Assembly: GCF_017696175.1 (NCBI RefSeq)
Contig: NZ_JAAORE010000002.1
Span: forward strand, 1 to 64,000
Length of the DNA stretch: 64,000 nucleotides
Origin: Prochlorococcus marinus XMU1404
GTDB lineage: Bacteria; Cyanobacteriota; Cyanobacteriia; PCC-6307; Cyanobiaceae
Reading direction: 5' to 3'
In this document: positions 1-64,000 of the stretch, in pieces
Position numbering within the stretch: the first letter of the stretch is position 1
How the letters are laid out: every line of letters begins with the position of its first letter
Notes under the pieces: generated by a model
What the model saw: only the letters and a program-made list of their open reading frames with translations
What the model was told of the DNA's origin: nothing
Databases searched by the model: none
Program-made: the position numbers and the translations under genes

Positions 1-475
1 ATAGTGAAATCGAATATTTTATCTCCCTGAGAAACATCAAACTGATATGCAGAAAGATTTAATTTTTGGACTTCTGGTTTGGTGACGTCTTGTACACTAG
101 AGACTTCAAAAGAGTTAGCTAAACCTAAATCTAAATCAAGTATTTGTGAACCCCAAGGACTAATGTAATTCCCGGCATTATCTCTAAGATAAATATTAGC
201 TAAAGTCCATACTCCCTGTTCTGAATATTGAGGTATTGTTAATTGACCAGCAAATGTGCCTTCTAAAATATCACCACTAATTAAATTACTATCATTAACA
301 CCATAGGAAATGCTTTGATCTCCACTTGGACTTTGGTACGTTATGGATGCATGACTAATACCACTTAAATTATCTGATGCATCAATAGTGAAATCGAATA
401 TTTTATCTCCCTGAGAAACATCAAACTGATATGCAGAAAGATTTAATTTTTGGACTTCTGGTTTGGTGACGTCTT
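1..475. repeat. Direct repeat inside the giant gene, 384-base period
   Basis: Bases 1-91 are identical to bases 385-475, an offset of exactly 384 bases (128 codons). The repeat encodes the start of an Ig-like module (KPEVQKLNLSAYQFDVSQG). Because the window begins inside one copy, further copies probably continue to the left. Confidence 0.85.
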
Positions 476-3400
476 CAATACCACTTATTGAAGGTAAAAT
501 GTTGAATTTATTTTGTGCTTCAATCTCTCCTCCATTACCATCTATAACTTTATATTCAATGTTTATTGATCCAGTCTTTCCTGATACAGGATTAAATGTA
601 TATGTTCCATCATTATTTTTAAGTAGATAATTATTACTAGAAGCTAGACCGGGAACTAGATTAATAGAATTGCCCATTCCCGCATGGTTTGCACAATAAT
701 ATTCAAATGAATCAGGATTGTTTTGAGGTGTTTTAAGTTTTATGCTTGCTCCATCTACTCCTTGAGATCCATTTATTTCTATTGAGTATTCATCATTATT
801 AGTTTTAAATCTTAGAGGATGATTACTTAAACTTGAATCAGATACATCAAATGTGTATACCGTTCCTTCTTTGACATCTAATTTTGGCGCTTGAACTCCA
901 TCAAAATAAAACTTTCCATTACTTGCAGTAACAACAATAGATTTTTCTTCAAAAGGAACGATATTTAAATCTGATATCTCTAGGTTATCGCCATCAACAT
1001 CGGTGAATCCCGCAAGTAAATCCGAAGATTTAATGGTGTATGAAGAATCTTGAGTTCCATTATTTAACGTAATTTGTGATCCTGTTAATTGAGGTGCGTC
1101 ATTTACTGGGTTAACTGTTAAAGATGCTTTGGCCGGAACAGATGAGACATCAATGTTGTCTAATATAATTTCTCCTCCATAACCTTTAGCTACATGTTCA
1201 TTAAATACTTGCTCAAGTTCTGCCCATGTTGGCTTAGTGAAGCCATTAGCAATAGTTACATTGTTGTTGTAGTCTGATTCAGTAGTCCAAGATCCGTTAG
1301 CAGACCAACCAATTTCAGGATTTATAAACCTTATAGCTTGTTGCCAATCAGATTCTTTATCACCAAACTTGTGGTTACTACCTGCTTGAAAACCTGGAGC
1401 GAAGGAAATTTCTCCATTTATAGGTCCTCTGGGGTTAACTTTTAAAACGATATCTATAGAACCGTCATCATTTTGTTCATATGATTGTTCAGTATTGAAA
1501 TTTCCTTGGGGATGTGGGTTATGAAGACTTAAATCAGATACAATATTAATATCCAATCCGTTAGATGAATTTATATATACATCCTTAAATAATGGATCAC
1601 TTGAGGTGTTCTCAAAAAATAGCTTTAAATTATTATTTGGCAAATCATCGTAAGAGTCATATCTTATCCTTACTTCCTGAGGCTTATCCCAGTTATCCTT
1701 GTTAAAGGATATAGAACTACTTTGAATTTCTCCTCCGTAACCTTTAGCTACATGTTCATTAAATACTTTCTCAAGTTCTGCCCATGTTGGCTTAGTGAAG
1801 CCATTAGTAATAGTTACATTGTTGTTGTAGTCTGATTCAGTAGTCCAAGATCCGTTGGCAGACCAACCAATTTCAGGATTTATAAACCTTATAGCTTGTT
1901 GCCAATCAGATTCTTTATCACCAAACTTGTGATTACTACCTGCTTGAAAACCTGGAGCGAAGGAAATTTCTCCATTTATAGGTCCTCTGGGATTAACTTT
2001 TAAAACGATATCTATAGAACCGTCATCATTTTGTTCATATGATTGTTCAGTATTAAAACTTCCTTGGGGAGGTAGGTTATCAAGACTTAAATCATCTCCA
2101 ATCTTAATATCCACCCACCTAGAATTATTTATATATACATCTTTAAATAATGGATCACTAGAAGTGTTATCAAAATATAGGTTAAAATTATTTTTTGGTA
2201 AATAATCGTAAGAGTCATATCTGATCCTTATTTCCTGAGGCTTGTCCCAGTTTTCTTTATTAAAAGATATGGAACCATTTTTAATTTCTACACCATCGTC
2301 ATTGGTGATATGAAGATTGTCAAATTCTGTAGTTAAGGAAATTTCTCCATTTATAGGTCCTCTGGGATTAACTTTTAAAACGATATCTATAGAACCGTCA
2401 TCATTTTGTTCATATGATTGTTCAGTATTAAAACTTCCTTGGGGAGGTAGGTTATCAAGACTTAAATCATCTCCAATATTAATATCCAAGCCGTTAGATG
2501 AATTTATATATACATCCTTTAATAATGGATCACCAGAAGTGTTATCAAAATATAGTTTGAAATTATTTTTTGGTAAATCATCGTAAGAGTCATATCTGAT
2601 CCTTACCTCTTGAGGTTTATCCCAGTTATTTTTATTAAATGTAATTTGATTCTTAGAAACTTCCGAATTTCCAGTATTAACTGAATCAGAAACTTGATAA
2701 GAAAATTCAACCTCACCGTGCCAATCAGCATTAGGTTCAAATTTCCAAATATTAGTATTAGTCTTTGTTAGATTTCCTTGCTCATTCGATACTGTTAGGT
2801 TGACTATGGAAAGTGAATTAATTACATCGTTAGAATAATTGGCTAAAAAATCATGTTTCTTTATCAGTTTACTAGTATCTTCATCAATAGAACCAAGATC
2901 TATTGGTCCTCTTACTACTGGAGGTTTATTAATAGATTCAACAAATTCAATACTATTGTTTGCAGGGGTAAATCCTCCATTCCCATCAACAATGGTATAG
3001 GCTAAATCAACTTTGCCAGTCCAATTTTCATCTGTTGTAAGGGTCCATTTTTCATTAAATGAAATGTTTTCTAATGAGCCATGACTTGCAACTAAATTAT
3101 TGATTAGAAGAGTATCACCATCAACATCTTTATAACCTTCGATTAGATCTGTTATTTGAATTATGTATGGAACTCCTTTAATACCTTCAGTAAATGAGGT
3201 TACCTGTCCTGTTAACTCTGGGGCATCATTAACAGGATCTACAGTTAATGATGCTTTAGCTGAAATAGTCGAAGATTTAGTCTGATTTAAGATTATTTCT
3301 CCGTTAGAACCGACTGAGTTCTCGCCGAAATCAGGCACAAAAGATAGATCTCCAATAACACTTTCATTCTGTGGAAGAGAATTAGCAGTAAGTTTTATGA

Positions 3401-5738
3401 CGAGATCTATCGAGCCGTTTTCACCATGTTCAGTTGAGTAATCAGTGGAAATCCAACCATCAATAGGTGGAGCACCAACGCCATTACCGTTTACTGGAAT
3501 ATTTAAAGTATTTTGATGCTTGTAAATTTTTTCGTCTTTAAATTCACCGGTAGAGGTATTTTCAAAGAATAAATCAACACTAGTTTTTGGAAGGTCTTCA
3601 AAAGAGTCATATTTAATTCTTATTTCTTGTGGCTTAAACCAATTTTCTTTATTAAAAATTATTGGAGAATTATTTTGAATTTCGCCTCCAAATCCATTGG
3701 CAATATGTTTCTCGTAAACCTCAACGACTTCATCCCAAGTTGGCTTTGATGTTGTGCTATCAACCAAAAAGTATTGGTTATAGTCAGATTCACTTGTAAT
3801 CGGAGTTGTTCTGCCAAGTTCAAAACGCCAGCCTTTACCTGGTCGAAGAATATCAAAGATATTAACCCAATCCTCATCAAGACTTCCTAGGACTCTTGTT
3901 GGATCCTCATTAAAATTAGCTAGGAAGGATAGATCTCCATTAAGAGGTAGCGAATTAGTAGTAAGTTTTACAACGACATCTATAGAACCATTTTCACTAT
4001 GTTCAGTTGAGTAATCGGTGGAAATCCAACCATCAATTTGTGGAGCCCCAAAGCCATTACCATTTACTCCAATATTTAAAGTATTTTGACCTTGATAGAT
4101 TTTTTGGTCTATGAAGTCATTAGTTGAGGTATTTTTAAGGAATAAATCAACACTAGTTTTTGGAAGGTCTTCAAAAGAGTCATATTTTATTCTTATTTCT
4201 TGTGGCTTAAACCAGTTATCTTTATTAAAGAGAATCGAATTTTCATTCTGATTTGAATTTTCTTGAATACCATAGGATATTTCAATATCCCCATTCCAAT
4301 CTGCCTTTGGTGAAATTTTCCAAGAAGTAGGCTCTGATTCAAATATCTCATTAATTTCTAGGATACCTTCCCCTTTTGAAATTTTTAGATCAGTAATTGA
4401 TGAAAGATAGGAAGAAATTAATTCACCAGAGTCATTTAATAAAAGATCAGATTTAGTAAAAATTAAATTATTATCTTCATCAATAGAACCAAGATCAATC
4501 AGGCTCGTAATGGTTTCTTTATTCTTCTGCCAATCAAGAAATTCTTTGCTTAACTTGACTTCTACAATCCCAGACGATGACATATTGCTGGGATCTTCAA
4601 ATCTACTAGCCCAATCTCTACCATATACATTATTGTTAGAAACCCATAAAGAATAATCAGAACCATAAAAATCTGAAAAATCTATAGAAGTTGGGGAAGA
4701 ATCAGCCCATTGAATATCATTTGAAAAAGCAGACCAAGATGCATCTTTGATTGTGATCTGTGATCCATCAGCCCATTGTAAGTTTCCTTCAACATTATTT
4801 TCTTTATTTGTAAGTCCAATCCATTTACCAATTTCACTATTATTATTTTCTGCGAATGTTTCCCATAAGAATTGGTTTTCTTCAACACTATTAATAGAAA
4901 CTAAATTACCACCAAGTTTTTCTGCTTGTTCTTTGGCTTCACTCCATGTAGAAGCGCCAAGTTCAAAATAAATGGAATCTTCAAATTGATAATATGGAAT
5001 TTCTGCTAGGCCATTTACAGGCAAACCGGATAAATCCTGCGTTCTGAGGTCATTTGTAAAATGTCCCCATGAACCAGCATTGTTAGTTATTGGATATGCA
5101 TTAAATCCAATAAATTCTCCTAAATCAGACCCTCCCCATTCAACTTTAATGTCATCAAGTAATATTGAACTGTAAGTTCCGAAAACTTCTATCCACATCA
5201 TATTAGTAATATCTGTATTAGTGAAATTAGCTTTGTCTCCTATATAACCTTCAGACGCAGTTATCTCTCCTGAAATCCATTTGCCACCTGTAGATGTTGC
5301 TCCAAAGACAGGAAGGGGGTCGTGGTAATCCGCAATTGGTTCACCTCTATCCATAAATGATTTACCCCAGTGATATCCAATCCATAGTGATTTGTCGTCG
5401 ACTTCAGCACTTAGTTTTTCACTGATAAAATTATTCTCTTCTAAATCATTAATCGTTACTAGATGTCCACCTATCGCATTAGCTTCTAGCTCAGAGGTGA
5501 ACCAACTAAGTACATTACCTCCTTGTCCACCAACGACTGAGTAAATACTGTTTCCAAAAATATATAAATCATCAGTCAGGCAATAAGCCGATTTTGAATA
5601 ATCATATTCTTCAATTTCTTTGGGTTCAATAATATTGATTGGTTTTTTATCTGTTTCGTAAGCAGCAGAATTTAGATCTGAATCCAAATCCAAATCTTGA
5701 GTAATATTATAATTTTCATCGTCAAAGGCGTTGTCCAT
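1..5738 (-). CDS. Giant modular secreted/surface protein, probable type I secretion substrate (3' end outside window)
   Basis: The frame is open from ATG at 5738 to the window edge, giving at least 1,912 residues with no stop. There is no N-terminal signal peptide, and the start is acidic. Two C-type-lectin-like segments follow (about residues 55-115 and 250-370; motifs GGHLVTINDLEEN and GGNLVSINSVEEN, each followed by LWIG or KWIGLTN). Next come tandem units with the signature WxKPQEIRIKYDSxEDLP and GSIDIVLKVNPRGPINGEIS, interrupted by cadherin-like linkers (DVDGDTL, VNDAPELTG). A cupredoxin-like segment lies near residues 1610-1690 (NHPLRF, then YYCANHAGMG), and Ig-like 128-residue repeats occur at the cut end. 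Such proteins are normally exported by type I systems through a C-terminal signal, which here would be outside the window. The exporter genes start divergently about 320 bases away. Substrate and binding target are unknown; surface adhesin or S-layer-like function is inference. Confidence 0.85.
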   Translation of the reverse strand, partial: MDNAFDDENYNITQDLDLDSDLNSAAYETDKKPINIIEPKEIEEYDYSKSAYCLTDDLYIFGNSIYSVVGGQGGNVLSWFTSELEANAIGGHLVTINDLEENNFISEKLSAEVDDKSLWIGYHWGKSFMDRGEPIADYHDPLPVFGATSTGGKWISGEITASEGYIGDKANFTNTDITNMMWIEVFGTYSSILLDDIKVEWGGSDLGEFIGFNAYPITNNAGSWGHFTNDLRTQDLSGLPVNGLAEIPYYQFEDSIYFELGASTWSEAKEQAEKLGGNLVSINSVEENQFLWETFAENNNSEIGKWIGLTNKENNVEGNLQWADGSQITIKDASWSAFSNDIQWADSSPTSIDFSDFYGSDYSLWVSNNNVYGRDWASRFEDPSNMSSSGIVEVKLSKEFLDWQKNKETITSLIDLGSIDEDNNLIFTKSDLLLNDSGELISSYLSSITDLKISKGEGILEINEIFESEPTSWKISPKADWNGDIEISYGIQENSNQNENSILFNKDNWFKPQEIRIKYDSFEDLPKTSVDLFLKNTSTNDFIDQKIYQGQNTLNIGVNGNGFGAPQIDGWISTDYSTEHSENGSIDVVVKLTTNSLPLNGDLSFLANFNEDPTRVLGSLDEDWVNIFDILRPGKGWRFELGRTTPITSESDYNQYFLVDSTTSKPTWDEVVEVYEKHIANGFGGEIQNNSPIIFNKENWFKPQEIRIKYDSFEDLPKTSVDLFFENTSTGEFKDEKIYKHQNTLNIPVNGNGVGAPPIDGWISTDYSTEHGENGSIDLVIKLTANSLPQNESVIGDLSFVPDFGENSVGSNGEIILNQTKSSTISAKASLTVDPVNDAPELTGQVTSFTEGIKGVPYIIQITDLIEGYKDVDGDTLLINNLVASHGSLENISFNEKWTLTTDENWTGKVDLAYTIVDGNGGFTPANNSIEFVESINKPPVVRGPIDLGSIDEDTSKLIKKHDFLANYSNDVINSLSIVNLTVSNEQGNLTKTNTNIWKFEPNADWHGEVEFSYQVSDSVNTGNSEVSKNQITFNKNNWDKPQEVRIRYDSYDDLPKNNFKLYFDNTSGDPLLKDVYINSSNGLDINIGDDLSLDNLPPQGSFNTEQSYEQNDDGSIDIVLKVNPRGPINGEISLTTEFDNLHITNDDGVEIKNGSISFNKENWDKPQEIRIRYDSYDYLPKNNFNLYFDNTSSDPLFKDVYINNSRWVDIKIGDDLSLDNLPPQGSFNTEQSYEQNDDGSIDIVLKVNPRGPINGEISFAPGFQAGSNHKFGDKESDWQQAIRFINPEIGWSANGSWTTESDYNNNVTITNGFTKPTWAELEKVFNEHVAKGYGGEIQSSSISFNKDNWDKPQEVRIRYDSYDDLPNNNLKLFFENTSSDPLFKDVYINSSNGLDINIVSDLSLHNPHPQGNFNTEQSYEQNDDGSIDIVLKVNPRGPINGEISFAPGFQAGSNHKFGDKESDWQQAIRFINPEIGWSANGSWTTESDYNNNVTIANGFTKPTWAELEQVFNEHVAKGYGGEIILDNIDVSSVPAKASLTVNPVNDAPQLTGSQITLNNGTQDSSYTIKSSDLLAGFTDVDGDNLEISDLNIVPFEEKSIVVTASNGKFYFDGVQAPKLDVKEGTVYTFDVSDSSLSNHPLRFKTNNDEYSIEINGSQGVDGASIKLKTPQNNPDSFEYYCANHAGMGNSINLVPGLASSNNYLLKNNDGTYTFNPVSGKTGSINIEYKVIDGNGGEIEAQNKFNILPSISGIEDVTKPEVQKLNLSAYQFDVSQGDKIFDFTIDASDNLSGISHASITYQSPSGDQSISYGVNDSNLISGDILEGTFAGQLTIPQYSEQGVWTLANIYLRDNAGNYISPWGSQILDLDLGLANSFEVSSVQDVTKPEVQKLNLSAYQFDVSQGDKIFDFT
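1171..2286. repeat. Two tandem 558-base near-identical repeats inside the giant gene
   Basis: Bases 1171-1728 and 1729-2286 are two adjacent copies offset by exactly 558 bases (186 codons), differing at only scattered positions. Each encodes a module of about 60 residues (DWQQAIRFINPEIGW, TTESDYNNNV, KPTWAELE) plus a module of about 125 residues carrying NWDKPQEVRIRYDSYDDLP. A third, shorter copy of the 125-residue module follows at about 2335-2650. Older, diverged copies lie at about 3380-3690 and 3690-4230. Near-identity at the DNA level points to recent duplication or gene conversion. Confidence 0.85.
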
Positions 5739-6060
5739 GCAGGTTTAAACCGGAGTTAATTACAACGAAGAATAAAGAGGATGAATCTTAAAAAATCTAG
5801 ATAACTAGAAATTATAGTTTTATTATACTTTGTTTTGGTGCAAATTTTGTCTAATATGCCCATTTATTAATCTAAATCTAAAGAAAAAATATGAATAAAT
5901 TTACTAGCTTTTGTAATGGTTTTTACAGATTTATATTGATTTAATACTTTAAGTATTTTAGAAAAAAATTCTTGAAAGTTTTCAGGTTAATTTTTCGTGT
6001 TAAGGTAGGGAATAGTTTTCTAACTCTTTAGAAGATTTTCAAAATAAATTTTTTTTGAAA
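5739..6060. other. Divergent intergenic region between giant protein and secretion operon
   Basis: These 322 very AT-rich bases separate the divergent starts of the giant gene and the isomerase gene. I see no convincing ORF, RNA gene or terminator. Both promoters must lie here, but no clear -35/-10 pair can be chosen by eye. Confidence 0.5.
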
Positions 6061-6783
6061 ATGCCTAATCTCTCAAAAGAAAAATTAGCTATTTGGGGAC
6101 TGTATAGAAAAATTTCAACAGAGCAGCTTATTGATAGTAAAGTTGAGGAAATAGAAGTTAATCAATCTTCTATTAAAGAAATTTTAGATAATTGGATTAA
6201 ATCAAATAAAATAAGATCTAATGAGGAGTTGGAGAATTGGAAAAAATATAATGGATTAAATAATACTGAATTTACGAAGTTTGTTGTAAGAACCTGGAAG
6301 TGGAAAGAATGGTGCAAAAAAACATTTGCGAAAGAACTTCCCTCTTATTACTTAAAAAGAAAACCACTTTTAGACTCTATTACTTATTCGATACTTAGAG
6401 TTAAAGATGAAAATCTTTCATTGGAACTTTTTTTAAGAATTAAAGATAAAGAGTCTTCTTTTAAAGAACTTGCTATCAAATATTCTGAAGGACCTGAAGC
6501 TAATAGCGGTGGATTAATTGGTCCAGTTTCTATGACAAATGTACACCCTGTAATAGCAAAATTATTGACAATTAGTGAATCTGGACAACTGTGGCCTCCT
6601 AGAAAAATTGAGGATTGGTGGATTATTATCAGATTAGAAGAACTAAAAAATACAGAATTAAATGATCCGATAAAAAATATGCTTTCCATGGAACTTGGGA
6701 ATCAGTTTTTAGGAAAAGAATTTGAGAAAATTAACAAACTAAATCAAAAAGAAAATAAAACAAGTGGACAAATTAGTAAATAA
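6061..6783 (+). CDS. Parvulin-type (PpiC) peptidyl-prolyl isomerase of the secretion locus
   Basis: The protein has 240 residues from ATG 6061; a TTG at 6055 is two codons upstream. The N-terminal half is helical and charged. The C-terminal half matches the PpiC rotamase fold: ITYSILRVKDENLS, FKELAIKYSEGPEANSGG, a GLIGPV turn, and a closing WWIIIRLEEL strand. There is no signal peptide, so it probably acts in the cytoplasm, possibly keeping the giant substrate unfolded or recognising it before export. It is the first gene of an operon and ends one base before the ATG of the ABC exporter. The family call is secure; the dedicated-chaperone role is inferred from position. Confidence 0.8.
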   Translation: MPNLSKEKLAIWGLYRKISTEQLIDSKVEEIEVNQSSIKEILDNWIKSNKIRSNEELENWKKYNGLNNTEFTKFVVRTWKWKEWCKKTFAKELPSYYLKRKPLLDSITYSILRVKDENLSLELFLRIKDKESSFKELAIKYSEGPEANSGGLIGPVSMTNVHPVIAKLLTISESGQLWPPRKIEDWWIIIRLEELKNTELNDPIKNMLSMELGNQFLGKEFEKINKLNQKENKTSGQISK

Positions 6784-6784
6784 A

Positions 6785-9703
6785 ATGAAAACGAAGCAAA
6801 ATTCCTGGGAATTAATTCTTTCATCAATAAAATCAGTAAGTGTTACTAATAAAAATCTTGTAAAAAAATTTACTTTAAAAGAGGCTGAAATATTCGTAGA
6901 GGAAGGTGAATTACCAAGGGGTGTTTTATTACTTAATAAAGGAAAGATTAGAGAAATAAGTATTAATGAAGATAAAGAACCATTTACTACAAAAGTTTAT
7001 GGTTATGGAGAATTTGTAGGTTTTGACCATCTTCTCAGAGAAGAAAAATCTGTAAAAATGATCGCATCCTCAGATGTTGAAGGACATTTGATGAAGGCAT
7101 CTGATTTTTTAAATTTATGCATAGAGTCCACAGATTTTCTGAAATACTTTGGAAGATGTTTTTCTCAAGAACTCTTTTACTTGATTAAAAAAAATAATCA
7201 AGTAAATGATGAAGAGAATTCTTCTCTTCTTAATTGGAGCAAAATAACAACTGAAAATCAAATAAATTCAATCTTCATATCAAAAGGAACTCATAATTTT
7301 GATAAAAAATTTGATAGACATTTTGTTAGCAGTAATAATTTTAAAGGTTTAAATGTAGGAGAAATTATAAAGGGACCTATTGCTCTTGAAGTTAACGGTA
7401 ATTTACCTGGGAGATTGATCCCTATAGATTTTGATATGCCAAGCTCAAAGGATCTTATTCCAGTGGCATTAGATGAATTTAATAGGGAAGAAGAAACTCA
7501 AGAAATAAAAGAAATGGAATCTTTAGAAGATATATATGGAAAAATTAGAAAAGATAATAAATATCCTCATTGTAAAGGTTCTGGATTAAGTGATGAGCTC
7601 TTAGCCACCTTAAGAATGATCTCTAGATTTTATGATTTACCTTTTAAAAAAGACTTCGTCAAAAAAATTATTGATGGACAACTTAAGGAAAATAAACTAA
7701 ACATTAATCAGATTGCTGCCTTTTGTGATTTGATTGGGCTAAAGGCTGTTTTTCTAAAACCATCTAATAAATCAGAATTATCAAGAATCCCACTACCTGC
7801 AGTTTTTTTAAGAAATGGTAGACCAATAATTATTTGGGAAAGGCAGAATAATAGATTCTTCATTGGAGATCCAACCAAAGAGCAAGAGTTTTTAGATATT
7901 GATTTAATAATAGATTCTTCTAATGAAAGTTTAGAAATTCTTTCAGTAGAGCGAAATAAAGAGTCTCCAAAAGCTCGATTCGGCTTGAAATGGTTTTTGC
8001 CTTCAATCAAAAAACATAAATATGCTTTGATTCAGGTTGTAATAGCAAGCTTCTTCGTTCAATTATTAGGTTTATTAAATCCTCTTCTTATACAACAAAT
8101 TATTGACGCAGTAATTAGTCAAGGCAATTATTCAAGTTTAAATATTCTTGGGACACTTCTCATCTTTATGGCATTTAGTCAGGCTTTATTAGGTTCCTTA
8201 AGAACTTATCTTTTCAGTGATACAACTAATAGAATTGATATGACTTTAGGGACTTCAATCATCCGCCATTTGTTGAGATTACCTCTCCCCTATTTCAATA
8301 AAAGACCTGTAGGAGAAGTAAGTGGAAGAGTTGGAGAACTTGAAAAAATAAGAAGTTTTCTGACTGGAACAGCCTTGACAGTTTTACTTGATTCTTTCTT
8401 CTCTGTTATCTATATCGCCGTTTTACTTAGTTATTCAGTTCAATTAACAATTTGGGCGTTAGGGGTTTTGCCTCTTTTTATAGCTTTGACGATTTTTGTA
8501 TCTCCAATACTTCAAGCGCAACTTAGAAGAAAAGCTGAAGCATCTGCGAGAGTAAATAGTCATCTTGTTGAGAGCCTTTCAGGGATGGAAACAATTAAAG
8601 GCCAAAAAATGGAACTATCTACTCAATGGCGTTGGGAACAAATGTATGGAGAACAGATTCAAGCTGGATTTAAAAATACAGTTACAAGTACCGCAGCAGG
8701 TTCGATAAGTAATTTTCTTCAACAGCTTTCAGGTTTAATTATTATTTGGGCTGGAGCAGCAATGGTTTTACAAGGTAAATTAACTCTTGGACAGTTAATT
8801 GCTTTTAGGATTTTGTCTAATTATGTTACCAGCCCTCTTTTACGGTTAGCTAGTTTATGGCAAAATTTTCAGGAGACATCTATATCCCTTGAGAGATTAT
8901 CAGATATTGTTGATCATCAAGAAGAGATTGAAATAGCAGGTGAAAACTTACCTCCAATTCCTCCAGTTATAGGTGAAATTATTTATGAGAAAGTGAATTT
9001 CAGGTTTACTTCTTCAGGTCCTTATCAATTGTTAAATGTTAATTTCAAAGTTAAGCCAGGTACTTTTGTCGGAATTGTAGGAAGTAGTGGTTCAGGGAAA
9101 AGTACTCTATTAAAATTATTAACTAGATTATATGAACCAAACAACGGCTCTATAAAAATTGACGGGCATAGTATTTCAAAGGTAGATCTTTATTCACTTA
9201 GAGAGCAGATTGGTGTTGTTCCTCAAGATAGTTTACTTTTCGATGGAAGCATACAAAGTAACATAGCTTTGACGAAGCCTGATTCTTCTTATGAAGAAAT
9301 TATTAATGCAGCCAAATTAGCTTGTGCACATGAGTTTATAGAAAAATTACCTTCTGGTTATACCAATAGCGTGGGTGAGAGAGGTTCTGGTCTTTCGGGT
9401 GGACAAAGACAAAGAATCGCAATAGCAAGAGTTATTCTAAGAAAACCAAAATTATTGATTTTAGATGAGGCAACAAGTGCCTTAGATGTAGATACTGAAA
9501 AGAGAGTTATCAGGAATATCTTGGATACCTTTAAGGGGTCAACTATTTTATTTATAAGTCATAGACTCAGTAATTTAAGAGATGCCGATAACATTTTATT
9601 AATGGATGAAGGTAGTCTTGCTGAGGAAGGAAATCATGAAGATTTGATGGCTCTTAATGGAAGATATACAACTTTATATAATCAGCAAGAGGCAGCCATA
9701 TAA
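6785..9703 (+). CDS. Type I secretion ABC exporter with CRP-like and C39-like N-terminal domains
   Basis: ATG 6785 gives 972 residues; a GTG at 6764 would overlap the previous gene. Domains in order (counted from the GTG): a cyclic-nucleotide-binding-like fold at about 20-130, whose phosphate-binding cassette looks degenerate (KSVKMIA where RxAxVxA is usual); a C39-peptidase-like domain at about 270-395 with no catalytic Cys where the family has one; a six-helix exporter membrane domain at about 420-700; and an ATPase domain with Walker A GSSGSGKST, signature LSGGQRQR, Walker B LLILDEATSALD and H-loop ISHRLS. This layout matches inner-membrane transporters of large RTX-type or bacteriocin-like substrates. 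The inactive C39-like domain suggests substrate docking rather than leader cleavage. The stop overlaps the next ATG (TAATG), so the two genes are translationally coupled. Confidence 0.9.
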   Translation: MKTKQNSWELILSSIKSVSVTNKNLVKKFTLKEAEIFVEEGELPRGVLLLNKGKIREISINEDKEPFTTKVYGYGEFVGFDHLLREEKSVKMIASSDVEGHLMKASDFLNLCIESTDFLKYFGRCFSQELFYLIKKNNQVNDEENSSLLNWSKITTENQINSIFISKGTHNFDKKFDRHFVSSNNFKGLNVGEIIKGPIALEVNGNLPGRLIPIDFDMPSSKDLIPVALDEFNREEETQEIKEMESLEDIYGKIRKDNKYPHCKGSGLSDELLATLRMISRFYDLPFKKDFVKKIIDGQLKENKLNINQIAAFCDLIGLKAVFLKPSNKSELSRIPLPAVFLRNGRPIIIWERQNNRFFIGDPTKEQEFLDIDLIIDSSNESLEILSVERNKESPKARFGLKWFLPSIKKHKYALIQVVIASFFVQLLGLLNPLLIQQIIDAVISQGNYSSLNILGTLLIFMAFSQALLGSLRTYLFSDTTNRIDMTLGTSIIRHLLRLPLPYFNKRPVGEVSGRVGELEKIRSFLTGTALTVLLDSFFSVIYIAVLLSYSVQLTIWALGVLPLFIALTIFVSPILQAQLRRKAEASARVNSHLVESLSGMETIKGQKMELSTQWRWEQMYGEQIQAGFKNTVTSTAAGSISNFLQQLSGLIIIWAGAAMVLQGKLTLGQLIAFRILSNYVTSPLLRLASLWQNFQETSISLERLSDIVDHQEEIEIAGENLPPIPPVIGEIIYEKVNFRFTSSGPYQLLNVNFKVKPGTFVGIVGSSGSGKSTLLKLLTRLYEPNNGSIKIDGHSISKVDLYSLREQIGVVPQDSLLFDGSIQSNIALTKPDSSYEEIINAAKLACAHEFIEKLPSGYTNSVGERGSGLSGGQRQRIAIARVILRKPKLLILDEATSALDVDTEKRVIRNILDTFKGSTILFISHRLSNLRDADNILLMDEGSLAEEGNHEDLMALNGRYTTLYNQQEAAI

Positions 9704-10719
9704 TGAATATCTTTCAATTCATTAAAAATAAATTTAGAGATTTCAAAAATAAGAAAGGCGAGTCTCAAGAAGTGAAATTTAAATCAACTAATAAATTGAG
9801 TATTGCAATTCTTTGGTCAATAATAGGATCTTTTGGAGTTGGAATAATTTATGCTTCAATTTCAAAGATTGATGAGGTCGTTATCACCAGAGGAGAATTG
9901 CAAGCAGTAGGAGCTGAGAGACCTATTAAATTGCCATTTGACGGTATTGTTGAAAGCATAATGATAAAGGAAGGAGATGAGGTATTGATTGGCCAAGATT
10001 TAATTAAATTAGAGTCAGATATTTATTTAACTAATAAGGCAAATTTAGAAATTCAATTAAAAAATTCAGAGGAAATTTTATTAAATGAAAAAGATATTTT
10101 AAAAAGATTTGCTCAACTTATTCAAGAAGGTGCAGTATCCTATCAAGATTATCTATTACAAAAAAACAAAGTTGAGGAAAATAAATCAAAAATAAATCAA
10201 TTAAAGTCTGAAATAAATGAAATAGATTATCAATTAAAAAAAACGGTGTTAAAAGCGCCCTTAAAGGGTAAAGTTTTCAATCTAATTCCATCTAGCTCTG
10301 GGTATTATGGCTCAAAAGGTGAAACATTATTGGTAATAGTTCCCTCAGAGGAATTGGAGGCAAAAGTATTCTTTAACAATGCTGATATTGGATTTGTTAG
10401 ACAAAATATTCCTGCTGAAATAAGAATTGATTCATATCCCTTTACTCAGTTTGGACATATTGATGGACAGTTAAAAAAACTTGGAGAAGAATCATTACCT
10501 CCTGATCAGTTTAATCCTCAGGCAAGATTCCCTGGATATGTAAAGCTGAATAAACAGTTCCTTGAGAAAAAAGGTAAAAAATATAATTTACAATCAGGAC
10601 AGACTCTATCAGCCAATTTTATTGTTAGAAACAAACCATTAATTACACTAGTAACTGATGTAATAGCTAATGCCTGGGATAGCTTAAGAGGTATAAAGAC
10701 AGAGGGAAGTTTAAACTAA
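9703..10719 (+). CDS. HlyD-family membrane fusion protein of the type I secretion system
   Basis: The protein has 338 residues, starting one base inside the exporter stop codon. It has a short cytoplasmic N-terminus, one membrane helix at about residues 30-52, a biotinyl/lipoyl-like strand (KLPFDGIVESIMIKEGDEV), a coiled-coil hairpin of about 70 residues, the matching lipoyl half (VLKAPLKGKVF) and a beta-barrel C-terminus. It would bridge the ABC exporter to an outer-membrane TolC-type channel, which is not encoded in this window. The gene closes the isomerase-exporter-adaptor operon. Confidence 0.88.
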   Translation: MNIFQFIKNKFRDFKNKKGESQEVKFKSTNKLSIAILWSIIGSFGVGIIYASISKIDEVVITRGELQAVGAERPIKLPFDGIVESIMIKEGDEVLIGQDLIKLESDIYLTNKANLEIQLKNSEEILLNEKDILKRFAQLIQEGAVSYQDYLLQKNKVEENKSKINQLKSEINEIDYQLKKTVLKAPLKGKVFNLIPSSSGYYGSKGETLLVIVPSEELEAKVFFNNADIGFVRQNIPAEIRIDSYPFTQFGHIDGQLKKLGEESLPPDQFNPQARFPGYVKLNKQFLEKKGKKYNLQSGQTLSANFIVRNKPLITLVTDVIANAWDSLRGIKTEGSLN

Positions 10720-10742
10720 AAATAATTAAAACAATTAATATT

Positions 10743-10967
10743 TTATGATTCTAAAGGGGTTACATCCTTTAATTTCTCTTTTAGTTTTTCACTAATTGAT
10801 TGTCTGGACATACTAATTAGCTTTATTGTGTCACTATACATTTTTAGTTGAGCTTCACAGACTTGAAGACCTGTCACATCGTTTTTAGCTTCATCAGATA
10901 ATGATTCATAATCATATTCTTTGTCTTCAAATTTTATTTTCTTTAATTTTTTTGCTGAATCTGTCAT
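10743..10967 (-). CDS. Small acidic/helical protein, DUF6447-like
   Basis: The protein has 74 residues. The N-terminal KIKFEDKEYDYESLSDEAK followed by a helix rich in Gln, Lys and Ile resembles small proteins grouped as DUF6447 (pattern I.F.GKEYD.ESLSDEAK), which I recall from picocyanobacteria and their phages. Function is unknown. It converges on the HlyD gene with a gap of 23 bases. Confidence 0.55.
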   Translation of the reverse strand: MTDSAKKLKKIKFEDKEYDYESLSDEAKNDVTGLQVCEAQLKMYSDTIKLISMSRQSISEKLKEKLKDVTPLES

Positions 10968-11173
10968 GATTTATTCTAGAAAAGTAGATAGTTAGTTTAA
11001 TTTTAAATCATTAACCATCGATACTTCAATAATTATTAATGATTTCAAAATAAATTTATTATTAAAATCTATTCAAATAAAAGTAAATATCCAGTTATTT
11101 AGATTAAATTATTAATTATAAATTTAAATTAAGAACACTATTAAAGATTTATAATAATAAAAAGGTTTTAAAT

Positions 11174-11692
11174 ATGCCTAAAAGAACTCAACTCAATATC
11201 AATATAAATGAAAAACTTTTAAAAGCTTTAAAGATCAGTGCTCTAAAACAAAATAAAAACTTAAGTGATTTAGTCACAGATATTCTTGAATCTTTTGTAT
11301 ATAAGTTAGGTAAAATAGATTTTTCTAAGCCTTTTTCTGATAGAGATGCTTTAAATTGTACAAAGTTTATGAAAGCTTTATTTAATAAAAAATTTGAATT
11401 AGGAGTATACAATAATAAAGAAATCGCTTTTGAAGAATTTATTTTTTACGTAGAAAAATTTAATCAATGGGATAAAATTTATACTCCAAAATTAAAGACA
11501 GTAATGCTTTCAGAATCTTCAGAAGCATGGAGTTCTAAGGAATTAAATTTAATAACTTCCGAAAGAAATTGTGAATGTCCAATTTATGCAGCACTTAAAG
11601 AGTGGACTGGATGTTCTGAATTCCCTTCTCAAGATTTAATTTGTGATTTAGGTAAATCTTTAATACCTGTTATTGAAGCTAATATTAAATAA
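11174..11692 (+). CDS. Ribbon-helix-helix-like N-terminus, putative regulator next to pilus genes
   Basis: The protein has 172 residues. The first 45 (KRTQLNININEKLLKALKI, then SDLVTDILESFV) have the strand-helix-helix pattern of MetJ/Arc-type ribbon-helix-helix DNA-binding proteins. The remainder is not a family I recognise and contains a short Cys cluster (CECPIYAAL) and a C-terminal CDLGKSL. It lies about 105 bases upstream of the prepilin peptidase in the same direction, so pilus-locus regulation is plausible but only inferred. Confidence 0.5.
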   Translation: MPKRTQLNININEKLLKALKISALKQNKNLSDLVTDILESFVYKLGKIDFSKPFSDRDALNCTKFMKALFNKKFELGVYNNKEIAFEEFIFYVEKFNQWDKIYTPKLKTVMLSESSEAWSSKELNLITSERNCECPIYAALKEWTGCSEFPSQDLICDLGKSLIPVIEANIK

Positions 11693-11798
11693 AAAATTTT
11701 GTTTACAAAGATGATTATTTTAAAATTAAACGTTTTCTCATACTTACTGTGATAGATAAATATGTTGCAGAAAATTTATCATTTTAACAATACGACTG

Positions 11799-12620
11799 AT
11801 GAATTATTTTTTTGTTTATGCAACTTTCTTTGTACTAGGAGCATGTTTTGGAAGTTTTATTAATGTCATAAGATATAGATTTCCTCGAGACATTTCGATA
11901 ATAAGTCCTAGAAGTTTTTGTCCTCAATGTAAAACACCAATTCCTTTTTATTTAAATATTCCAATTTTTTCATGGTTTTTTTTAAAAGGGAAATGTAATT
12001 TTTGCAAAACTAAAATCTCCTTTTCGTATCCTTTAATAGAATTTTTTACCGCTTCTTTTTTTGTTTTTAATACTTTCTTCAGTAATTATTTTTCCTCAAT
12101 ATACCTTTTAGATTTATTCTATTTAAATATTTTTAGCACCTTATTGATTATCATCTCTTTAATTGATTTTGATAATATGATAATTCCAAATAAGTTATTA
12201 ATTATTGGATCGTGTTTAGGATTCTTTTTTAATTTAATTAAATATACTTTTTTGGGAAATCAAACTTTTTTGTATGTATTCTACAAATTTATAATTTTAT
12301 CTTTTTTAGCTTTTATTTTTTTGGAGATGTTAAATCTGATAATTTCTTTCTTTCTAAAAAAAGATGCCTTTGGATTTGGAGATAGTAAATATCTTTTCAT
12401 GCTATCTACTTGGCTAGGCTTTTATGGAGTTATTTGTACCTTTGTATTGTCTTTATATATTGGAGGTGTAATTACTATTTTTTTGATCATCTCAAAAAAG
12501 ATAAACTCTTCTGGGAAAATACCCTTTGGTCCTTATTTATCTATTGCTGCTTATGTTGTAAGTTTATTGGGACCAAACAATATAGTTTTATTCCTTAAAA
12601 ATTTTTATAAACTAGCCTAG
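11799..12620 (+). CDS. pilD: Type IV prepilin leader peptidase / N-methyltransferase (PilD)
   Basis: The protein has 273 residues and is strongly hydrophobic with about eight membrane segments. The N-terminal GSFINVIRYRFP and two CxxC pairs (FCPQCKTP and CNFCKTK) form the zinc-binding cytoplasmic domain of bifunctional PilD. The two catalytic aspartates of the A24 aspartyl protease family are visible in SLIDFDNMIIPNK and FGFGDSKYL. It removes the short leader of prepilins and methylates the new N-terminal Phe. It precedes five prepilin-type genes on the same strand. Confidence 0.93.
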   Translation: MNYFFVYATFFVLGACFGSFINVIRYRFPRDISIISPRSFCPQCKTPIPFYLNIPIFSWFFLKGKCNFCKTKISFSYPLIEFFTASFFVFNTFFSNYFSSIYLLDLFYLNIFSTLLIIISLIDFDNMIIPNKLLIIGSCLGFFFNLIKYTFLGNQTFLYVFYKFIILSFLAFIFLEMLNLIISFFLKKDAFGFGDSKYLFMLSTWLGFYGVICTFVLSLYIGGVITIFLIISKKINSSGKIPFGPYLSIAAYVVSLLGPNNIVLFLKNFYKLA

Positions 12621-12695
12621 ATAATTAAAATTTTAAGTTAATGTTCAATTTGAAAATTAAGCAATAAAATAAATAGTAATTGAAGTCTTAAATTA

Positions 12696-13013
12696 ATGAA
12701 AATATTTTTCAAATTTTTTTTACTCTCTACAATATCAGTCTTTGTTAATGGTGATGTGTATGCATCTAAATCTTTAGATAAAAAGTTTATGAATAGTTTT
12801 AATAACTATAAAACATATGAGAAAGTAATAGAACCTCAAAATCAATTTTATAATTTACTTGGCATTAAAGGATATGCTGATCAAAGGCTTAAGAAAAGTA
12901 GTTTCAAATTACGGAATATTTACAAAATAGAGTCATCAAAACAAATAGGTAAATATAGATTAAATGGATCTGATATTAACAACACTTTTAATGAGAGTCT
13001 TCAAGATTTTTAA
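12696..13013 (+). CDS. Small secreted protein of the pilus locus
   Basis: The protein has 105 residues. It begins with a clear export signal (MKIFFKFFLLSTISVFV ending near VYA) and continues as a Lys/Tyr/Asn-rich soluble domain. I do not recognise a family, and there is no prepilin motif or cysteine pair. Its place between the prepilin peptidase and the first prepilin suggests a periplasmic or surface role in pilus function. Confidence 0.6.
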   Translation: MKIFFKFFLLSTISVFVNGDVYASKSLDKKFMNSFNNYKTYEKVIEPQNQFYNLLGIKGYADQRLKKSSFKLRNIYKIESSKQIGKYRLNGSDINNTFNESLQDF

Positions 13014-13100
13014 AAAAAATTCTATAAATATTTTTTTAATTTTTTTTATGAATGCATTTTATGGAAATAAGAAATATAGAAATTTTCTATTATAGAAGTT

Positions 13101-13739
13101 ATGAAATTAAATATTAATATTTTCTCTAAAAATAAAAATTTGGAAGAAGGATTCACAATTACTGAACTTTTGATATCAATCGTGATTCTGGCTGTTATGG
13201 TAAGTCTTTCAATTCCTAGTGCTTTAAGGTGGATAGAAAAAGAACAACAGAATGCTTATCTAAGAGAGTTAATCAGTTATTTAGAACTTTTAAAAAAAGA
13301 AACACGAAGGTGGAATGGGACTTGTGAAGTAAAAACTAATAGTTTTGCAAAAAACATTTATGACCCAATTACACGCAAAAGAAAGTCAGAAAAGGCTTTT
13401 ATTGTAGATTGCGAAGGAATGGATAAAAACCAAAAACTAAGAATTGCAAGGCAGGTGCCATTAATAGGGGAAAAAGTTTTTCAGGAAACAAGTCAAAAAA
13501 ATTTTAATTTTACTCCGAAGGGTTATCTTTCATTGCCAGATAATGAAACTAGTTTAGTAATAATTATTGGAGGCAGGTCAAAAGGGAGATTTTACCAAAG
13601 ACCTAAATGCATATTTATGGAAGCACCAATTGGATTGATTAAGTCTGGGTTTTATCAATCAAACTATTTATTTTTTTCAGATAGAGATGGGAATAGGCAA
13701 AACTCTGGATTAAGAAAACAATTTTGCTATGCAATGTAG
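13101..13739 (+). CDS. Prepilin-like protein (GspH-type minor pilin)
   Basis: The protein has 212 residues. A short leader ends in EEG, followed by the mature N-terminus FTITELLISIVILAVMV, with Glu at +5 and a hydrophobic helix as required for PilD processing and pilus assembly. The globular part has Cys residues (GTCEVK, DCEGMD, KCIF, QFCYAM) that could form disulfides. Its length and strand-rich second half suggest a GspH/FimT-like minor pilin. Confidence 0.8.
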   Translation: MKLNINIFSKNKNLEEGFTITELLISIVILAVMVSLSIPSALRWIEKEQQNAYLRELISYLELLKKETRRWNGTCEVKTNSFAKNIYDPITRKRKSEKAFIVDCEGMDKNQKLRIARQVPLIGEKVFQETSQKNFNFTPKGYLSLPDNETSLVIIIGGRSKGRFYQRPKCIFMEAPIGLIKSGFYQSNYLFFSDRDGNRQNSGLRKQFCYAM

Positions 13740-13848
13740 ATCAGAGCGTTTTATTTAAAGAAAATATCAGTATTATCTAATACATAATTAAGGCAAAGAT
13801 AAGGAGCTACTTGTCTGAAAGTTTAAAATTATTTATATTATAATAGTC

Positions 13849-14430
13849 ATGAATACATTTTTTTTAATGACTTCTTCGTTTAAAAGATACTTAATTAACT
13901 ACCTTTCTAATAGAAAGCTTAAATCCCAATCTGCTTTTACATTAGTTGAACTTATAGTAGTGGTAGTAATAATTGGAGTTTTATCTTCTATAGCTATTCC
14001 TAGTTTCCAAAATGCTAGTGATAAAGCAAAGCAGAAAGAAGCTTCTTCAATGATTGCTTCTTACTTAAAAGCCGCACAAGCTTACTATACTGAATACGGA
14101 CAAGGCGTTACTTTTTCTTCTCAACTTGGTGAGTATGTAAACGTAACAGGTTGTAGACAATTTGATCCTCAGTATTGCAAAAATAATAACAGCGCAACAG
14201 TTAATTGGTCATCTACAAATAGAAATCAGTGGTTTACTCCAACAGGTAACTATAGAATAGAAATGCAATTAAATGGCTCTAGATTAAATTTCTTAGGTTA
14301 TCCACATAACACTACCTCTGGATTGGGAGTAATTGGTTGCTATGATTACTCTTCTGGAGCAACCAGACTAAAAGAAAATGGTGGAAATGAGAAGGGTACT
14401 AATTTTGTAAGGAATATAAACTGCAGTTAA
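13849..14430 (+). CDS. pilA: Type IV pilin, probable major pilin (PilA/GspG-like)
   Basis: The protein has 193 residues. The leader of about 30 residues is long; processing would occur before FTLVELIVVVVIIGVLSSI, where Glu+5 is present. The classic helix is followed by a region typical of cyanobacterial PilA (AIPSFQNASDKAKQKEA, then AYYTEYGQG). Four Cys residues in the globular domain (GCRQF, QYCK, GCYDY, final NCS) could form two disulfides. It is the best PilA match among the prepilins here. Confidence 0.87.
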   Translation: MNTFFLMTSSFKRYLINYLSNRKLKSQSAFTLVELIVVVVIIGVLSSIAIPSFQNASDKAKQKEASSMIASYLKAAQAYYTEYGQGVTFSSQLGEYVNVTGCRQFDPQYCKNNNSATVNWSSTNRNQWFTPTGNYRIEMQLNGSRLNFLGYPHNTTSGLGVIGCYDYSSGATRLKENGGNEKGTNFVRNINCS

Positions 14431-14454
14431 CAAAGTGGAAACTAATCTTTTAAT

Positions 14455-16740
14455 GTGAGCAATATTTTTTCTTCAAAAAAAATAAATATTTCTATACATA
14501 ATAAACTTTTTTATAAAATACAAAATAGGGCTTCAGAAAACAAAGCTTTTGCTTTGCCTCAAATTTTAGTTTTAGCCATTGGAATATCAATAACTTTAGT
14601 TGGATTAATGAATGTCTCAATTAACAGACTTTCAACTTCTAAATTAAGTAATGCTGAAATGCAGGCTAAAAATGCAACTGAGTCTGCTTTTAATTCTTTA
14701 AGAACTCTTTTGAATAATAGTGGGAATGTACCTTATTACTATTATTGGTTATTAAAAACGTGCTCTATTGACTCCAGCAATAATGAATGCCCAACTTTTG
14801 GAGGAGGTAAATATGGAAATCAGTGGCCTGGCTATTTAAATAAAGGAAAATTTCGTGATCCATCTACTTTATATTGGGTAGATACCAATAGTGAATGGTG
14901 TGATGGAATATCTTCTCCTACTTGTATTGGAAGACAAGTAGCCCCAGCTTGCTCATATTTAGGCAGAGATGCACGTATTTCCCAAATTCCATGGAACTTA
15001 TATTCAAATAGTTTGGATATTTTACTCAATGGTGAAGAGAAAAGAATCAGTTCAAGCATTAATAGTTCTAACATTCAAAGTTTTCTAATAAAATCAACCG
15101 ACTTTGTTGGCGATGAATATGGTGGCGAAAATTCTGTATTGTTTGAGGGATATAACGCATCTTCAAAAGATCCAAATATAAAAAATTCGACTAATAAAAT
15201 AAGAGCAAATATTGAAGTATTTAAGTCTGTTTCTGATTCTGGATTTGCATTCATTAGTGCAGGTGAAAATGTAAGGGATGAAAATTCACTTTTTTTGGGA
15301 AATTTCAAGACCCTTAATAATAAGCAAAAAGGATCTATATTATGGAGAAAAAATATTGATCCCAATAGGGCTTATTTTGAATGTAATAAAATTAAAATGG
15401 AATCTGGAATAAAAAATTATTCTAGATTACCTGATAATTCTAATGATGGAGGAGGGCTATGGGTCCAACCACTTGCATTACCTTCCAGACCAATGATAAA
15501 GAATCAAGGGCAATTAGGTTCTATTTGGAATCCTTCTACTAACCAGATCGTTTGTCTAGGGGATCAAAAATTTGGTCAATATTTTGGGCCAAACTGCAGA
15601 TTCCTCGAAAAAGATGGTTTTAATAATTATGCGAATAAAGATAGGACATATACAATAGATGATTTAGTTGTAAGAGGCAAAGATGCTTATTTTGGCATAG
15701 TAACTACTGATAAATCGAGAGTTACATTAATAGTAAGGGGATCTATAGATTTAAGTTATGGAGGGAGGATTTGTCACAGACATGGAGGACCTAACGGTAA
15801 ATGTGGTTCGGGGAAACCAGAAAACTTAACAATCTTATTTCAACAACCTGCACAAAAAGGTGGTAAACAAAGATTAGAATGTTCCTCAAATGGCGGTATA
15901 AGATATGTAAAAGATAAAAATTTAAATATCCCAATTAATCATGATAATAATATTCCATTTAACACGTTCAACTTATCATTAGGCACTGGACAAAATAATG
16001 AATTTTTTAGTGCTTTTGTTTATGCTCCTGATACGACATTTTCTGTTGCTACTCCAGAAACAATATACTATTCAAGGGCTGGTGAGCCTTGGAATCTTGT
16101 CTCTACAGTTAAAGGGGTATACGCTTTAGTAGATTATCCAGGAGGCACGTCTGATCAAAGAACTCCAAAACTTTTTCGTAATATTAAAGGTGGTTTAATA
16201 CCTTATACAACTACTCCAGACACTTCTTCATGGGATAGAAATACGCATGGATTTGATGACGTTTTTATCATTGCTGCTGGAAGACGAGGAGAAAAATCAA
16301 AACCGCAAATAAATAGTATGCTAAATATGGCTCTTTTATGGGATTCAATAGCTGATAATTATTTACTTGTTGGATTCGAATCTCAAGGAAATGATTTGAA
16401 ATTTGTTGATAGAAATTTAGAAGGACGAGCATGGAAAGTTAATTTAGGAAATAACCCTTGGCTTAAAGATCAAACAGGAGATAGCATTATTCATCACTAT
16501 GGAATGGAATTAAGACAAGTTTCCGATTTATCGGAGGACTCATCTTTTAAAGGATCTATTTGGGTTAAAAATGCATGTTTTGACAAAAATGGTAAGGGTG
16601 AGGTTTCTTGGGACTTCAACAGTAACTATAAAGATGATCTTGTTAAACGTTTTAACTATAATAATCAATATTATTTTGGCGTTCCATATTATAGAGGCAA
16701 GTCGATAAAAGTTTGGGATACCTTGAGAACCTTTAATTGA
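14455..16740 (+). CDS. Very large prepilin-like protein (GspK/PilX-like), possible tip subunit
   Basis: The protein has 761 residues from GTG 14455; no ATG precedes the prepilin segment. The segment NKAFALPQILVLAIGISITL has a class III-like cleavage context but Gln rather than Glu at +5. Lack of Glu+5 is characteristic of GspK-type subunits that cap pseudopili. The remaining 700 residues are Gly/Asn/Ser-rich with several Cys residues and include DDLVVRGKDAYFGIV and CHRHGG stretches. I do not recognise a specific enzymatic domain. It lies between the main pilin and the other minor pilins, spaced 10 bases from the next gene, so an adhesive or initiating tip role is reasonable. Confidence 0.75.
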   Translation: MSNIFSSKKINISIHNKLFYKIQNRASENKAFALPQILVLAIGISITLVGLMNVSINRLSTSKLSNAEMQAKNATESAFNSLRTLLNNSGNVPYYYYWLLKTCSIDSSNNECPTFGGGKYGNQWPGYLNKGKFRDPSTLYWVDTNSEWCDGISSPTCIGRQVAPACSYLGRDARISQIPWNLYSNSLDILLNGEEKRISSSINSSNIQSFLIKSTDFVGDEYGGENSVLFEGYNASSKDPNIKNSTNKIRANIEVFKSVSDSGFAFISAGENVRDENSLFLGNFKTLNNKQKGSILWRKNIDPNRAYFECNKIKMESGIKNYSRLPDNSNDGGGLWVQPLALPSRPMIKNQGQLGSIWNPSTNQIVCLGDQKFGQYFGPNCRFLEKDGFNNYANKDRTYTIDDLVVRGKDAYFGIVTTDKSRVTLIVRGSIDLSYGGRICHRHGGPNGKCGSGKPENLTILFQQPAQKGGKQRLECSSNGGIRYVKDKNLNIPINHDNNIPFNTFNLSLGTGQNNEFFSAFVYAPDTTFSVATPETIYYSRAGEPWNLVSTVKGVYALVDYPGGTSDQRTPKLFRNIKGGLIPYTTTPDTSSWDRNTHGFDDVFIIAAGRRGEKSKPQINSMLNMALLWDSIADNYLLVGFESQGNDLKFVDRNLEGRAWKVNLGNNPWLKDQTGDSIIHHYGMELRQVSDLSEDSSFKGSIWVKNACFDKNGKGEVSWDFNSNYKDDLVKRFNYNNQYYFGVPYYRGKSIKVWDTLRTFN

Positions 16741-16749
16741 TTTTTAGCT

Positions 16750-17355
16750 ATGAAAAGATTATTTCGGGGGGATTTAAAATTTAGTTTTTTAAAACAAGAA
16801 GGTTTCGGATTAAGTGAAACTATCCTCAGTCTTATGATGCTCTCTTTTATAACAACTTATGCCTTATATTTTGTAACACTTAGGCAAATAAATTTATATA
16901 AGGCAAATTTAAATAATGCAATTAATGATGAGATTAGAAGAGATATAGAAAAATTAAAATCTGAATTATGGTATGAGCACTATAATGCCCCACAAGGAAA
17001 TATGAGCGCATTTTATAGTATTGGTCTTTCATCTTCTGAACCAAAATTTTATTGTGGAGATATTTTAAGAACATTTTTAAGATTGCCTAGTTGGCAAAAT
17101 AGGATTTGGACCCCTGGTTCTAGTGATTCAAATTATACTGGTCAAAAAAGAAACAAAATTTTTTCGGGTCAAGGAGTAAGAATTGAGAGAAAAGTTGACT
17201 CTCAAAGACCATTTAATATGGGAAATGATTCAGTAATTGATAAAAGTATTGCTGAAATAACTTATATTGTTACTACTAAAGATAACAGTTCTCAATGGAC
17301 TAGCATTCAACTAAGTAGTGAAGCACACAGCTGGTGTCCACCCTCTTATGAATAA
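16750..17355 (+). CDS. Minor prepilin-like protein (PilV/GspI-type)
   Basis: The protein has 201 residues. The leader ends in KQEG, followed by FGLSETILSLMMLSFITTY with Glu at +5. The globular region has Cys in FYCGDIL and at SWCPPSYE near the end. It lies 10 bases after the 761-residue prepilin and 3 bases before the von Willebrand A prepilin, so all three are probably cotranslated and may form a tip complex like GspI-J-K. Confidence 0.78.
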   Translation: MKRLFRGDLKFSFLKQEGFGLSETILSLMMLSFITTYALYFVTLRQINLYKANLNNAINDEIRRDIEKLKSELWYEHYNAPQGNMSAFYSIGLSSSEPKFYCGDILRTFLRLPSWQNRIWTPGSSDSNYTGQKRNKIFSGQGVRIERKVDSQRPFNMGNDSVIDKSIAEITYIVTTKDNSSQWTSIQLSSEAHSWCPPSYE

Positions 17356-17358
17356 AAA

Positions 17359-18756
17359 ATGAAGTCTGTTTTTTCTTATAAATATATATTCTCATTAGTG
17401 AATAAAAGATCAAATAAATATGGTTTTACGCTCCCAGAACTTATAGTTTCTGGATTTGTTTCTCTATTAATTCTTATATCAGGATATACTCTCTTAAAAA
17501 TGAATTTACAAGTAAATAATTCTGATGAATTAAATCTTAAATTAGGAGGAAAAATAAATAATGCTTTAGATTTTATTGTTGATGAAATAAATAGCAGTAA
17601 AAGAGTAATAACAACTTACAATGATGTTCCAAATTCATGTCGCCCTTTACCACAAGGTGATTTAGTACTTGCTTTGAAAATGCCTGATCAAGCAAAAAGT
17701 AGTTCGTCTTATCAAACTTCTAATATGGGTAATGAATCTAAAACAAAAAAACAAAATTGGGTTACTTTAGCAAAAGATTGCCCTATTTTTTATAATTTAG
17801 TTAGAGATTACACTTTTAGTGGTAAAGGCATATCATACATACTTAAACGAACAGGACCCACAGTAGATGAACAAGGATTTTATAGAGCTACAGATATTAA
17901 AACTACTGTTGTTACGGATAGAATTAGAAGTGATTTTGAAGATGATATAAGGTGCTTAACAACTAATAACCAAAAATGGACTAGGAAACAGATAAAAGGG
18001 ATTATTTTATGTACTGATGAAAAAGGTAAAGGTGCTGAAATAATGATTAATGCAGAAGCCTCTAGAGTTAGAAATCCATTAATCATATTTAAAACTTCAG
18101 GAGGTTACGCAAGGATTCAGGATGATGATTTAATGAATTTAGGAAATGCTGGGGCTGGAAATTTAGGGATTAACCCACCTTGTACTAACTGTGACTTTTT
18201 TCAAAAACCTCTAAAGAAGAAAGTAACTTTTTTTATTGATATATCTGGATCTATGAATTGGGGAAAGATAAAGGGGCTTACACCTATGGAGGCAGCAAAA
18301 AATGAATTAATTAACAGTATTAGAGCTTTACCAGTTAATCAAGGTTTTAAATTACAAGTAGTTGCATTCAACCATTGGTCTAGAAAAATGTGGTCTTCAC
18401 CTATGGAGGTTACCACTAGTTCAAAAATGTATGCTATTTCTTGGGTTAGTAGATTAACAGCCGGCGGAGGTACAAACCCATGGTCAGGAATTTCAGAAGC
18501 TATTCAAAATTCAGAAGTTCAGCAAATTGCTGTTCTCTCAGATGGATGGACAAAAACATCAGGACGTTGTTTTAATAATGGAAAGTCTTATTCATATGCA
18601 GAATGTTTTAAGGACTATAACGATAGCGTTAGAGCAACTAATGAGGAGGGAACAGTGCAGATTGATTCTTTTTCTATGAGAAATGATTTTTGTTCAAATG
18701 GATGGATGGGAGAACTTTCCTCTAAAAATTCAGGAAGCTGTACTCACATTAATTAA
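17359..18756 (+). CDS. Prepilin-like protein (PilW/GspJ-type) fused to a von Willebrand factor A domain
   Basis: The protein has 465 residues. The N-terminus has a prepilin motif (KYG then FTLPELIVSGFVSLLILISG, Glu+5) and a GspJ/PilW-like region to about residue 270. From about residue 288 a von Willebrand A domain follows: FFIDISGSM gives the metal-site DxSxS, GGGTNPWSG supplies the Thr, and AVLSDGW supplies the Asp, so the MIDAS site looks complete. Such domains bind ligands through a divalent cation and are known at pilus tips in other families (PilC/PilY1, pilus adhesins of Gram-positives). A pilus-tip adhesin is the best inference. The end contains four Cys residues. Confidence 0.85.
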   Translation: MKSVFSYKYIFSLVNKRSNKYGFTLPELIVSGFVSLLILISGYTLLKMNLQVNNSDELNLKLGGKINNALDFIVDEINSSKRVITTYNDVPNSCRPLPQGDLVLALKMPDQAKSSSSYQTSNMGNESKTKKQNWVTLAKDCPIFYNLVRDYTFSGKGISYILKRTGPTVDEQGFYRATDIKTTVVTDRIRSDFEDDIRCLTTNNQKWTRKQIKGIILCTDEKGKGAEIMINAEASRVRNPLIIFKTSGGYARIQDDDLMNLGNAGAGNLGINPPCTNCDFFQKPLKKKVTFFIDISGSMNWGKIKGLTPMEAAKNELINSIRALPVNQGFKLQVVAFNHWSRKMWSSPMEVTTSSKMYAISWVSRLTAGGGTNPWSGISEAIQNSEVQQIAVLSDGWTKTSGRCFNNGKSYSYAECFKDYNDSVRATNEEGTVQIDSFSMRNDFCSNGWMGELSSKNSGSCTHIN

Positions 18757-18758
18757 AT

Positions 18759-20948
18759 TTAATAAGCTGAATTTTCTTTGATAAATTCTTTTGCTTCTTC
18801 TGAATTAGGTTTGTAGCCTATTTCAGAGGGATCAGATTCGAGTGAATTCAGTATTTGAGGGGTAACTAGGATAACTAGTTCTCTTTTATCTTTCGAAGAT
18901 ACTGTTTTCCTAAAAATTTGTCCAATTATGGGTAAATCTCCTAATATTGGCCATTTTGTAACTGTCTCGTTTTCAGTAGAGTCTAATACTCCAGTAAGAA
19001 TTAATGTATTCCCATCTTTTACTCTGATAGAACCACTATCAAGTCTTCTGGTTGCTAGGAGGTCAACAGTTGCACAATTTTCTATTAGTCTTTGTTCAGA
19101 TTTTGAAGAAATAGCAGGTGAGATTGAGAAAGTAACATAACCATTATCATCTATCCTTGAGATCCTAGCTCCAAAAGTTAATCCTGCTATTCCATATTCA
19201 AGAGTAGCTACACTGGATTCGGGATCAAAAGTACAATTAATTGGTACTTGAGTCCCAACAATTACAAAGGCTTCGTTACCATAGGATCTCCCTATTGTCC
19301 CAGCCTTTAAAGTGTCGTTAACGCTACTAAAAGTAACTGTATCTCCACCAGTACTTCCTGGAAATTCATTAAGTATCAAAGTTGGATTAGCAATTATTTT
19401 TGTATCTTTAGAAGCAATATCAGCTCTTAACAAATCTATAAAGGTTTGATTAGGGAAAGTGCCTGAATTATTTGTAGCAGCAGCAGATCCAAAATTTGCT
19501 TCTGTTGGGGGAGTAATACTATTAACAGTACCTAGTAACTTACCTCCTGCATTTACTATGAACTTATTACCTTGTCTAAATGCCCAGCTATTATCTAGCG
19601 TAGTTCCATCTGAGATATTAACATCAAGTATTCTAACTGTAAGTGCTACCTGCCTTTGCCTTAAATCTAGTTGCTTTATATAGGTCTCAGCTACTTTAAT
19701 CAAATCTGGATTCCCTATTAGAGTAATAGTCTGTAACCTATCGTCCGTAGTAGCAATTAATCCTAAAAGTGGACCGGCATTACCGCCGTAACTTCTTACA
19801 GAAGTAGTAGACTCTTGCGTTGTTGTTGCTGAAGAGGCTGCTCCTGATACAGATTGAGATTGGCTCGCTCCAGAAGTGACAGCAGTCGTAATTGTATTAG
19901 TTTGCGTAACTTTTGCACCTAAATTTGCTAGATAAGAAGCTGCTGCGTTGGCAGTGGTTTGATTGAGCCGATAAATCCTTGATATTCTCTCTGAAAAAAT
20001 TCTATCTTGAACATCTGGTCCTACGTAAACTATGCCGTTTTCTAATTTAGCTTCTAATCCGCTAGACATCAGAATTGAATTAAAAGCAACTGAAAATGGT
20101 TTGTCCTTGATAGTAAGTGTTATGTATCGAGGGGAATCTGATACCTTTTCATTTTCACTTCCCGGACCGTCTTCGCTTGTTATGTTAAAAGTATTTGAAT
20201 TTGCAAAATCAGAACCTTTATCCTTATTCGCATCAAATGTTGGATCTTGCTGCACCCAAACATAACCATAATTTGTTTTAGAAATCAAAAATTCAATGGC
20301 ACTTTTTGCAGTGGCCCCTTCAAATACCATGGAAACATTTGGCCCTTCTAATTTAACTGTTTTTAGGTTAGGAATATAAGTTGTTCCAACTGCAATATCT
20401 CCTAGTGGAGGAGCTGAGGCTCTTCTTGAAATATTTGCGTTATTTTCTGCTTTGATAAGAGGTTTAACTGAAAAGATATTTTCTTCTGTAAGAATATTTG
20501 GAGGTAATGATTGCTTTGGAAATGTCATTTTCAAAGTATCATTTATGACTGATAGTTCAGGTTGAGAAAAAAGAATTTCATCTAAAGGAGTAATAACAAT
20601 ATCTACAATATCGTCGTTACCAGACAAGGTCAAAGTTTTAATGCCTACTGAAGGAATGGATAAACTTTGAAAAGATTTTTGATATTTTGAATTTTCAGTT
20701 TTTATATTAATGCTTATTAGATCTTTTTTTATATTTTTTGTTATTTGGGGATTTTCCCCTATTCCAGAAAGCAAAATATCAATATTTTGGTCATTAGAGC
20801 TATCTGTTTTTAATACTAAATTATTGGATTTTTTTATAGATTGAGAAATTAATTCATTCTTATTTAAAATTTCTTCTGAATAAACACTTATATAAGAAAA
20901 GGATAAAATTGATATAGGAATTAATAGTAGAGAATATATTCTTTTCAT
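18759..20948 (-). CDS. pilQ: Type IV pilus secretin PilQ
   Basis: The protein has 729 residues with an N-terminal signal peptide (MKRIYSLLLIPISILSFSY). Regions resembling the STN/N0 fold (VSMVFEGATAKSAIEFLI) and N1 (ISRIYRLNQTTANAAASYL) precede a Ser/Thr-rich loop and the secretin domain at about 430-715 (VALTVRILDVN, then the closing GNTLILTGVLDS, PILGDLPIIGQIFR and ELVILVTPQIL). It forms the outer-membrane ring through which the pilus exits. It ends 2 bases from the oppositely oriented vWA prepilin and is last in the pilP-M-N-O-Q operon. Confidence 0.92.
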   Translation of the reverse strand: MKRIYSLLLIPISILSFSYISVYSEEILNKNELISQSIKKSNNLVLKTDSSNDQNIDILLSGIGENPQITKNIKKDLISINIKTENSKYQKSFQSLSIPSVGIKTLTLSGNDDIVDIVITPLDEILFSQPELSVINDTLKMTFPKQSLPPNILTEENIFSVKPLIKAENNANISRRASAPPLGDIAVGTTYIPNLKTVKLEGPNVSMVFEGATAKSAIEFLISKTNYGYVWVQQDPTFDANKDKGSDFANSNTFNITSEDGPGSENEKVSDSPRYITLTIKDKPFSVAFNSILMSSGLEAKLENGIVYVGPDVQDRIFSERISRIYRLNQTTANAAASYLANLGAKVTQTNTITTAVTSGASQSQSVSGAASSATTTQESTTSVRSYGGNAGPLLGLIATTDDRLQTITLIGNPDLIKVAETYIKQLDLRQRQVALTVRILDVNISDGTTLDNSWAFRQGNKFIVNAGGKLLGTVNSITPPTEANFGSAAATNNSGTFPNQTFIDLLRADIASKDTKIIANPTLILNEFPGSTGGDTVTFSSVNDTLKAGTIGRSYGNEAFVIVGTQVPINCTFDPESSVATLEYGIAGLTFGARISRIDDNGYVTFSISPAISSKSEQRLIENCATVDLLATRRLDSGSIRVKDGNTLILTGVLDSTENETVTKWPILGDLPIIGQIFRKTVSSKDKRELVILVTPQILNSLESDPSEIGYKPNSEEAKEFIKENSAY

Positions 20949-21037
20949 TATTTGATATTTGGAATTTCTTAGAAATTAACTAATCATTTCTATTATATTA
21001 ACTTTTGATTTAATGATTAATTTGAAAATAGCTAAAT

Positions 21038-21970
21038 TCATTTTTCTTTATAGTAAGGGATGTTTACAATAATGCGAGCATCAATTTCTCCTTCAATTGA
21101 AGGACTATTAATATCACTTATATTATTAGATGATTCTCCTGCCATTCTTGGTTCAAAACAATAAGGCAAAATAAAAATCTTATATTCCTGTATATACTTT
21201 ATGAAATTAAGGCTGTTTAAATAGTTAGATTTTATATTTATTAAATAATAATTTGATTGAAAAATGTCACTCACCTTTTTTGTTAATGAATTAAATTCTA
21301 GAGTGCCATCTTTTTCGTCTAAATTAAATTTATATACCTTTTTTTTAGATCCACTTTCTATATTGCCATAATCGTAAGAATAATTGTTATTAATTGGACT
21401 TATTTGACTTTCAAAATTATTTAAATTGTTATTGTTAAATTCTTTATTTGAAATAAATTCAGTATTAAAAAGTTCTTCCTCTGATTTTGTTGTACAAGAT
21501 GATAATTCATCTTTACTTATTGGAGAAAATTCAATAATCTCAGTATTTGATTTTAAAGCAGATTCAAATAATATTTCAGGTATTAAAACTAGATCTTCTT
21601 TTTTTGGAACTAATGATACAAATTCAGAATACAATTTCCTAAAAGAAATTATTGATTTTGATCTTTCTTTTAATTTCTCGATAATTAAAGGTAACTCTAT
21701 ATTCTCACTCTTATATTGGGAAGATTTTTCTTGAGTATTTTTCAATGATTCAATAGATGGAAAAAAAAACAAAATTGAACTTAAAGAAGCAAATAATATT
21801 CCTATTGAAGGATAAAAATAATTTGACTTAGTGATCTCTTTTAGGTCACTAAGTTTTATTGATCTAATATCTTCTACGTTTATACTTTTAGCCTTTTCTA
21901 ATAACTCTCCTACATCAATGGTCTTAAGTCTTTCTATGAATTGTTGAAAAGTTAGATTTTTATTTCTCAT
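21038..21970 (-). CDS. pilO: PilO-like type IV pilus alignment-complex protein
   Basis: The protein has 310 residues with a cytoplasmic N-terminus of about 50 residues, one membrane helix (YFYPSIGILFASLSSILFFF), a coiled-coil stretch and a periplasmic domain. Sequence conservation is weak, but its position directly after the PilN-like gene (5-base gap) and before pilQ, and its topology, fit PilO. It would pair with PilN in the inner membrane. Confidence 0.72.
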   Translation of the reverse strand: MRNKNLTFQQFIERLKTIDVGELLEKAKSINVEDIRSIKLSDLKEITKSNYFYPSIGILFASLSSILFFFPSIESLKNTQEKSSQYKSENIELPLIIEKLKERSKSIISFRKLYSEFVSLVPKKEDLVLIPEILFESALKSNTEIIEFSPISKDELSSCTTKSEEELFNTEFISNKEFNNNNLNNFESQISPINNNYSYDYGNIESGSKKKVYKFNLDEKDGTLEFNSLTKKVSDIFQSNYYLINIKSNYLNSLNFIKYIQEYKIFILPYCFEPRMAGESSNNISDINSPSIEGEIDARIIVNIPYYKEK

Positions 21971-21975
21971 TTTTT

Positions 21976-22725
21976 TTATTTTAGCAATTCTAGTAATTTT
22001 AAATAAAGACTCAATTTTTTATATACACCATTATTATCAGATTCCTCATGAAAATTTATTCTTTCGATAAGAGAAAAATGATTGATTTTCCCAGATATCT
22101 CTAAAACTATAGATTTATTATTAGTAAATTCTTCTGGGTTCTGAGTCGAACCGGGTGATTGGTTAACAAGTCTATTTATTTTCAAGGATTTATTATCTAT
22201 GATTTCATTTTCTAAGAGTAATGAAATAAACTTTTTTGTAGAATCTGATCCTTCACTAATAGCATTTAATTTAAATCCAACATTATCAACTGTGTAGTCA
22301 ACTAATTGAACATTTTTGGGTATTGAATCTTGCAATAAGAAAGCGAATAAATAAGTAGGTGCTGGATTTGAGAGTAATGATGAATGCTTTTTTAAATTTT
22401 TAAAATTCCTCTCTCTCTCACGATTGATTTTATTCAAAGAATTAACTTTCTCTTCATATTCAATATGTTTTACCTCCAATCTATTTATGTTGAATTTTGG
22501 AATTAATGAAATCATTTCAATAATAATTACTCCACTTAAGACAATAAAAGAAGGTACATATAATATTTTTTTTGTTTTTAATGAGTTTAATAAATTTGGA
22601 TATGTTTTTAAAATTTTTAATAATTTATATTTATAAATATTCTCAGTAGAGTCTAGATTTACATCTTTTTTAAAATCCCATAAGTTTATGTTTTCATAAT
22701 TATTAGCGAAGTTATAATCTTTCAT
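21976..22725 (-). CDS. pilN: PilN-like type IV pilus alignment-complex protein
   Basis: The protein has 249 residues. A cytoplasmic tail begins MKDYNFANNYENINLWDFKK (the INLxxx motif by which PilN docks into PilM), then comes one membrane helix (YVPSFIVLSGVIIIEMISLI), a coiled coil (YEEKVNSLNKINRERER) and a periplasmic ferredoxin-like domain. The start overlaps the PilM stop by 4 bases. Confidence 0.8.
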   Translation of the reverse strand: MKDYNFANNYENINLWDFKKDVNLDSTENIYKYKLLKILKTYPNLLNSLKTKKILYVPSFIVLSGVIIIEMISLIPKFNINRLEVKHIEYEEKVNSLNKINRERERNFKNLKKHSSLLSNPAPTYLFAFLLQDSIPKNVQLVDYTVDNVGFKLNAISEGSDSTKKFISLLLENEIIDNKSLKINRLVNQSPGSTQNPEEFTNNKSIVLEISGKINHFSLIERINFHEESDNNGVYKKLSLYLKLLELLK

Positions 22726-24116
22726 TTCGTAATATTATCTAATATGCAAGCAAATGAATTTAAAATACTATGATTTAATTTGAGATCTAAATCCTTACTA
22801 GATTCAACCTTATAATTATTTTCAGGAATTTTTAGAAAACCTTTTTTTATATAAGTATTCAGTGAGAGCATTCTATCAATTCCATTTCCGTTAATGTAAA
22901 AATCACCATCAAAATGGATATTATTATCTTTAAGTATTTTCTTCACAGATTTATCAAGCCTCGAAAACAATTCATTATTTAAACTAACTTTATTTGTTAT
23001 GTAAATTGAACTTCCAAAAGGTAATCTTGTTGAAATTAATTCACAATCTTTTCTAGTTAGGTAGACAGTAGTGGAATTATTACCAATATCACATAAGATA
23101 GATATCTCTTCAGAATTACTAATAAGATTTTCAGCTAGGTGAATAGCTCCACATGTAACTGTGGCAATTTTTGATCCTGATAATGAAATAACATTTATCC
23201 ATGAGTCAATATGTTCTTTATTAGCGTAGATCACTCTATGGTAGCAACTTTTAGCATCACCATTTACTCTTTTAGATTGGATTAAAGTATTATCTGGTAA
23301 GTAGGGACTTTTCGAGAGTATTTTAGGATCTTCTTCTGAAAAGACTACTAAATCATTATTGCTAAATGATCTAGTTATAAAAAATGAGGAACTTAAAAGA
23401 ACAATTATTGGCGGATTATTCAAGCCAAAGATATTTGAAATGTCATCAATTATTCTTTTGACTTCAGGAACTTTTTCAACTTTAAAATCTCCAATTAAAT
23501 CTCCCGGGATATTTATATTTACTATATCTTTAATAATATTTCTATTGTTTTGCCTTTGAAGGTGTGTGGCGGTCAATATATTATCGACATAAGATATTCC
23601 TAAAAACTCATTTACTATGATGTCTTTTTTGTAATCACGCCTTGGAGAATTATTAATGGAATACTTTTTTAAAAAATTTTTAACTTTATAAAAATTTTTA
23701 ATTTTAAAAATATCATCCAAAATATTAAGATCAAAAATTCTAATTTTGTTTTTTTTACTTAAAACGCTTCTCGCTTTTAAGAGATAATTTTCCTTAAAAT
23801 ATTTTGTGCTTGCATATATTTTAAGTTTTTCTAATAATTCTGAAATTGGTTTAAATCTTTTTTTTAGAGCTTTATTCTTAGTAGTTGATTTATGTTTTTT
23901 TATTATTTGAAGTTTAGAAATTGAAAAATTAAAAATGGAATTATTTTTTGATGTGTTTCTTGATTTAAATGAAAAAGATTTTAATTTACTATTATTTTTC
24001 CAGATTTCTTTTATTTTTTCTTTCCTGTTTGAAAATTTATTTATTAAATAATTATTCTTCAAAGAAAAATTCAACAATTTATTTTTTTCCAAAAATAATT
24101 TAATTTTATTAATCAT
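22722..24116 (-). CDS. pilM: PilM-like actin-fold ATPase of the pilus assembly platform
   Basis: The protein has 464 residues. A very basic, low-complexity N-terminal extension of about 150 residues precedes the PilM/FtsA-like actin fold. Visible parts are EFLGISYVDNILTATHL (strand 1), ILCDIGNNSTTVYLTRKD (phosphate-2 motif) and ISTRLPFGSSIYIT. PilM normally has about 350-380 residues, so the Lys/Asn-rich extension is unusual. It overlaps the upstream PilP-like gene by 8 bases and pilN by 4. Confidence 0.8.
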   Translation of the reverse strand: MINKIKLFLEKNKLLNFSLKNNYLINKFSNRKEKIKEIWKNNSKLKSFSFKSRNTSKNNSIFNFSISKLQIIKKHKSTTKNKALKKRFKPISELLEKLKIYASTKYFKENYLLKARSVLSKKNKIRIFDLNILDDIFKIKNFYKVKNFLKKYSINNSPRRDYKKDIIVNEFLGISYVDNILTATHLQRQNNRNIIKDIVNINIPGDLIGDFKVEKVPEVKRIIDDISNIFGLNNPPIIVLLSSSFFITRSFSNNDLVVFSEEDPKILSKSPYLPDNTLIQSKRVNGDAKSCYHRVIYANKEHIDSWINVISLSGSKIATVTCGAIHLAENLISNSEEISILCDIGNNSTTVYLTRKDCELISTRLPFGSSIYITNKVSLNNELFSRLDKSVKKILKDNNIHFDGDFYINGNGIDRMLSLNTYIKKGFLKIPENNYKVESSKDLDLKLNHSILNSFACILDNITK

Positions 24117-24561
24117 TCTGCTTTAATTTTATAATTTGAGTTTTGTTTTGGCCAGTTATTTCAACTTCCAAATTGTTTCCATTGATATTGGATACTTTAA
24201 ATCCTCCTCCAATAACTTCTCCTACTTCATAGGCTTTAACACCACTTGAAGTTTCAATGAATACATATTCTTTATTTCCCGTTTTAGCAATTCCTTTTAA
24301 TTCTAGACCATTTAAACTTATTGATTGAGCACTAGAGTTATTGTTTATGGAAGGTAAGAATGGATTTCTAGTATTTAATGAATTTTTTTCTATTTCAGAA
24401 ACTTTAGTCTTAGGGATATCTTTCAAATCTAAACTAAAAGATTCAAGTTTTCTTTCATTAGTTATTTGATTACTATTTAACCCTTTATTAAAATTCATCT
24501 CAGATTGCTCTGCTGATATTAATAAAGTGGGATACAAAAAAAGAAAAATTAAAAACTTCAT
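24109..24561 (-). CDS. PilP/GspC-like periplasmic protein at head of the pilMNOQ operon
   Basis: The protein has 150 residues. The N-terminus is a signal peptide (MKFLIFLFLYPTLLISAE). After a disordered linker, the C-terminal domain (LNGLELKGIAKTGNKEYVFI, then AYEVGEVIGGGFKVSNI) has the pattern of the homology region shared by PilP and GspC, which connects the PilN/O complex to the secretin. Cyanobacterial pilus operons often lack an annotated pilP, so this is of interest. It starts the operon, divergent from pilB by 169 bases. Confidence 0.6.
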   Translation of the reverse strand: MKFLIFLFLYPTLLISAEQSEMNFNKGLNSNQITNERKLESFSLDLKDIPKTKVSEIEKNSLNTRNPFLPSINNNSSAQSISLNGLELKGIAKTGNKEYVFIETSSGVKAYEVGEVIGGGFKVSNINGNNLEVEITGQNKTQIIKLKQND

Positions 24562-24730
24562 TTTAAATAATCTTTAAATAAACTTCTAATTTATGTTATG
24601 AGTTGATTGAAGAATTTAAATTCCTAAATTATCCTAATTTTATTATATTTTTTATAAAAAAAGATAAATTTTTTAAAATTATAACTAATATGTACAGAGT
24701 AATTGATCTTTATTTATTATCTTTTTAATC

Positions 24731-26494
24731 ATGAGTAATAAACTTAAAGAAAATAAAATAGAAGAACATACTAAAAATAAAATATATGAATATTTATCTA
24801 GTGAACAGGTTTTAAATGCTGGTATAGTTTTTATTTCTATGTCAAATTATGATATTAAATTAGGAGCAATGAATCCTATTTATCAAAAAGTTATTGACAT
24901 AAAGTTAGAACTAGAAACTGAATTTTCATTAAATGTAGAAATAAATCAAATCTCAACCGAAGAATGGGAAAAATGGAATTCTGATATTATCTCCTCAAAA
25001 GAAGATTTCTCCAATTCTCTTACTAAGAATGCCGATCAAAAATCAATCAATAATGAGGATTATAATAAACCTATTAATGAATCATTAAATTCAGATAAAA
25101 ATAAAGATACTAATAAGATCAATACAAAAATTGAAAAAGAAAAAAATTCATTAAATTCCTCCCTTTTACAGGAAATGCTTAATGATGAGTTTTCTGATGG
25201 TTTGATTTCTAATAAAGATGATAAATTTGATTTGTTTGATGAGGATAATGATTTGGAGGAGGAAGATGAACTAGATATTATTGAAGATACTGAGCTGAAA
25301 GATAATGAAGATCCAGTTATTAAAGCAGCAGGCTCAATATTATCAACATGTTCTAGATTAAAAGCGTCAGATATACATGCAGAACCTCTCGAAGATAGAA
25401 TGCGAATAAGGTATAGGATTGATGGTGTTTTAAAAGAAGTATATTCTTTGCCCAAAGCCAAAGCTAAGGCAATAACAAGTAGGCTTAAAGTTATGAGTAA
25501 GCTTGATATCGCTGAAAAAAGATTGCCTCAAGATGGGAGAATAAGATGTCGAATTAATGAAGTTATTTCTGATTTTAGAGTAAGTACTCTTCCAGGAAAA
25601 TGGGGAGAAAAAATTGTACTAAGAGCTCTTCAATCAGATTCTTCAATGTTGGATTTGGATAAACTTATAACCTCTAAGGATGAATTATCTAAAGTAAGAG
25701 AGATGGGTAGTTTCCCTTATGGAATTTTCATAGTTGTTGGACCTACTGGAAGTGGAAAATCAACGACATTATATTCGATTCTTAATGAAAGAAATACTCC
25801 AGATGTCAACATTAGTACTGTTGAGGATCCTGTTGAATATACATTAGATGGTATTCATCAAGTTCAAGTAATTAGAGAAAAAGGTCTTGATTTTGCACTT
25901 GCTCTTAGATCTTTAATGAGACAAGATCCTGATATAATTCTTGTAGGTGAAACTAGAGATAAAGAAACAGCCCAAACTGCTATGGAAGCAGCATTAACAG
26001 GTCATATGGTTTTCACAACTCTGCATGCGAATGATACCGCTACAGCAATAACTCGTCTTAATGAAATGGGAATCCCCCCATATTTGGTTGGATCCTCTGT
26101 AGTGGGTGTTATGGCTCAAAGATTAATAAGGAAGATTTGCCACAAATGTTGCACTACCAGAAATGTTGATCCTCAGAAAGATAAATTAGCTCACGAACAT
26201 GGTATTCAAGTTCTAAAAAAAGCAAATGTATTAGACCTATCAAATAACGCTAGTAAAGATTTATGTCCAATATGTAATGGTACTGGCTATAAAGGTAGAT
26301 TAGGATTGTTTGAAGTGATGAAAGTTAATGACTCAATTAGAGAATTAATAATGAAATCAAGTACCGCAGACATTATAAGAAATTGTGCTTTAAACAATGG
26401 AGTAAAAAGTTTGCTTGATTATGGTTTAGATTTAGTAAAAGATGGTTTGACAACTATTGAAGAAGTTGAAAGAGTTTGTTTACTAAATGATTAA
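24731..26494 (+). CDS. pilB: Type IV pilus extension ATPase PilB
   Basis: The protein has 587 residues. A divergent N-terminal domain and a long acidic linker (EDNDLEEEDELDIIEDTE) precede the hexameric secretion-ATPase core. Visible motifs are Walker A GPTGSGKST at about 337, the Asp box EDPVEYTLDG, Walker B DPDIILVGETRD, the His box TLHANDTATA, and the tetracysteine zinc motif CHKCC with CPICNGTGYKGR at about 470-520. It powers pilus polymerisation. It starts an operon with pilT 4 bases downstream and is divergent from the pilP-Q operon. Confidence 0.95.
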   Translation: MSNKLKENKIEEHTKNKIYEYLSSEQVLNAGIVFISMSNYDIKLGAMNPIYQKVIDIKLELETEFSLNVEINQISTEEWEKWNSDIISSKEDFSNSLTKNADQKSINNEDYNKPINESLNSDKNKDTNKINTKIEKEKNSLNSSLLQEMLNDEFSDGLISNKDDKFDLFDEDNDLEEEDELDIIEDTELKDNEDPVIKAAGSILSTCSRLKASDIHAEPLEDRMRIRYRIDGVLKEVYSLPKAKAKAITSRLKVMSKLDIAEKRLPQDGRIRCRINEVISDFRVSTLPGKWGEKIVLRALQSDSSMLDLDKLITSKDELSKVREMGSFPYGIFIVVGPTGSGKSTTLYSILNERNTPDVNISTVEDPVEYTLDGIHQVQVIREKGLDFALALRSLMRQDPDIILVGETRDKETAQTAMEAALTGHMVFTTLHANDTATAITRLNEMGIPPYLVGSSVVGVMAQRLIRKICHKCCTTRNVDPQKDKLAHEHGIQVLKKANVLDLSNNASKDLCPICNGTGYKGRLGLFEVMKVNDSIRELIMKSSTADIIRNCALNNGVKSLLDYGLDLVKDGLTTIEEVERVCLLND

Positions 26495-26498
26495 ATAA

Positions 26499-27584
26499 AT
26501 GTCTCAACTAGATTTAACTATTACTAATTTGATGTCAGATTTAGTAAAGAGGAACGGATCTGATTTACACCTTACAGGAGATTCCATCCCTTTTTTCAGA
26601 ATTCAGGGGTCAATCCTGCCAGCAAGTGAAAATATATTTAAAGAAGATCATTTGATTTCTGATTTAAAAGAAATTTTGGGGGAAGATAAAATTAGGTCTT
26701 TTTATAATGAAAAGGAACTTGACTGTAGTTACGGACTTGAAGGTATAGCAAGATTTAGATTAAATATTTTCTTTGATCGTGGAAAGATATCCTGTGTAAT
26801 GAGAGCCTTAAGTACTAAAATTCCAAGTTTTTCCCAAATAGGTTTACCTGATAGTGTTCAGCAATTATTACAACGTCCAAGAGGTTTAATATTGGTGACT
26901 GGTCCCACTGGTTCAGGTAAGACTACTACCCTAGCAAGCTCAATAGACTGGATAAATTCTAATAATGCTCATCATATTTTAACAATTGAAGATCCAATAG
27001 AATTCGTTTTTGAAAATAAGAATTGCCTTGTTAGACAACGGGAAGTTGGAGAAGATACCATTTCATTCTCAAAAGCCCTTAGGTCAGCTCTCAGAGAAGA
27101 TCCTGACATCATTCTAGTAGGTGAAATGAGAGACCTTGAAACAATTAGTCTTGCTATAACAGCTGCAGAAACAGGTCATTTGGTAATGGGCACATTACAT
27201 ACTTCTTCTGCATCTCAAACTATCGACAGAATCATAGATGTCTTCCCAACATCTCAACAGCAACAAATTAGAGTCCAGCTATCTGGTTCACTAATAGGTG
27301 TTATTTCACAAACTTTATGTAAAACAAAAGAGAATAAAAGAACATTGGCTGCCGAGATTTTAGTAAATAATAATGCTATTGCTAATCTAATTAGAGAGGC
27401 TAAATCTTCTCAGGTATATTCTCAATTACAAGTTGGGGCAAAATATGGTATGCAAACTCTTGAACAGGCGTTATCTAGAAATGTTATAAGTGGTGCAATC
27501 ACAAAGGAAGAAGCTTTTTATAAATGTAATAGACCTAACGTACTTCAAGGTCTTTTGGATAATGAAGAGAATAACGAAAATTAA
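26499..27584 (+). CDS. pilT: Type IV pilus retraction ATPase PilT
   Basis: The protein has 361 residues, the usual PilT length. Motifs include GSDLHLTGDSIPFFRI near the N-terminus, Walker A GPTGSGKTTT at about 135, EDPIEF, Walker B DPDIILVGEMRD, the His box TLHTSSASQTIDRI, and the retraction-specific segment AIANLIREAK (canonical AIRNLIRE). PilT depolymerises pili, so these pili are probably retractile and could support DNA uptake or motility. Confidence 0.95.
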   Translation: MSQLDLTITNLMSDLVKRNGSDLHLTGDSIPFFRIQGSILPASENIFKEDHLISDLKEILGEDKIRSFYNEKELDCSYGLEGIARFRLNIFFDRGKISCVMRALSTKIPSFSQIGLPDSVQQLLQRPRGLILVTGPTGSGKTTTLASSIDWINSNNAHHILTIEDPIEFVFENKNCLVRQREVGEDTISFSKALRSALREDPDIILVGEMRDLETISLAITAAETGHLVMGTLHTSSASQTIDRIIDVFPTSQQQQIRVQLSGSLIGVISQTLCKTKENKRTLAAEILVNNNAIANLIREAKSSQVYSQLQVGAKYGMQTLEQALSRNVISGAITKEEAFYKCNRPNVLQGLLDNEENNEN

Positions 27585-27592
27585 TTGATAAT

Positions 27593-28858
27593 ATGGAATA
27601 TGGTTTTGTCAGAGACTCAGAATTAAGGGAGAGATTAGAAAAGGCAAGAAAAGAAGGAATTAATAAATTTGAAAATAACAATATTTCGGTTAATAATCAA
27701 ATTGGTAAATTAAGTGAAACTAGGAATTCATTAAAAAAGAAAAAACCTATCCCTAATAAAAAATTTGAAAATTTAAAGTCAAAGAAAAAAAGATATAAAA
27801 AAAGAAGGCTTAAGCCCCCATCGACAAAAACCTTAGCTGTTTCTACTAAACAATTATCTTCTATGATAAGGACAGGACTTCCACTTTTGGAAGCATTAAA
27901 TATATTATCTGAAAGTAGTGATAATAAGACTCTAAAGGCTGTATTTAAAGAGGCATCAATTGGTATTAGTAGAGGAACCACCTTTAAAGAAATATTAGAA
28001 AAACATCCGGAAATTTTTGATGAAATGTATTTAGCATTGGTATCTGCTGGAGAAACAGCAGGTCTTCTCCCAGAGGTCTTAGATAGAGAAGCAAAATTGT
28101 TAGAAAGTCTCTCTAAAATAAAAGGCCAAATTCAGAGTGCATTAACTTATCCAATAGCTATCTTTATTCTTACAGTAATTGTAATTATCATAATGCTCGT
28201 TTTTGTTATTCCAGTTTTTGTAGATATGTATTCATCTTCAGGGGCGGATTTGCCTGCCCTCACTCTGTTTCTTGTAAATGCATCAAATGCAATAAAAAAT
28301 CCACTTTTCCTCTTAAAAGCTCTACCTCTTTTAGCAATAGGATTTGTTTTTGTAAGGAAACAAATTAAAACCAATAGATTTATCAATTGGAGGGATCAAA
28401 TGTTACTCAAATTGCCAATTACTAAGGAACTAGTAACAAAATCTTGTTTAGCAAATTTCTCAAGAACACTTAGTTCATTAAATTCTGCAGGAGTCCCTAT
28501 CCTAGAGTCACTTATGATTTCGAAAAGAACCCTTGGGAACAGAGTATTCCAAAGAATTGTGGATAAAATGAATACTGAGATCCAGGCTGGTCAACCTATC
28601 TATAAAGTTTTAGCTTCAGAAGTTAAAGTTATCCCTATAATGTTTACTTCAATGTTTAGGATTGGAGAAGAAACAGGCGAATTAAGTGAAATGGTTGATA
28701 AACTCGCAGACTTTTATGAAGATGAGGTTTCAACAAGTGTTAAATCTTTGACCTCTATATTAGAGCCTTTAATGATAGTATTCGTAGCTATTGTAGTGGC
28801 TTTTATCTTAGTGGCAATGTATTTACCTATGTTTAATATGATGAGCACTGTTGGGTAA
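27593..28858 (+). CDS. pilC: Type IV pilus inner-membrane platform protein PilC
   Basis: The protein has 421 residues. A basic N-terminal tail of about 75 residues is followed by two GspF-type domains: LSSMIRTGLPLLEALNIL and FSRTLSSLNSAGVPILESL, each closed by membrane helices (ILTVIVIIIMLVFVIPVFV and LMIVFVAIVVAFILVAMYL). It anchors PilB and PilT. It lies 8 bases after pilT and completes the pilB-T-C operon. Confidence 0.94.
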   Translation: MEYGFVRDSELRERLEKARKEGINKFENNNISVNNQIGKLSETRNSLKKKKPIPNKKFENLKSKKKRYKKRRLKPPSTKTLAVSTKQLSSMIRTGLPLLEALNILSESSDNKTLKAVFKEASIGISRGTTFKEILEKHPEIFDEMYLALVSAGETAGLLPEVLDREAKLLESLSKIKGQIQSALTYPIAIFILTVIVIIIMLVFVIPVFVDMYSSSGADLPALTLFLVNASNAIKNPLFLLKALPLLAIGFVFVRKQIKTNRFINWRDQMLLKLPITKELVTKSCLANFSRTLSSLNSAGVPILESLMISKRTLGNRVFQRIVDKMNTEIQAGQPIYKVLASEVKVIPIMFTSMFRIGEETGELSEMVDKLADFYEDEVSTSVKSLTSILEPLMIVFVAIVVAFILVAMYLPMFNMMSTVG

Positions 28859-28900
28859 CAACTTAATAAATTTATAAATGTATTTATATTATGAAAAGTA

Positions 28901-29242
28901 TTACTTAGTTAATTTTTTTACTATTGAGTTGAAAAATCTATTTAATGCTTTCTCATCAATATCTTGATTCATAAAATGAGAGATAAGATCATCTTTTAAT
29001 TTTTGAAGTTTATCTTCAATATTTTCTCCATCTAAAGGAACTGATCTTAAAACTCCATCGGAACCTCTATATTGAGTATTAGCTTCCCATAGAATTATAA
29101 CTGCCTGTCTCCCAGGGGTTAATTTATGAATACCTCTGATAGGATTTTCCATACATGCTTTTTTAAATATTCTCCAAAAAGGGAATGCATTTAAATCTTT
29201 ATCGGCGTTATCTATATGTTTTAAAAACGTATCTTCGTCCAT
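28901..29242 (-). CDS. Conserved-looking hypothetical protein
   Basis: The protein has 113 residues, soluble, with no signal peptide. It has a compact central part (FWRIFKKACMENPIRGIHKL, then TPGRQAVIILWEANTQYRG) and a helical C-terminus. I do not recognise the family. It converges on pilC with a 42-base gap and is not obviously part of the pilus machinery. Confidence 0.6.
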   Translation of the reverse strand: MDEDTFLKHIDNADKDLNAFPFWRIFKKACMENPIRGIHKLTPGRQAVIILWEANTQYRGSDGVLRSVPLDGENIEDKLQKLKDDLISHFMNQDIDEKALNRFFNSIVKKLTK

Positions 29243-29349
29243 AATTTATTTAACTAAAAAAAATTTAACATAAATTTTTTGAAAGTTCTTTACTTTATTA
29301 GTAATAAAAAATAACTATTACATTAATTTATAAAACTAATCTATCAATT

Positions 29350-30114
29350 TCAACTATTTAAAAAGTGATAAATAAATAAGTGAGCTTTTGACCATGTATC
29401 TACATCATCTGAAAAAGGAATAAATCTTATTTTCTTATCTTCTATGAATTCCAAAAGCATGGAGTATTTCTTTTTACCTTTGATAGATTTAACATCTTTC
29501 AATGATCCCATAATTACTTTTAATTTATTTGAAAGGTATTTCTTGAATTCATATATAATTTCGTCTTCCATCCCCTCACAATTTAATCTAAGGAGAACTT
29601 TTGAGTTTTCATGTAGGTATGTGGTATTTAAAATTTCTAAAAATTGATAAATATTCAAGGATAAAACGTTCCTGAAATTATCCTCATCAACATTACCCTT
29701 TGAACTGAATATTGAGTTTCCAGCTGACTTTGGATCGTTATTGGCAAAGAATAGCTTTGTAGTCCTTGAATTACCCTCATCAATACTCTTAATAGCTACT
29801 GGTAAGACCATGGAGGATAATTCATATGGAGGCTCATCAAAATGTAAAAAATTAGGTTCTACAAGAATGAGGGTTATTCTTTTAGAAACTTTTTTGAGTC
29901 TCAAATGATTTATTACTAAGTCTTTAAAGTAACTAATCTTAAAAGATTTTTTTTTATAGATATTCTTGATTACCTTTTTAATCAGTTTAAAAAAAAAGAA
30001 TTTTGAATTTGTAAAACTCTTTATTTCTCCACATGAATGTGTCCCTATATCTATCAATATAAAATCGCCATTTTGAGAAAAATTTCTAATGCTCTTTTTA
30101 TCCAAAATTAACAT
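29350..30114 (-). CDS. FkbM-like SAM-dependent methyltransferase
   Basis: ATG 30114 gives 254 residues; a TTG at 30147 would extend it by 11. Near the N-terminus FILIDIGTHSCGEI resembles the SAM-binding loop, with His and Cys where Gly is more usual. LLRLNCEGMEDEIIYEF resembles the FkbM KIDVEGAE motif, although Asn replaces the usual Asp. FkbM-type enzymes methylate sugar or polyketide hydroxyls. Motif deviations and a Lys/Phe-rich middle make activity uncertain. The start overlaps the preceding 49-residue gene by 17 bases. Confidence 0.55.
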   Translation of the reverse strand: MLILDKKSIRNFSQNGDFILIDIGTHSCGEIKSFTNSKFFFFKLIKKVIKNIYKKKSFKISYFKDLVINHLRLKKVSKRITLILVEPNFLHFDEPPYELSSMVLPVAIKSIDEGNSRTTKLFFANNDPKSAGNSIFSSKGNVDEDNFRNVLSLNIYQFLEILNTTYLHENSKVLLRLNCEGMEDEIIYEFKKYLSNKLKVIMGSLKDVKSIKGKKKYSMLLEFIEDKKIRFIPFSDDVDTWSKAHLFIYHFLNS

Positions 30115-30247
30115 TTTGTTGAAATAAACCAAATAAATTATTGCCAACTATGGCAGCAATAATTAAAACAAAGGCCACTATTGCAAAGAGAGCACTTACA
30201 TCTTTTATATCATAAGGTCCTTTAAATAGTGGTTTTTGCTCTTTCAT
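30098..30247 (-). CDS. Single-helix small membrane protein (49 residues)
   Basis: The frame ATG 30247 to TAA 30098 encodes 49 residues: a polar start (MKEQKPLFKGPYDIKDV), one membrane helix (ALFAIVAFVLIIAAIVGNNL) and a short tail. Its end overlaps the start of the FkbM-like gene by 17 bases in another frame, which supports it being translated. Function unknown; found by direct translation. Confidence 0.6.
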   Translation of the reverse strand: MKEQKPLFKGPYDIKDVSALFAIVAFVLIIAAIVGNNLFGLFQQNVNFG

Positions 30248-30257
30248 AATTTCCCTC

Positions 30258-30353
30258 TTAAGATTCCATCGTGAACCATCCTATATCATTAATCGATACA
30301 AGTATGGATTTTTGTTCGCCTGACTTGATTTGTTGGCCATCTTGTAAGATCAC
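30258..30353 (-). CDS. Possible 31-residue ORF upstream of the small membrane protein
   Basis: GTG 30353 to TAA 30258 encodes a polar peptide (VILQDGQQIKSGEQKSILVS, ending WFTMES). It lies 10 bases before the 49-residue gene on the same strand. There is no family match that I know; it could also be leader sequence. Confidence 0.3.
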   Translation of the reverse strand: MILQDGQQIKSGEQKSILVSINDIGWFTMES

Positions 30354-30552
30354 TATTTAAAAATGGAAATTTATGAAATTAAAAGTACCTTGTCAATACT
30401 AAAATAATTCTTTAAATGATGCCTAGGAATTGAAAAGTTTTAACTATAAATTACTTAAGAATAGTATTAGTCAATACTAGGAAGAGTAATGCATTTTTAT
30501 AAAAATTTTAGATTTAAAATTTTAATTAATAGTATTAATTTATTAAATATTC

Positions 30553-30587
30553 AAAAAAAAAGACCACTTAATGTGGTCTTTTTTCAT
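30553..30587. terminator. Bidirectional Rho-independent terminator
   Basis: A-run plus AGACCAC, a 5-base loop TTAAT, then GTGGTCT and a T-run form a perfect stem flanked by A on one side and T on the other. It works in both directions and most likely ends the 33-residue YRG gene transcript on the minus strand. Confidence 0.8.
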
Positions 30588-30598
30588 GTTGTGACGAA

Positions 30599-30700
30599 CT
30601 AACTTGTGTAGGCTTTTCCTCTATATGTTAATTCATTATGCTGCTTCTTAGCTGCTTCTTTGTTTTGGACGTACTTTTGTCCTCTGTAAATTAGAGTCAT
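30599..30700 (-). CDS. 33-residue YRG-motif peptide (DUF4278-like)
   Basis: ATG 30700 to TAG 30599 encodes 33 residues starting MTLIYRGQKYVQNK and containing a second LTYRGKAY motif near the end. The xLxYRGxxY motif is that of DUF4278 small cyanobacterial proteins. Function unknown. The gene sits just before a strong terminator and behind a structured leader, so this small transcript appears to be independently controlled. Confidence 0.75.
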   Translation of the reverse strand: MTLIYRGQKYVQNKEAAKKQHNELTYRGKAYTS

Positions 30701-30704
30701 TTTT

Positions 30705-30790
30705 TAAGCTCAGGTTTCGCTTAAGTCCCCGTTCCATGGCTTAAGTCGATTTGCGGCTTGCTAAACGCAAGTTGAACGTTTTGGTAGCGG
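30705..30790 (-). promoter_or_regulatory. Structured leader, candidate downstream-peptide / type II glutamine riboswitch
   Basis: Read on the minus strand, CGTTC (30778-30774) can pair with GAACG (30734-30730), enclosing a hairpin CTTGC/GCAAG (30771-30767 with 30761-30757). Two copies of palindromic CTTAAG (30745-30740 and 30725-30720) can pair with each other across the junction. GGAACGGGGACTTAAG resembles the conserved core I recall for the downstream-peptide and glnA RNA motifs, which bind glutamine and precede very short ORFs in picocyanobacteria. The 33-residue ORF starts just after it. The family assignment is by memory of the motif and not verified. Confidence 0.55.
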
Positions 30791-31006
30791 TTGCTACAAA
30801 TTTATAATAACATTCAAGAAAATTATTTGTCTAGCTGTTTAATAAATAAACTTAATAAATTAATGATAGATTAGATTGCTGCTAAAAATATTTATATTTA
30901 TCTTTGCCTTAGTTTCTTACAGGTTACATTTTGTTCGTTTTTGAGAAGTATTTTTTATTTAATGAACTTTTAAATGTAAAATTCTTAAGATTATAAAATT
31001 TGTTTT

Positions 31007-31201
31007 ATGTTTTCTAGAAGCAAAAATTCTACAGTAAAAAAATCTGCAATAGTTGAAGGGACTCCATTATTCGCTCAATTACTACCATTCGCTAACAGAA
31101 TGAATGATAAGGTTCAATTGGTAAATGCTTTAGCTTTTACTTTTATTATGGGGTTCTCAATTTTTGGAATTGCTCTTTGGAAACTTTCATCACTGACTTA
31201 A
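31007..31201 (+). CDS. Small single-helix membrane protein (64 residues)
   Basis: The protein has a basic polar N-terminus (MFSRSKNSTVKKSAIVEGTP), an amphipathic segment and one C-terminal membrane helix (LAFTFIMGFSIFGIALWKL). I do not recognise it; it lacks the Hli ExxNGR motif. It overlaps the stop of the convergent 88-residue gene by 4 bases. Confidence 0.55.
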   Translation: MFSRSKNSTVKKSAIVEGTPLFAQLLPFANRMNDKVQLVNALAFTFIMGFSIFGIALWKLSSLT

Positions 31202-31464
31202 TAATTTAATTTTTGCAAAGTATCAATTTTTGATTCCTTGTTTTTAATCATTGTTACTAACCATTTAGAGGCAAGTCCCCTAGATATTGATCTATTTTTT
31301 AGAAATCTACATATATATATGTGTAGATTTTTTTCATTTTTGGAGTTAAATTTTTCTTCAAATTCTAATATCTCTTCTTCTGAAGTTCTTTTTCTCAGCT
31401 CATCCACTAAAGCATGACTAGAGGAATCATTAAATAAGTTCCCAATATTTAAGCTTAATGTCAT
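31198..31464 (-). CDS. Hypothetical protein (88 residues)
   Basis: A soluble, charged, helical protein (ALVDELRKRTSEEEILEFEE). No family recognised. It is followed by a convergent small membrane-protein gene and lies downstream of nrdJ on the opposite side of a short spacer. Confidence 0.5.
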   Translation of the reverse strand: MTLSLNIGNLFNDSSSHALVDELRKRTSEEEILEFEEKFNSKNEKNLHIYICRFLKNRSISRGLASKWLVTMIKNKESKIDTLQKLNY

Positions 31465-31552
31465 AAATAATTTATGTCCCTATTTAAGAGGTAGCCATAA
31501 ATTAAATTTTTAAAAACTAATTTATATTTTTTATTTACAAATAATTTAGAAA

Positions 31553-33886
31553 TTAATCCTTCGGTTTTGCCAAAGGAAGCAGACACTTATCTGAATCACA
31601 ACCTGCTGGACCCGCTTCAGATAGTTCTCCAACATCATATTTATTGAGCGCGTCAAAGAAATCGTTATTAACCTTCCTCTCTATTACTTTATTTTGCAAT
31701 GACATATATTCTTCTTTACTTATTGGTTCAAAGGGCAATCTCGGGAAAGTTGCGTTTGCACTAAATCTAGCGAGTAACGCCGCAGAAATATATCCTTCAT
31801 TATTTTCTATTGCATTGTGTATGGCCTTCGCTAAATCCTCGATTTCATTTTCTCTAAATTCTACTGTTGCAGAGGTATTATGCTCTGTGTAAAATTTCTG
31901 CACTTGCATATAAAAATCAAATTGAGCTAATGCTGAGAAATTATTGATGTCTATTTTGTCTGCACCCTCTATATTAGCCCAGCTGACTTCTGTAGGGATT
32001 TCAACTAACCATTCTGTACATCTTGGATCAAATGGATTATCAAGTAAGCGGCCATTTTCATCCTTATCAGATTGAGATGGAACAACTGAGTAACCATAGT
32101 CCATGCAAGCTAATGCAATTGGATCATTTTTCCTGAAAGTTATTCTCCTTATGAATCTTTGAGCCTTTGGCGGATGCCATCCTGGAGCTGCTCCAGTTAG
32201 AAGACTTTTAGTCCCAGCTGGCTGAACAGTTGTACATCGATTTGGTCTTCTTAGATTATGTTTATCACAATATTCCCAGACAGTTTCTTTTACTATTTTT
32301 CTCCAGGAATCTAGGAATTTAGCTTCTTTCTCCTTGAAAGCCATTCCTTCTTTGGTATTTGGCCTTCCTGCTTCCCACCATTTCAACCATGGTGTACCAA
32401 AGGCATGAACACAAAAATCAAATAATCCAGTGAAACTTACTCCTACAATAGGGTCATATTCTCTACTTTTTCTATAACGCTCAACTTCAAATTCATGATT
32501 AAGTAAGCATGCTACAGAAAGAGCAGCTGCTTTAAAAGCTTTTTTTTGCTCTTCAAAATTTCCTGGATCAATCTGATTTAGATGAACTTCAGCCAAATTG
32601 CAGTGGAAATCATTTCCCAAGATTTCCCCACAAGGGTTAAGTCCATATCGGCTCATTCTGTGGTCTAACTCTTCTTCAGAAAATGGACCATAACTACTAT
32701 TTATCCAATTTCTCGCTTCATCCTTACCTTGTTCTGAGTAGATTTCAATAAATTCCTTTCTCAATTCATCATCATTGAGAATATCTGCATTTGACCTTGC
32801 GATTGCTTCTGGAGCAAATTGAATAGCTCCCTCACCTGAATGGAATTGTTTCGTTACAGCTTCTAAAACAGTTTGGTAAGTGGGTTTTGTATGGTAAACC
32901 CTAGTATGATTAGCCATTCTTAGGGCATCTTTTTCGGGATCTATTCTCCAATTACCATTCTCATCTTGACTCCATAAATTTTCTTTTGCCGATGCTGCTT
33001 CCTTATCATCTGAAGCAAATTGTCTCATTCCAGCACTTCTTCTTATATTCCCAGCAACTATAGTTACTGCAGCTTCATCAATTAATAAACAACACTCTAC
33101 TGTACTTAGTTTCCTACCAATTGCTTTTCCAAGAAGAGATGCAACCCGAGCATAGAGATCTTTCAATTTGATAGGATTTGCCATGCCACCAAAACCTTTT
33201 AATGATTCTCCAGCAGGCCTAATATCTTCCAAATTAATATAAACATCAATTTCTCTTTCAAGACTCTCGTCACTTGATGCCTCAAGAAGATATTTATAGC
33301 TATCAACCCAGCCTCTTCTGCTATCTCCAACTTTGATATGAAGATCTTTACCTTTGATTTCTAATGATGACTTTTCCTCTCTTTGATCTTTAGGAGTTAT
33401 TCCAACTTCACTAACTGATTTAATATTTATTTTGTTTATTACCGTAGGTAGATTATTTATAAAATGAGGCTCAATTATTGCACCTGTTCCACATCCCATC
33501 ATTGCTAAGTCCATCATCAAAGCAAAGGCTTCCCAGTCAATTAAGTTTGTTGAAGTACAGTTGTATGCCCCAGAGAAATTTTGGTTTTTATTAATCCAAG
33601 GAGTTCCTCCAATCCATAACCATCTTCCTGAAGGTTGGGCTTTTTGGTTGCTTTGCATCTCTCTCATTAGGATCAATTCTTCATCAGAAAGTTTTCCTAA
33701 TTCTTTCAAGCCCGATAAATTTCTGTCACCCACCTCATTCCAGTTCTCCCTTTTGCCAGAGGTAGTTTTCCTACTGTAAGATCTGAAAAAAACTGGATAA
33801 GCAGCTGGCGCAGTCTTTGGAAAATCATCTTTTTTAAGATTATTGGAATAGCTCTCTGAAGAAGCTTTATTTGGTGCAACAGTCAC
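31553..33886 (-). CDS. nrdJ: Adenosylcobalamin-dependent (class II) ribonucleotide reductase
   Basis: GTG 33886 gives 777 residues starting VTVAPNKASS; the frame is open to ATG 33949, which would add 21 hydrophobic residues unlike the family. Motifs include NPCGEI with CNLAEVHLNQ (active-site region), GNIRRSAGMRQFA, TVQPAGTKSLLTGA, and the C-terminal redox pair CDSDKC. The enzyme reduces ribonucleotides to deoxyribonucleotides using vitamin B12, and is the usual reductase of marine picocyanobacteria. It is divergent from the methyltransferase gene at 34021. Confidence 0.93.
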   Translation of the reverse strand: MTVAPNKASSESYSNNLKKDDFPKTAPAAYPVFFRSYSRKTTSGKRENWNEVGDRNLSGLKELGKLSDEELILMREMQSNQKAQPSGRWLWIGGTPWINKNQNFSGAYNCTSTNLIDWEAFALMMDLAMMGCGTGAIIEPHFINNLPTVINKINIKSVSEVGITPKDQREEKSSLEIKGKDLHIKVGDSRRGWVDSYKYLLEASSDESLEREIDVYINLEDIRPAGESLKGFGGMANPIKLKDLYARVASLLGKAIGRKLSTVECCLLIDEAAVTIVAGNIRRSAGMRQFASDDKEAASAKENLWSQDENGNWRIDPEKDALRMANHTRVYHTKPTYQTVLEAVTKQFHSGEGAIQFAPEAIARSNADILNDDELRKEFIEIYSEQGKDEARNWINSSYGPFSEEELDHRMSRYGLNPCGEILGNDFHCNLAEVHLNQIDPGNFEEQKKAFKAAALSVACLLNHEFEVERYRKSREYDPIVGVSFTGLFDFCVHAFGTPWLKWWEAGRPNTKEGMAFKEKEAKFLDSWRKIVKETVWEYCDKHNLRRPNRCTTVQPAGTKSLLTGAAPGWHPPKAQRFIRRITFRKNDPIALACMDYGYSVVPSQSDKDENGRLLDNPFDPRCTEWLVEIPTEVSWANIEGADKIDINNFSALAQFDFYMQVQKFYTEHNTSATVEFRENEIEDLAKAIHNAIENNEGYISAALLARFSANATFPRLPFEPISKEEYMSLQNKVIERKVNNDFFDALNKYDVGELSEAGPAGCDSDKCLLPLAKPKD

Positions 33887-34020
33887 GATAAAAAAAACGT
33901 ATGTAAATAACCCGTACTGGAAGAATAACTCTACCTGTGGCGTCTGCAACCATTCTTACCACTATTTAACGGTTTGTGTAGAATTATGTTTAATATGAAA
34001 TCTTTGTTTCAAGAAAGGAC

Positions 34021-34716
34021 ATGGAAAGAGTCCCAGAACCCGAGTTAATGGAAGAAAAAGAACAGGTCATTTCTTATGACGAAGCTGATTTTTCAAAAGG
34101 TGAAGTTAATCTAATTAATCAAATAAATTATTATCTCTTGAGAAAAAATATTTCTTTAGGTGAAAAAGATCTAATAGTTGATTTAGGATGCGGCCCAGGA
34201 AATATTTCTGAGAAGTTAGCAATAAAATGGCCTAATACTGAAGTAGTTGGAATAGATGGTTCTAAAGAGATGATTTTGAGAGCAGAATATAATAAAAATA
34301 TTTCTACTTATCAGAAAAAATTAAAGAATTTAAGCTATATCTGTTCTGACATCAAAGACATTAAATCAAATAATTTTTTACTTAAAAAAAGAATTAGTTT
34401 GCTTGTAAGTAACAGTTTGATCCATCACATTACCAATCTTGAAGATTTCTTTAACACCATAAGAAGTTTGTCTAGTAATATCACTGTAAATTTTCATAAG
34501 GACTTAAAAAGGCCATTAGATGAGAAGTCTGCTCTAGAACTAAAAGCACAATGTTCAACTAAATATAATAAAATTTTAACTAATGATTATTATGCATCTT
34601 TAAAAGCTTCTTATACTTTTAAAGAGTTAAAAACTTTCACTTTAGAGAATGATCTATCCTCCTTAGATGTGTTTGAAGACAGTGATGAATATTTAATAGT
34701 TTATGGTAATGTTTAA
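34021..34716 (+). CDS. Class I SAM-dependent methyltransferase
   Basis: The protein has 231 residues. Motif I VDLGCGPGNISEKLA, the acidic motif II VVGIDGSKEM, and a later LLVSNSLIHHI typical of class I methyltransferases are clear. The substrate cannot be told from sequence. ATG 34021 is preceded by AGAAAGGAC, a possible ribosome site; ATG 34048 is an alternative. It lies 31 bases before prfC. Confidence 0.8.
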   Translation: MERVPEPELMEEKEQVISYDEADFSKGEVNLINQINYYLLRKNISLGEKDLIVDLGCGPGNISEKLAIKWPNTEVVGIDGSKEMILRAEYNKNISTYQKKLKNLSYICSDIKDIKSNNFLLKKRISLLVSNSLIHHITNLEDFFNTIRSLSSNITVNFHKDLKRPLDEKSALELKAQCSTKYNKILTNDYYASLKASYTFKELKTFTLENDLSSLDVFEDSDEYLIVYGNV

Positions 34717-34747
34717 AAACTAAGATTAAGATCATTATATTAGTCAA

Positions 34748-36385
34748 ATGAGCTTAGGTACTAAAATTATAAATAATAAAGATATACAGGATGCGGTAAA
34801 TAAAAGAAGAAATTTTGCCATTATTTCACATCCAGATGCGGGGAAAACGACTCTTACTGAAAAGCTGCTTTTATATGGAGGTGCCATACAACAAGCAGGA
34901 GCAGTAAAGGCTAGAGGAAATCAGAGAAAAGCTACGTCAGACTGGATGGAACTGGAGAAACAAAGAGGTATCTCAATTACATCTACAGTATTGCAATTTC
35001 AATATGATAGATCAGTAATAAATCTATTAGATACACCAGGACACCAAGATTTCTCTGAGGATACTTATAGAACTTTAGCTGCTGCTGATAATGCAGTTAT
35101 GTTGGAAGATGCTGCTAAAGGCCTAGAACCTCAAACTAGAAAATTGTTTGAAGTTTGTAAGATGCGAAAAATACCAATATTTACTTTCATAAATAAAATG
35201 GACAGACCAGGAAGAGAGCCATTCTCTTTACTTGATGAAATCGAATCAGAACTTGGATTAAATACTTTACCTATTAACTGGCCAATTGGTAGTGGCGAGG
35301 AATTTAGAGGCGTTATTGATAGATTTTCGAGAGAGGTGATTTTATTTGATAAAGCCGTAAGAGGGAAACAATCGAATGAGAAAAGATTAAGTCTTGAAGA
35401 TAAAGAGCTATCAAAATATGTAGAGAGAGATTTACTTGAAAACTCACTTGAAGAATTGGAGGTTCTTGATGAGGCAGGATCGAAATTTGAAAAAGAAAAT
35501 GTTTTTAATGGTTCCTTAACCCCAGTTTTCTTTGGATCTGCCATGACTAATTTTGGTGTAAGACCATTTTTAGATAGTTTTTTAAAAATGGCTCAAAAAC
35601 CAACCTCAAGAAATAGTAATAAAGGGGGTATTGAACCTGCAAGCAATGAATTTAGTGGGTTTGTTTTTAAGCTTCAAGCAAACATGGATCCAAAGCACAG
35701 AGATAGGGTCGCTTTTATAAGAGTTTGTAGTGGAAAATTTGAAAAGGATATGTCAGTTAAACATTCTAGGACTGGAAAAACAATTAGATTATCAAGACCA
35801 CAAAAAATATTTGGGCAAGATAGAGAAGTTGTTGATGACGCCTATCCTGGAGATGTAATTGGCTTGAATAATCCTGGGATGTTTTCTATTGGAGATACTC
35901 TTTATACTGGATCTCATTTAGAGTATGAGGGTATACCATCCTTTAGTCCTGAAATATTCAGCTGGCTAAGGAATCCAAATCCCTCAGCATTTAAAAACTT
36001 TAGAAAGGGTGTGAATGAACTTCGTGAAGAAGGCGCTGTTCAAATTCTTTATGACTTTGATGAGAGCAAAAGAGACCCTATACTTGCAGCTGTAGGTCAA
36101 TTACAGTTGGAAGTGGTAATTCACAGGTTAAAAAGTGAATATGGTGTAGATGCAAATCTTGAATCAATGCCATATCAACTGGCTAGATGGGTTTCCGATG
36201 GATGGTCAGTTATTGAAAAACTTGGCAGAGTCTTTAATTGTAAAATTGTTAAAGATTGTTGGAATAGGCCAGTTATTCTTTTTAAAAATGAGTGGAATCT
36301 AAATCAATTTGTTGAAGATAATAATAACTTGAATTTAAACAAAGTTGCTCCAGTTGTTAGTGGAGTCCAACCAATTGTTTTGTAA
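34748..36385 (+). CDS. prfC: Peptide chain release factor 3
   Basis: The protein has 545 residues. GTPase motifs are [15 protein letters not shown] (G1), the switch region [18 protein letters not shown] (G3) and [10 protein letters not shown] (G4). Characteristic RF3 text is [17 protein letters not shown]. It recycles RF1/RF2 from the ribosome after termination, in the cytoplasm. Length is normal for the family. Confidence 0.95.
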
Positions 36386-36436
36386 AGTCTTAATGGATTA
36401 TAAAATTGGTTAATCTGTTATTATTGGTAAAAAATT

Positions 36437-37111
36437 TTGGATTCAAACAGTAGTAAAAACAATAATAAAAAATCACCTTATGAAATTTTAGGTGTAAAAG
36501 AAGGTGCTGCTTTTGAGGATATTCAGAAAGCTAGAGATATTAAAGTTAAAGAGGCTGGGGAAGATTTAATTTTAAAAGCAAAAATAGAATCCTCCTTTGA
36601 TCAATTACTTATGGGGAGTTTGAAAGCCAGACAATCAGGAAACATAAGTTATGAAGCTGTTAGTGCTTCAAAAAAAGAGAAACAAATTAATCAATTTACA
36701 AATAATAATTTCCCAATGCTTTCTAAGATGAAAAATTTAAATAATAATTCTAAGAATGCAAGTCAATATAGTCTTCCAAAAATAACACCCCCTTCATTTG
36801 ATAACCTTCCAATAAAAATATCTGTTGGAATATTATTTTTAATTTTGTTATTTATCAGTCCAGATTCGAATAATAGACTTTTGCTCTCTATCTCAACGTT
36901 AATACTTACCTATACTCAAATTAAATCAGGGAAAAGATTTATAGCTTCTCTAGGATGGAGTGTTACCTTTCTATCAATAGGATTGATATTCGGTGGATTA
37001 CTTGAAACTAATTCTTTCATTCAGGAAATATCTAATGATTCTTTATCAATTCAAAAAATTCAAAGTATTCCAGCCATGGTTATTTTATGGCTCGGCGTAG
37101 TTTTCTTATGA
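36437..37111 (+). CDS. CPP1-like (DUF3353) J-domain-like membrane protein
   Basis: The protein has 224 residues from TTG 36437; no ATG precedes the conserved N-terminus. A J-like helical region ([20 protein letters not shown]) is followed by a disordered linker and three to four membrane helices in the C-terminal half ([15 protein letters not shown] onward). In plants and cyanobacteria the CPP1 family is linked to stability of light-dependent protochlorophyllide oxidoreductase; this role is family knowledge. It converges on hslO with a 6-base overlap. Confidence 0.82.
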
Positions 37112-38011
37112 TTGATTTTCTACCATCGATTTAATTTCTTCATAATTTATAAGATATTTATTCTTACAAAATTCACAAACCAATTCTGCTTTGCCATCTT
37201 TTTTTAGGATGTCTTCCAACTCGCTTTTATCAAGCATTTTCATTGCATTTAAACTTCTTTGTTTTGAACATTTGCATTTAAAGCTAACTTCTTGAGAACG
37301 AGCTTTTTCAGATATTGATTTATCGTCAATATCAGGGAATATATCTCTTATTAATGAAAGAAGGTTATCTTTTGACTGAAATAGTTCTTCACTAAAAGAA
37401 TTAATTTCTTTACATCTTTCTTCAAGTAGAGATACTAGTAAAGGGTCAGTTTCTTTTTTTGGTAAAACTTGAGCTAATAACCCTCCACTACAAATAACAC
37501 TTTTATTTTGAATTTTTTCTCCTATAAATACAGCAGAAGGAGTTTGTTCTGAATGATACAAATATGAAGCTAAGTCTTCAGCAATATTTCCATTTACTAA
37601 TTCAACAGTACTTGTGAATGGTTCCCCAAATCCACTATCTCTAATAACATTTAAATACCCTGTGCCTAATGCTTTTGAAAAATCAAAAGAATATTTATTA
37701 TTTATTTTGACTAGATCTAATTCTAAATCAGGATTCCCTACATAACCTCTAACTTCCCCGTCCCTACCTGCATCAACTAACAATCCCTTTAAAGGACCAT
37801 CAGATCTAATTCTTAAGGTAACTCTACCATGCATTATCTTCATCGAACTTGCCAAAAGTAGTGAAGCACTAAATGCTCTTCCTAAGATACAGGTGGTTAA
37901 ATAAGAAAGATCGTGTCTTTTTTTAGCTTCTAAAGAAGATTCTGTTGTTAAGACTGCAACTAATCTTATTCCTCCATTTGCTGCAGTAGCTCGAACTATT
38001 CTATCCTTCAT
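37106..38011 (-). CDS. hslO: Redox-regulated chaperone Hsp33
   Basis: The protein has 301 residues. The N-terminal chaperone core ([16 protein letters not shown]) and the C-terminal zinc switch CKC plus CEFC, separated by about 35 residues, are typical of Hsp33. Oxidation of these cysteines releases zinc and activates holdase activity. The start overlaps the upstream ATPase gene by 11 bases, so the two are probably co-translated. Confidence 0.94.
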
Positions 38012-38648
38012 TACTTTCTTTCATAAGATCTTTGATTTTCCCTTTTTCCAGAATTAACATCCTAGACGTAATGCCCTGAAATAAGGCAGGTTCATGAGTA
38101 ACAATAATAATTGTATTTTTATTTTTTAGATCAATAATTAAATTATTCACATCTTTTCTCATTGAATAGTCTAGTCCGGCAGTTGGTTCATCAAGTAAAA
38201 GAATTGAGGGGTTTCTAAGTAGCTGAACTGCAACAGCTAACCTTCTTTGTTGTCCTCCACTTAGTTGTTCTGGTGGTTGGGTCAAGTTAATTTTTTTCAA
38301 GCCAACCTTATTTAAAACTATTTCTATATTTTTCTCTCTTAAAGATTTATGACCTATTTTTAATTCTTTCCCAATGGTTGTGCCTATAAAGTATCTTTCA
38401 GGAAATTGGAATACTACTCCACAAAACCATCTTCTTTGTCTAGAAGATAATATTTTATTCTTCCAAGTAATTTTTCCTTTTTGTGGATTTGTTAATCCGC
38501 TTATTATTTCTAATAGTGTTGTTTTCCCTGAACCACTATTACCACAAATTAAAATGATTTCATTTTCATGAACTTTTAAATTTAGATTGTCTATTATTTT
38601 TTTTTCAGAAGTTTGAGGTTGATAAGATATTCCTTTTAAATTAAGCAT
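38001..38648 (-). CDS. ABC transporter ATPase, ECF/CbiO-like
   Basis: The protein has 215 residues: Walker [12 protein letters not shown]-loop [12 protein letters not shown], signature [12 protein letters not shown] and Walker [13 protein letters not shown]. The FPERYF segment after the Q-loop is like energy-coupling-factor ATPases for vitamins and metals. No permease or substrate component is nearby, so the transported substrate is unknown. Confidence 0.8.
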
Positions 38649-38731
38649 TATTAATTAAGTTATCGGTGCGAATTTTAATCTTGTAATAACTTACTTATAA
38701 TAGCTATAGATCTAAAAAGCTATTAGTCAAT

Positions 38732-39175
38732 ATGAATATTATTTTTAGAGAAGTTGATCCTTTTAATTGTTGGATATGGATAAGGTTTTCAGAATCACCA
38801 ACTCAAGATGAAAAAAATTATTTAGATGGTGTTTTTGATAGTTGGTACGTTTTAGGAAGATTAGGCGGATTTAATTCTGAAAATTTGCAAACTCATGAAG
38901 AGGGTTCGGATTTAAGTTGGATGTCCTACGATAATGACCAAAAAAACGCATCTCTTCCAGCATTAATGCATAATTTAGGAATTATGGAATATCAAAACCT
39001 GTGGGGAAGATGTTGGGTCGATTTTGGAACTTCAGACTCCATTTCAATAGATATATTAATTAATTCTTTGAATGAGATATCAAATAATTATGTAAAAATT
39101 GAAGAGTTAATTATTGGGGGTGAAAATAATGATTGGTCAGTTGAAGAACATGAAGATTTAGTTTTCAAAGATTAA
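38732..39175 (+). CDS. DUF3531 family protein
   Basis: The protein has 147 residues, matching in length and text the cyanobacterial/plastid DUF3531 family (FNCWIWIRFSESPTQDE, then FDSWYVLGRLGGFN and WGRCWVDFGT). It is Trp-rich and soluble. Function is unknown. It is 9 bases upstream of rsmE. Confidence 0.85.
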   Translation: MNIIFREVDPFNCWIWIRFSESPTQDEKNYLDGVFDSWYVLGRLGGFNSENLQTHEEGSDLSWMSYDNDQKNASLPALMHNLGIMEYQNLWGRCWVDFGTSDSISIDILINSLNEISNNYVKIEELIIGGENNDWSVEEHEDLVFKD

Positions 39176-39184
39176 GTGTTTTAG

Positions 39185-39958
39185 ATGGAAGACTTAACAA
39201 GATTAATTATTTCCCATGAAAGAATTGAAAATATTAAGAACAATAATTTAGAACTTTCTAAAGAAGAGGCTCATTATTTAAATAAAGTAATGAGGATAAA
39301 AAATGGTAAAAAAATATTTATAGCTAACGGAGAGGGTTCATTATGGAAAGCTATAAAAGTTAAAAATGATTGCTTAGAAATAATTAAATCAAAAAAACCT
39401 TACTTATTTCAAGAACAAGAAATTCACTTATTAGGAATAGCTGTTGTTATACCAAAAAGTGGTTTTGAGGATATTTTAAAAATGTGTACTGAAATAGGAA
39501 TTGATTATATACAGCCATTATTTTCAGAAAGACAGGTAAACAAAAATTTAAATTTTTCTAGAAAACTTTTGAGATGGAATTTAATTATCAATGAAGCTGT
39601 TGAGCAAAGTGAGAGATTATGGAAACCATCTATTTTAAATGGAATGGATATTATTGAATGGCTAAAAAGTAGAGATAATCAAGAAAGAGTTTCAATTTCG
39701 ATAACTAGAGAAGAAACACTATATGACTTAAATCAATGGTTAAGAAAACAACAAGAATTTGGAAATAAAAAAGGAGGTATTTTTTGGAATGTAATTGGTC
39801 CTGAAGGAGGTTGGTCCGCTAAAGAAATTGATTTTTTTAAAAAAAATAATATTACCTTTGTTAAGCTTTCCGACACTATCTTAAGAACTTCAACGGCTAG
39901 TATTAACGCATCAACAATTCTAAATCAGTGGAGAATTGATTTCAAATTAAAGAATTAG
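39185..39958 (+). CDS. rsmE: 16S rRNA (uracil-1498-N3)-methyltransferase
   Basis: The protein has 257 residues. The N-terminal PUA-like part (EAHYLNKVMRIKNG) and the SPOUT knot (VIGPEGGWSAKEIDFF, then LSDTILRTSTASI) are diagnostic of RsmE, which methylates U1498 of 16S rRNA. It lies between DUF3531 (9 bases) and DUF92 (6 bases), forming a tight operon. Confidence 0.92.
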   Translation: MEDLTRLIISHERIENIKNNNLELSKEEAHYLNKVMRIKNGKKIFIANGEGSLWKAIKVKNDCLEIIKSKKPYLFQEQEIHLLGIAVVIPKSGFEDILKMCTEIGIDYIQPLFSERQVNKNLNFSRKLLRWNLIINEAVEQSERLWKPSILNGMDIIEWLKSRDNQERVSISITREETLYDLNQWLRKQQEFGNKKGGIFWNVIGPEGGWSAKEIDFFKKNNITFVKLSDTILRTSTASINASTILNQWRIDFKLKN

Positions 39959-39964
39959 ATAAAA

Positions 39965-40708
39965 ATGGATTTAATTAGAAATCAATTTTTTATAGGTTTT
40001 TGCATTAATTTTATTTTGATTTATATATTTTGCAGGATTCCTTTGATGACGAAAAGTGGTTGGGTAAGTGCAGGCATATTAGGCACAATTTTGTGGGGAT
40101 GTTTGTCTTGGCAGGGATGGATGTCAGTTGTAATTTATTTATTATTTGGATCCCTCGTTACCAAAATAGGTTTTAAATTTAAAAAAGCACAAGGAATTGC
40201 TGAAAAAAGAGGCGGGAGAAGAGGTCCTGAGAATGTATGGGGCTCAGCAGCTACAGGATTATTTCTTGCCATTATGACCAAATTTAATGCTGCCAATGTA
40301 GTGATGTTTAAAGTAGGTTTTGCTGCAAGTTTTGCTGCAAAGTTGGCGGATACTTTTGGTAGCGAAATTGGAAAAAGATTTGGTAAAGACACATACTTAA
40401 TTACTTCACTTAAAAAGGTGGATAGGGGAACTGAGGGCGGAATAAGTATAGAAGGAACATTAGCTAGTGTTTTGGGATCAATATTTATGGCTTTTATAAT
40501 GCTTCGCCTATCAATTATTTCTACAAAAGATCATTTTATAGTTGTTGTAGTTTCTGGATTCTTGGCAACACTTTCTGAAAGTATTATTGGTGCTAAATTT
40601 CAAAACAAATATAAATTAAGTAATGAATTGGTAAATGCTATTCAGACAAGTATTGCTTCTGTTTTTGCTATCTTTGCTCTTATTTTATATTCATATTTTT
40701 TAAATTAA
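39965..40708 (+). CDS. DUF92 membrane protein, VTE6-like (phytyl-phosphate kinase family)
   Basis: The protein has 247 residues with about six membrane helices. The signature KRGGRRGPENVWGSAATG and the conserved FAAKLADTFGSEIG with RGTEGGISIEGTLAS belong to the DUF92 family; the plant member VTE6 phosphorylates phytyl phosphate for tocopherol and phylloquinone recycling. The same function here is an inference from family. Confidence 0.85.
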   Translation: MDLIRNQFFIGFCINFILIYIFCRIPLMTKSGWVSAGILGTILWGCLSWQGWMSVVIYLLFGSLVTKIGFKFKKAQGIAEKRGGRRGPENVWGSAATGLFLAIMTKFNAANVVMFKVGFAASFAAKLADTFGSEIGKRFGKDTYLITSLKKVDRGTEGGISIEGTLASVLGSIFMAFIMLRLSIISTKDHFIVVVVSGFLATLSESIIGAKFQNKYKLSNELVNAIQTSIASVFAIFALILYSYFLN

Positions 40709-40724
40709 TAATATTTGGAAAGAC

Positions 40725-41369
40725 CTAAGATTCTTTCCATTTTGTAAGAATTTCCCAGCTTTTAAGTCTTTGGAAAAGCCAGAAATGACCTTCGGAATTT
40801 AGATGAATTCCATCATGCGTAATCCAATTTTTACTCCTTTTATCAGAGTACATTTCTCTAAAAGTAGGAAGAAATGGGACATTCTGATTGAGGCATACTT
40901 CTTCCATTCTCCTTTCATAAGAATTACAAAAATCATTTGAGTACCATAGACATCCTGCGAACGGCATTTTGCTTTCGTCAACTGGTGTCAAACCAATAAC
41001 AAATAGATTTGTTTGAGAGTTCATTTCATTAATTAGCCTCTCTAATCCATATTCAAATCCATCTATATCTAATTGATGTCTTCCATTTATCTGACCAATT
41101 GCTGCAGTGTCGTTAAGACCTACATTTAGTAGGATTGCTTTAGGTTTATTTCTTCTCGTTTCTCCTCTAGATGACCATTCTTTTTCCCATCTAGATGAAA
41201 CTTTTTCTATCCCATCTCCCCTAACGCCAAGTTGATAAATAACTGGTCCATTTTGGTTATTACCCCAATCTTTTCTAAGCCTCTCACACCATCCACCACC
41301 CTCATTATCTCCCCATCCATAAACTGAGCTATCTCCAATTACAACAAGCTGTTTTGGTAAGCTAATCAC
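40725..41369 (-). CDS. SGNH/GDSL-type hydrolase
   Basis: The protein has 214 residues. Block I VVIGDSSVYGWGD supplies the nucleophile Ser, LLNVGLNDTA the Asn block, and THDGIHLNSEGH the Asp/His dyad, so the catalytic set is complete. No signal peptide is apparent, suggesting a cytoplasmic esterase or lipase. Substrate unknown. It follows phnE after 52 bases. Confidence 0.87.
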   Translation of the reverse strand: MISLPKQLVVIGDSSVYGWGDNEGGGWCERLRKDWGNNQNGPVIYQLGVRGDGIEKVSSRWEKEWSSRGETRRNKPKAILLNVGLNDTAAIGQINGRHQLDIDGFEYGLERLINEMNSQTNLFVIGLTPVDESKMPFAGCLWYSNDFCNSYERRMEEVCLNQNVPFLPTFREMYSDKRSKNWITHDGIHLNSEGHFWLFQRLKSWEILTKWKES

Positions 41370-41420
41370 TATAACCGAGGAAAAAAATAATTACTTGATT
41401 TAACTTTTTATTCTTACAAA

Positions 41421-42923
41421 TCAAGTTAAACTATTTTTGATTTTACCATTTATTAATTCGCCAACTATTGCGATGGAGCTATAAGCTATCAAAACTATGG
41501 TGACTTCTTGCCATGCGAAGGAACTTAGTGATTCTTGCAATTGCCACCCTAGACCAATACTTCCAATAACCCCAACAATTGCAGTTTCTCTAATAATGAT
41601 GTCAGATCTATAAGCGCAATATGCTAAGTAACTTTTTGCTTGTTGAGAAAATAAACCTAAAAGCCAACTAGTCTTTTTTGAGATTCCTAGAGATTTCATT
41701 GCAATATAATTTCTCTTGTCTTGGCTATCTAGATTTGTAAAAAGTAATTTGCTAGTAATACCAGCATTGTGGAGACCTAATGTTAAAGCTGCTAAAGATA
41801 AAGAAGGATTATTGAAAGTTAATAGAGTAAGAAGTATTACAGGTGTAGGTATTAAACGTAATAAAAATGCAAAAATTTTTATAAAAATTTTAGAACTATT
41901 GTTGTTAAAAATTCCTATTACTAATGGAGGTAAACTAATTGCGATTCCTGTTGAAAAAAGACTTAAAATTATTGTTTCTAATATAAGTTTTAAGAAATCA
42001 AATAATCCTAAATCTGAGCTTGATTTAAATAGAGAACTAACGGAATTAAAATTTTCAAAATTATTATTAAAAATAAAATAAAGAAAATATGAAAAAGAAA
42101 ATAAAATTGTTATGAAAAAAACTGCAATAAAAAAAATAGATAGGATTTTATTTGTAGTATTAAATTTTGTTTTTTTGAATATTAATCCAGAAATAATTAT
42201 CAAAATTGCTAAGGACCATAAATAAGTCCATAACTCTCTAAAATTCAAAGTTTGGAAAGATAAAAAAATACTGGTACCTATTCCTCCAATCCCAAAAAGT
42301 CCTAAAATCACAGTACTTCTTATTGAACACTCTAATCGATATAAACCAAAGTTTTTAAATGTATTTATTATTGGATTCCATATTAAAGTTAGTAAAGAAG
42401 AAAATTTAGGTGCATTTATTTGATTTATAGATTCAAAACTTTTGTAGTCAATAGTTTCTATTTGTTCAGCAAAAACTTTTGAATTTACAGCAATATAAGG
42501 TATACATATAGCTATTATTCCTATCGAAAAATTTATTCCATATATTTGCATTAATATTATTCCCCAAACCACTTCGTGTATAGATCTAATTATTGTTAGA
42601 AAAAACCTTATTAATCGGTAGAAAAAATTTGGAATATTAAAGATTTTATAAAAAATATTTGAGGAAATTATTCCAAAAATTGCTCCAAAAATAATACTTA
42701 CTAACCAACTAAAAAAACCAATTAAAATAGTTTCATTTAATCGCTTAATTACGGTAATAATAATTTCATTATCGATTTTGGGATTAAATGCAGAAATTAA
42801 GAATTCTTGGAATAATTTAAATCCTCCAAAATGAATATTGTTTATTAATTGATACCCTAGAGGTATGCATACCAAAATTGGAAGAAAAGATAATGAGGTA
42901 TAGTTTAATTTTAATTTTTTCAA
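41421..42923 (-). CDS. phnE: Phosphonate-type ABC transporter permease, fused double PhnE
   Basis: The protein has 500 residues, about twice the usual PhnE, with two homologous permease halves. Each half carries an EAA-type loop (YRLECSIRSTVILGLFGIGG and YRSDIIIRETAIVGVIGSIG). It would form a complete membrane channel with PhnC and PhnD. The stop/start spacing to phnC is 4 bases. Substrate could be phosphonate, phosphite or related reduced phosphorus. Confidence 0.85.
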   Translation of the reverse strand: MKKLKLNYTSLSFLPILVCIPLGYQLINNIHFGGFKLFQEFLISAFNPKIDNEIIITVIKRLNETILIGFFSWLVSIIFGAIFGIISSNIFYKIFNIPNFFYRLIRFFLTIIRSIHEVVWGIILMQIYGINFSIGIIAICIPYIAVNSKVFAEQIETIDYKSFESINQINAPKFSSLLTLIWNPIINTFKNFGLYRLECSIRSTVILGLFGIGGIGTSIFLSFQTLNFRELWTYLWSLAILIIISGLIFKKTKFNTTNKILSIFFIAVFFITILFSFSYFLYFIFNNNFENFNSVSSLFKSSSDLGLFDFLKLILETIILSLFSTGIAISLPPLVIGIFNNNSSKIFIKIFAFLLRLIPTPVILLTLLTFNNPSLSLAALTLGLHNAGITSKLLFTNLDSQDKRNYIAMKSLGISKKTSWLLGLFSQQAKSYLAYCAYRSDIIIRETAIVGVIGSIGLGWQLQESLSSFAWQEVTIVLIAYSSIAIVGELINGKIKNSLT

Positions 42924-42927
42924 TTAA

Positions 42928-43668
42928 TTAATATATTTTCTCTACATGAATCTTTTTTAAGTTATTTCTTTTGATATTGAAAAAAATTTTACCATCCCTT
43001 ATTCCAATAACTTTATCGAAATCGTTCAGCAAATCTAATCGATGTAATGCAACTAATACCGTCTTTGGGGATTTTTTTGTATCATTTTTATTGACACTTT
43101 CTAGCATTAGGTTTTTAATTGTTGTTATCAATTTGGGATCTAGATTATTAAAAGGCTCATCTGCAAGTAATATATTTGATTCTTGAATTAATGATCTAGC
43201 TATAGCCACCCTTTGTTTTTGCCCCCCAGATAGTTTTCTGATTTTTTTGTCGTAAATAGAGTTATGAAGTCTACATAATTTCATATATTTATGCGCCTTC
43301 TTAAAAGAACTTATATTTAGTAAATTTTTAAAAGCGAAATAAAAATTGTTTTCCGCTAGTAGTCCACAATTAACATTTTGTTCTGCAGAGAGATCTTCTA
43401 TTAATCTTAAATCTTGCCATATTGTTGTTATTTTACTTTTCTGCTTTCTATCTAATTCCTCGAAACTTTCGTTGAATAATTTAACCTCACCTTGAGTTGG
43501 CTTTATAGTGCCATTAAGTACTGATATAAGAGTAGTTTTTCCTGAACCGCTTTTACCTAAAAGTGCAATTTTTTCCCCAGAATTTATTTTTAGATTTATT
43601 TTATTTAGGATCAGATCATTTTTGTATTTATAAGATATGTTTTTTAATTCTAATACAGTATTATTCAT
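42928..43668 (-). CDS. phnC: Phosphonate-type ABC transporter ATPase
   Basis: The protein has 246 residues: Walker [12 protein letters not shown], the Q-loop in IWQDLRLIEDLS, signature LSGGQKQRVAIARSL, Walker B ILLADEPFNNLD, and the switch His in LVALHRLDLL. It starts 4 bases inside the end of phnD. Confidence 0.88.
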   Translation of the reverse strand: MNNTVLELKNISYKYKNDLILNKINLKINSGEKIALLGKSGSGKTTLISVLNGTIKPTQGEVKLFNESFEELDRKQKSKITTIWQDLRLIEDLSAEQNVNCGLLAENNFYFAFKNLLNISSFKKAHKYMKLCRLHNSIYDKKIRKLSGGQKQRVAIARSLIQESNILLADEPFNNLDPKLITTIKNLMLESVNKNDTKKSPKTVLVALHRLDLLNDFDKVIGIRDGKIFFNIKRNNLKKIHVEKIY

Positions 43669-44558
43669 CTAATTTTATTTAATTTCCTCCCGATTTCCTC
43701 TATATTTTTATATTGTTTTGATTCTGCCTTTATAAATCTTTTTGCATTGAACATATCTAATATCTGTTTATGTGATTTTTGCTTTATATCTAAATCTAAA
43801 ATTACTGATTTAAGTTTGTTTGTAAACCCTTCCCCGAATCGATTGTCAAGATCCCCTTGAGCAATCCAATGATAGTCAACAAATTCTGGGGTGATCCAGA
43901 ATAATTCTGAATTACTTGCCCTTTTGGGATTATTTTTAAGAGTGTTTCTCCATACTTGTTTATTTAAAGCTCCAGCATCAAACGCCCCACTATTGACTAA
44001 AGCTATAGTGGCATCATGACTCCCACTAAAACCTGCTTTTTTGCCTTTAAAGTTTTTGATTTCTACTCCTGCTTGATTTAAAAAATATTCTGGCATTAAT
44101 CTTCCAGAAGTTGAGTTTTCAGAGCCAAAAGTAAATCTTAAATTCTTTAGTTTTTTAAGTCCTTTAATGTTTGAAATTGAGTTAAGTTCTAAATTTTTGT
44201 TTACTATAAAAACACTTTTAAATTCCTTATCGATATCTCTTTGAGCTATGACAATTGAATTAGGTGTTTGTAATCTTGCTTGAACTCCTGATAAACCGCC
44301 AAACCAAACTAAATCTAAATCTTTAGTTCTAAATCCAGTTACTGCTGCAACATAATTAATAACAGGAATGTATTTAACTTCTACAGCAAGTTGTTTGGAT
44401 AATTCTTTTGAAAATAAATTAAATCTTTTGTCCAAAACATCTTGGTTTTGATCAGGTATTGCTCCAACTTTTAAAACTTTGGGATTTGAAAATACAGGTG
44501 ATGAAAAAACAGAAAATAATAGAGATGAACTTAGTAGGAAATTCTTTAAGTTAAACAT
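43665..44558 (-). CDS. phnD: Phosphonate/phosphite-type periplasmic binding protein
   Basis: The protein has 297 residues with a signal peptide (MFNLKNFLLSSSLLFSVFSS). It has PhnD-family text: LKVGAIPDQNQDVLDKRF, DLVWFGGLSGVQAR, the STSGRLMPEYF ligand loop, and FSGSHDATIALVNSGAFDAGAL. Prochlorococcus PhnD proteins are known to bind phosphite or methylphosphonate; which applies here is not decidable. It is 12 bases downstream of the aminotransferase gene. Confidence 0.9.
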   Translation of the reverse strand: MFNLKNFLLSSSLLFSVFSSPVFSNPKVLKVGAIPDQNQDVLDKRFNLFSKELSKQLAVEVKYIPVINYVAAVTGFRTKDLDLVWFGGLSGVQARLQTPNSIVIAQRDIDKEFKSVFIVNKNLELNSISNIKGLKKLKNLRFTFGSENSTSGRLMPEYFLNQAGVEIKNFKGKKAGFSGSHDATIALVNSGAFDAGALNKQVWRNTLKNNPKRASNSELFWITPEFVDYHWIAQGDLDNRFGEGFTNKLKSVILDLDIKQKSHKQILDMFNAKRFIKAESKQYKNIEEIGRKLNKIR

Positions 44559-44570
44559 AACTTAGTTAAA

Positions 44571-45749
44571 TTAATAGTATTCAGAGATTGCTTTTTCAAT
44601 CCTTTGTAGTCCATCTTTTATTTTAATTTCTGAAGCTGCACAAGATATTCTTATACATTGATCAGCTCCAAAAGCTTTTCCAGGTACAACAACTAATCCG
44701 TAATCTTGAAGAGCTTTATTGCAGAAATCAACAGAAGTAATTGAGGAGTTGGGTAATTTTGGAAATGCGTAAAATGCTCCGTTAGGTTCTTCAATATAAA
44801 TCCCATTTATATTATTAAGGCCCTCATAGAGAAGTCTTCTTCTTTGATCATAATAGCTATTTATCATTGAGAAATACTCATTATTAATTTTTAAAGCCTC
44901 TAAAGCACCTTTTTGAACAAAGGAGCAAACATTACTTGTACTTTGACTTTGTAATGCTGAGGATGCTTTGATTACATCTTTGGGACCTATTAAATAACCT
45001 ATCCTCCAGCCAGTCATGGCCCATCCTTTCGCAAACCCATTTATTATAAAAATTCTATCTTTTAAGTCATTTGCTAATGAAGATAAACTGTAGTGTTTAA
45101 ATTCTTTTTTAAGGATTAGTTCGTAAATCTCATCAGAAAGAATATTGATATTTGGATTTTCTCTAGCTAAATCGGCAATTTGTAATAATTCTTCCTTTGA
45201 CATAACTCTTCCAGTAGGGTTATTCGGAGAATTGATAATTATAAATTTAGTTTTTGAAGAGATTTTAGACTTCAAATCTTCTATATTTATTTTGAATCCA
45301 TCTTCTGCAGAAGAATTTGTAAAAATTGGCTTCCCACCCGCCAATCTAACCATCTGGGGATAACTTAACCAATATGGAGAGGGAATAATAACTTCGTCTC
45401 CAGTATTTAACAATACTTGGAAAAGATTATATATTGCTTGCTTAGCACCATTTGTGACCATTACATTTTCAAATTCATAATTTAAATCGTTTTGAATTTG
45501 AAGTTTATTTGCAATTGCTTTTCGGAGATCTAAATTCCCCGCTGCGGGCCCGTACTTTGTAAATCCATCAAATATAGCTTTACTTGTAGCCTCTATAACT
45601 TCTTTTGGGGCATCAAAATCAGGTTCACCTGCACTTAAATTGCAAATATCTACTCCTTCTGCAGATAATTGATTTGCTTTAGCACTTATCTGCAATGTAA
45701 GAGAAGGCTCAATTGAAAGTGCCCGATCAGATAAATTAACTTGACTCAT
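44571..45749 (-). CDS. aspC: Class I aminotransferase, probable aspartate aminotransferase
   Basis: ATG 45749 gives 392 residues starting MSQVNLSDRALSIEPSLTL, the usual start for this family; an ATG at 45782 would add 11 residues. Motifs include NLSAGEPDFDAP, GAKQAIYNLFQVLL, NSPNNPTGRVM, and the PLP lysine in NGFAKGWAMTGWRIGY. The CISCAASEIKI end carries the conserved Arg that binds carboxylate. It interconverts aspartate and oxaloacetate in the cytoplasm. Confidence 0.88.
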   Translation of the reverse strand: MSQVNLSDRALSIEPSLTLQISAKANQLSAEGVDICNLSAGEPDFDAPKEVIEATSKAIFDGFTKYGPAAGNLDLRKAIANKLQIQNDLNYEFENVMVTNGAKQAIYNLFQVLLNTGDEVIIPSPYWLSYPQMVRLAGGKPIFTNSSAEDGFKINIEDLKSKISSKTKFIIINSPNNPTGRVMSKEELLQIADLARENPNINILSDEIYELILKKEFKHYSLSSLANDLKDRIFIINGFAKGWAMTGWRIGYLIGPKDVIKASSALQSQSTSNVCSFVQKGALEALKINNEYFSMINSYYDQRRRLLYEGLNNINGIYIEEPNGAFYAFPKLPNSSITSVDFCNKALQDYGLVVVPGKAFGADQCIRISCAASEIKIKDGLQRIEKAISEYY

Positions 45750-45897
45750 TGACTTATGACTTTTCAAATATGACAAATGCATAAATTAAGAATAAATAAA
45801 ACTATCACACTATGGTTTAATTTAGTTCATTTTCTTAATCTATTTTATTTTCATGTTTTGAGTTCTTAAGATAAAAATATTTAAAGTTTTATTTTCG

Positions 45898-46401
45898 GTG
45901 AAAAGGTTAGTAATTGGGAGAGGAAGTGTATTTGCAGATTTGTTAGTAATTGGTGAGGCACCTGGAGCCCAGGAAGATTTAGAAGGAAAACCTTATGTAG
46001 GTAAATCTGGTAAGTTATTAAACGAATTATTAGTACAAGCTGGAATTGATTATAAGAAGGATGTTTATTTTTGTAATGTAATTAAATGTCGTCCACCAAA
46101 TAATAGAAAACCCACGGCTAGAGAAATTAATATTCATAAACCTTGGTTATTACAGCAAATAAAGTTAGTCGATCCAAAATTTATATTACTTACTGGTTCT
46201 ACTGCCATGACAGCTATTTTAGAAGTTAAAGATCCTATAAGTAATTTAAGAGGTCAATGGATTAAAAAAGATGGGAGAGAAATTATGGTAATTTTTCATC
46301 CATCTTATTTGTTGAGATTTCCTTCAAAAGAAATCAATAAACCTTACCATCTAACTTTGAAAGACCTAGAGAATGTAAGTGGTAAACTATATGCCGTATA
46401 A
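45898..46401 (+). CDS. Reduced family 4 uracil-DNA glycosylase-like protein, Fe-S ligands mostly missing
   Basis: The protein has 167 residues from GTG 45898; an in-frame TGA at 45859 limits any extension. The family core is clear: LLVIGEAPGAQEDLEGKPY, VGKSGKLLNELL, KCRPPNNRKPT and HPSYLLRFP. Family 4 enzymes coordinate a 4Fe-4S cluster with four Cys residues: two near the N-terminus, one in KCRPP, one before PxL. Here the N-terminal pair is absent and the last is replaced (INIHKPWL), leaving one. It should excise uracil from DNA if active. Confidence 0.8.
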   Translation: MKRLVIGRGSVFADLLVIGEAPGAQEDLEGKPYVGKSGKLLNELLVQAGIDYKKDVYFCNVIKCRPPNNRKPTAREINIHKPWLLQQIKLVDPKFILLTGSTAMTAILEVKDPISNLRGQWIKKDGREIMVIFHPSYLLRFPSKEINKPYHLTLKDLENVSGKLYAV

Positions 46402-46436
46402 TTTAGTGAAATCCTTTTTGAATATCAAGAATTTTA

Positions 46437-47654
46437 ATGTCATTAACTCAATCTAAAGAGGTTAATAGTCTCTCCAAAAGATATTCAACTCATATTGAGA
46501 GAAGGATAACTAGAACAGTAATGGTGGGTGATATAGCTATTGGAAGTGATTATCCAGTAAGAGTTCAATCGATGATAAATGAAGATACTATGGATGTCGA
46601 AAATGCTTACTTAGCTATCAAAAGACTTCATGATGTGGGTTGTGAAATAGTAAGGTTAACTGTCCCTTCCTTAGCACATGCCAAAGCAGTAGGAGATATA
46701 AAGGCAAAATTACTAGAAAATAATATAAATACCCCCTTGGTGGCTGATGTTCACCATAATGGTATGAAAATTGCAATGGAAGTTGCAAAACATGTTGATA
46801 AAGTAAGAATTAATCCTGGATTGTTTGTTTTTGAAAAATCAGACCCTACAAGAACTGAATATACAGATGAGGAATTTGAAACTATTAAGCAAACAATACT
46901 TAAAAGATTTACCCCTTTAGTTGAAGTTTTAAAGGCTGAAAACAAAGCTCTAAGGATTGGAGTAAATCATGGGTCTCTATCTGAGAGGATGCTTTTTACT
47001 TATGGAGATACGCCATTAGGAATGACAGAATCTGCGATGGAGTTCGTCAAAATTTGTGATGAGCTTGATTTTCATAACATAATTATTTCTATGAAAGCTT
47101 CTAGGGCTCCGGTCATGATGGCAGCTTACAGAATGATTGCAGATAGGCTTGACTCAGAAGGATATAACTATCCCTTACATTTAGGAGTGACCGAAGCTGG
47201 TGATGGTGATTATGGAAGGATTAAAAGTACTGCTGGAATTGGAACGCTTTTAGCAGAGGGATTAGGAGATACCATCAGGGTTTCCTTAACAGAAGCTCCA
47301 GAAAAGGAAATACCAGTGTGCTATTCAATTTTGCAATCTTTAGGATTAAGAAAAACAATGGTTGAATACATCAGTTGCCCTAGCTGTGGGAGAACACTTT
47401 TCAATTTAGAAGAAGTTGTAGACAAAGTTAGGAACGCCACTTCACATTTGACGGGTTTAGATATAGCAATAATGGGATGCATAGTAAACGGACCTGGAGA
47501 AATGGCAGATGCTGATTATGGCTATGTGGGGAAAGGAAAGGGAACTATTGCTTTATATAGGAGGAAAGAAGAAATAAAAAGAGTACCTGAAGATGAGGGT
47601 GTTAATGCTTTAATTCAGCTAATTAAGGATGATGGAAAGTGGATTGATCCTTAA
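46437..47654 (+). CDS. ispG: 4-hydroxy-3-methylbut-2-enyl diphosphate synthase (IspG/GcpE)
   Basis: The protein has 405 residues. Text is typical: [49 protein letters not shown], and the cluster ligands in [16 protein letters not shown] and [17 protein letters not shown]. The enzyme makes HMBPP from MEcPP in the plastid-type isoprenoid pathway, using ferredoxin and a 4Fe-4S cluster. Confidence 0.96.
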
Positions 47655-47715
47655 GGATTAATTAAATTTTGTCATTTTAAATGAAATTTTTATACCATTA
47701 AGAAATCTAGATCCT

Positions 47716-49050
47716 TTGAAGGTAAATAAATTGCTAAGAAAGAATTTAATAATTTTTTTTGCGACAACTACATCATGTATATATTTTAATAATTTTGCTG
47801 AGGCAACAGTATTAAATAATAGTCATAAAGAAGTAATTGATCATGTATGGCAAATTGTATATAGAGATTTTCTTGATTCAAATGGTAACTTTAAAAAGTC
47901 TAATTGGATTGAGTTAAGAAAAAAATTTTTATCAAAAAAATACTCTAACAGTGAAGAAGCATATGATGCGATTAGAGATATGCTCTCAAACTTGGATGAT
48001 TCCTACACAAGATTCTTAGAGCCTAAAGAATTTAACCAGATGAGAATTGATACTTCGGGTGAATTAACTGGAGTTGGTATCCAAATAGTTAAAGATAAAG
48101 AATCTGATGATTTAATTATCGTCTCCCCTATAGAGGATGGTCCTGCTTATGATGCAGGGATAAAGGCAAGAGACAGAATATTATCCATAGATGATATTTC
48201 AACTAAAGGGATGAATATAGAGGATGCAGTGAAATTAATAAGGGGGAAAAGAGGTACTAAAGTAAAGCTAGAAATTCTTAGAGGTTCAAGAACATTTTTT
48301 AAGGTTTTATTAAGAAAAAAGATTGCAATAAAATCTGTTTCAAGTAAAGTAAATCAAACCAATAACGGATTATTAATTGGTTATTTAAGAATTAAACAAT
48401 TTAATGCAAATGCCTCAAGAGAGACGAGAAATGCTATTAAAGATTTAGAAAAAAAACAAGTTGCAGGATATGTTCTTGACTTAAGAAGTAATCCTGGGGG
48501 ATTATTAGAATCAAGCATTGATATATCTAGGCACTTTATTAATAAAGGAATAATAGTTAGTACTTTAAGTAAAGATGGTTCTAAAGAAATAAAAAGAGGA
48601 AATGGGCAAGCTCTAACTGATAAGCCCTTAATTGTTTTAGTTAACGAGAGTTCTGCCAGTGCTAGCGAAATAGTTGCTGGTGCAATAAAAGATAACAGAA
48701 GAGGAAAATTAGTTGGAAAGAAAACTTTCGGCAAAGGTCTAGTTCAATCTATGCGAACTTTAGTTGATGGCTCAGGACTGACTGTCACCGTAGCTAAGTA
48801 TCTTACTCCAAATGGAACGGATATAAATAGATCTGGAATTATCCCAGACATAGAGGTACGAATGAATATCAACCCTATTCTTCAAAGGGAGATTGGGACC
48901 AGAAGAGATAACCAATATAGAACTGGTGAAAAAGAGCTAGTAAATATAATTAAAAGAAATAATCAGATAAGTGAATTTAATCCAAAAACTACAAACCTTA
49001 ATGCGTTCCTAAAAATTAATAAGGAAAATAAAGTATTTTCTTTTAATTAA
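47716..49050 (+). CDS. ctp: Carboxyl-terminal processing protease (CtpA family, S41)
   Basis: The protein has 444 residues from TTG 47716. An N-terminal signal-like helix (LIIFFATTTSCIYFNNFAEA) is followed by the CTP N-terminal domain (NLDDSYTRFLEP), a PDZ domain (GVGIQIVKD to KLEILRG) and the protease core with catalytic Ser in ESSASASEIVAGAIKD and Lys in GKKTFGKGLVQS. Cyanobacterial members process the photosystem II D1 precursor in the lumen; three paralogues are usual, and which one this is cannot be decided here. Confidence 0.9.
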   Translation: MKVNKLLRKNLIIFFATTTSCIYFNNFAEATVLNNSHKEVIDHVWQIVYRDFLDSNGNFKKSNWIELRKKFLSKKYSNSEEAYDAIRDMLSNLDDSYTRFLEPKEFNQMRIDTSGELTGVGIQIVKDKESDDLIIVSPIEDGPAYDAGIKARDRILSIDDISTKGMNIEDAVKLIRGKRGTKVKLEILRGSRTFFKVLLRKKIAIKSVSSKVNQTNNGLLIGYLRIKQFNANASRETRNAIKDLEKKQVAGYVLDLRSNPGGLLESSIDISRHFINKGIIVSTLSKDGSKEIKRGNGQALTDKPLIVLVNESSASASEIVAGAIKDNRRGKLVGKKTFGKGLVQSMRTLVDGSGLTVTVAKYLTPNGTDINRSGIIPDIEVRMNINPILQREIGTRRDNQYRTGEKELVNIIKRNNQISEFNPKTTNLNAFLKINKENKVFSFN

Positions 49051-49961
49051 TTACTCATATCTAACATTCTCTTAATTGGTACATAGGCTCTTTTTATTAT
49101 TTCTGAGTCAAGTTCGATTGACGGGTAATTATTTTTCAGACAATCAAGAATTTTTTCTAAAGTATTTAATTTCATATATGGACACTCGTTACATTTACAA
49201 CCTTCTATGTCGGGGACTTCAATAAAAATTTTGTTAGGTTCTTTCTTCTTCATTTGGTGGATTATTCCAGGTTCAGTTAATACCATGTAAGTTTTAGATG
49301 AATCTTTACTTACGAAATCAAGCAGTTTACTTGTTGATCCAATAAAGTCCGAGAGAAGTAGTAAATTTTGACTACATTCAGGATGAGCAATTACTTTTGA
49401 TCCTGGATTTTGGTATTTTAGTTTTAGTAGTGCTTCTTCACTAAATGATTCATGAACAATACAACTGCCAGGCCATAATTTAAGATTTCTTCCTGAATTT
49501 TTCTGTACCCATCTCCCAAGGTTCTGATCCGGTGCAAATATTATCTTTTTATCTTTAGGTATCTTTTTAATTAATGAGACTGCATTACTACTTGTGCATA
49601 TAAGATCACTTTGCGCTTTTACTTCTGCAGTGCAATTTATATAACTTACTACATAGTGATCTGGATTTTCTTCCCTGAACTTTTGAAATTTATCTGAGGG
49701 ACAATCGTCTGCTAATGAGCATCCTGCGTCAATATCTGGTAATAGAACAATTTTATTTGGGCTAAGAATTTTTGCGGTTTCAGCCATAAAGTGTACCCCG
49801 CAAAAAATGATTATATCTGCATCATTATTTGCTGCTTTTCTAGATAGATCTAATGAATCGCCAATAAAATCTGCAATTTCCTGAATCTCTGGGGCTTGAT
49901 AATAGTGCGCAAGAATAATTGCATTAGCTTTTTTGCAACGCTCCTTTATTTCAGAAATCAA
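49047..49961 (-). CDS. nadA: Quinolinate synthase A
   Basis: TTG 49961 gives 304 residues. Motifs are AIILAHYYQAPEIQEIADF, GDSLDLSRKAA, IIFCGVHFMAETAKIL, YINCTAEVKAQSD, CTSSNAV, HPECSQN and the C-terminal EGCKCNECPYM; three Cys residues bind the 4Fe-4S cluster. It condenses iminoaspartate and dihydroxyacetone phosphate for NAD synthesis. The frame remains open upstream with family-like text (STAKQKSVQNEEDL) back to CTG 50015, without ATG, GTG or TTG, so the true start may be a CTG giving 322 residues. It overlaps ctp by 4 bases. Confidence 0.92.
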   Translation of the reverse strand: MISEIKERCKKANAIILAHYYQAPEIQEIADFIGDSLDLSRKAANNDADIIIFCGVHFMAETAKILSPNKIVLLPDIDAGCSLADDCPSDKFQKFREENPDHYVVSYINCTAEVKAQSDLICTSSNAVSLIKKIPKDKKIIFAPDQNLGRWVQKNSGRNLKLWPGSCIVHESFSEEALLKLKYQNPGSKVIAHPECSQNLLLLSDFIGSTSKLLDFVSKDSSKTYMVLTEPGIIHQMKKKEPNKIFIEVPDIEGCKCNECPYMKLNTLEKILDCLKNNYPSIELDSEIIKRAYVPIKRMLDMSN

Positions 49962-50064
49962 ATCCTCTTCGTTTTGAACTGATTTCTGTTTTGCAGTAGA
50001 AGTTATACTGGTCAGGATTTAGAATATCTCTAAATAGATTATATGCCTTTAACCAGAAAAAATT

Positions 50065-50904
50065 CTGACAAATTTAAAAATTGCTATTGTTGGTGACTGT
50101 CATGGTCAATGGTCTGAATCAGACTTGAAAGTTTTATCGATTATTAAACCGAATATTGTTTTATTTGTTGGTGATATTTCTGATGGGAGTGTCAAAATAA
50201 TTAAAAAAATAAATGAGATCAGAATTCCTACTTTTGTGATTTTAGGAAATCATGATAGAGGGAAGGATTCTACAGGCGAAACTCTCTCAAAGCAGATACG
50301 TGTTCTTGGTGGAAAATATTGTGCATGGGATTTGAAAGTTTTTAATAATCAAATAAATTTACTATCTGCAAGACCATGTAGTTCTGGCGGAGGCTATTAT
50401 CTTTCTAAAGAAGTTAAAGGTGTTTATGGACCTATCACTGAACAAGATTCAATTAATAAAATTATCAAATGTTCGGAAAAGACTGTTGAAAATATACCTT
50501 TAATAATTATGTCTCATGCTGGCCCTTCGGGTTTAGGCTCAGAACCTAAAAGCATTTGTGGGAAAGACTGGAAATTACCCTCTTTAGATTGGGGAGATAG
50601 AGATTTGTCTGTGGCTATTTCTAAAATACAAAAGAGAAGAAAAGTTGATCTTGTAATTTTTGGTCATATGCACAATCGGCTTAAAAGAAATCTTGGTTTA
50701 AGAGAGATGTTTAAGATAGATACCAAAGGAACGATTTATTTCAACACTGCTGTAGTGCCAAGATATAAAACTGATGAAGACGGGAAATTACTAATTAACT
50801 TTTCATGGATTGAGTTTGAAAAAAAGGAATTAAGACATGTTTCTCATCGATGGTATTCAGAGTCTGGTGAAATTTGTGAAGAAGAGAAATTTTTTAAGAT
50901 TTAG
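50065..50904 (+). CDS. Calcineurin-like metallophosphatase (TIGR04168-like), CTG start proposed
   Basis: From CTG 50065 the protein has 279 residues; the first standard start is TTG 50125. The region between encodes the first metal motif (KIAIVGDCHGQWSESDL), which the enzyme needs, so translation must begin before 50125, at CTG 50065 or ATT 50062. An in-frame TAA at 50050 blocks anything earlier. Remaining motifs are FVGDISDG, LGNHDRGKDS, MSHAGPSG and FGHMHNRL, so the two-metal site looks complete. Cyanobacterial and plant members are of unknown substrate. Confidence 0.82.
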   Translation: MTNLKIAIVGDCHGQWSESDLKVLSIIKPNIVLFVGDISDGSVKIIKKINEIRIPTFVILGNHDRGKDSTGETLSKQIRVLGGKYCAWDLKVFNNQINLLSARPCSSGGGYYLSKEVKGVYGPITEQDSINKIIKCSEKTVENIPLIIMSHAGPSGLGSEPKSICGKDWKLPSLDWGDRDLSVAISKIQKRRKVDLVIFGHMHNRLKRNLGLREMFKIDTKGTIYFNTAVVPRYKTDEDGKLLINFSWIEFEKKELRHVSHRWYSESGEICEEEKFFKI

Positions 50905-50921
50905 ATATTTTGGATCATATT

Positions 50922-51719
50922 TTAAGTATTTTTGGGCTTTTCATATCTTGAAAATAATGTTTGAGACAAGATATAACCTGCAATTCCTGCAGCTGTAAAA
51001 GCTAAACCATTTTTAAATAATGGTAATAAATCATTCGTTCTGGATATTATCGGTGCCAAACCAAAAATTCCAAATAACATTCCCCATAAAGGAGAAAGAA
51101 GAGCTAAAAATCCAATTGATATGACTTGACCTTCTTTTCTTGGGGCAGAAGCGAAACCTGCTACTAAACCTCCAAGAATAGATGTACATAACGTCCATAT
51201 ATATTGTTCTTTGGGTAGGCCAGGGACAACTTGACACCCTCCTCTCTCAAGGCAAATCTTTACGGAATTAATTGCATCTAATACTGCGCCATCCTCACCG
51301 TGATCTTTTACATAATATTGATTACCAAATCTTGTTTGAAGTTCAACCCAAAATAACCTTGGCATAAAATTAAAATAAGCCTCTCCGACGTTAAAGTTAA
51401 GTAAATTTCCTCCTCTAGGATCTGCGACTATCAATAAACTTGTCTCATCTAAATCCCAATAGTCCTTTATTGCACTACCAGGAGAACTCTCAAACTGAGA
51501 TAAATATTTAATTTTCCACCCACTTTCAATTTCTAGATTATTGAGTTTGTCCTCTAAAGATTTTTTTTGATTAGGGCTTAACGTTTTAGCTAAATCAATT
51601 ACTGGAGTTTTTACTTCTGGTAAGAGATTTGGATTATTTATAGCGAAAACGGGTTTTTGTGAAATTAAAACTAATATGGATAGAAATATTCCCAATAAAT
51701 AGTTAATCTTTGTAGGCAT
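50922..51719 (-). CDS. TPM-domain (Psb32/TLP18.3-like) protein with membrane helices
   Basis: The protein has 265 residues with a signal peptide (YLLGIFLSILVLISQKPVFA). The TPM domain spans about 38-170 (VIDLAKTLSPNQKKSLEDKL, then LLIVADPRGGNLLNF), followed by three hydrophobic helices (SILGGLVAGFASA and others). Related proteins help photosystem II repair at the thylakoid lumen. Function here is inferred from family. Confidence 0.83.
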   Translation of the reverse strand: MPTKINYLLGIFLSILVLISQKPVFAINNPNLLPEVKTPVIDLAKTLSPNQKKSLEDKLNNLEIESGWKIKYLSQFESSPGSAIKDYWDLDETSLLIVADPRGGNLLNFNVGEAYFNFMPRLFWVELQTRFGNQYYVKDHGEDGAVLDAINSVKICLERGGCQVVPGLPKEQYIWTLCTSILGGLVAGFASAPRKEGQVISIGFLALLSPLWGMLFGIFGLAPIISRTNDLLPLFKNGLAFTAAGIAGYILSQTLFSRYEKPKNT

Positions 51720-51750
51720 AAATAAGTTTTATCTTTTTATATTTTCGCCG

Positions 51751-52941
51751 ATGAATAGCTTACCTGCGAATAATCCGGATTGGTTAGTAAAAAAAATAAA
51801 AAAAATGGGAGGCACTATAAGTTTTTATGACTTTATGAATTTTGTTTTAAATGATCCTATTAATGGTTATTACGGCAGCGGAAAAGCTGAGTTAGGCGTT
51901 CGAGGGGATTTCGTCACATCACCCTCTTTATCTGATGACTTTGCTTTTTTGGCTGGTAGACAGATAGAAGATTGGTTAATTCAGTTCAAAAGTAGTTTTT
52001 TATGTAATCAGAAATTAGCTGTAATTGAATTTGGAGCTGGAGATGGAAGCTTTATGAGTGGATTAATTAAATATTTCTTAGAAAATAGTAAGAATTTTTT
52101 GGAAGGAGTTTCTTTTGTAATTATTGAACCTAATGAAGGGATGGTAGAAAAACAAAAAAATAAATTGGAGGAATTTTTAAATTTAGGTATTGATATTTTG
52201 TGGAAAGGTTTGGAAGAAGTAGAAGAAAATAATATAAATGGAATAGTTGTTGCGAATGAGGTTTTAGATGCTCTGCCAGTAGAGAGAATAACCTTCTCAA
52301 AAGGAAAATTACTTCGACAAGCGGTTTCTGTAGACAAAAATTCAAATAAATTATTTTTTGATGAAATGCCAATTACAAGTGAATTGGGAAAAAGTATTGA
52401 ACTTGCTAAAAGTGAGTTGGGAATCACTATCCCGCCTGTAGATGCTATTGAAGGATGGACAACCGAATGGCATGTAGATAATTCAAAATGGTTAGAAGCT
52501 ATTTATGGAAAAATCAATAATGGTATTTTATTGATAATTGATTACGCTAAAGAAGCTAAAAAATACTATAACTCTAAGAATTCTGATGGGACGATAGTTT
52601 CTTATGAAAATCAAAAAATGAATAATAATGTACTAGATTCTCCTGGATATTGCGACTTAACATCTCATGTGTGCATAGAAACTTTAATTAATGATGCTGA
52701 GACTCTTGGATTTAATACTGTTGGAATAACCAAACAAGGAGAGGCTTTGTTGGCACTTGGATTGGCAGAGAGACTTTATGGAATTCAGAGGGAATTTAAG
52801 GAGGATTTGTCAAATGCTCTTTTAAGAAGAGAGGCATTACTTAGACTCGTAGATCCTGTAAGTCTAGGTGATTTTAAGTGGTTTGTTTTTAATAAATTTA
52901 AGGAGAAGGGAATGAATATAAATTCAACCTGTTTGCGTTAA
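51751..52941 (+). CDS. MidA/NDUFAF7-like SAM-dependent methyltransferase
   Basis: The protein has 396 residues. Family text includes [34 protein letters not shown], the SAM loop [15 protein letters not shown] and [15 protein letters not shown]. Mitochondrial members methylate an arginine of complex I; the substrate in cyanobacteria is not established, although NDH-1 is a natural guess. It converges on aroB, overlapping by 4 bases. Confidence 0.85.
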
Positions 52942-54029
52942 GAAAAAAACTTTAAAAATAATGCATCCTCTACGTCATCATATATATCCACTTCACCAAT
53001 TCCTTTCGGTAATATAAATCTCATTTTGCCATCACGAACTTTTTTATCGCCCATAAGTATTTTAAGAACGTCTTCTTTATTTATTTGTGGGATCGCGGTA
53101 GGAAGATTGTAACTCCTCAAAAGATTCTTCTGTCTTTCTAATTCTTCTTTAGACCATAACCCTTTCTCAATTGCTATTTCCCCCGCAATATTCATACCAA
53201 TTGATATTGCCTCACCATGTAGAAATTTGCCGTATCCACATAAATTTTCAATAACATGACCAAAAGAATGACCATAATTCAATATTGCTCTAACACCATT
53301 CTCATGTTCGTCTTGAGAAACGATATGAGACTTTGTTTTTATTGAACTATTAATTATTTTAATTAGATAATCATTCTTGAGATTTATAAGTTCATTTTTG
53401 TTATTTTCAATTTCTAAGTATTCAAAAAGTTCTTTATCTCTTATTACTCCGTATTTTATTACTTCGGCCATGCCTGCATTAAATTCTCTTTTGGGCAAAC
53501 TTTTTAAAGTTTCTGGATCAATAAAAACTGCTTTAGGTTGATTAAAAGCTCCAATTAAATTTTTACCTTTTGGATGATTTACTCCTGTTTTTCCTCCCAC
53601 AGATGAATCAACCATTGATAATAATGTTGTTGGAATCTGAATATATTCGATACCTCTCAGCCAAGTGGCAGCTGCGAAGCCACTTACATCTCCAACAATT
53701 CCTCCTCCAAGGGCAATAATTATTGAATTTCTATCTAAGCCAAATTCAAATGCAACATCATATATTTCACTTAAGGTTTTTAAGTTTTTATATGATTCTC
53801 CAGCCTTGATGAGGAACATTTTGGCCTGAAATTGATTCTCTTTTAAATTATTTAGGAATTTTTCTCCATACAAATTTGATATTTCTTCATTTGAAATCAC
53901 AAGTATTTTTCTATTCTTTGTTATTCCAATTTTTAAAAGTTCTTCGCTGATATTATTCAGTATCCCTGCTTCTAGAGTTACTTCGTATGACTTATCACCT
54001 AATGGGACTAGTATTTTTCTCTTATTCAC
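52938..54029 (-). CDS. aroB: 3-dehydroquinate synthase
   Basis: The protein has 363 residues, the typical length. NAD and metal motifs are [47 protein letters not shown] and HGEAISIG. It makes dehydroquinate from DAHP, the second step of the shikimate pathway, in the cytoplasm. Confidence 0.96.
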
Positions 54030-54154
54030 AATTGATTACCTAGTGAAAATTTATAAATATTTGGTATTAAATACTTTATATATTAGCAAAATCTAAGCTC
54101 TAGATACTTAAAAAATCAGTTGTTAAGAATTAGAAATGGTAATAAAATCATGCT

Positions 54155-55345
54155 ATGAGTTTTAAAAAAAATATAAACGATATTAAGAAAAATTATTCCC
54201 TAGGAATAATTGGTGGTGGTCAACTAGCTTTGATGCTAACCGAGGCAGCACAAAAAAGAGATTTAGAAGTATGTGTGCAAACAAAATCTTGTGATGATCC
54301 TGCTGGTTCAAAAGCAGATCATGTCATAGAAGCTGATCCTTTAAAAATAAGAGGTAATAAATCATTAATTAATGAGTGTGAAAAAATAATTTTTGAAAAT
54401 GAATGGATAAAAATTGATAAATTAAATTTAATTGACAATAAGGATATTTTTGTTCCAAGCCTTAATGCAATTAAGCCATTAGTAGATAGATTTTCTCAAA
54501 AAAAATTAATAGATAGAATGAATATCCCATGCCCAAAATGGATAAGTATTGAAGATTTTAAAAATCTCTCGGATGAAGAAATCAATAATTGGACTTTTCC
54601 TCTAATGGCAAAATCAAATAAAGGTGGATATGACGGTAAAGGGAACAGAAAAATAAAGACAAAAGAAGATTTAGATTCTTTTTTAAAAGAAAATAATTCT
54701 GATGAATGGTTAATAGAAGAATGGATAGAGTATGAAAAGGAATTAGCTCTTGTTGGTTCGAGAGATAGGACCGGTAAGATAAGATTCTTTCCAATCGTTG
54801 AGACATTCCAATCAAACCATGTTTGTGATTGGGTTCTTGCACCTGGAACAAATGAATATGATTTGAACTTATTTGCAATAAATATTTTCTCTTCAATAGT
54901 CAATGAACTTAATTACGTTGGAGTTTTGGCTATTGAATTCTTCTATGGAGACAATGGTCTTTTAGTTAATGAAATAGCTCCTAGAACACATAACTCAGCT
55001 CATTTCTCTATTGAAGCTTGTACTTCAAGTCAGTTTGATCAATATGTTTGTATTTCTTCTGGGATGATGCCGCCTGAAATTAAAATGAACTGTGAAGGGG
55101 CAATTATGATAAATCTACTGGGATTAAGAAAGAATTTCCCAATCTCAATGGAGACCAGAATTAAAATGTTATCTGAAATTGAGGGTTCTAATATTCATTC
55201 TTATGGCAAATCTCGCGAAATTCTGGGAAGAAAAATGGCTCACATCACATTTTTATTAAATGGTAAAACGCATTCAGAAAGATATGATGAAGCTCAAGTT
55301 TTATTAACTATGGTAAGAGACATATGGCCATCTCCAAATGCATAA
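54155..55345 (+). CDS. purK: N5-carboxyaminoimidazole ribonucleotide synthase
   Basis: The protein has 396 residues in the ATP-grasp fold: LGIIGGGQLALMLTEAAQKR, PLMAKSNKGGYDGKGN, EEWIEYEKELALVGSRD, NEIAPRTHNSAHFSIEAC and TSQFDQYV. It converts AIR plus bicarbonate to N5-CAIR in purine synthesis. The 6S RNA gene follows directly, an arrangement known from cyanobacteria. Confidence 0.95.
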   Translation: MSFKKNINDIKKNYSLGIIGGGQLALMLTEAAQKRDLEVCVQTKSCDDPAGSKADHVIEADPLKIRGNKSLINECEKIIFENEWIKIDKLNLIDNKDIFVPSLNAIKPLVDRFSQKKLIDRMNIPCPKWISIEDFKNLSDEEINNWTFPLMAKSNKGGYDGKGNRKIKTKEDLDSFLKENNSDEWLIEEWIEYEKELALVGSRDRTGKIRFFPIVETFQSNHVCDWVLAPGTNEYDLNLFAINIFSSIVNELNYVGVLAIEFFYGDNGLLVNEIAPRTHNSAHFSIEACTSSQFDQYVCISSGMMPPEIKMNCEGAIMINLLGLRKNFPISMETRIKMLSEIEGSNIHSYGKSREILGRKMAHITFLLNGKTHSERYDEAQVLLTMVRDIWPSPNA

Positions 55346-55361
55346 AAAAATAAGTTAGAGT

Positions 55362-55546
55362 TAGGTTACTGGATCTTTGGTTAAGTTCTTCTTTATGTGC
55401 TCTGATCTGACTCTCTTTCGACATGAGGAGACTGTCGTGATGCGGTAGTAAACCGATCTTGTAATCGGAAACGAAAGCCCACTTTGAATCCTCTTCTGGC
55501 ATTTCCAGGTCGATGCAGCAGAGAACTGACGGGGATCCGGTATTAC
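55362..55546 (+). ncRNA. ssaA: 6S RNA (regulator of RNA polymerase)
   Basis: Downstream of purK lies a gene-free, GC-richer stretch of about 185 bases. Its ends pair as a closing stem (TACTGGATC at 55367-55375 with GATCCGGTA at 55534-55542, one G-U pair), and the middle contains GC-rich arms such as CCGATCTTGTAATCGG. Cyanobacterial 6S RNA is typically encoded beside purK and has this long, bulged rod shape that mimics an open promoter. Position, length and closing stem support the call; the exact ends are estimates. Confidence 0.82.
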
Positions 55547-55590
55547 CTATCAAATGCTCACTATAACTGGCTTTTGGTAGGTATTTTATG
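55544..55590 (+). terminator. Probable terminator behind 6S RNA
   Basis: TACCTATCAAA (55544-55554) pairs with TTTGGTAGGTA (55573-55583) with one G-U pair. The loop is long (18 bases), and a short T-run follows. Confidence 0.5.
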
Positions 55591-55653
55591 TTTTAGGAAT
55601 AGCCGAGATTTTTTTGTTCTCTATCAGTGTAAATAATTTGTTTGCCAAAATAC

Positions 55654-55701
55654 TTGACTATCCATTTCTAATGCGTTTATATTAATAGTACACTTGTATT
55701 A
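55654..55701 (+). promoter_or_regulatory. Promoter with candidate LexA (SOS) box upstream of first DUF1651 gene
   Basis: TTGACT (55654) and TATATT (55678) form a -35/-10 pair spaced 18 bases. Just downstream, TAGTACACTTGTATTA (55686-55701) is a near-palindrome fitting the cyanobacterial LexA consensus RGTACNNNDGTWCB except for T in place of C. The expected start site falls within the box, a layout suited to repression. The same arrangement precedes the paralogue at 58149. Confidence 0.6.
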
Positions 55702-55708
55702 CTAAGAA

Positions 55709-56008
55709 ATGACTTTAGGAGGAGCTAATGTTTGGACTAATTTTTCTTACGGTTATCGTAATGAGTCCCCAAGTGGTTGGTTGCTTAGTCCAGACCGCAG
55801 CAGATTAATTTTATTTACAAGGAATAAAAAATCTCCAAGAAATAGTATGAGAATTTTTGCTCATACATATTATGCAAATGATCTTGGTGAGCCAATGGCA
55901 ATTAAATCATCCACTCAAATATATCTGGATAATGCCTGGGATAAATGGCATGACCTTCAATTAGAAGGTTGGACTTTTGAAGAACTTGAATTACCTGAAT
56001 CAGTATGA
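55709..56008 (+). CDS. DUF1651 family protein
   Basis: The protein has 99 residues and is rich in aromatic and basic residues. The pattern SGWLLSPDRSRLILF, followed by a strand-rich middle and WDKWHDLQLEGW, matches the picocyanobacterial DUF1651 family. Function is unknown. It is similar to the protein at 58149, and both have nearly identical upstream regions. Its stop overlaps the next ATG (ATGA), so the next gene is coupled. Confidence 0.75.
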   Translation: MTLGGANVWTNFSYGYRNESPSGWLLSPDRSRLILFTRNKKSPRNSMRIFAHTYYANDLGEPMAIKSSTQIYLDNAWDKWHDLQLEGWTFEELELPESV

Positions 56009-56145
56009 CTAACCTAAACCCAATCAAAAAGAAACTATCAAAAGCACATAGAAAGATATCTATGCAAGACCCATCAAAATTATTAGCAGAATTTTTTAAT
56101 GGTATTGTCATTGAACTTGATGAAGAATATAAATATGACTCATAA
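56005..56145 (+). CDS. Small basic protein (46 residues) coupled to DUF1651
   Basis: ATG 56005 overlaps the DUF1651 stop by 4 bases and TAA is at 56143. The protein starts MTNLNPIKKKLSKAHRKIS and ends in an acidic tail. No family recognised. Overlaps on both sides support translation as part of one operon. Confidence 0.55.
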   Translation: MTNLNPIKKKLSKAHRKISMQDPSKLLAEFFNGIVIELDEEYKYDS

Positions 56146-56287
56146 AGAATTGATAGATCAAGTTTCCGCAAATTTATTTAAGCAAAGTGGAAAGTTAGAA
56201 AGCAGAAGATCTTGGTTGGCAATGAGAAATTATCTTGAACAATTAGACAGAGAACAACTTAAATCCATGCTTAAGGACCACGGATGA
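56135..56287 (+). CDS. Small helical protein (50 residues), third gene of the DUF1651 operon
   Basis: ATG 56135 gives 50 residues (MTHKELIDQVSANLFKQSGK onward); a GTG or ATG earlier in the frame (56099) would extend it by 12 residues into the previous gene. The protein is charged and all-helical with EQLDREQLKSML near its end. It overlaps the preceding gene by 11 bases. Function unknown. Confidence 0.6.
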   Translation: MTHKELIDQVSANLFKQSGKLESRRSWLAMRNYLEQLDREQLKSMLKDHG

Positions 56288-56297
56288 TTTAAAAACA

Positions 56298-56411
56298 TTA
56301 TTTAGTTTTTATTTTTTTCTTAATTCTAAGAAAACCGTAAGTTCCAAAACCAACCAAAAACAAGTCCAAATAAATATGCCAAGTAGGAAAAATCTGATGA
56401 ACTAATTCCAT
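56298..56411 (-). CDS. 37-residue single-helix membrane protein coupled to ligase-like gene
   Basis: ATG 56411 shares one base with the stop of the ligase-like gene (TAATG) and TAA lies at 56298. It has one membrane segment (IYLDLFLVGFGTYGFL) and a very basic tail (RIKKKIKTK). The stop-start overlap is the main support. Confidence 0.55.
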   Translation of the reverse strand: MELVHQIFPTWHIYLDLFLVGFGTYGFLRIKKKIKTK

Positions 56412-57160
56412 TAACTTTTTATTGCCATTTGCCAATAAGGATAATCTAAATTTGATTTTTCTCTAATTAATTGTAATTTTCTAGAATTTATCTTTACTAC
56501 TATCCCATCTGTTGGATATTTCCTAAATAGCTTCCCCTCTAGCCATTGTTTTCTAAATACTTTAACTTGGCTCGTAAAGTTGCATGAAATATCTTCTGGT
56601 ATCGTGAAGCCAAGTTTAGAAAGACACTTTTTGGACTCATATTGGTTAAGTTTTGAATTAATTATTTGAAATGCACAGAAGCTAAGGCTTTCAGAAAATC
56701 CTTCTTTAGCTCTGAGAAATCTAGAGGCGATTCTTTGAGAGATATGTGGACTTTGATTGGGTGCGTATAATTCCCCTCTAACTTGAAGAACTCCTCTTAA
56801 AGAGAGTTTATTTGGAATGTTTTGAAATTTTATAAGTTTACTAGTAACGTTACTTCCTTTTCTTGAAATTGCTTTCTCCAAGTTTCCATTAATGTATTGC
56901 AAAGCAACAGCACAACCATCAATTTTAGGTTCAATTAATAATCTAGTATCTGCTAATAATCCTTTCAAAAATTCATCAACTGAACCCTTTTCTAATGAAG
57001 GTAAAACTAGTTTATTTTTCCTTCTGAAGTAATCACAATTGGGGTTAATTCTCAATAAATTCTTTTCAAGTTGGTCGAACTGCTTATCAGAAATTAAAGC
57101 ATTCCCATTTCTATAATTATCTTCATACCATTCAATTCGCTCTTCTAAATAAGTCTTCAT
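56411..57160 (-). CDS. Stand-alone NAD-dependent DNA ligase adenylation domain
   Basis: The protein has 249 residues. A short Ia-like region (YEDNYRNGNALISDKQFDQL) precedes the nucleotidyltransferase motifs: the adenylated Lys in EPKIDGCAVAL, SRKGSN, VRGELYAP, PTDGIVVKIN and the final PYWQMAIK. NAD-dependent LigA continues for 400 further residues (OB fold, zinc finger, HhH, BRCT), all absent here. The motif set is intact, so adenylation may still occur. It could be a repair accessory, a LigB-like remnant or a phage-derived gene. The main ligA is not in this window. Confidence 0.82.
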   Translation of the reverse strand: MKTYLEERIEWYEDNYRNGNALISDKQFDQLEKNLLRINPNCDYFRRKNKLVLPSLEKGSVDEFLKGLLADTRLLIEPKIDGCAVALQYINGNLEKAISRKGSNVTSKLIKFQNIPNKLSLRGVLQVRGELYAPNQSPHISQRIASRFLRAKEGFSESLSFCAFQIINSKLNQYESKKCLSKLGFTIPEDISCNFTSQVKVFRKQWLEGKLFRKYPTDGIVVKINSRKLQLIREKSNLDYPYWQMAIKS

Positions 57161-57181
57161 TTAATAAGATGGCTTAAGTTT

Positions 57182-57367
57182 TTAAATAGGCATCCAATTT
57201 GGTTTATCTATGATCCATTTTTCTCTATCTTCATATTTAACAGTCCATAAAAGAAACGAAGAAATCTGTTTAAGAGATATGCCAGCCACATATCTTGTTT
57301 TTGGACTTATTGATATAATTCCAAATAAAAATATTACTAAAATAAGTTTAAGAATAACCTTAATCAT
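57182..57367 (-). CDS. Small membrane protein (61 residues)
   Basis: An N-terminal membrane helix (VILKLILVIFLFGIISI) is followed by a soluble, Trp-containing tail (REKWIIDKPNWMPI). No family recognised. It lies 21 bases after the ligase-like start, on the same strand. Confidence 0.5.
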   Translation of the reverse strand: MIKVILKLILVIFLFGIISISPKTRYVAGISLKQISSFLLWTVKYEDREKWIIDKPNWMPI

Positions 57368-57397
57368 TTAAAAAGTCAGCGTAATTTTTCAAACTTT

Positions 57398-57655
57398 TTA
57401 ATTTTTGCAATTCTTATAACCTTCAATCTTCGCTAGTTCATCAATTTTCAAACCTGTTTCTTTTAATAAAGTTTCTCCGATATCGTCTTTATTAAATTTA
57501 GTTAATGCTCCTTTAGTGGAGTACTTAATGCATTGGTTTTTATATTTTGCTTCTTTGACAATAGGAGATAAATAAAAACCAAACAAGACGATAAAAGCCC
57601 CATAGGTTAAAACTTTTCTGTGGTTTTCCCACCATTTATAAAATTTATTGGACAC
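57398..57655 (-). CDS. Small membrane protein (85 residues)
   Basis: One helix (KVLTYGAFIVLFGFYLSPIV) is followed by a soluble tail with two Cys residues (NQCIKYS and YKNCKN) that could pair outside the cytoplasm. No family recognised. Confidence 0.55.
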   Translation of the reverse strand: MSNKFYKWWENHRKVLTYGAFIVLFGFYLSPIVKEAKYKNQCIKYSTKGALTKFNKDDIGETLLKETGLKIDELAKIEGYKNCKN

Positions 57656-57727
57656 GGAAGATAAATAACTAACTTCTATTTTAAGTTGATTGTCAACAAA
57701 TTACTTTAGTAATTGAAGTACCTTAAT

Positions 57728-57958
57728 TTATTGTTTTTCATTAATAGATCTAACCCAAGAATAATATCTTGATTTTCTAATCCTCTGTTCTTTCGAGACT
57801 AATCTATCTGCAGATTCAAATGGTGATTCTCCTTTCTCAATTTTTGTTGTAATAGATATACCAAAACCTTTCGCTTCAATTTTTGCAATGCCACCTTCTA
57901 AAAAAAATAGAAATGACCAACCTTTATTCCATCCTAAATAGAAGGGATTTCTATACAT
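57728..57958 (-). CDS. Small hypothetical protein (76 residues)
   Basis: Aromatic N-terminus (MYRNPFYLGWNKGWSFLFFL) and basic C-terminus (KEQRIRKSRYYSWVRS). No family recognised. Upstream it faces the second DUF1651 promoter region. Confidence 0.5.
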   Translation of the reverse strand: MYRNPFYLGWNKGWSFLFFLEGGIAKIEAKGFGISITTKIEKGESPFESADRLVSKEQRIRKSRYYSWVRSINEKQ

Positions 57959-58096
57959 TTTATTTTTTGGATTTACTACTTAATAATATTTGCCTTAAGA
58001 AGGAGTTACTTGTATAGACCATTACCAAATAAAAAGTTTACGTTTGATTAATCCGGAAAATAATTTTCGAATTTAAATAATTACTTAAAGGAATAC

Positions 58097-58142
58097 TTGA
58101 CGCTGGGCAATAGTACATTTATATTAATAGTACAACTGTATT
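58097..58142 (+). promoter_or_regulatory. Promoter with candidate LexA (SOS) box upstream of second DUF1651 gene
   Basis: TTGACG (58097) and TATATT (58120) are spaced 17 bases, followed by AGTACAACTGTATT (58129-58142), which fits RGTACNNNDGTWCB with one mismatch. The block TTTATATTAATAGTACA is identical to that before the first DUF1651 gene. A further AATAGTAC half-site lies between -35 and -10. Confidence 0.6.
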
Positions 58143-58148
58143 AGATGT

Positions 58149-58439
58149 ATGACATCAGGAGTCGCTAATGTTCGGGCTAATTTTTATCATGGCAGCCTTA
58201 TTGACCCCCCAGCTGGCTGGTTGTTTAACCAAAAAGGTGGTTTATTAATTTTTTTTGAGTGTTATAAGAAATCTTTATCTAATAACTTAAAAGTATATAC
58301 TCACCTTTTTTATTCAAATGAATTAGGTGAACCAGCCCAACTTAAAAACTCAAGACTTCATTCTATTGATTGTGCTTGTGAAACATGGAATGAATTAATT
58401 TCTGGAGGCTGGCAAATTGTTACTGGTAAATTCCAGTAA
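58149..58439 (+). CDS. DUF1651 family protein, paralogue of the one at 55709
   Basis: The protein has 96 residues. Shared pattern with its paralogue: MTxGxANVxxNF, PxGWLxxxxxxxL, a YxNxLGEP stretch (YSNELGEPAQL versus YANDLGEPMAI) and a closing WNELISGGW. Function unknown; upstream regulation appears shared. Confidence 0.75.
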   Translation: MTSGVANVRANFYHGSLIDPPAGWLFNQKGGLLIFFECYKKSLSNNLKVYTHLFYSNELGEPAQLKNSRLHSIDCACETWNELISGGWQIVTGKFQ

Positions 58440-58464
58440 TCATGATTAATGTGAATCTATCAAA

Positions 58465-58644
58465 ATGGTAATATCTAAAAGAATTTACCTTAAAACGAAA
58501 ACGTACAAAGATTCTTATTACTTGCAATCACTTTCGCTAAAGCACTACAGAAACTTTTGCTAAGATTTTGATTTGTCCAATACACCAAAAGTTATACCAT
58601 ATGGTGATCATTTACTTAAAGGTTTTGAGTATGGGCAAAAATAG
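58465..58644 (+). pseudogene. Small ORF broken by one in-frame TAA
   Basis: ATG 58465 reads 32 basic, Tyr-rich residues (KRIYLKTKTYKDSYYLQSLS) to TAA at 58561. The same frame then continues without another stop for 26 further codons (DFDLSNTPKVIPYGDHLLKG) to TAG 58642. Codon use and composition do not change at the stop, which one base change (for example AAA to TAA) would explain. Alternatives are a real 32-residue gene or readthrough. Confidence 0.45.
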
Positions 58645-58768
58645 GACAATATTTTCTCCTAGATCCTCTTAATTATTCTCTCAATTAAACTTCAGTAAGT
58701 TGAGATGATTTAATTATGTAAACAAAGCATTATTTTATACAACTTCAAAAAATCTTTTTAAGTAATTT

Positions 58769-58876
58769 ATGATTATGATTCAATTTTACTTTTCAATATT
58801 TCTATTAGTTGTGCTTACTTTCTTTGCACTTTTGTTAGATGCACCAGAATTAGCATCTTTAATTCAAACATTTTAG
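58769..58876 (+). CDS. 35-residue single-helix membrane peptide
   Basis: ATG 58769 to TAG 58874 encodes one membrane helix (FYFSIFLLVVLTFFALLL) and an acidic-polar tail (DAPELASLIQTF). A weak hairpin (AAATCAG/CTGATTT, 58885-58906) follows and may terminate it. No family recognised. Confidence 0.5.
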   Translation: MIMIQFYFSIFLLVVLTFFALLLDAPELASLIQTF

Positions 58877-58919
58877 AAAATAATAAATCAGCATTTTTAC
58901 TGATTTACTTTCTTTATAA

Positions 58920-59066
58920 TTAAGATTTAAGTTTAACTTGTTGAATCGGAGGGATCTAATGATTGACAGTCCACCAAAGGAGTTAGATTCTAATATTTAA
59001 ATCTAAATAAAACTAATGCTAAATTTGGAATGAATCTTTTATTTGAGATTCATTCCTTTTTATTTT
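58920..59066 (+). ncRNA. Candidate small RNA or 13-codon peptide transcript
   Basis: A short region ends in a strong terminator and contains only a 13-codon ORF (58959-59000, MIDSPPKELDSNI) preceded by GGAGGGATCTA. The transcript would be about 100-150 bases. It may be a small RNA like the Yfr RNAs of Prochlorococcus or encode the peptide. The promoter was not identified. Confidence 0.35.
59027..59066 (+). terminator. Strong Rho-independent terminator
   Basis: GGAATGAATCT (59027-59037) pairs perfectly with AGATTCATTCC (59046-59056) across an 8-base loop and is followed by a T-rich run. No ordinary gene precedes it, so it probably ends the small transcript described at 58920. Confidence 0.85.
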
Positions 59067-59163
59067 TTTTTTTGAAAATGTGAAATTAGGAATATTAAAT
59101 TATAAATTTAAAAATATGCTCATATAAAACTAATTTTATGCCAAAGGTACTTTTAGAAAGTGG

Positions 59164-59352
59164 CTAATTTAATCTAAATCCAAAGCCAGTTTTTTGTTCT
59201 TTCTTTTCTTCCCATTCGTTCATAATCAGTTTTAGTATATTTTTCACTTCTAAATTCGAGGCATCAGTATCTTTTTGCAGATTTATACAAATATTCTTTA
59301 TTTCCTCAAAAGCATTATCAATTAATATTGTTTTTTGATCTAGATTAGCCAT
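59164..59352 (-). CDS. Small helical protein (62 residues)
   Basis: Soluble, charged, with a coiled-coil-like middle (NAFEEIKNICINLQKD) and C-terminal EWEEKKEQKTGFGFRLN. No family recognised. It starts 5 bases after the stop of the 65-residue gene, on the same strand. Confidence 0.5.
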   Translation of the reverse strand: MANLDQKTILIDNAFEEIKNICINLQKDTDASNLEVKNILKLIMNEWEEKKEQKTGFGFRLN

Positions 59353-59357
59353 AGACT

Positions 59358-59555
59358 TTAATAAGCTCCATTACAGTTAAATCCACTGCAGTTAATAATT
59401 CTAAAAATGTTCATTATGAAAGTATGGAATCTTTCATCATAGAAAAATGCCCAAGTCGTAAATATAGCAAAACCCGAGACAGCAAAAGCAGCATATTGAA
59501 GCCAATGTATTCCATAGCTGTCAACACCATTTTTGTCGAAATCAGAATTACTCAA
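59358..59555 (-). CDS. Small membrane protein (65 residues)
   Basis: A polar N-terminus (MSNSDFDKNGVDSYGIHWL) precedes one membrane helix (YAAFAVSGFAIFTTWAFF) and a short tail with two Cys. No family recognised. Confidence 0.5.
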   Translation of the reverse strand: MSNSDFDKNGVDSYGIHWLQYAAFAVSGFAIFTTWAFFYDERFHTFIMNIFRIINCSGFNCNGAY

Positions 59556-59650
59556 TTTTTTTATACATATAATAAGATTATTTTTTTTAAAGGGAGAGTT
59601 TGTTTTGAAGGAGAGATTTATTTTTTCTTAATTTTTAAAGTATTGAAAGC

Positions 59651-59905
59651 TTAAATAAATCCTGGAATTATCCACCCAAAAAAACCATAGTTTATTATTA
59701 ATGCTGAAAGACCAATCATAGCTAGTCTACCGTTTGTCATTTCGGCATTTTTCCAATATTTACCCATATAGTTGTTAATTTTTTTTGAATTTTTATCTAT
59801 CAAATAATTTGGTTCTAAAGGTTCTTGGAGCCTTTTGATTGCGTATAAGGAGAATTGGATTGTAATAGCGATAATAACAACTATAAAACTAGTAAGAGCA
59901 TCCAT
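59651..59905 (-). CDS. hli: High-light-inducible (Hli) protein with an additional N-terminal membrane segment
   Basis: The protein has 84 residues. The C-terminal helix has the chlorophyll-binding CAB motif (WKNAEMTNGRLAMIGLSAL) with Glu, Asn, Arg and Met ligand positions kept. Most Hli proteins have one helix; this one also has an N-terminal hydrophobic stretch (SFIVVIIAITIQFSLYAI). Hli proteins protect photosystem assembly and bind chlorophyll and carotenoid in thylakoids under light stress. Confidence 0.85.
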   Translation of the reverse strand: MDALTSFIVVIIAITIQFSLYAIKRLQEPLEPNYLIDKNSKKINNYMGKYWKNAEMTNGRLAMIGLSALIINYGFFGWIIPGFI

Positions 59906-60258
59906 TTTTTAATTTCATGTGTGATCGATAAGTCAGAAAAGTAAATGACATTTGTATTTTTCAAATATTTCCTCGTAGCTGCTTTATTGACAAAGGAAAA
60001 TTTAACTTGAATTATTAACGAATGTAACATATCTAAAGTAAATAAGTATGAATCCTTACCTTTTCTTTGGATTTCAGACTTAAAAAGACTATTATGTTAC
60101 ATTTATGTGTAAGCTATATGTAAGGAGTAGCTTCAGTTGAAATACAGAATTAGCTTTAAAGTCTTATTTCTCTAGATCATATAGAGTATTGAAGATTTAT
60201 TTAATAGGAGTATATTTTTATGTTATTTGTTAGAAATGATTTTTATAACTAGTTATTA
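59906..60258. other. Gene-free stretch upstream of hli
   Basis: About 350 AT-rich bases with no ORF longer than 12 codons that I would support and no strong hairpin. It includes the promoter region of the hli gene on the minus strand. Confidence 0.5.
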
Positions 60259-60378
60259 TTACTTTTGTTTTATTTCGGGAAGGTAGAATTTATTACCTAA
60301 TGTATAACCTATTGACATAAGCACGAACCCAATAAGTTGAGGTAAATGAGAGTTAGCTAGAGAGATTTTTTCAATCAT
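60259..60378 (-). CDS. 39-residue single-helix membrane peptide
   Basis: ATG 60378 to TAA 60259. The sequence begins MIEKISLANSHLPQLIGFVL and ends with a basic-polar tail (YLPEIKQK). A single hydrophobic helix is present. No family recognised. Confidence 0.45.
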   Translation of the reverse strand: MIEKISLANSHLPQLIGFVLMSIGYTLGNKFYLPEIKQK

Positions 60379-60429
60379 TTCTCAATTCATAAAATATTAT
60401 GATAATAAAAAATTTTTAATACTGTAAGT

Positions 60430-60603
60430 CTATTTTTTTTTTGCTTCTTTAATTTCCCCAGATTTTTTTAGTGAATTTACAAGTCTTTCATTTTCTGTTT
60501 TTAAATTTTCTAATGCTGATTTAGTGAATTGTTCTTTAGCCTCAAATTTTGCTGAACTTATAACTTTTTTATTAGGAAGTTTTTTCTTCGGTTCTGGCTT
60601 CAT
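60430..60603 (-). CDS. Lys/Glu-rich helical protein (57 residues)
   Basis: ATG 60603 to TAG 60430. The protein is almost entirely charged and probably a coiled coil (SALENLKTENERLVNSLKKS), with a basic N-terminus (MKPEPKKKLPNKK). No family recognised. Confidence 0.5.
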   Translation of the reverse strand: MKPEPKKKLPNKKVISSAKFEAKEQFTKSALENLKTENERLVNSLKKSGEIKEAKKK

Positions 60604-60701
60604 ATTAAACAGCTTTTTAAAAATTTTAGAAGTTATTTTTTTTGTTTTAGGTATTATTTTTTACACTTTTCTGGTTAATAATATTTGTTTACATAAACAA
60701 A

Positions 60702-60914
60702 TTAATCTTTATCTTTTGGGAGACTGAACCATCCAGTAGTCCATTCTGATTTTAGTTTTTCCCATGAAATCCTTTTAATATCTTTTTTATTTTTGGCAGG
60801 AAAAATATCAACCCATCTATCCTCTTTTTTACCACCATAAGCTTTAACTTGAAAATGCCTATTGCCATTAATAGTCTTTGGTGATGTCCAACAAAGAGTA
60901 GGAGGCCATTTCAT
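60702..60914 (-). CDS. Trp-rich conserved protein (TIGR02450-like)
   Basis: The protein has 70 residues with Trp-rich spacing: CWTSPKTINGNRHFQVKAYG, a basic middle and SWEKLKSEWTTGWFSL. This follows the TIGR02450 pattern (KWTA..P..RxKHF..., WRxL.....W..GW). Function unknown. Confidence 0.7.
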   Translation of the reverse strand: MKWPPTLCWTSPKTINGNRHFQVKAYGGKKEDRWVDIFPAKNKKDIKRISWEKLKSEWTTGWFSLPKDKD

Positions 60915-60940
60915 GAGATATTTAAAAAAAGTTAAGAAAA

Positions 60941-61027
60941 CTAAAGGTTGCTTTGCCCAGTAAAAACTAATCCATAATATGCAATCGTACCAAGAATAAG
61001 TACGATACCTAGTATTCTAATAATCAT
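60941..61027 (-). CDS. 28-residue membrane peptide
   Basis: ATG 61027 to TAG 60941 encodes one membrane helix (MIIRILGIVLILGTIAYYGL) and a short polar tail. It is upstream of the Trp-rich gene on the same strand. No family recognised. Confidence 0.45.
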   Translation of the reverse strand: MIIRILGIVLILGTIAYYGLVFTGQSNL

Positions 61028-61097
61028 GCTTTAATGTTTTTAACTCCAAATTATATTAATGAATTTTTACATATTTGAGTTGAGGATTATAAATTTT

Positions 61098-61307
61098 TTA
61101 ACTATTCCTTTTTTTATTTCTAACTTTTGAGTGGCAAGATTCAGGATGCCATTCTTTCTGAATATTGCCAATAAAATCATATATAAATGAATCGGGACAT
61201 CCTGTTTCTTTTTTAAGTTCTGAAAGCTCTTCTTTAATGGATTCATATACACTCGTTATTAACCCTAAATTTTCTTCTTGAGAGGCGACCCATTTTTTGT
61301 TCTCCAT
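61098..61307 (-). CDS. Small soluble protein (69 residues)
   Basis: ATG 61307 gives 69 residues (MENKKWVASQEENLGLITSV); ATG 61334 would add nine. It has two Cys (TGCPDSF and ESCHSKV) and a basic end. It starts 10 bases after the stop of the 56-residue gene. No family recognised. Confidence 0.5.
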   Translation of the reverse strand: MENKKWVASQEENLGLITSVYESIKEELSELKKETGCPDSFIYDFIGNIQKEWHPESCHSKVRNKKRNS

Positions 61308-61317
61308 TATTATGGTT

Positions 61318-61488
61318 TTAATTATTTTCCACAATATCGTAATAGGTTATATCTCCATAATCAGCATCTGAACAACATAAATCGCCATATAGTTCTTCTA
61401 ACAAATCGTATGCATCTGAATACTTATCAAAACTTTGAGAAGTTAATTCGTCATCTTTCCCATCTATTCTAATTATCTTGTAGTTCAT
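61318..61488 (-). CDS. Acidic Asp/Tyr-rich protein (56 residues)
   Basis: ATG 61488 to TAA 61318. Strand-like start (MNYKIIRIDGKDDELTSQ), helix (YSDAYDLLEELYGDLCCSD) and an acidic end. It resembles small acidic proteins common in picocyanobacteria, but I cannot name a family. It is first in a two-gene pair with the 69-residue gene. Confidence 0.55.
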   Translation of the reverse strand: MNYKIIRIDGKDDELTSQSFDKYSDAYDLLEELYGDLCCSDADYGDITYYDIVENN

Positions 61489-61547
61489 ATTTAGCTTAGA
61501 TGCAAAAAGTATTATTTTTCATTAGAGCATCTTATTAAATTAAAATC

Positions 61548-61754
61548 TTATTTAAGAGTATTGGTTGGATAAAGCTTCTGTATTTTATTTTTCTGAATTT
61601 CTATTTTTCTTTGTTCATATTTTTTTGCCATTATTTTTCTGATAAATAATTGTGGGATAAGCCAAACTAATGCAATAGCTATAGCCATGAAAGCAGGATT
61701 TCTCCAGGTTAACCTAATAATCTCTTGTATAAATTCTTGATTGAAAATTTCCAT
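61548..61754 (-). CDS. Small membrane protein (68 residues)
   Basis: One membrane helix (AFMAIAIALVWLIPQLFI) and a basic coiled-coil tail (KYEQRKIEIQKNKIQKL). No family recognised. Confidence 0.5.
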   Translation of the reverse strand: MEIFNQEFIQEIIRLTWRNPAFMAIAIALVWLIPQLFIRKIMAKKYEQRKIEIQKNKIQKLYPTNTLK

Positions 61755-61926
61755 AAATTAAATCTTGATGACAAAAATATCTTTGCTTTCTTGTATAAGA
61801 TCTTTTGAATGCCAATAATTATTATAACCTTAAAAAATCTTATCAGGAATTTTATAACTTTTTACTTTTTCTAGTTTGTTTTTTTTTATATTTGGATCTA
61901 GATTAATTTTTAATTTTTCTTGAAAG

Positions 61927-62592
61927 ATGCCGACTTATTTAATTACAGGAACAAATAGGGGTATTGGATTAGAATTATGTAGGCAAATTCATAAGAGAGG
62001 AGATTATGTAATTGCAACGTGTAGGAAAGCTTCAAAAGAACTTAGAGATTTAGGCGTGAGAATTGAAGAGAATATAGAAATTTCTTCTGATGAGTCGATC
62101 ACAAATTTGTGTAAAAAATTATCTGGAGTTAATTTAGATTGCTTAATTCATAATGCAGGAATTTATGAATTTAATTCTTTCGAAAACTTTGATAAAAAAA
62201 GTATTTTGCGTCAATTTGAAGTCAATGCATTGAGCCCAATATTTATCACTCATTCACTTAAACATCTTTTAAAAAGATCTTCTAAAGTTGCTTTTATCAC
62301 AAGTAGAATGGGCTCTATTGAAGATAATAAATCTGGAAGTTCTTATGGTTACAGGATGTCTAAAGTCTCCTTATCCATGGCAGCAAAATCACTTTCTATA
62401 GATTTATCAAAAGAAGATATTTATGTAGCTATTTTGCATCCTGGGTTAGTGAGTACAAGAATGACTGGCTTTACAAGAAATGGAATTAGTCCTGAAGAAT
62501 CAGCAAATGGCATTTTAAAACGTATAGATTCTTTAAATAAAAAAAACTCAGGTACGTTTTGGCATGTCAACGGAGAAGTTTTGCCTTGGTAA
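61927..62592 (+). CDS. Short-chain dehydrogenase/reductase (SDR)
   Basis: The protein has 221 residues. NAD(P) loop TGTNRGIGLELC, NAG of the fold in IHNAGIYEF, catalytic Ser in FITSRMGSI and YxxxK as YRMSK. The pattern after the YxxxK (SLSMAAKSLSIDLSKE, then LHPGLVSTRM) is like C-factor-type SDRs. Substrate unknown. ATG 61927 follows a T-rich spacer. Confidence 0.88.
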   Translation: MPTYLITGTNRGIGLELCRQIHKRGDYVIATCRKASKELRDLGVRIEENIEISSDESITNLCKKLSGVNLDCLIHNAGIYEFNSFENFDKKSILRQFEVNALSPIFITHSLKHLLKRSSKVAFITSRMGSIEDNKSGSSYGYRMSKVSLSMAAKSLSIDLSKEDIYVAILHPGLVSTRMTGFTRNGISPEESANGILKRIDSLNKKNSGTFWHVNGEVLPW

Positions 62593-62724
62593 TATCTTTA
62601 CCTTTGTATTGAAGAGATTTATATCGTTAATTTGTTAAAAAACTTTTAAATTTTTGACGATTTTCTTTTCTTGTTTAATTCTTTAAGTTATCTTTAAAAA
62701 AACATTAGTAAAGGAGGTGATTCA

Positions 62725-62847
62725 TTGTCGTATCTACCGAAAAATGCGGTTATTAAAGGGACCGTGAATTCAGTATCTTCATCACATTCATCGGTCTCTT
62801 TTTCTTTTATTAAGAAAAAAGGTTTTATCATCAATAGATTTATATAA
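62725..62847 (+). CDS. Possible 40-residue ORF with near-perfect Shine-Dalgarno
   Basis: AAAGGAGGTGATTC ends two bases before TTG 62725. The frame encodes 40 residues (SYLPKNAVIKGTVNSV, then Ser-rich, then a basic tail) to TAA 62845. The same DNA folds into the hairpin at 62758-62798 followed by a T-run, so the transcript may end before the stop. It could be a leader peptide, a small RNA or a small gene. Confidence 0.4.
   Translation: MSYLPKNAVIKGTVNSVSSSHSSVSFSFIKKKGFIINRFI
62758..62810 (+). terminator. Hairpin with T-run inside the small ORF
   Basis: GGGACCG (62758-62764) pairs with CGGTCTC (62792-62798, one G-U), with GAAT/ATTC as a possible inner stem, and is followed by T-rich sequence. 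It looks like a Rho-independent terminator or attenuator. Confidence 0.55.
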
Positions 62848-62865
62848 ATCAATCACTTAATAATA

Positions 62866-62905
62866 AAAAGCTCTGCATCTTAGATAGTTGCAGAGCTTTT
62901 TTAAT
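62866..62905. terminator. Bidirectional Rho-independent terminator
   Basis: AAAAGCTCTGCA (62866-62877) pairs perfectly with TGCAGAGCTTTT (62889-62900) across an 11-base loop, with T-runs outward on each strand. It probably serves the minus-strand small-membrane-protein operon starting at 63609. Confidence 0.8.
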
Positions 62906-62933
62906 GAATTTGAATAGTCTTTCAAGATGCACT

Positions 62934-63035
62934 CTATCTTTTTTGGCCGAAATAAATTAAGGCTAAAAATGATAATGTGCTTACCAAAGCAATTAAATAC
63001 CACCCAGTTGATGAGTTACTAGTTACTTCTGTCAT
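62934..63035 (-). CDS. 33-residue single-helix membrane peptide (last of operon)
   Basis: ATG 63035 overlaps the preceding stop (ATGA), and TAG lies at 62934. Polar N-terminus (MTEVTSNSSTG), one helix (WYLIALVSTLSFLALIYFG) and a basic end. Overlap supports translation. No family recognised. Confidence 0.55.
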   Translation of the reverse strand: MTEVTSNSSTGWYLIALVSTLSFLALIYFGQKR

Positions 63036-63127
63036 TTATTTTGATTTTTGTCTGAGGAATTGATTATTTGAGAGAAAATTACAATTGATATCATTAAAAA
63101 AACTAAAAGGATGTAAGTTACATTCAT
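63032..63127 (-). CDS. 31-residue single-helix membrane peptide
   Basis: ATG 63127 immediately follows the stop of the 84-residue gene, and TGA at 63032-63034 overlaps the next ATG. One helix (YILLVFLMISIVIFSQII) and a polar tail. No family recognised. Confidence 0.55.
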   Translation of the reverse strand: MNVTYILLVFLMISIVIFSQIINSSDKNQNK

Positions 63128-63382
63128 TTATAAAAAAATGCTAATTATCAAAAAGATTATTCCTAGAACTACCGTAACAATTGCTCCATCAACTAATAAG
63201 TCTTTCCATGTATAACTTTTAAGCATCCTTGTTTTATCTTCCTCGCTCATAAGGTTCTTCAACCACGTCCAATCTAAAAGCTGTGTCAATGCAACACCAA
63301 AAATTAAATGACCAATCAAAATACCAATTAGATCAATTCTAGAAATATCTTTGGTTAAGCTCGTAATAATAAAAAATTCCAC
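63128..63382 (-). CDS. Small two-helix membrane protein (84 residues)
   Basis: Two hydrophobic segments (DLIGILIGHLIFGVALTQLL and GAIVTVVLGIIFLIISIFL) flank a charged loop (SEEDKTRMLKSYTWKD). Its ATG overlaps the previous stop by one base (TAATG). No family recognised. Confidence 0.6.
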   Translation of the reverse strand: MEFFIITSLTKDISRIDLIGILIGHLIFGVALTQLLDWTWLKNLMSEEDKTRMLKSYTWKDLLVDGAIVTVVLGIIFLIISIFL

Positions 63383-63609
63383 TAGTTTTTGTTTTTATTA
63401 GATAAGGCTCCACCTTCTTTTTTATATTTTTCCCAAGCTTCACTTATTTTTGCTTTAGAGAAATTTTGTTTCCCCTCAGAGAATTTATTTTTAAAGTTAT
63501 TAAAACTATTTGAAAGCTCTTTCTTTGTTGGTTCATCAAGAAAGTTTGATGTCAATTTCCATAAATACCAGCTACTAGCTAGAAGAAGAATTAATCCGAG
63601 TAATTGCAT
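63382..63609 (-). CDS. Small membrane-anchored helical protein (75 residues)
   Basis: An N-terminal helix (LLGLILLLASSWYLWKL) followed by a charged coiled-coil-like tail (KKELSNSFNNFKNKFSEGK). First of four overlapping small genes on the minus strand. No family recognised. Confidence 0.6.
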   Translation of the reverse strand: MQLLGLILLLASSWYLWKLTSNFLDEPTKKELSNSFNNFKNKFSEGKQNFSKAKISEAWEKYKKEGGALSNKNKN

Positions 63610-63699
63610 ATTTGTTTTTTACCATGCTACAACCTTTTAAATGCTTTCGATAAATTAATTTATCTAATACCTGTATAATTATTTTTCTTTAAATCTAAA

Positions 63700-63855
63700 T
63701 TAAAACTTTAACCAGTGAAAAAAAATCCTATCTAGCAACCAAATAGTTAATCCCCCTTCTAAAAAAGCTAGCCAGTACATCCCATAATCTGAAAACCCCA
63801 TTTGTTCTTTTACTGTTTTAATCAATTTTTTGTGAGCTTGAATTAGATCTTTCAT
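63700..63855 (-). CDS. 51-residue membrane-associated protein
   Basis: ATG 63855 to TAA 63700. Basic N-terminus (MKDLIQAHKKLIKTVKEQ), then an aromatic hydrophobic half (YWLAFLEGGLTIWLLDRIFF). No family recognised. Confidence 0.5.
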   Translation of the reverse strand: MKDLIQAHKKLIKTVKEQMGFSDYGMYWLAFLEGGLTIWLLDRIFFHWLKF

Positions 63856-63872
63856 TAATAATTAAATTTGTT

Positions 63873-64000
63873 TTAAACCTGCTGAATTTCTTTAATTAAA
63901 AAACCCTTCCCATAGCATGATAGACATGTTTTAGTCTCATCTAATGAAATTCTTAGAAAACCTGCTCCATTACATCTAAAACAATTTACTTTAGTATTTG
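63873..64000 (-). CDS. Zinc-ribbon DnaJ-type CxxC protein (5' end outside window)
   Basis: The minus-strand frame is open from the window end to TAA 63873, giving 41 visible residues. Two CxxCxGxG repeats of DnaJ type are present: CFRCNGAGFL and CLSCYGKGFL, about 20 residues apart. Small cyanobacterial and plastid proteins with such zinc motifs (for example BSD2-like) assist protein folding; the start and full length are not visible. Confidence 0.65.
   Translation of the reverse strand, partial: NTKVNCFRCNGAGFLRISLDETKTCLSCYGKGFLIKEIQQV

Follow-up and report, generated by a model that had tools for sequence, protein, structure and literature searches.

Does a minor pilin that carries a von Willebrand A (vWA) domain act as a metal-dependent adhesin at the pilus tip of a free-living picocyanobacterium, and what does this domain do in relatives whose MIDAS is incomplete? 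The question is raised by a gene in the window, namely the 64,000-nucleotide stretch of Prochlorococcus marinus XMU1404 DNA analyzed here, which is located at the beginning of contig 2 in a genome of 1.67 Mb.

A prepilin-vWA fusion gene in a type IV pilus locus

The gene (17359..18756, + strand) begins with ATG and encodes 465 residues, whose bimodular layout was delineated with Pfam and AlphaFold2. A short leader precedes the prepilin motif GFTLPE (aa 22-27; 17422..17439, +; read by eye), in which a Glu occupies position +5 past the cleavage Gly; Phe23, Thr24, Glu27, and Leu28 are invariant in all 15 rows of our alignment A1. The pilin module extends from aa 22 to about aa 250 (17422..18108, +) and is modeled by AlphaFold2 with low-to-moderate confidence; it is followed by a low-confidence linker at about aa 251-279 (18109..18195, +), which holds Cys275 and Cys278, and by the vWA module at aa 280-465 (18196..18753, +), which was recognized by Pfam, AlphaFold2, a PDB profile search, Foldseek, and VIA-align. 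A MIDAS is defined in print as DxS/TxS/T, T, D (PMC12607857). The corresponding residues of the fusion, read from the sequence and from an alignment to the pilin PilB of Streptococcus sanguinis, are (i) Asp294, Ser296, and Ser298 of motif 1, DISGS (in FIDISGSM; 18238..18252, +), (ii) Thr372 within GGGTNPW (18472..18474, +), and (iii) Asp395 within LSDGW (18541..18543, +), which aligns to PilB Asp319, where the mutant structure 7ba2 (D319A) has an Ala.

The sequence-only reading of this DNA had proposed a prepilin and a C-terminal vWA domain joined in one ORF, with an intact MIDAS quoted as DISGS, GGGT, and SDGW. Both proposals are borne out, the first by the extent of the reading frame, GFTLPE, and a match to VWA_3, and the second by the presence of all three quoted motifs and all five residues. 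Its label of the protein as GspJ/PilW-type found no such backing, as the curated PilW and GspJ models gave zero matches at E<=1 in Pfam and NCBIfam, and membership by curated models was accordingly rejected. PilW/GspJ minor pilins have a large head. The fusion resembles them in this respect and in being placed among minor prepilins, and differs in its added C-terminal vWA domain, as well as in matching no curated model.

Among Pfam models, VWA_3 (PF13768) matches aa 289-401 with 28.5 bits against a cut-off of 27, and VWA_2 and VWA match below their cut-offs; the sole NCBIfam match, TIGR03788 (marine sortase target; aa 271-396, 44.4 bits), lies far under its cut-off. VWA_3 detects just 6 of the 15 members of alignment A1, so annotation would overlook many such proteins. 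N_methyl, the Pfam model for the prepilin motif, matches 12 of these 15 members, the fusion of the window itself being unmatched.

The fusion gene belongs to an apparently complete type IV pilus locus at 11.8-28.9 kb of the window. Downstream of the prepilin peptidase gene pilD (11799..12620, +; PF06750, PF01478), it closes a row of prepilin genes starting at 13101, 13849, 14455, 16750, and 17359. The first four encode (i) a minor prepilin, FimU/GspH-like by motif and order (13101..13739, +; N_methyl, with GspH among the models below cut-off), (ii) the major-type pilin PilA (13849..14430, +; N_methyl and NCBIfam), (iii) a 761-residue prepilin-like protein, GspK/PilX-like by motif and position only (14455..16740, +), and (iv) a minor prepilin with the motif GFGLSE, GspI/PilV-like by motif and order only and unmatched in Pfam and NCBIfam (16750..17355, +). 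Convergent with the fusion gene lies that of the secretin PilQ (18759..20948, −; PF00263), followed by four ORFs at the PilO, PilN, PilM, and PilP positions, named by order and lacking Pfam matches (21038..24561, −), and by the genes for a PilB-type extension ATPase (24731..26494, +; PF00437, with NCBIfam GspE and PilB below cut-off), the retraction ATPase PilT (26499..27584, +; TIGR01420 over cut-off), and the platform protein PilC (27593..28858, +; PF00482). The order pilA, 761-residue type, GspI type, fusion, and PilQ is kept in eight loci (L109-L114, L116, and L117); in three others (L118, L102, and L106) an H-type pilin sits between the I-type pilin and the vWA-pilin.

The 761-residue protein has many conserved cysteines, and all 9 rows of alignment A5 show a Gln instead of a Glu at +5; GspK-type tip pilins generally lack this Glu. 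It has no family match in Pfam or NCBIfam, and its AlphaFold2 model (mean pLDDT 57.3) gave no Foldseek match at E<=0.001.

Other genes of the window are recorded here as separate observations. A small ORF with a signal-like N terminus (12696-13013) matches no family over cut-off and has a relative in 1 of 17 compared loci (L113), several of which may not extend that far. Beside the pilus island, a very large surface-type protein (3-5738, −), incomplete because the contig starts within it, has cadherin-like repeats and a C-type lectin domain; it adjoins a HlyB/HlyD-like pair (6764-10719, +; NCBIfam matches below cut-off) and constitutes a second adhesin candidate. Further right lies an ABC transporter (41421-44558, −) with a binding protein that scores above the cut-offs of two models, a putative selenate one and one for phosphate/phosphite/phosphonate.

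Nearest relatives and spread of the fusion

The AlphaFold2 model of the fusion, built from 10 sequences, has a mean pLDDT of 66.5 and a pTM of 0.47. Its vWA domain is continuous over aa 280-465, with 10-residue blocks of aa 281-465 at pLDDT 76-92 right to the C terminus; pLDDT falls below 50 at aa 1-57, in some loops, and in the linker region (aa 235-277), and the pilin module is modeled as a long helix (aa 54-79) with several strands. VIA-align returned many vWA domains at Z 15-18, among them 6pyo_B (Z 17.9, rmsd 2.1 over 147 aligned residues); the 50 matches listed there do not include PilB, which does not speak against a relationship. When 177,635 distinct PDB sequences were screened at E<=0.1 with a profile built from 17 relatives, two of them matched, namely wild-type PilB (7b7p, E 2.3e-7) and the D319A mutant of this protein (7ba2, E 2.5e-6). 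The profile was needed for this, since the single fusion protein gave zero PDB matches by plain phmmer. We judged the MIDAS from this alignment, in which the DxSGS, T, and D of the profile fall onto the PilB MIDAS and the Ala of 7ba2 occupies the Asp395 column. Foldseek likewise ranks PilB chains first to third, both modules together aligning at rmsd 22-23, which means that the modules were matched singly and that their mutual arrangement is not established by the match. Both by sequence and by Foldseek, PilB is thus closest to the fusion among solved proteins.

A 2021 paper described PilB as a bimodular pilin, with structure and function. Its metal binding (Kd about 70 uM) is reported to require Asp319, to be abolished by D319A, and to be important for twitching and for adhesion to cells, whereas piliation is unaffected in D319A cells and no pili are formed upon pilB deletion (PMC8179133). 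In purified form, D319A and wild-type protein bind fibronectin and fibrinogen equally well, so metal is unnecessary for these ligands in vitro; more than 1,200 modular pilins were counted, with the vWA architecture within the 15 commonest (PMC8179133). Caulobacter CpaL is a second published pilin-vWA protein (PMC12607857). Because the layout of PilB and CpaL is already in print, a pilin-vWA fusion is a known kind of protein, and the compact tip design that the sequence-only reading had seen in it finds no support as an unusual one.

The fusion shares with PilB a prepilin N terminus with Glu5, a linker, a C-terminal vWA domain with an aligned MIDAS, a type IV pilus system, and a similar size (454 residues in mature PilB, 465 in the Prochlorococcus precursor). 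PilB comes from a monoderm host and has human protein ligands, whereas the fusion resides in a diderm marine cyanobacterium; moreover, and unlike in PilB, the vWA cysteines are conserved in the Prochlorococcus type and the MIDAS is gone in some relatives. Caulobacter crescentus CpaL similarly combines a minor pilin-like module with a vWA domain, a predicted MIDAS, and a proposed tip position. CpaL belongs to a Tad pilus, and its vWA domain is split by two beta-rich domains, whereas the fusion locus has a PilB-type ATPase, PilT, PilC, and PilQ; the uninterrupted vWA domain (aa 280-465) and the PilT-family ATPase above cut-off led us to reject the CpaL (Tad) type. PilY1/PilC tip adhesins also have a vWA domain, with a MIDAS in some members, which minor pilins present at the type IV pilus tip. 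These are separate proteins with a C-terminal beta-propeller (PF05567), and this type was rejected because Pfam finds no such domain in the fusion; a PF05567 search of the genome was silent, as it was for all 14 controls, so it carries no weight for other genes.

The search in other marine cyanobacteria that the sequence-only reading had called for was fruitful: 77 distinct full-length fusions of the same architecture were found, the protein of the window included, a number that counts sequences (with second copies from some genomes) and not independent events. They were drawn from retrieved loci, some rows coming from a related-locus search, and leave out partial or contig-end matches (L007, L022, L101, L107, and L108) and matches in the pilin half only. 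Automatic trimming at a prepilin-like motif may have made some N termini too short or too long (e.g., L083, 432 residues) and leaves the MIDAS columns unaffected. The profile matches 103 of 400 family genomes at 1e-5, some in the pilin half only. At the class level, 216 of 388 genomes match; among the matches listed, every full-length one belongs to the family of the window, and outside this family the best one spans only profile positions 6-213. This class search used a profile of the window's pilin family, which unrelated pilin-vWA fusions elsewhere would escape. Of the 400 genomes searched, 24 have a close PilC (E<1e-140), and 23 of these show a fusion match as well, the remaining one being 57% complete; seven same-genus genomes with a distant PilC only (E 1.5e-61 to 3.8e-69) show none.

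That the protein is a chance resemblance or a mis-joined ORF is practically inconceivable. This explanation can draw on the narrow pass of VWA_3, the sole Pfam vWA model over its cut-off (28.5 against 27 bits), and runs against the 77 full-length fusions, the profile matches to PilB, and the vWA fold at Z 17.9; we consider it refuted by the conserved single-frame architecture.

Several loci deserve separate mention. Locus L109 (PBXW01000005.1), labeled as a Crocinitomicaceae MAG and containing unread bases, carries a Prochlorococcus-type pilus operon with PilQ pieces 72-82% identical to the window's, and its contig is probably mis-binned. Locus L062 (genome G282, same genus) has a second, orphan fusion copy with intact MIDAS (3836-5209) that adjoins PilC about 11 kb from the operon copy, near ORFs that by eye are AAA ATPase-like and helix-turn-helix-like. 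Two different full-length, MIDAS-intact fusions lie about 7-13 kb apart on the same contig in six Synechococcus-type genomes (G101, G222, G169, G277, G295, and G301; e.g., L024/L073/L105), and G327 has two full-length fusions on separate contigs.

Conservation and decay of the MIDAS

The MIDAS is intact in 60 of the 77 aligned full-length fusions and incomplete in 17. The Asp of column 395 is gone in 16 of the latter, being replaced by Ala in 11, Ser in 2, and Gly in 3; the 17th, L023, differs by a Thr-to-Ser change only and, judging by this substitution, may retain metal binding. The 11 proteins with Ala are natural equivalents of PilB D319A. Loss of the domain in relatives, a prospect raised by the sequence-only reading, was not encountered in full-length relatives: the vWA domain is kept in all 77 proteins, and its MIDAS is incomplete in 17. 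Prepilins that match in the pilin half only do exist in the family. Metal-dependent adhesion is therefore not universal among these proteins.

When the 12 intact Prochlorococcus-type domains alone serve as the profile, 16 of the 17 MIDAS-less proteins are recovered at E<1e-32 and L100 at 2e-8, similarities by which the MIDAS-less C-terminal halves are true relatives of the intact domains. In the Synechococcus-type group (49 rows, not picked for intactness and including one MIDAS-less row), all five MIDAS columns fall within the 29 near-invariant columns of 175 in the vWA domain (P 9e-5); in the Prochlorococcus-type set (12 rows, picked for intactness), they fall within 28 of 182 (P 6e-5). Such near-invariance suggests that selection acts on the metal site in the intact groups.

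With the motif columns excluded from tree building, the MIDAS state changes three times (bootstrap range 3-3), the MIDAS-less rows forming one clade of 14, one pair, and one single. The tree is unrooted, was built with no mixture model, and carries warnings for long branches (L100, L097, L010, L018, and L092), for long branches that meet, and for odd composition in seven rows. An unrooted tree alone cannot tell gain from loss; since intact members occur in both deep groups, we infer that the direction was loss. No second full-length fusion was found in the 17 genomes with a MIDAS-less one, several of these genomes being incomplete.

The vWA dN/dS of MIDAS-less proteins is 0.11-0.20 (six pairs), within the 0.05-0.41 of intact ones (eight pairs), in pairs that were hand-picked among near neighbors and some of which share a row. 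By this measure, the MIDAS-less domains remain under purifying selection. Retention of the domain under such selection after decay of its MIDAS suggests that it has a role that needs no metal, most likely tip assembly or metal-independent binding.

These same observations could be read as a mainly structural role of the vWA module, which would cap or prime the tip complex, with MIDAS adhesion secondary and dropped where pili serve as drag and not as anchors. Besides the retained domain with dN/dS of 0.11-0.20 over six pairs and the 11 of 77 fusions with Ala at the PilB Asp319 column, this explanation is consistent with the piliation of PilB D319A cells as opposed to the pilB deletion (PMC8179133). 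It also agrees with the reported finding that pili of marine Synechococcus slow sinking and that picocyanobacterial pili provide drag and escape from grazers (PMC7994388). The near-invariant MIDAS in the 12 intact Prochlorococcus-type rows and in the Synechococcus-type group argues against adhesion being secondary, and we regard a mainly structural module as rather unlikely.

A further possibility, which we hold to be improbable, is that the vWA module is a surface-contact mechanosensor, as proposed for PilY1 and CpaL. All 12 intact Prochlorococcus-type rows and 16 of the 17 MIDAS-less rows share Cys404, Cys445, and Cys461, and disulfide-dependent force sensing is reported for the PilY1 vWA domain (PMC9210963, PMC12607857). 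All three cysteines are, however, absent from 48 of 48 intact Synechococcus-type rows.

Alternative islands at nrdJ and the proposed role of the tip

On its right, the pilus island is flanked by the conserved gene nrdJ (31553..33949, −; TIGR02505), which was found in 51 of the genus's 61 genomes and is 92-98% identical where full length. As in the window, the pilus island ends adjoining nrdJ in two genomes with MIDAS-less fusions, G095 and G191. Starting at nrdJ and moving right, the 13 ORFs compared are 91-99% (G095) and 86-97% (G191) identical to those of the window; matching pilus proteins of G095 and the window are 27-83% identical, with the vWA-pilin at 27%. The distance from the last shared left-flank gene to nrdJ is only about 4-6 kb in G152, G229, and G362, with no relative of the G095 pilus proteins in between, and G264 has other genes at the slot (about 9 kb). 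Within 20 kb to the left of nrdJ, G211 has a different type IV pilus system, whose PilQ, PilT, PilB, and PilC are 36-53% identical to those of G095 and which has no vWA-pilin match there, and G374 has other content; for both, the shared left flank lies beyond the 20 kb compared, and that of the window is cut by the contig start. As two further MIDAS-less genomes, G259 and G117, have no nrdJ within 20 kb on either side of the island, not every island occupies the nrdJ slot.

The region left of nrdJ is thus variable (window 11.8-31 kb, and G095, G191, G152, G229, G264, G362, G374, and G211): it holds two vWA-type pilus islands, a third type of type IV pilus, or just a few kb, and elsewhere, by eye, sugar- or surface-type genes and a mobile-element-like block. 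It is conceivable, though less likely than not, that one Prochlorococcus slot hosts alternative type IV pilus islands with a tip pilin whose metal-dependent adhesin is either working or naturally disabled, so that adhesive and non-adhesive pili would be exchangeable, selected states within a single planktonic genus. Many MIDAS-less proteins show the Asp-to-Ala substitution that had been engineered in PilB, and on this view their vWA domain would be kept for a metal-independent role at the tip.

Islands at the same site whose minor prepilins are 27-38% identical, against 86-99% for flanking genes, would also be expected if the vWA module were an exposed, varying receptor or decoy selected mainly for escape from phages or grazers. 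Against this, the phage records contain no match to the fusion protein at 1e-5, and the vWA dN/dS is well under 1 in all 14 pairs; we therefore consider such a receptor or decoy quite improbable.

The reading that we prefer, with a probability of roughly 0.7, is that the fusion would be a modular minor pilin of the PilB kind that presents a Mg-dependent tip adhesin, its vWA module also having a metal-independent job. As the motif and the locus suggest, PilD would process the precursor at the Gly of its GFTLPE motif, and the helix at its N terminus would be inserted into the filament. By analogy with PilB, the fusion and its FimU-, GspI-, and GspK-like neighbors may form a priming tip complex; a head of such size is expected to fit the tip only, as was modeled for PilB, which is why we place it there. 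The vWA domain would be displayed at the tip, where its MIDAS, proposed to be functional because it is intact and conserved, would hold Mg2+ and bind a ligand on particles, cells, or polymers. Because a pilT gene is present, retraction after binding is possible, provided that PilT has its predicted activity. Seawater contains Mg2+ at tens of mM, far above the Kd of PilB, so the MIDAS would always be filled, and a metal sensor is unlikely. In some planktonic lineages, adhesion is most likely dispensable, and, given the reported role in drag and grazer escape, a lost metal site would be in keeping with pili whose tip module is required for assembly and not for gripping.

In the open-licence literature searched (titles and abstract starts), we found no description of a pilin-vWA fusion for marine cyanobacteria or of natural MIDAS loss in pilins, and nothing in print on a tip function of marine picocyanobacterial pili; the available parts of PMC7994388 and PMC12288463 do not mention von Willebrand or vWA. 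What is added here is a natural series of MIDAS-less proteins, together with alternative islands that share one site. The MIDAS-less proteins carry the warning that a pilin-borne vWA domain alone does not imply metal-dependent adhesion, and the MIDAS-less versions are ready-made natural controls for distinguishing the pilus as a drag device from the pilus as an adhesin. The fusion, common in its family, is a concrete candidate for the tip of marine picocyanobacterial pili.
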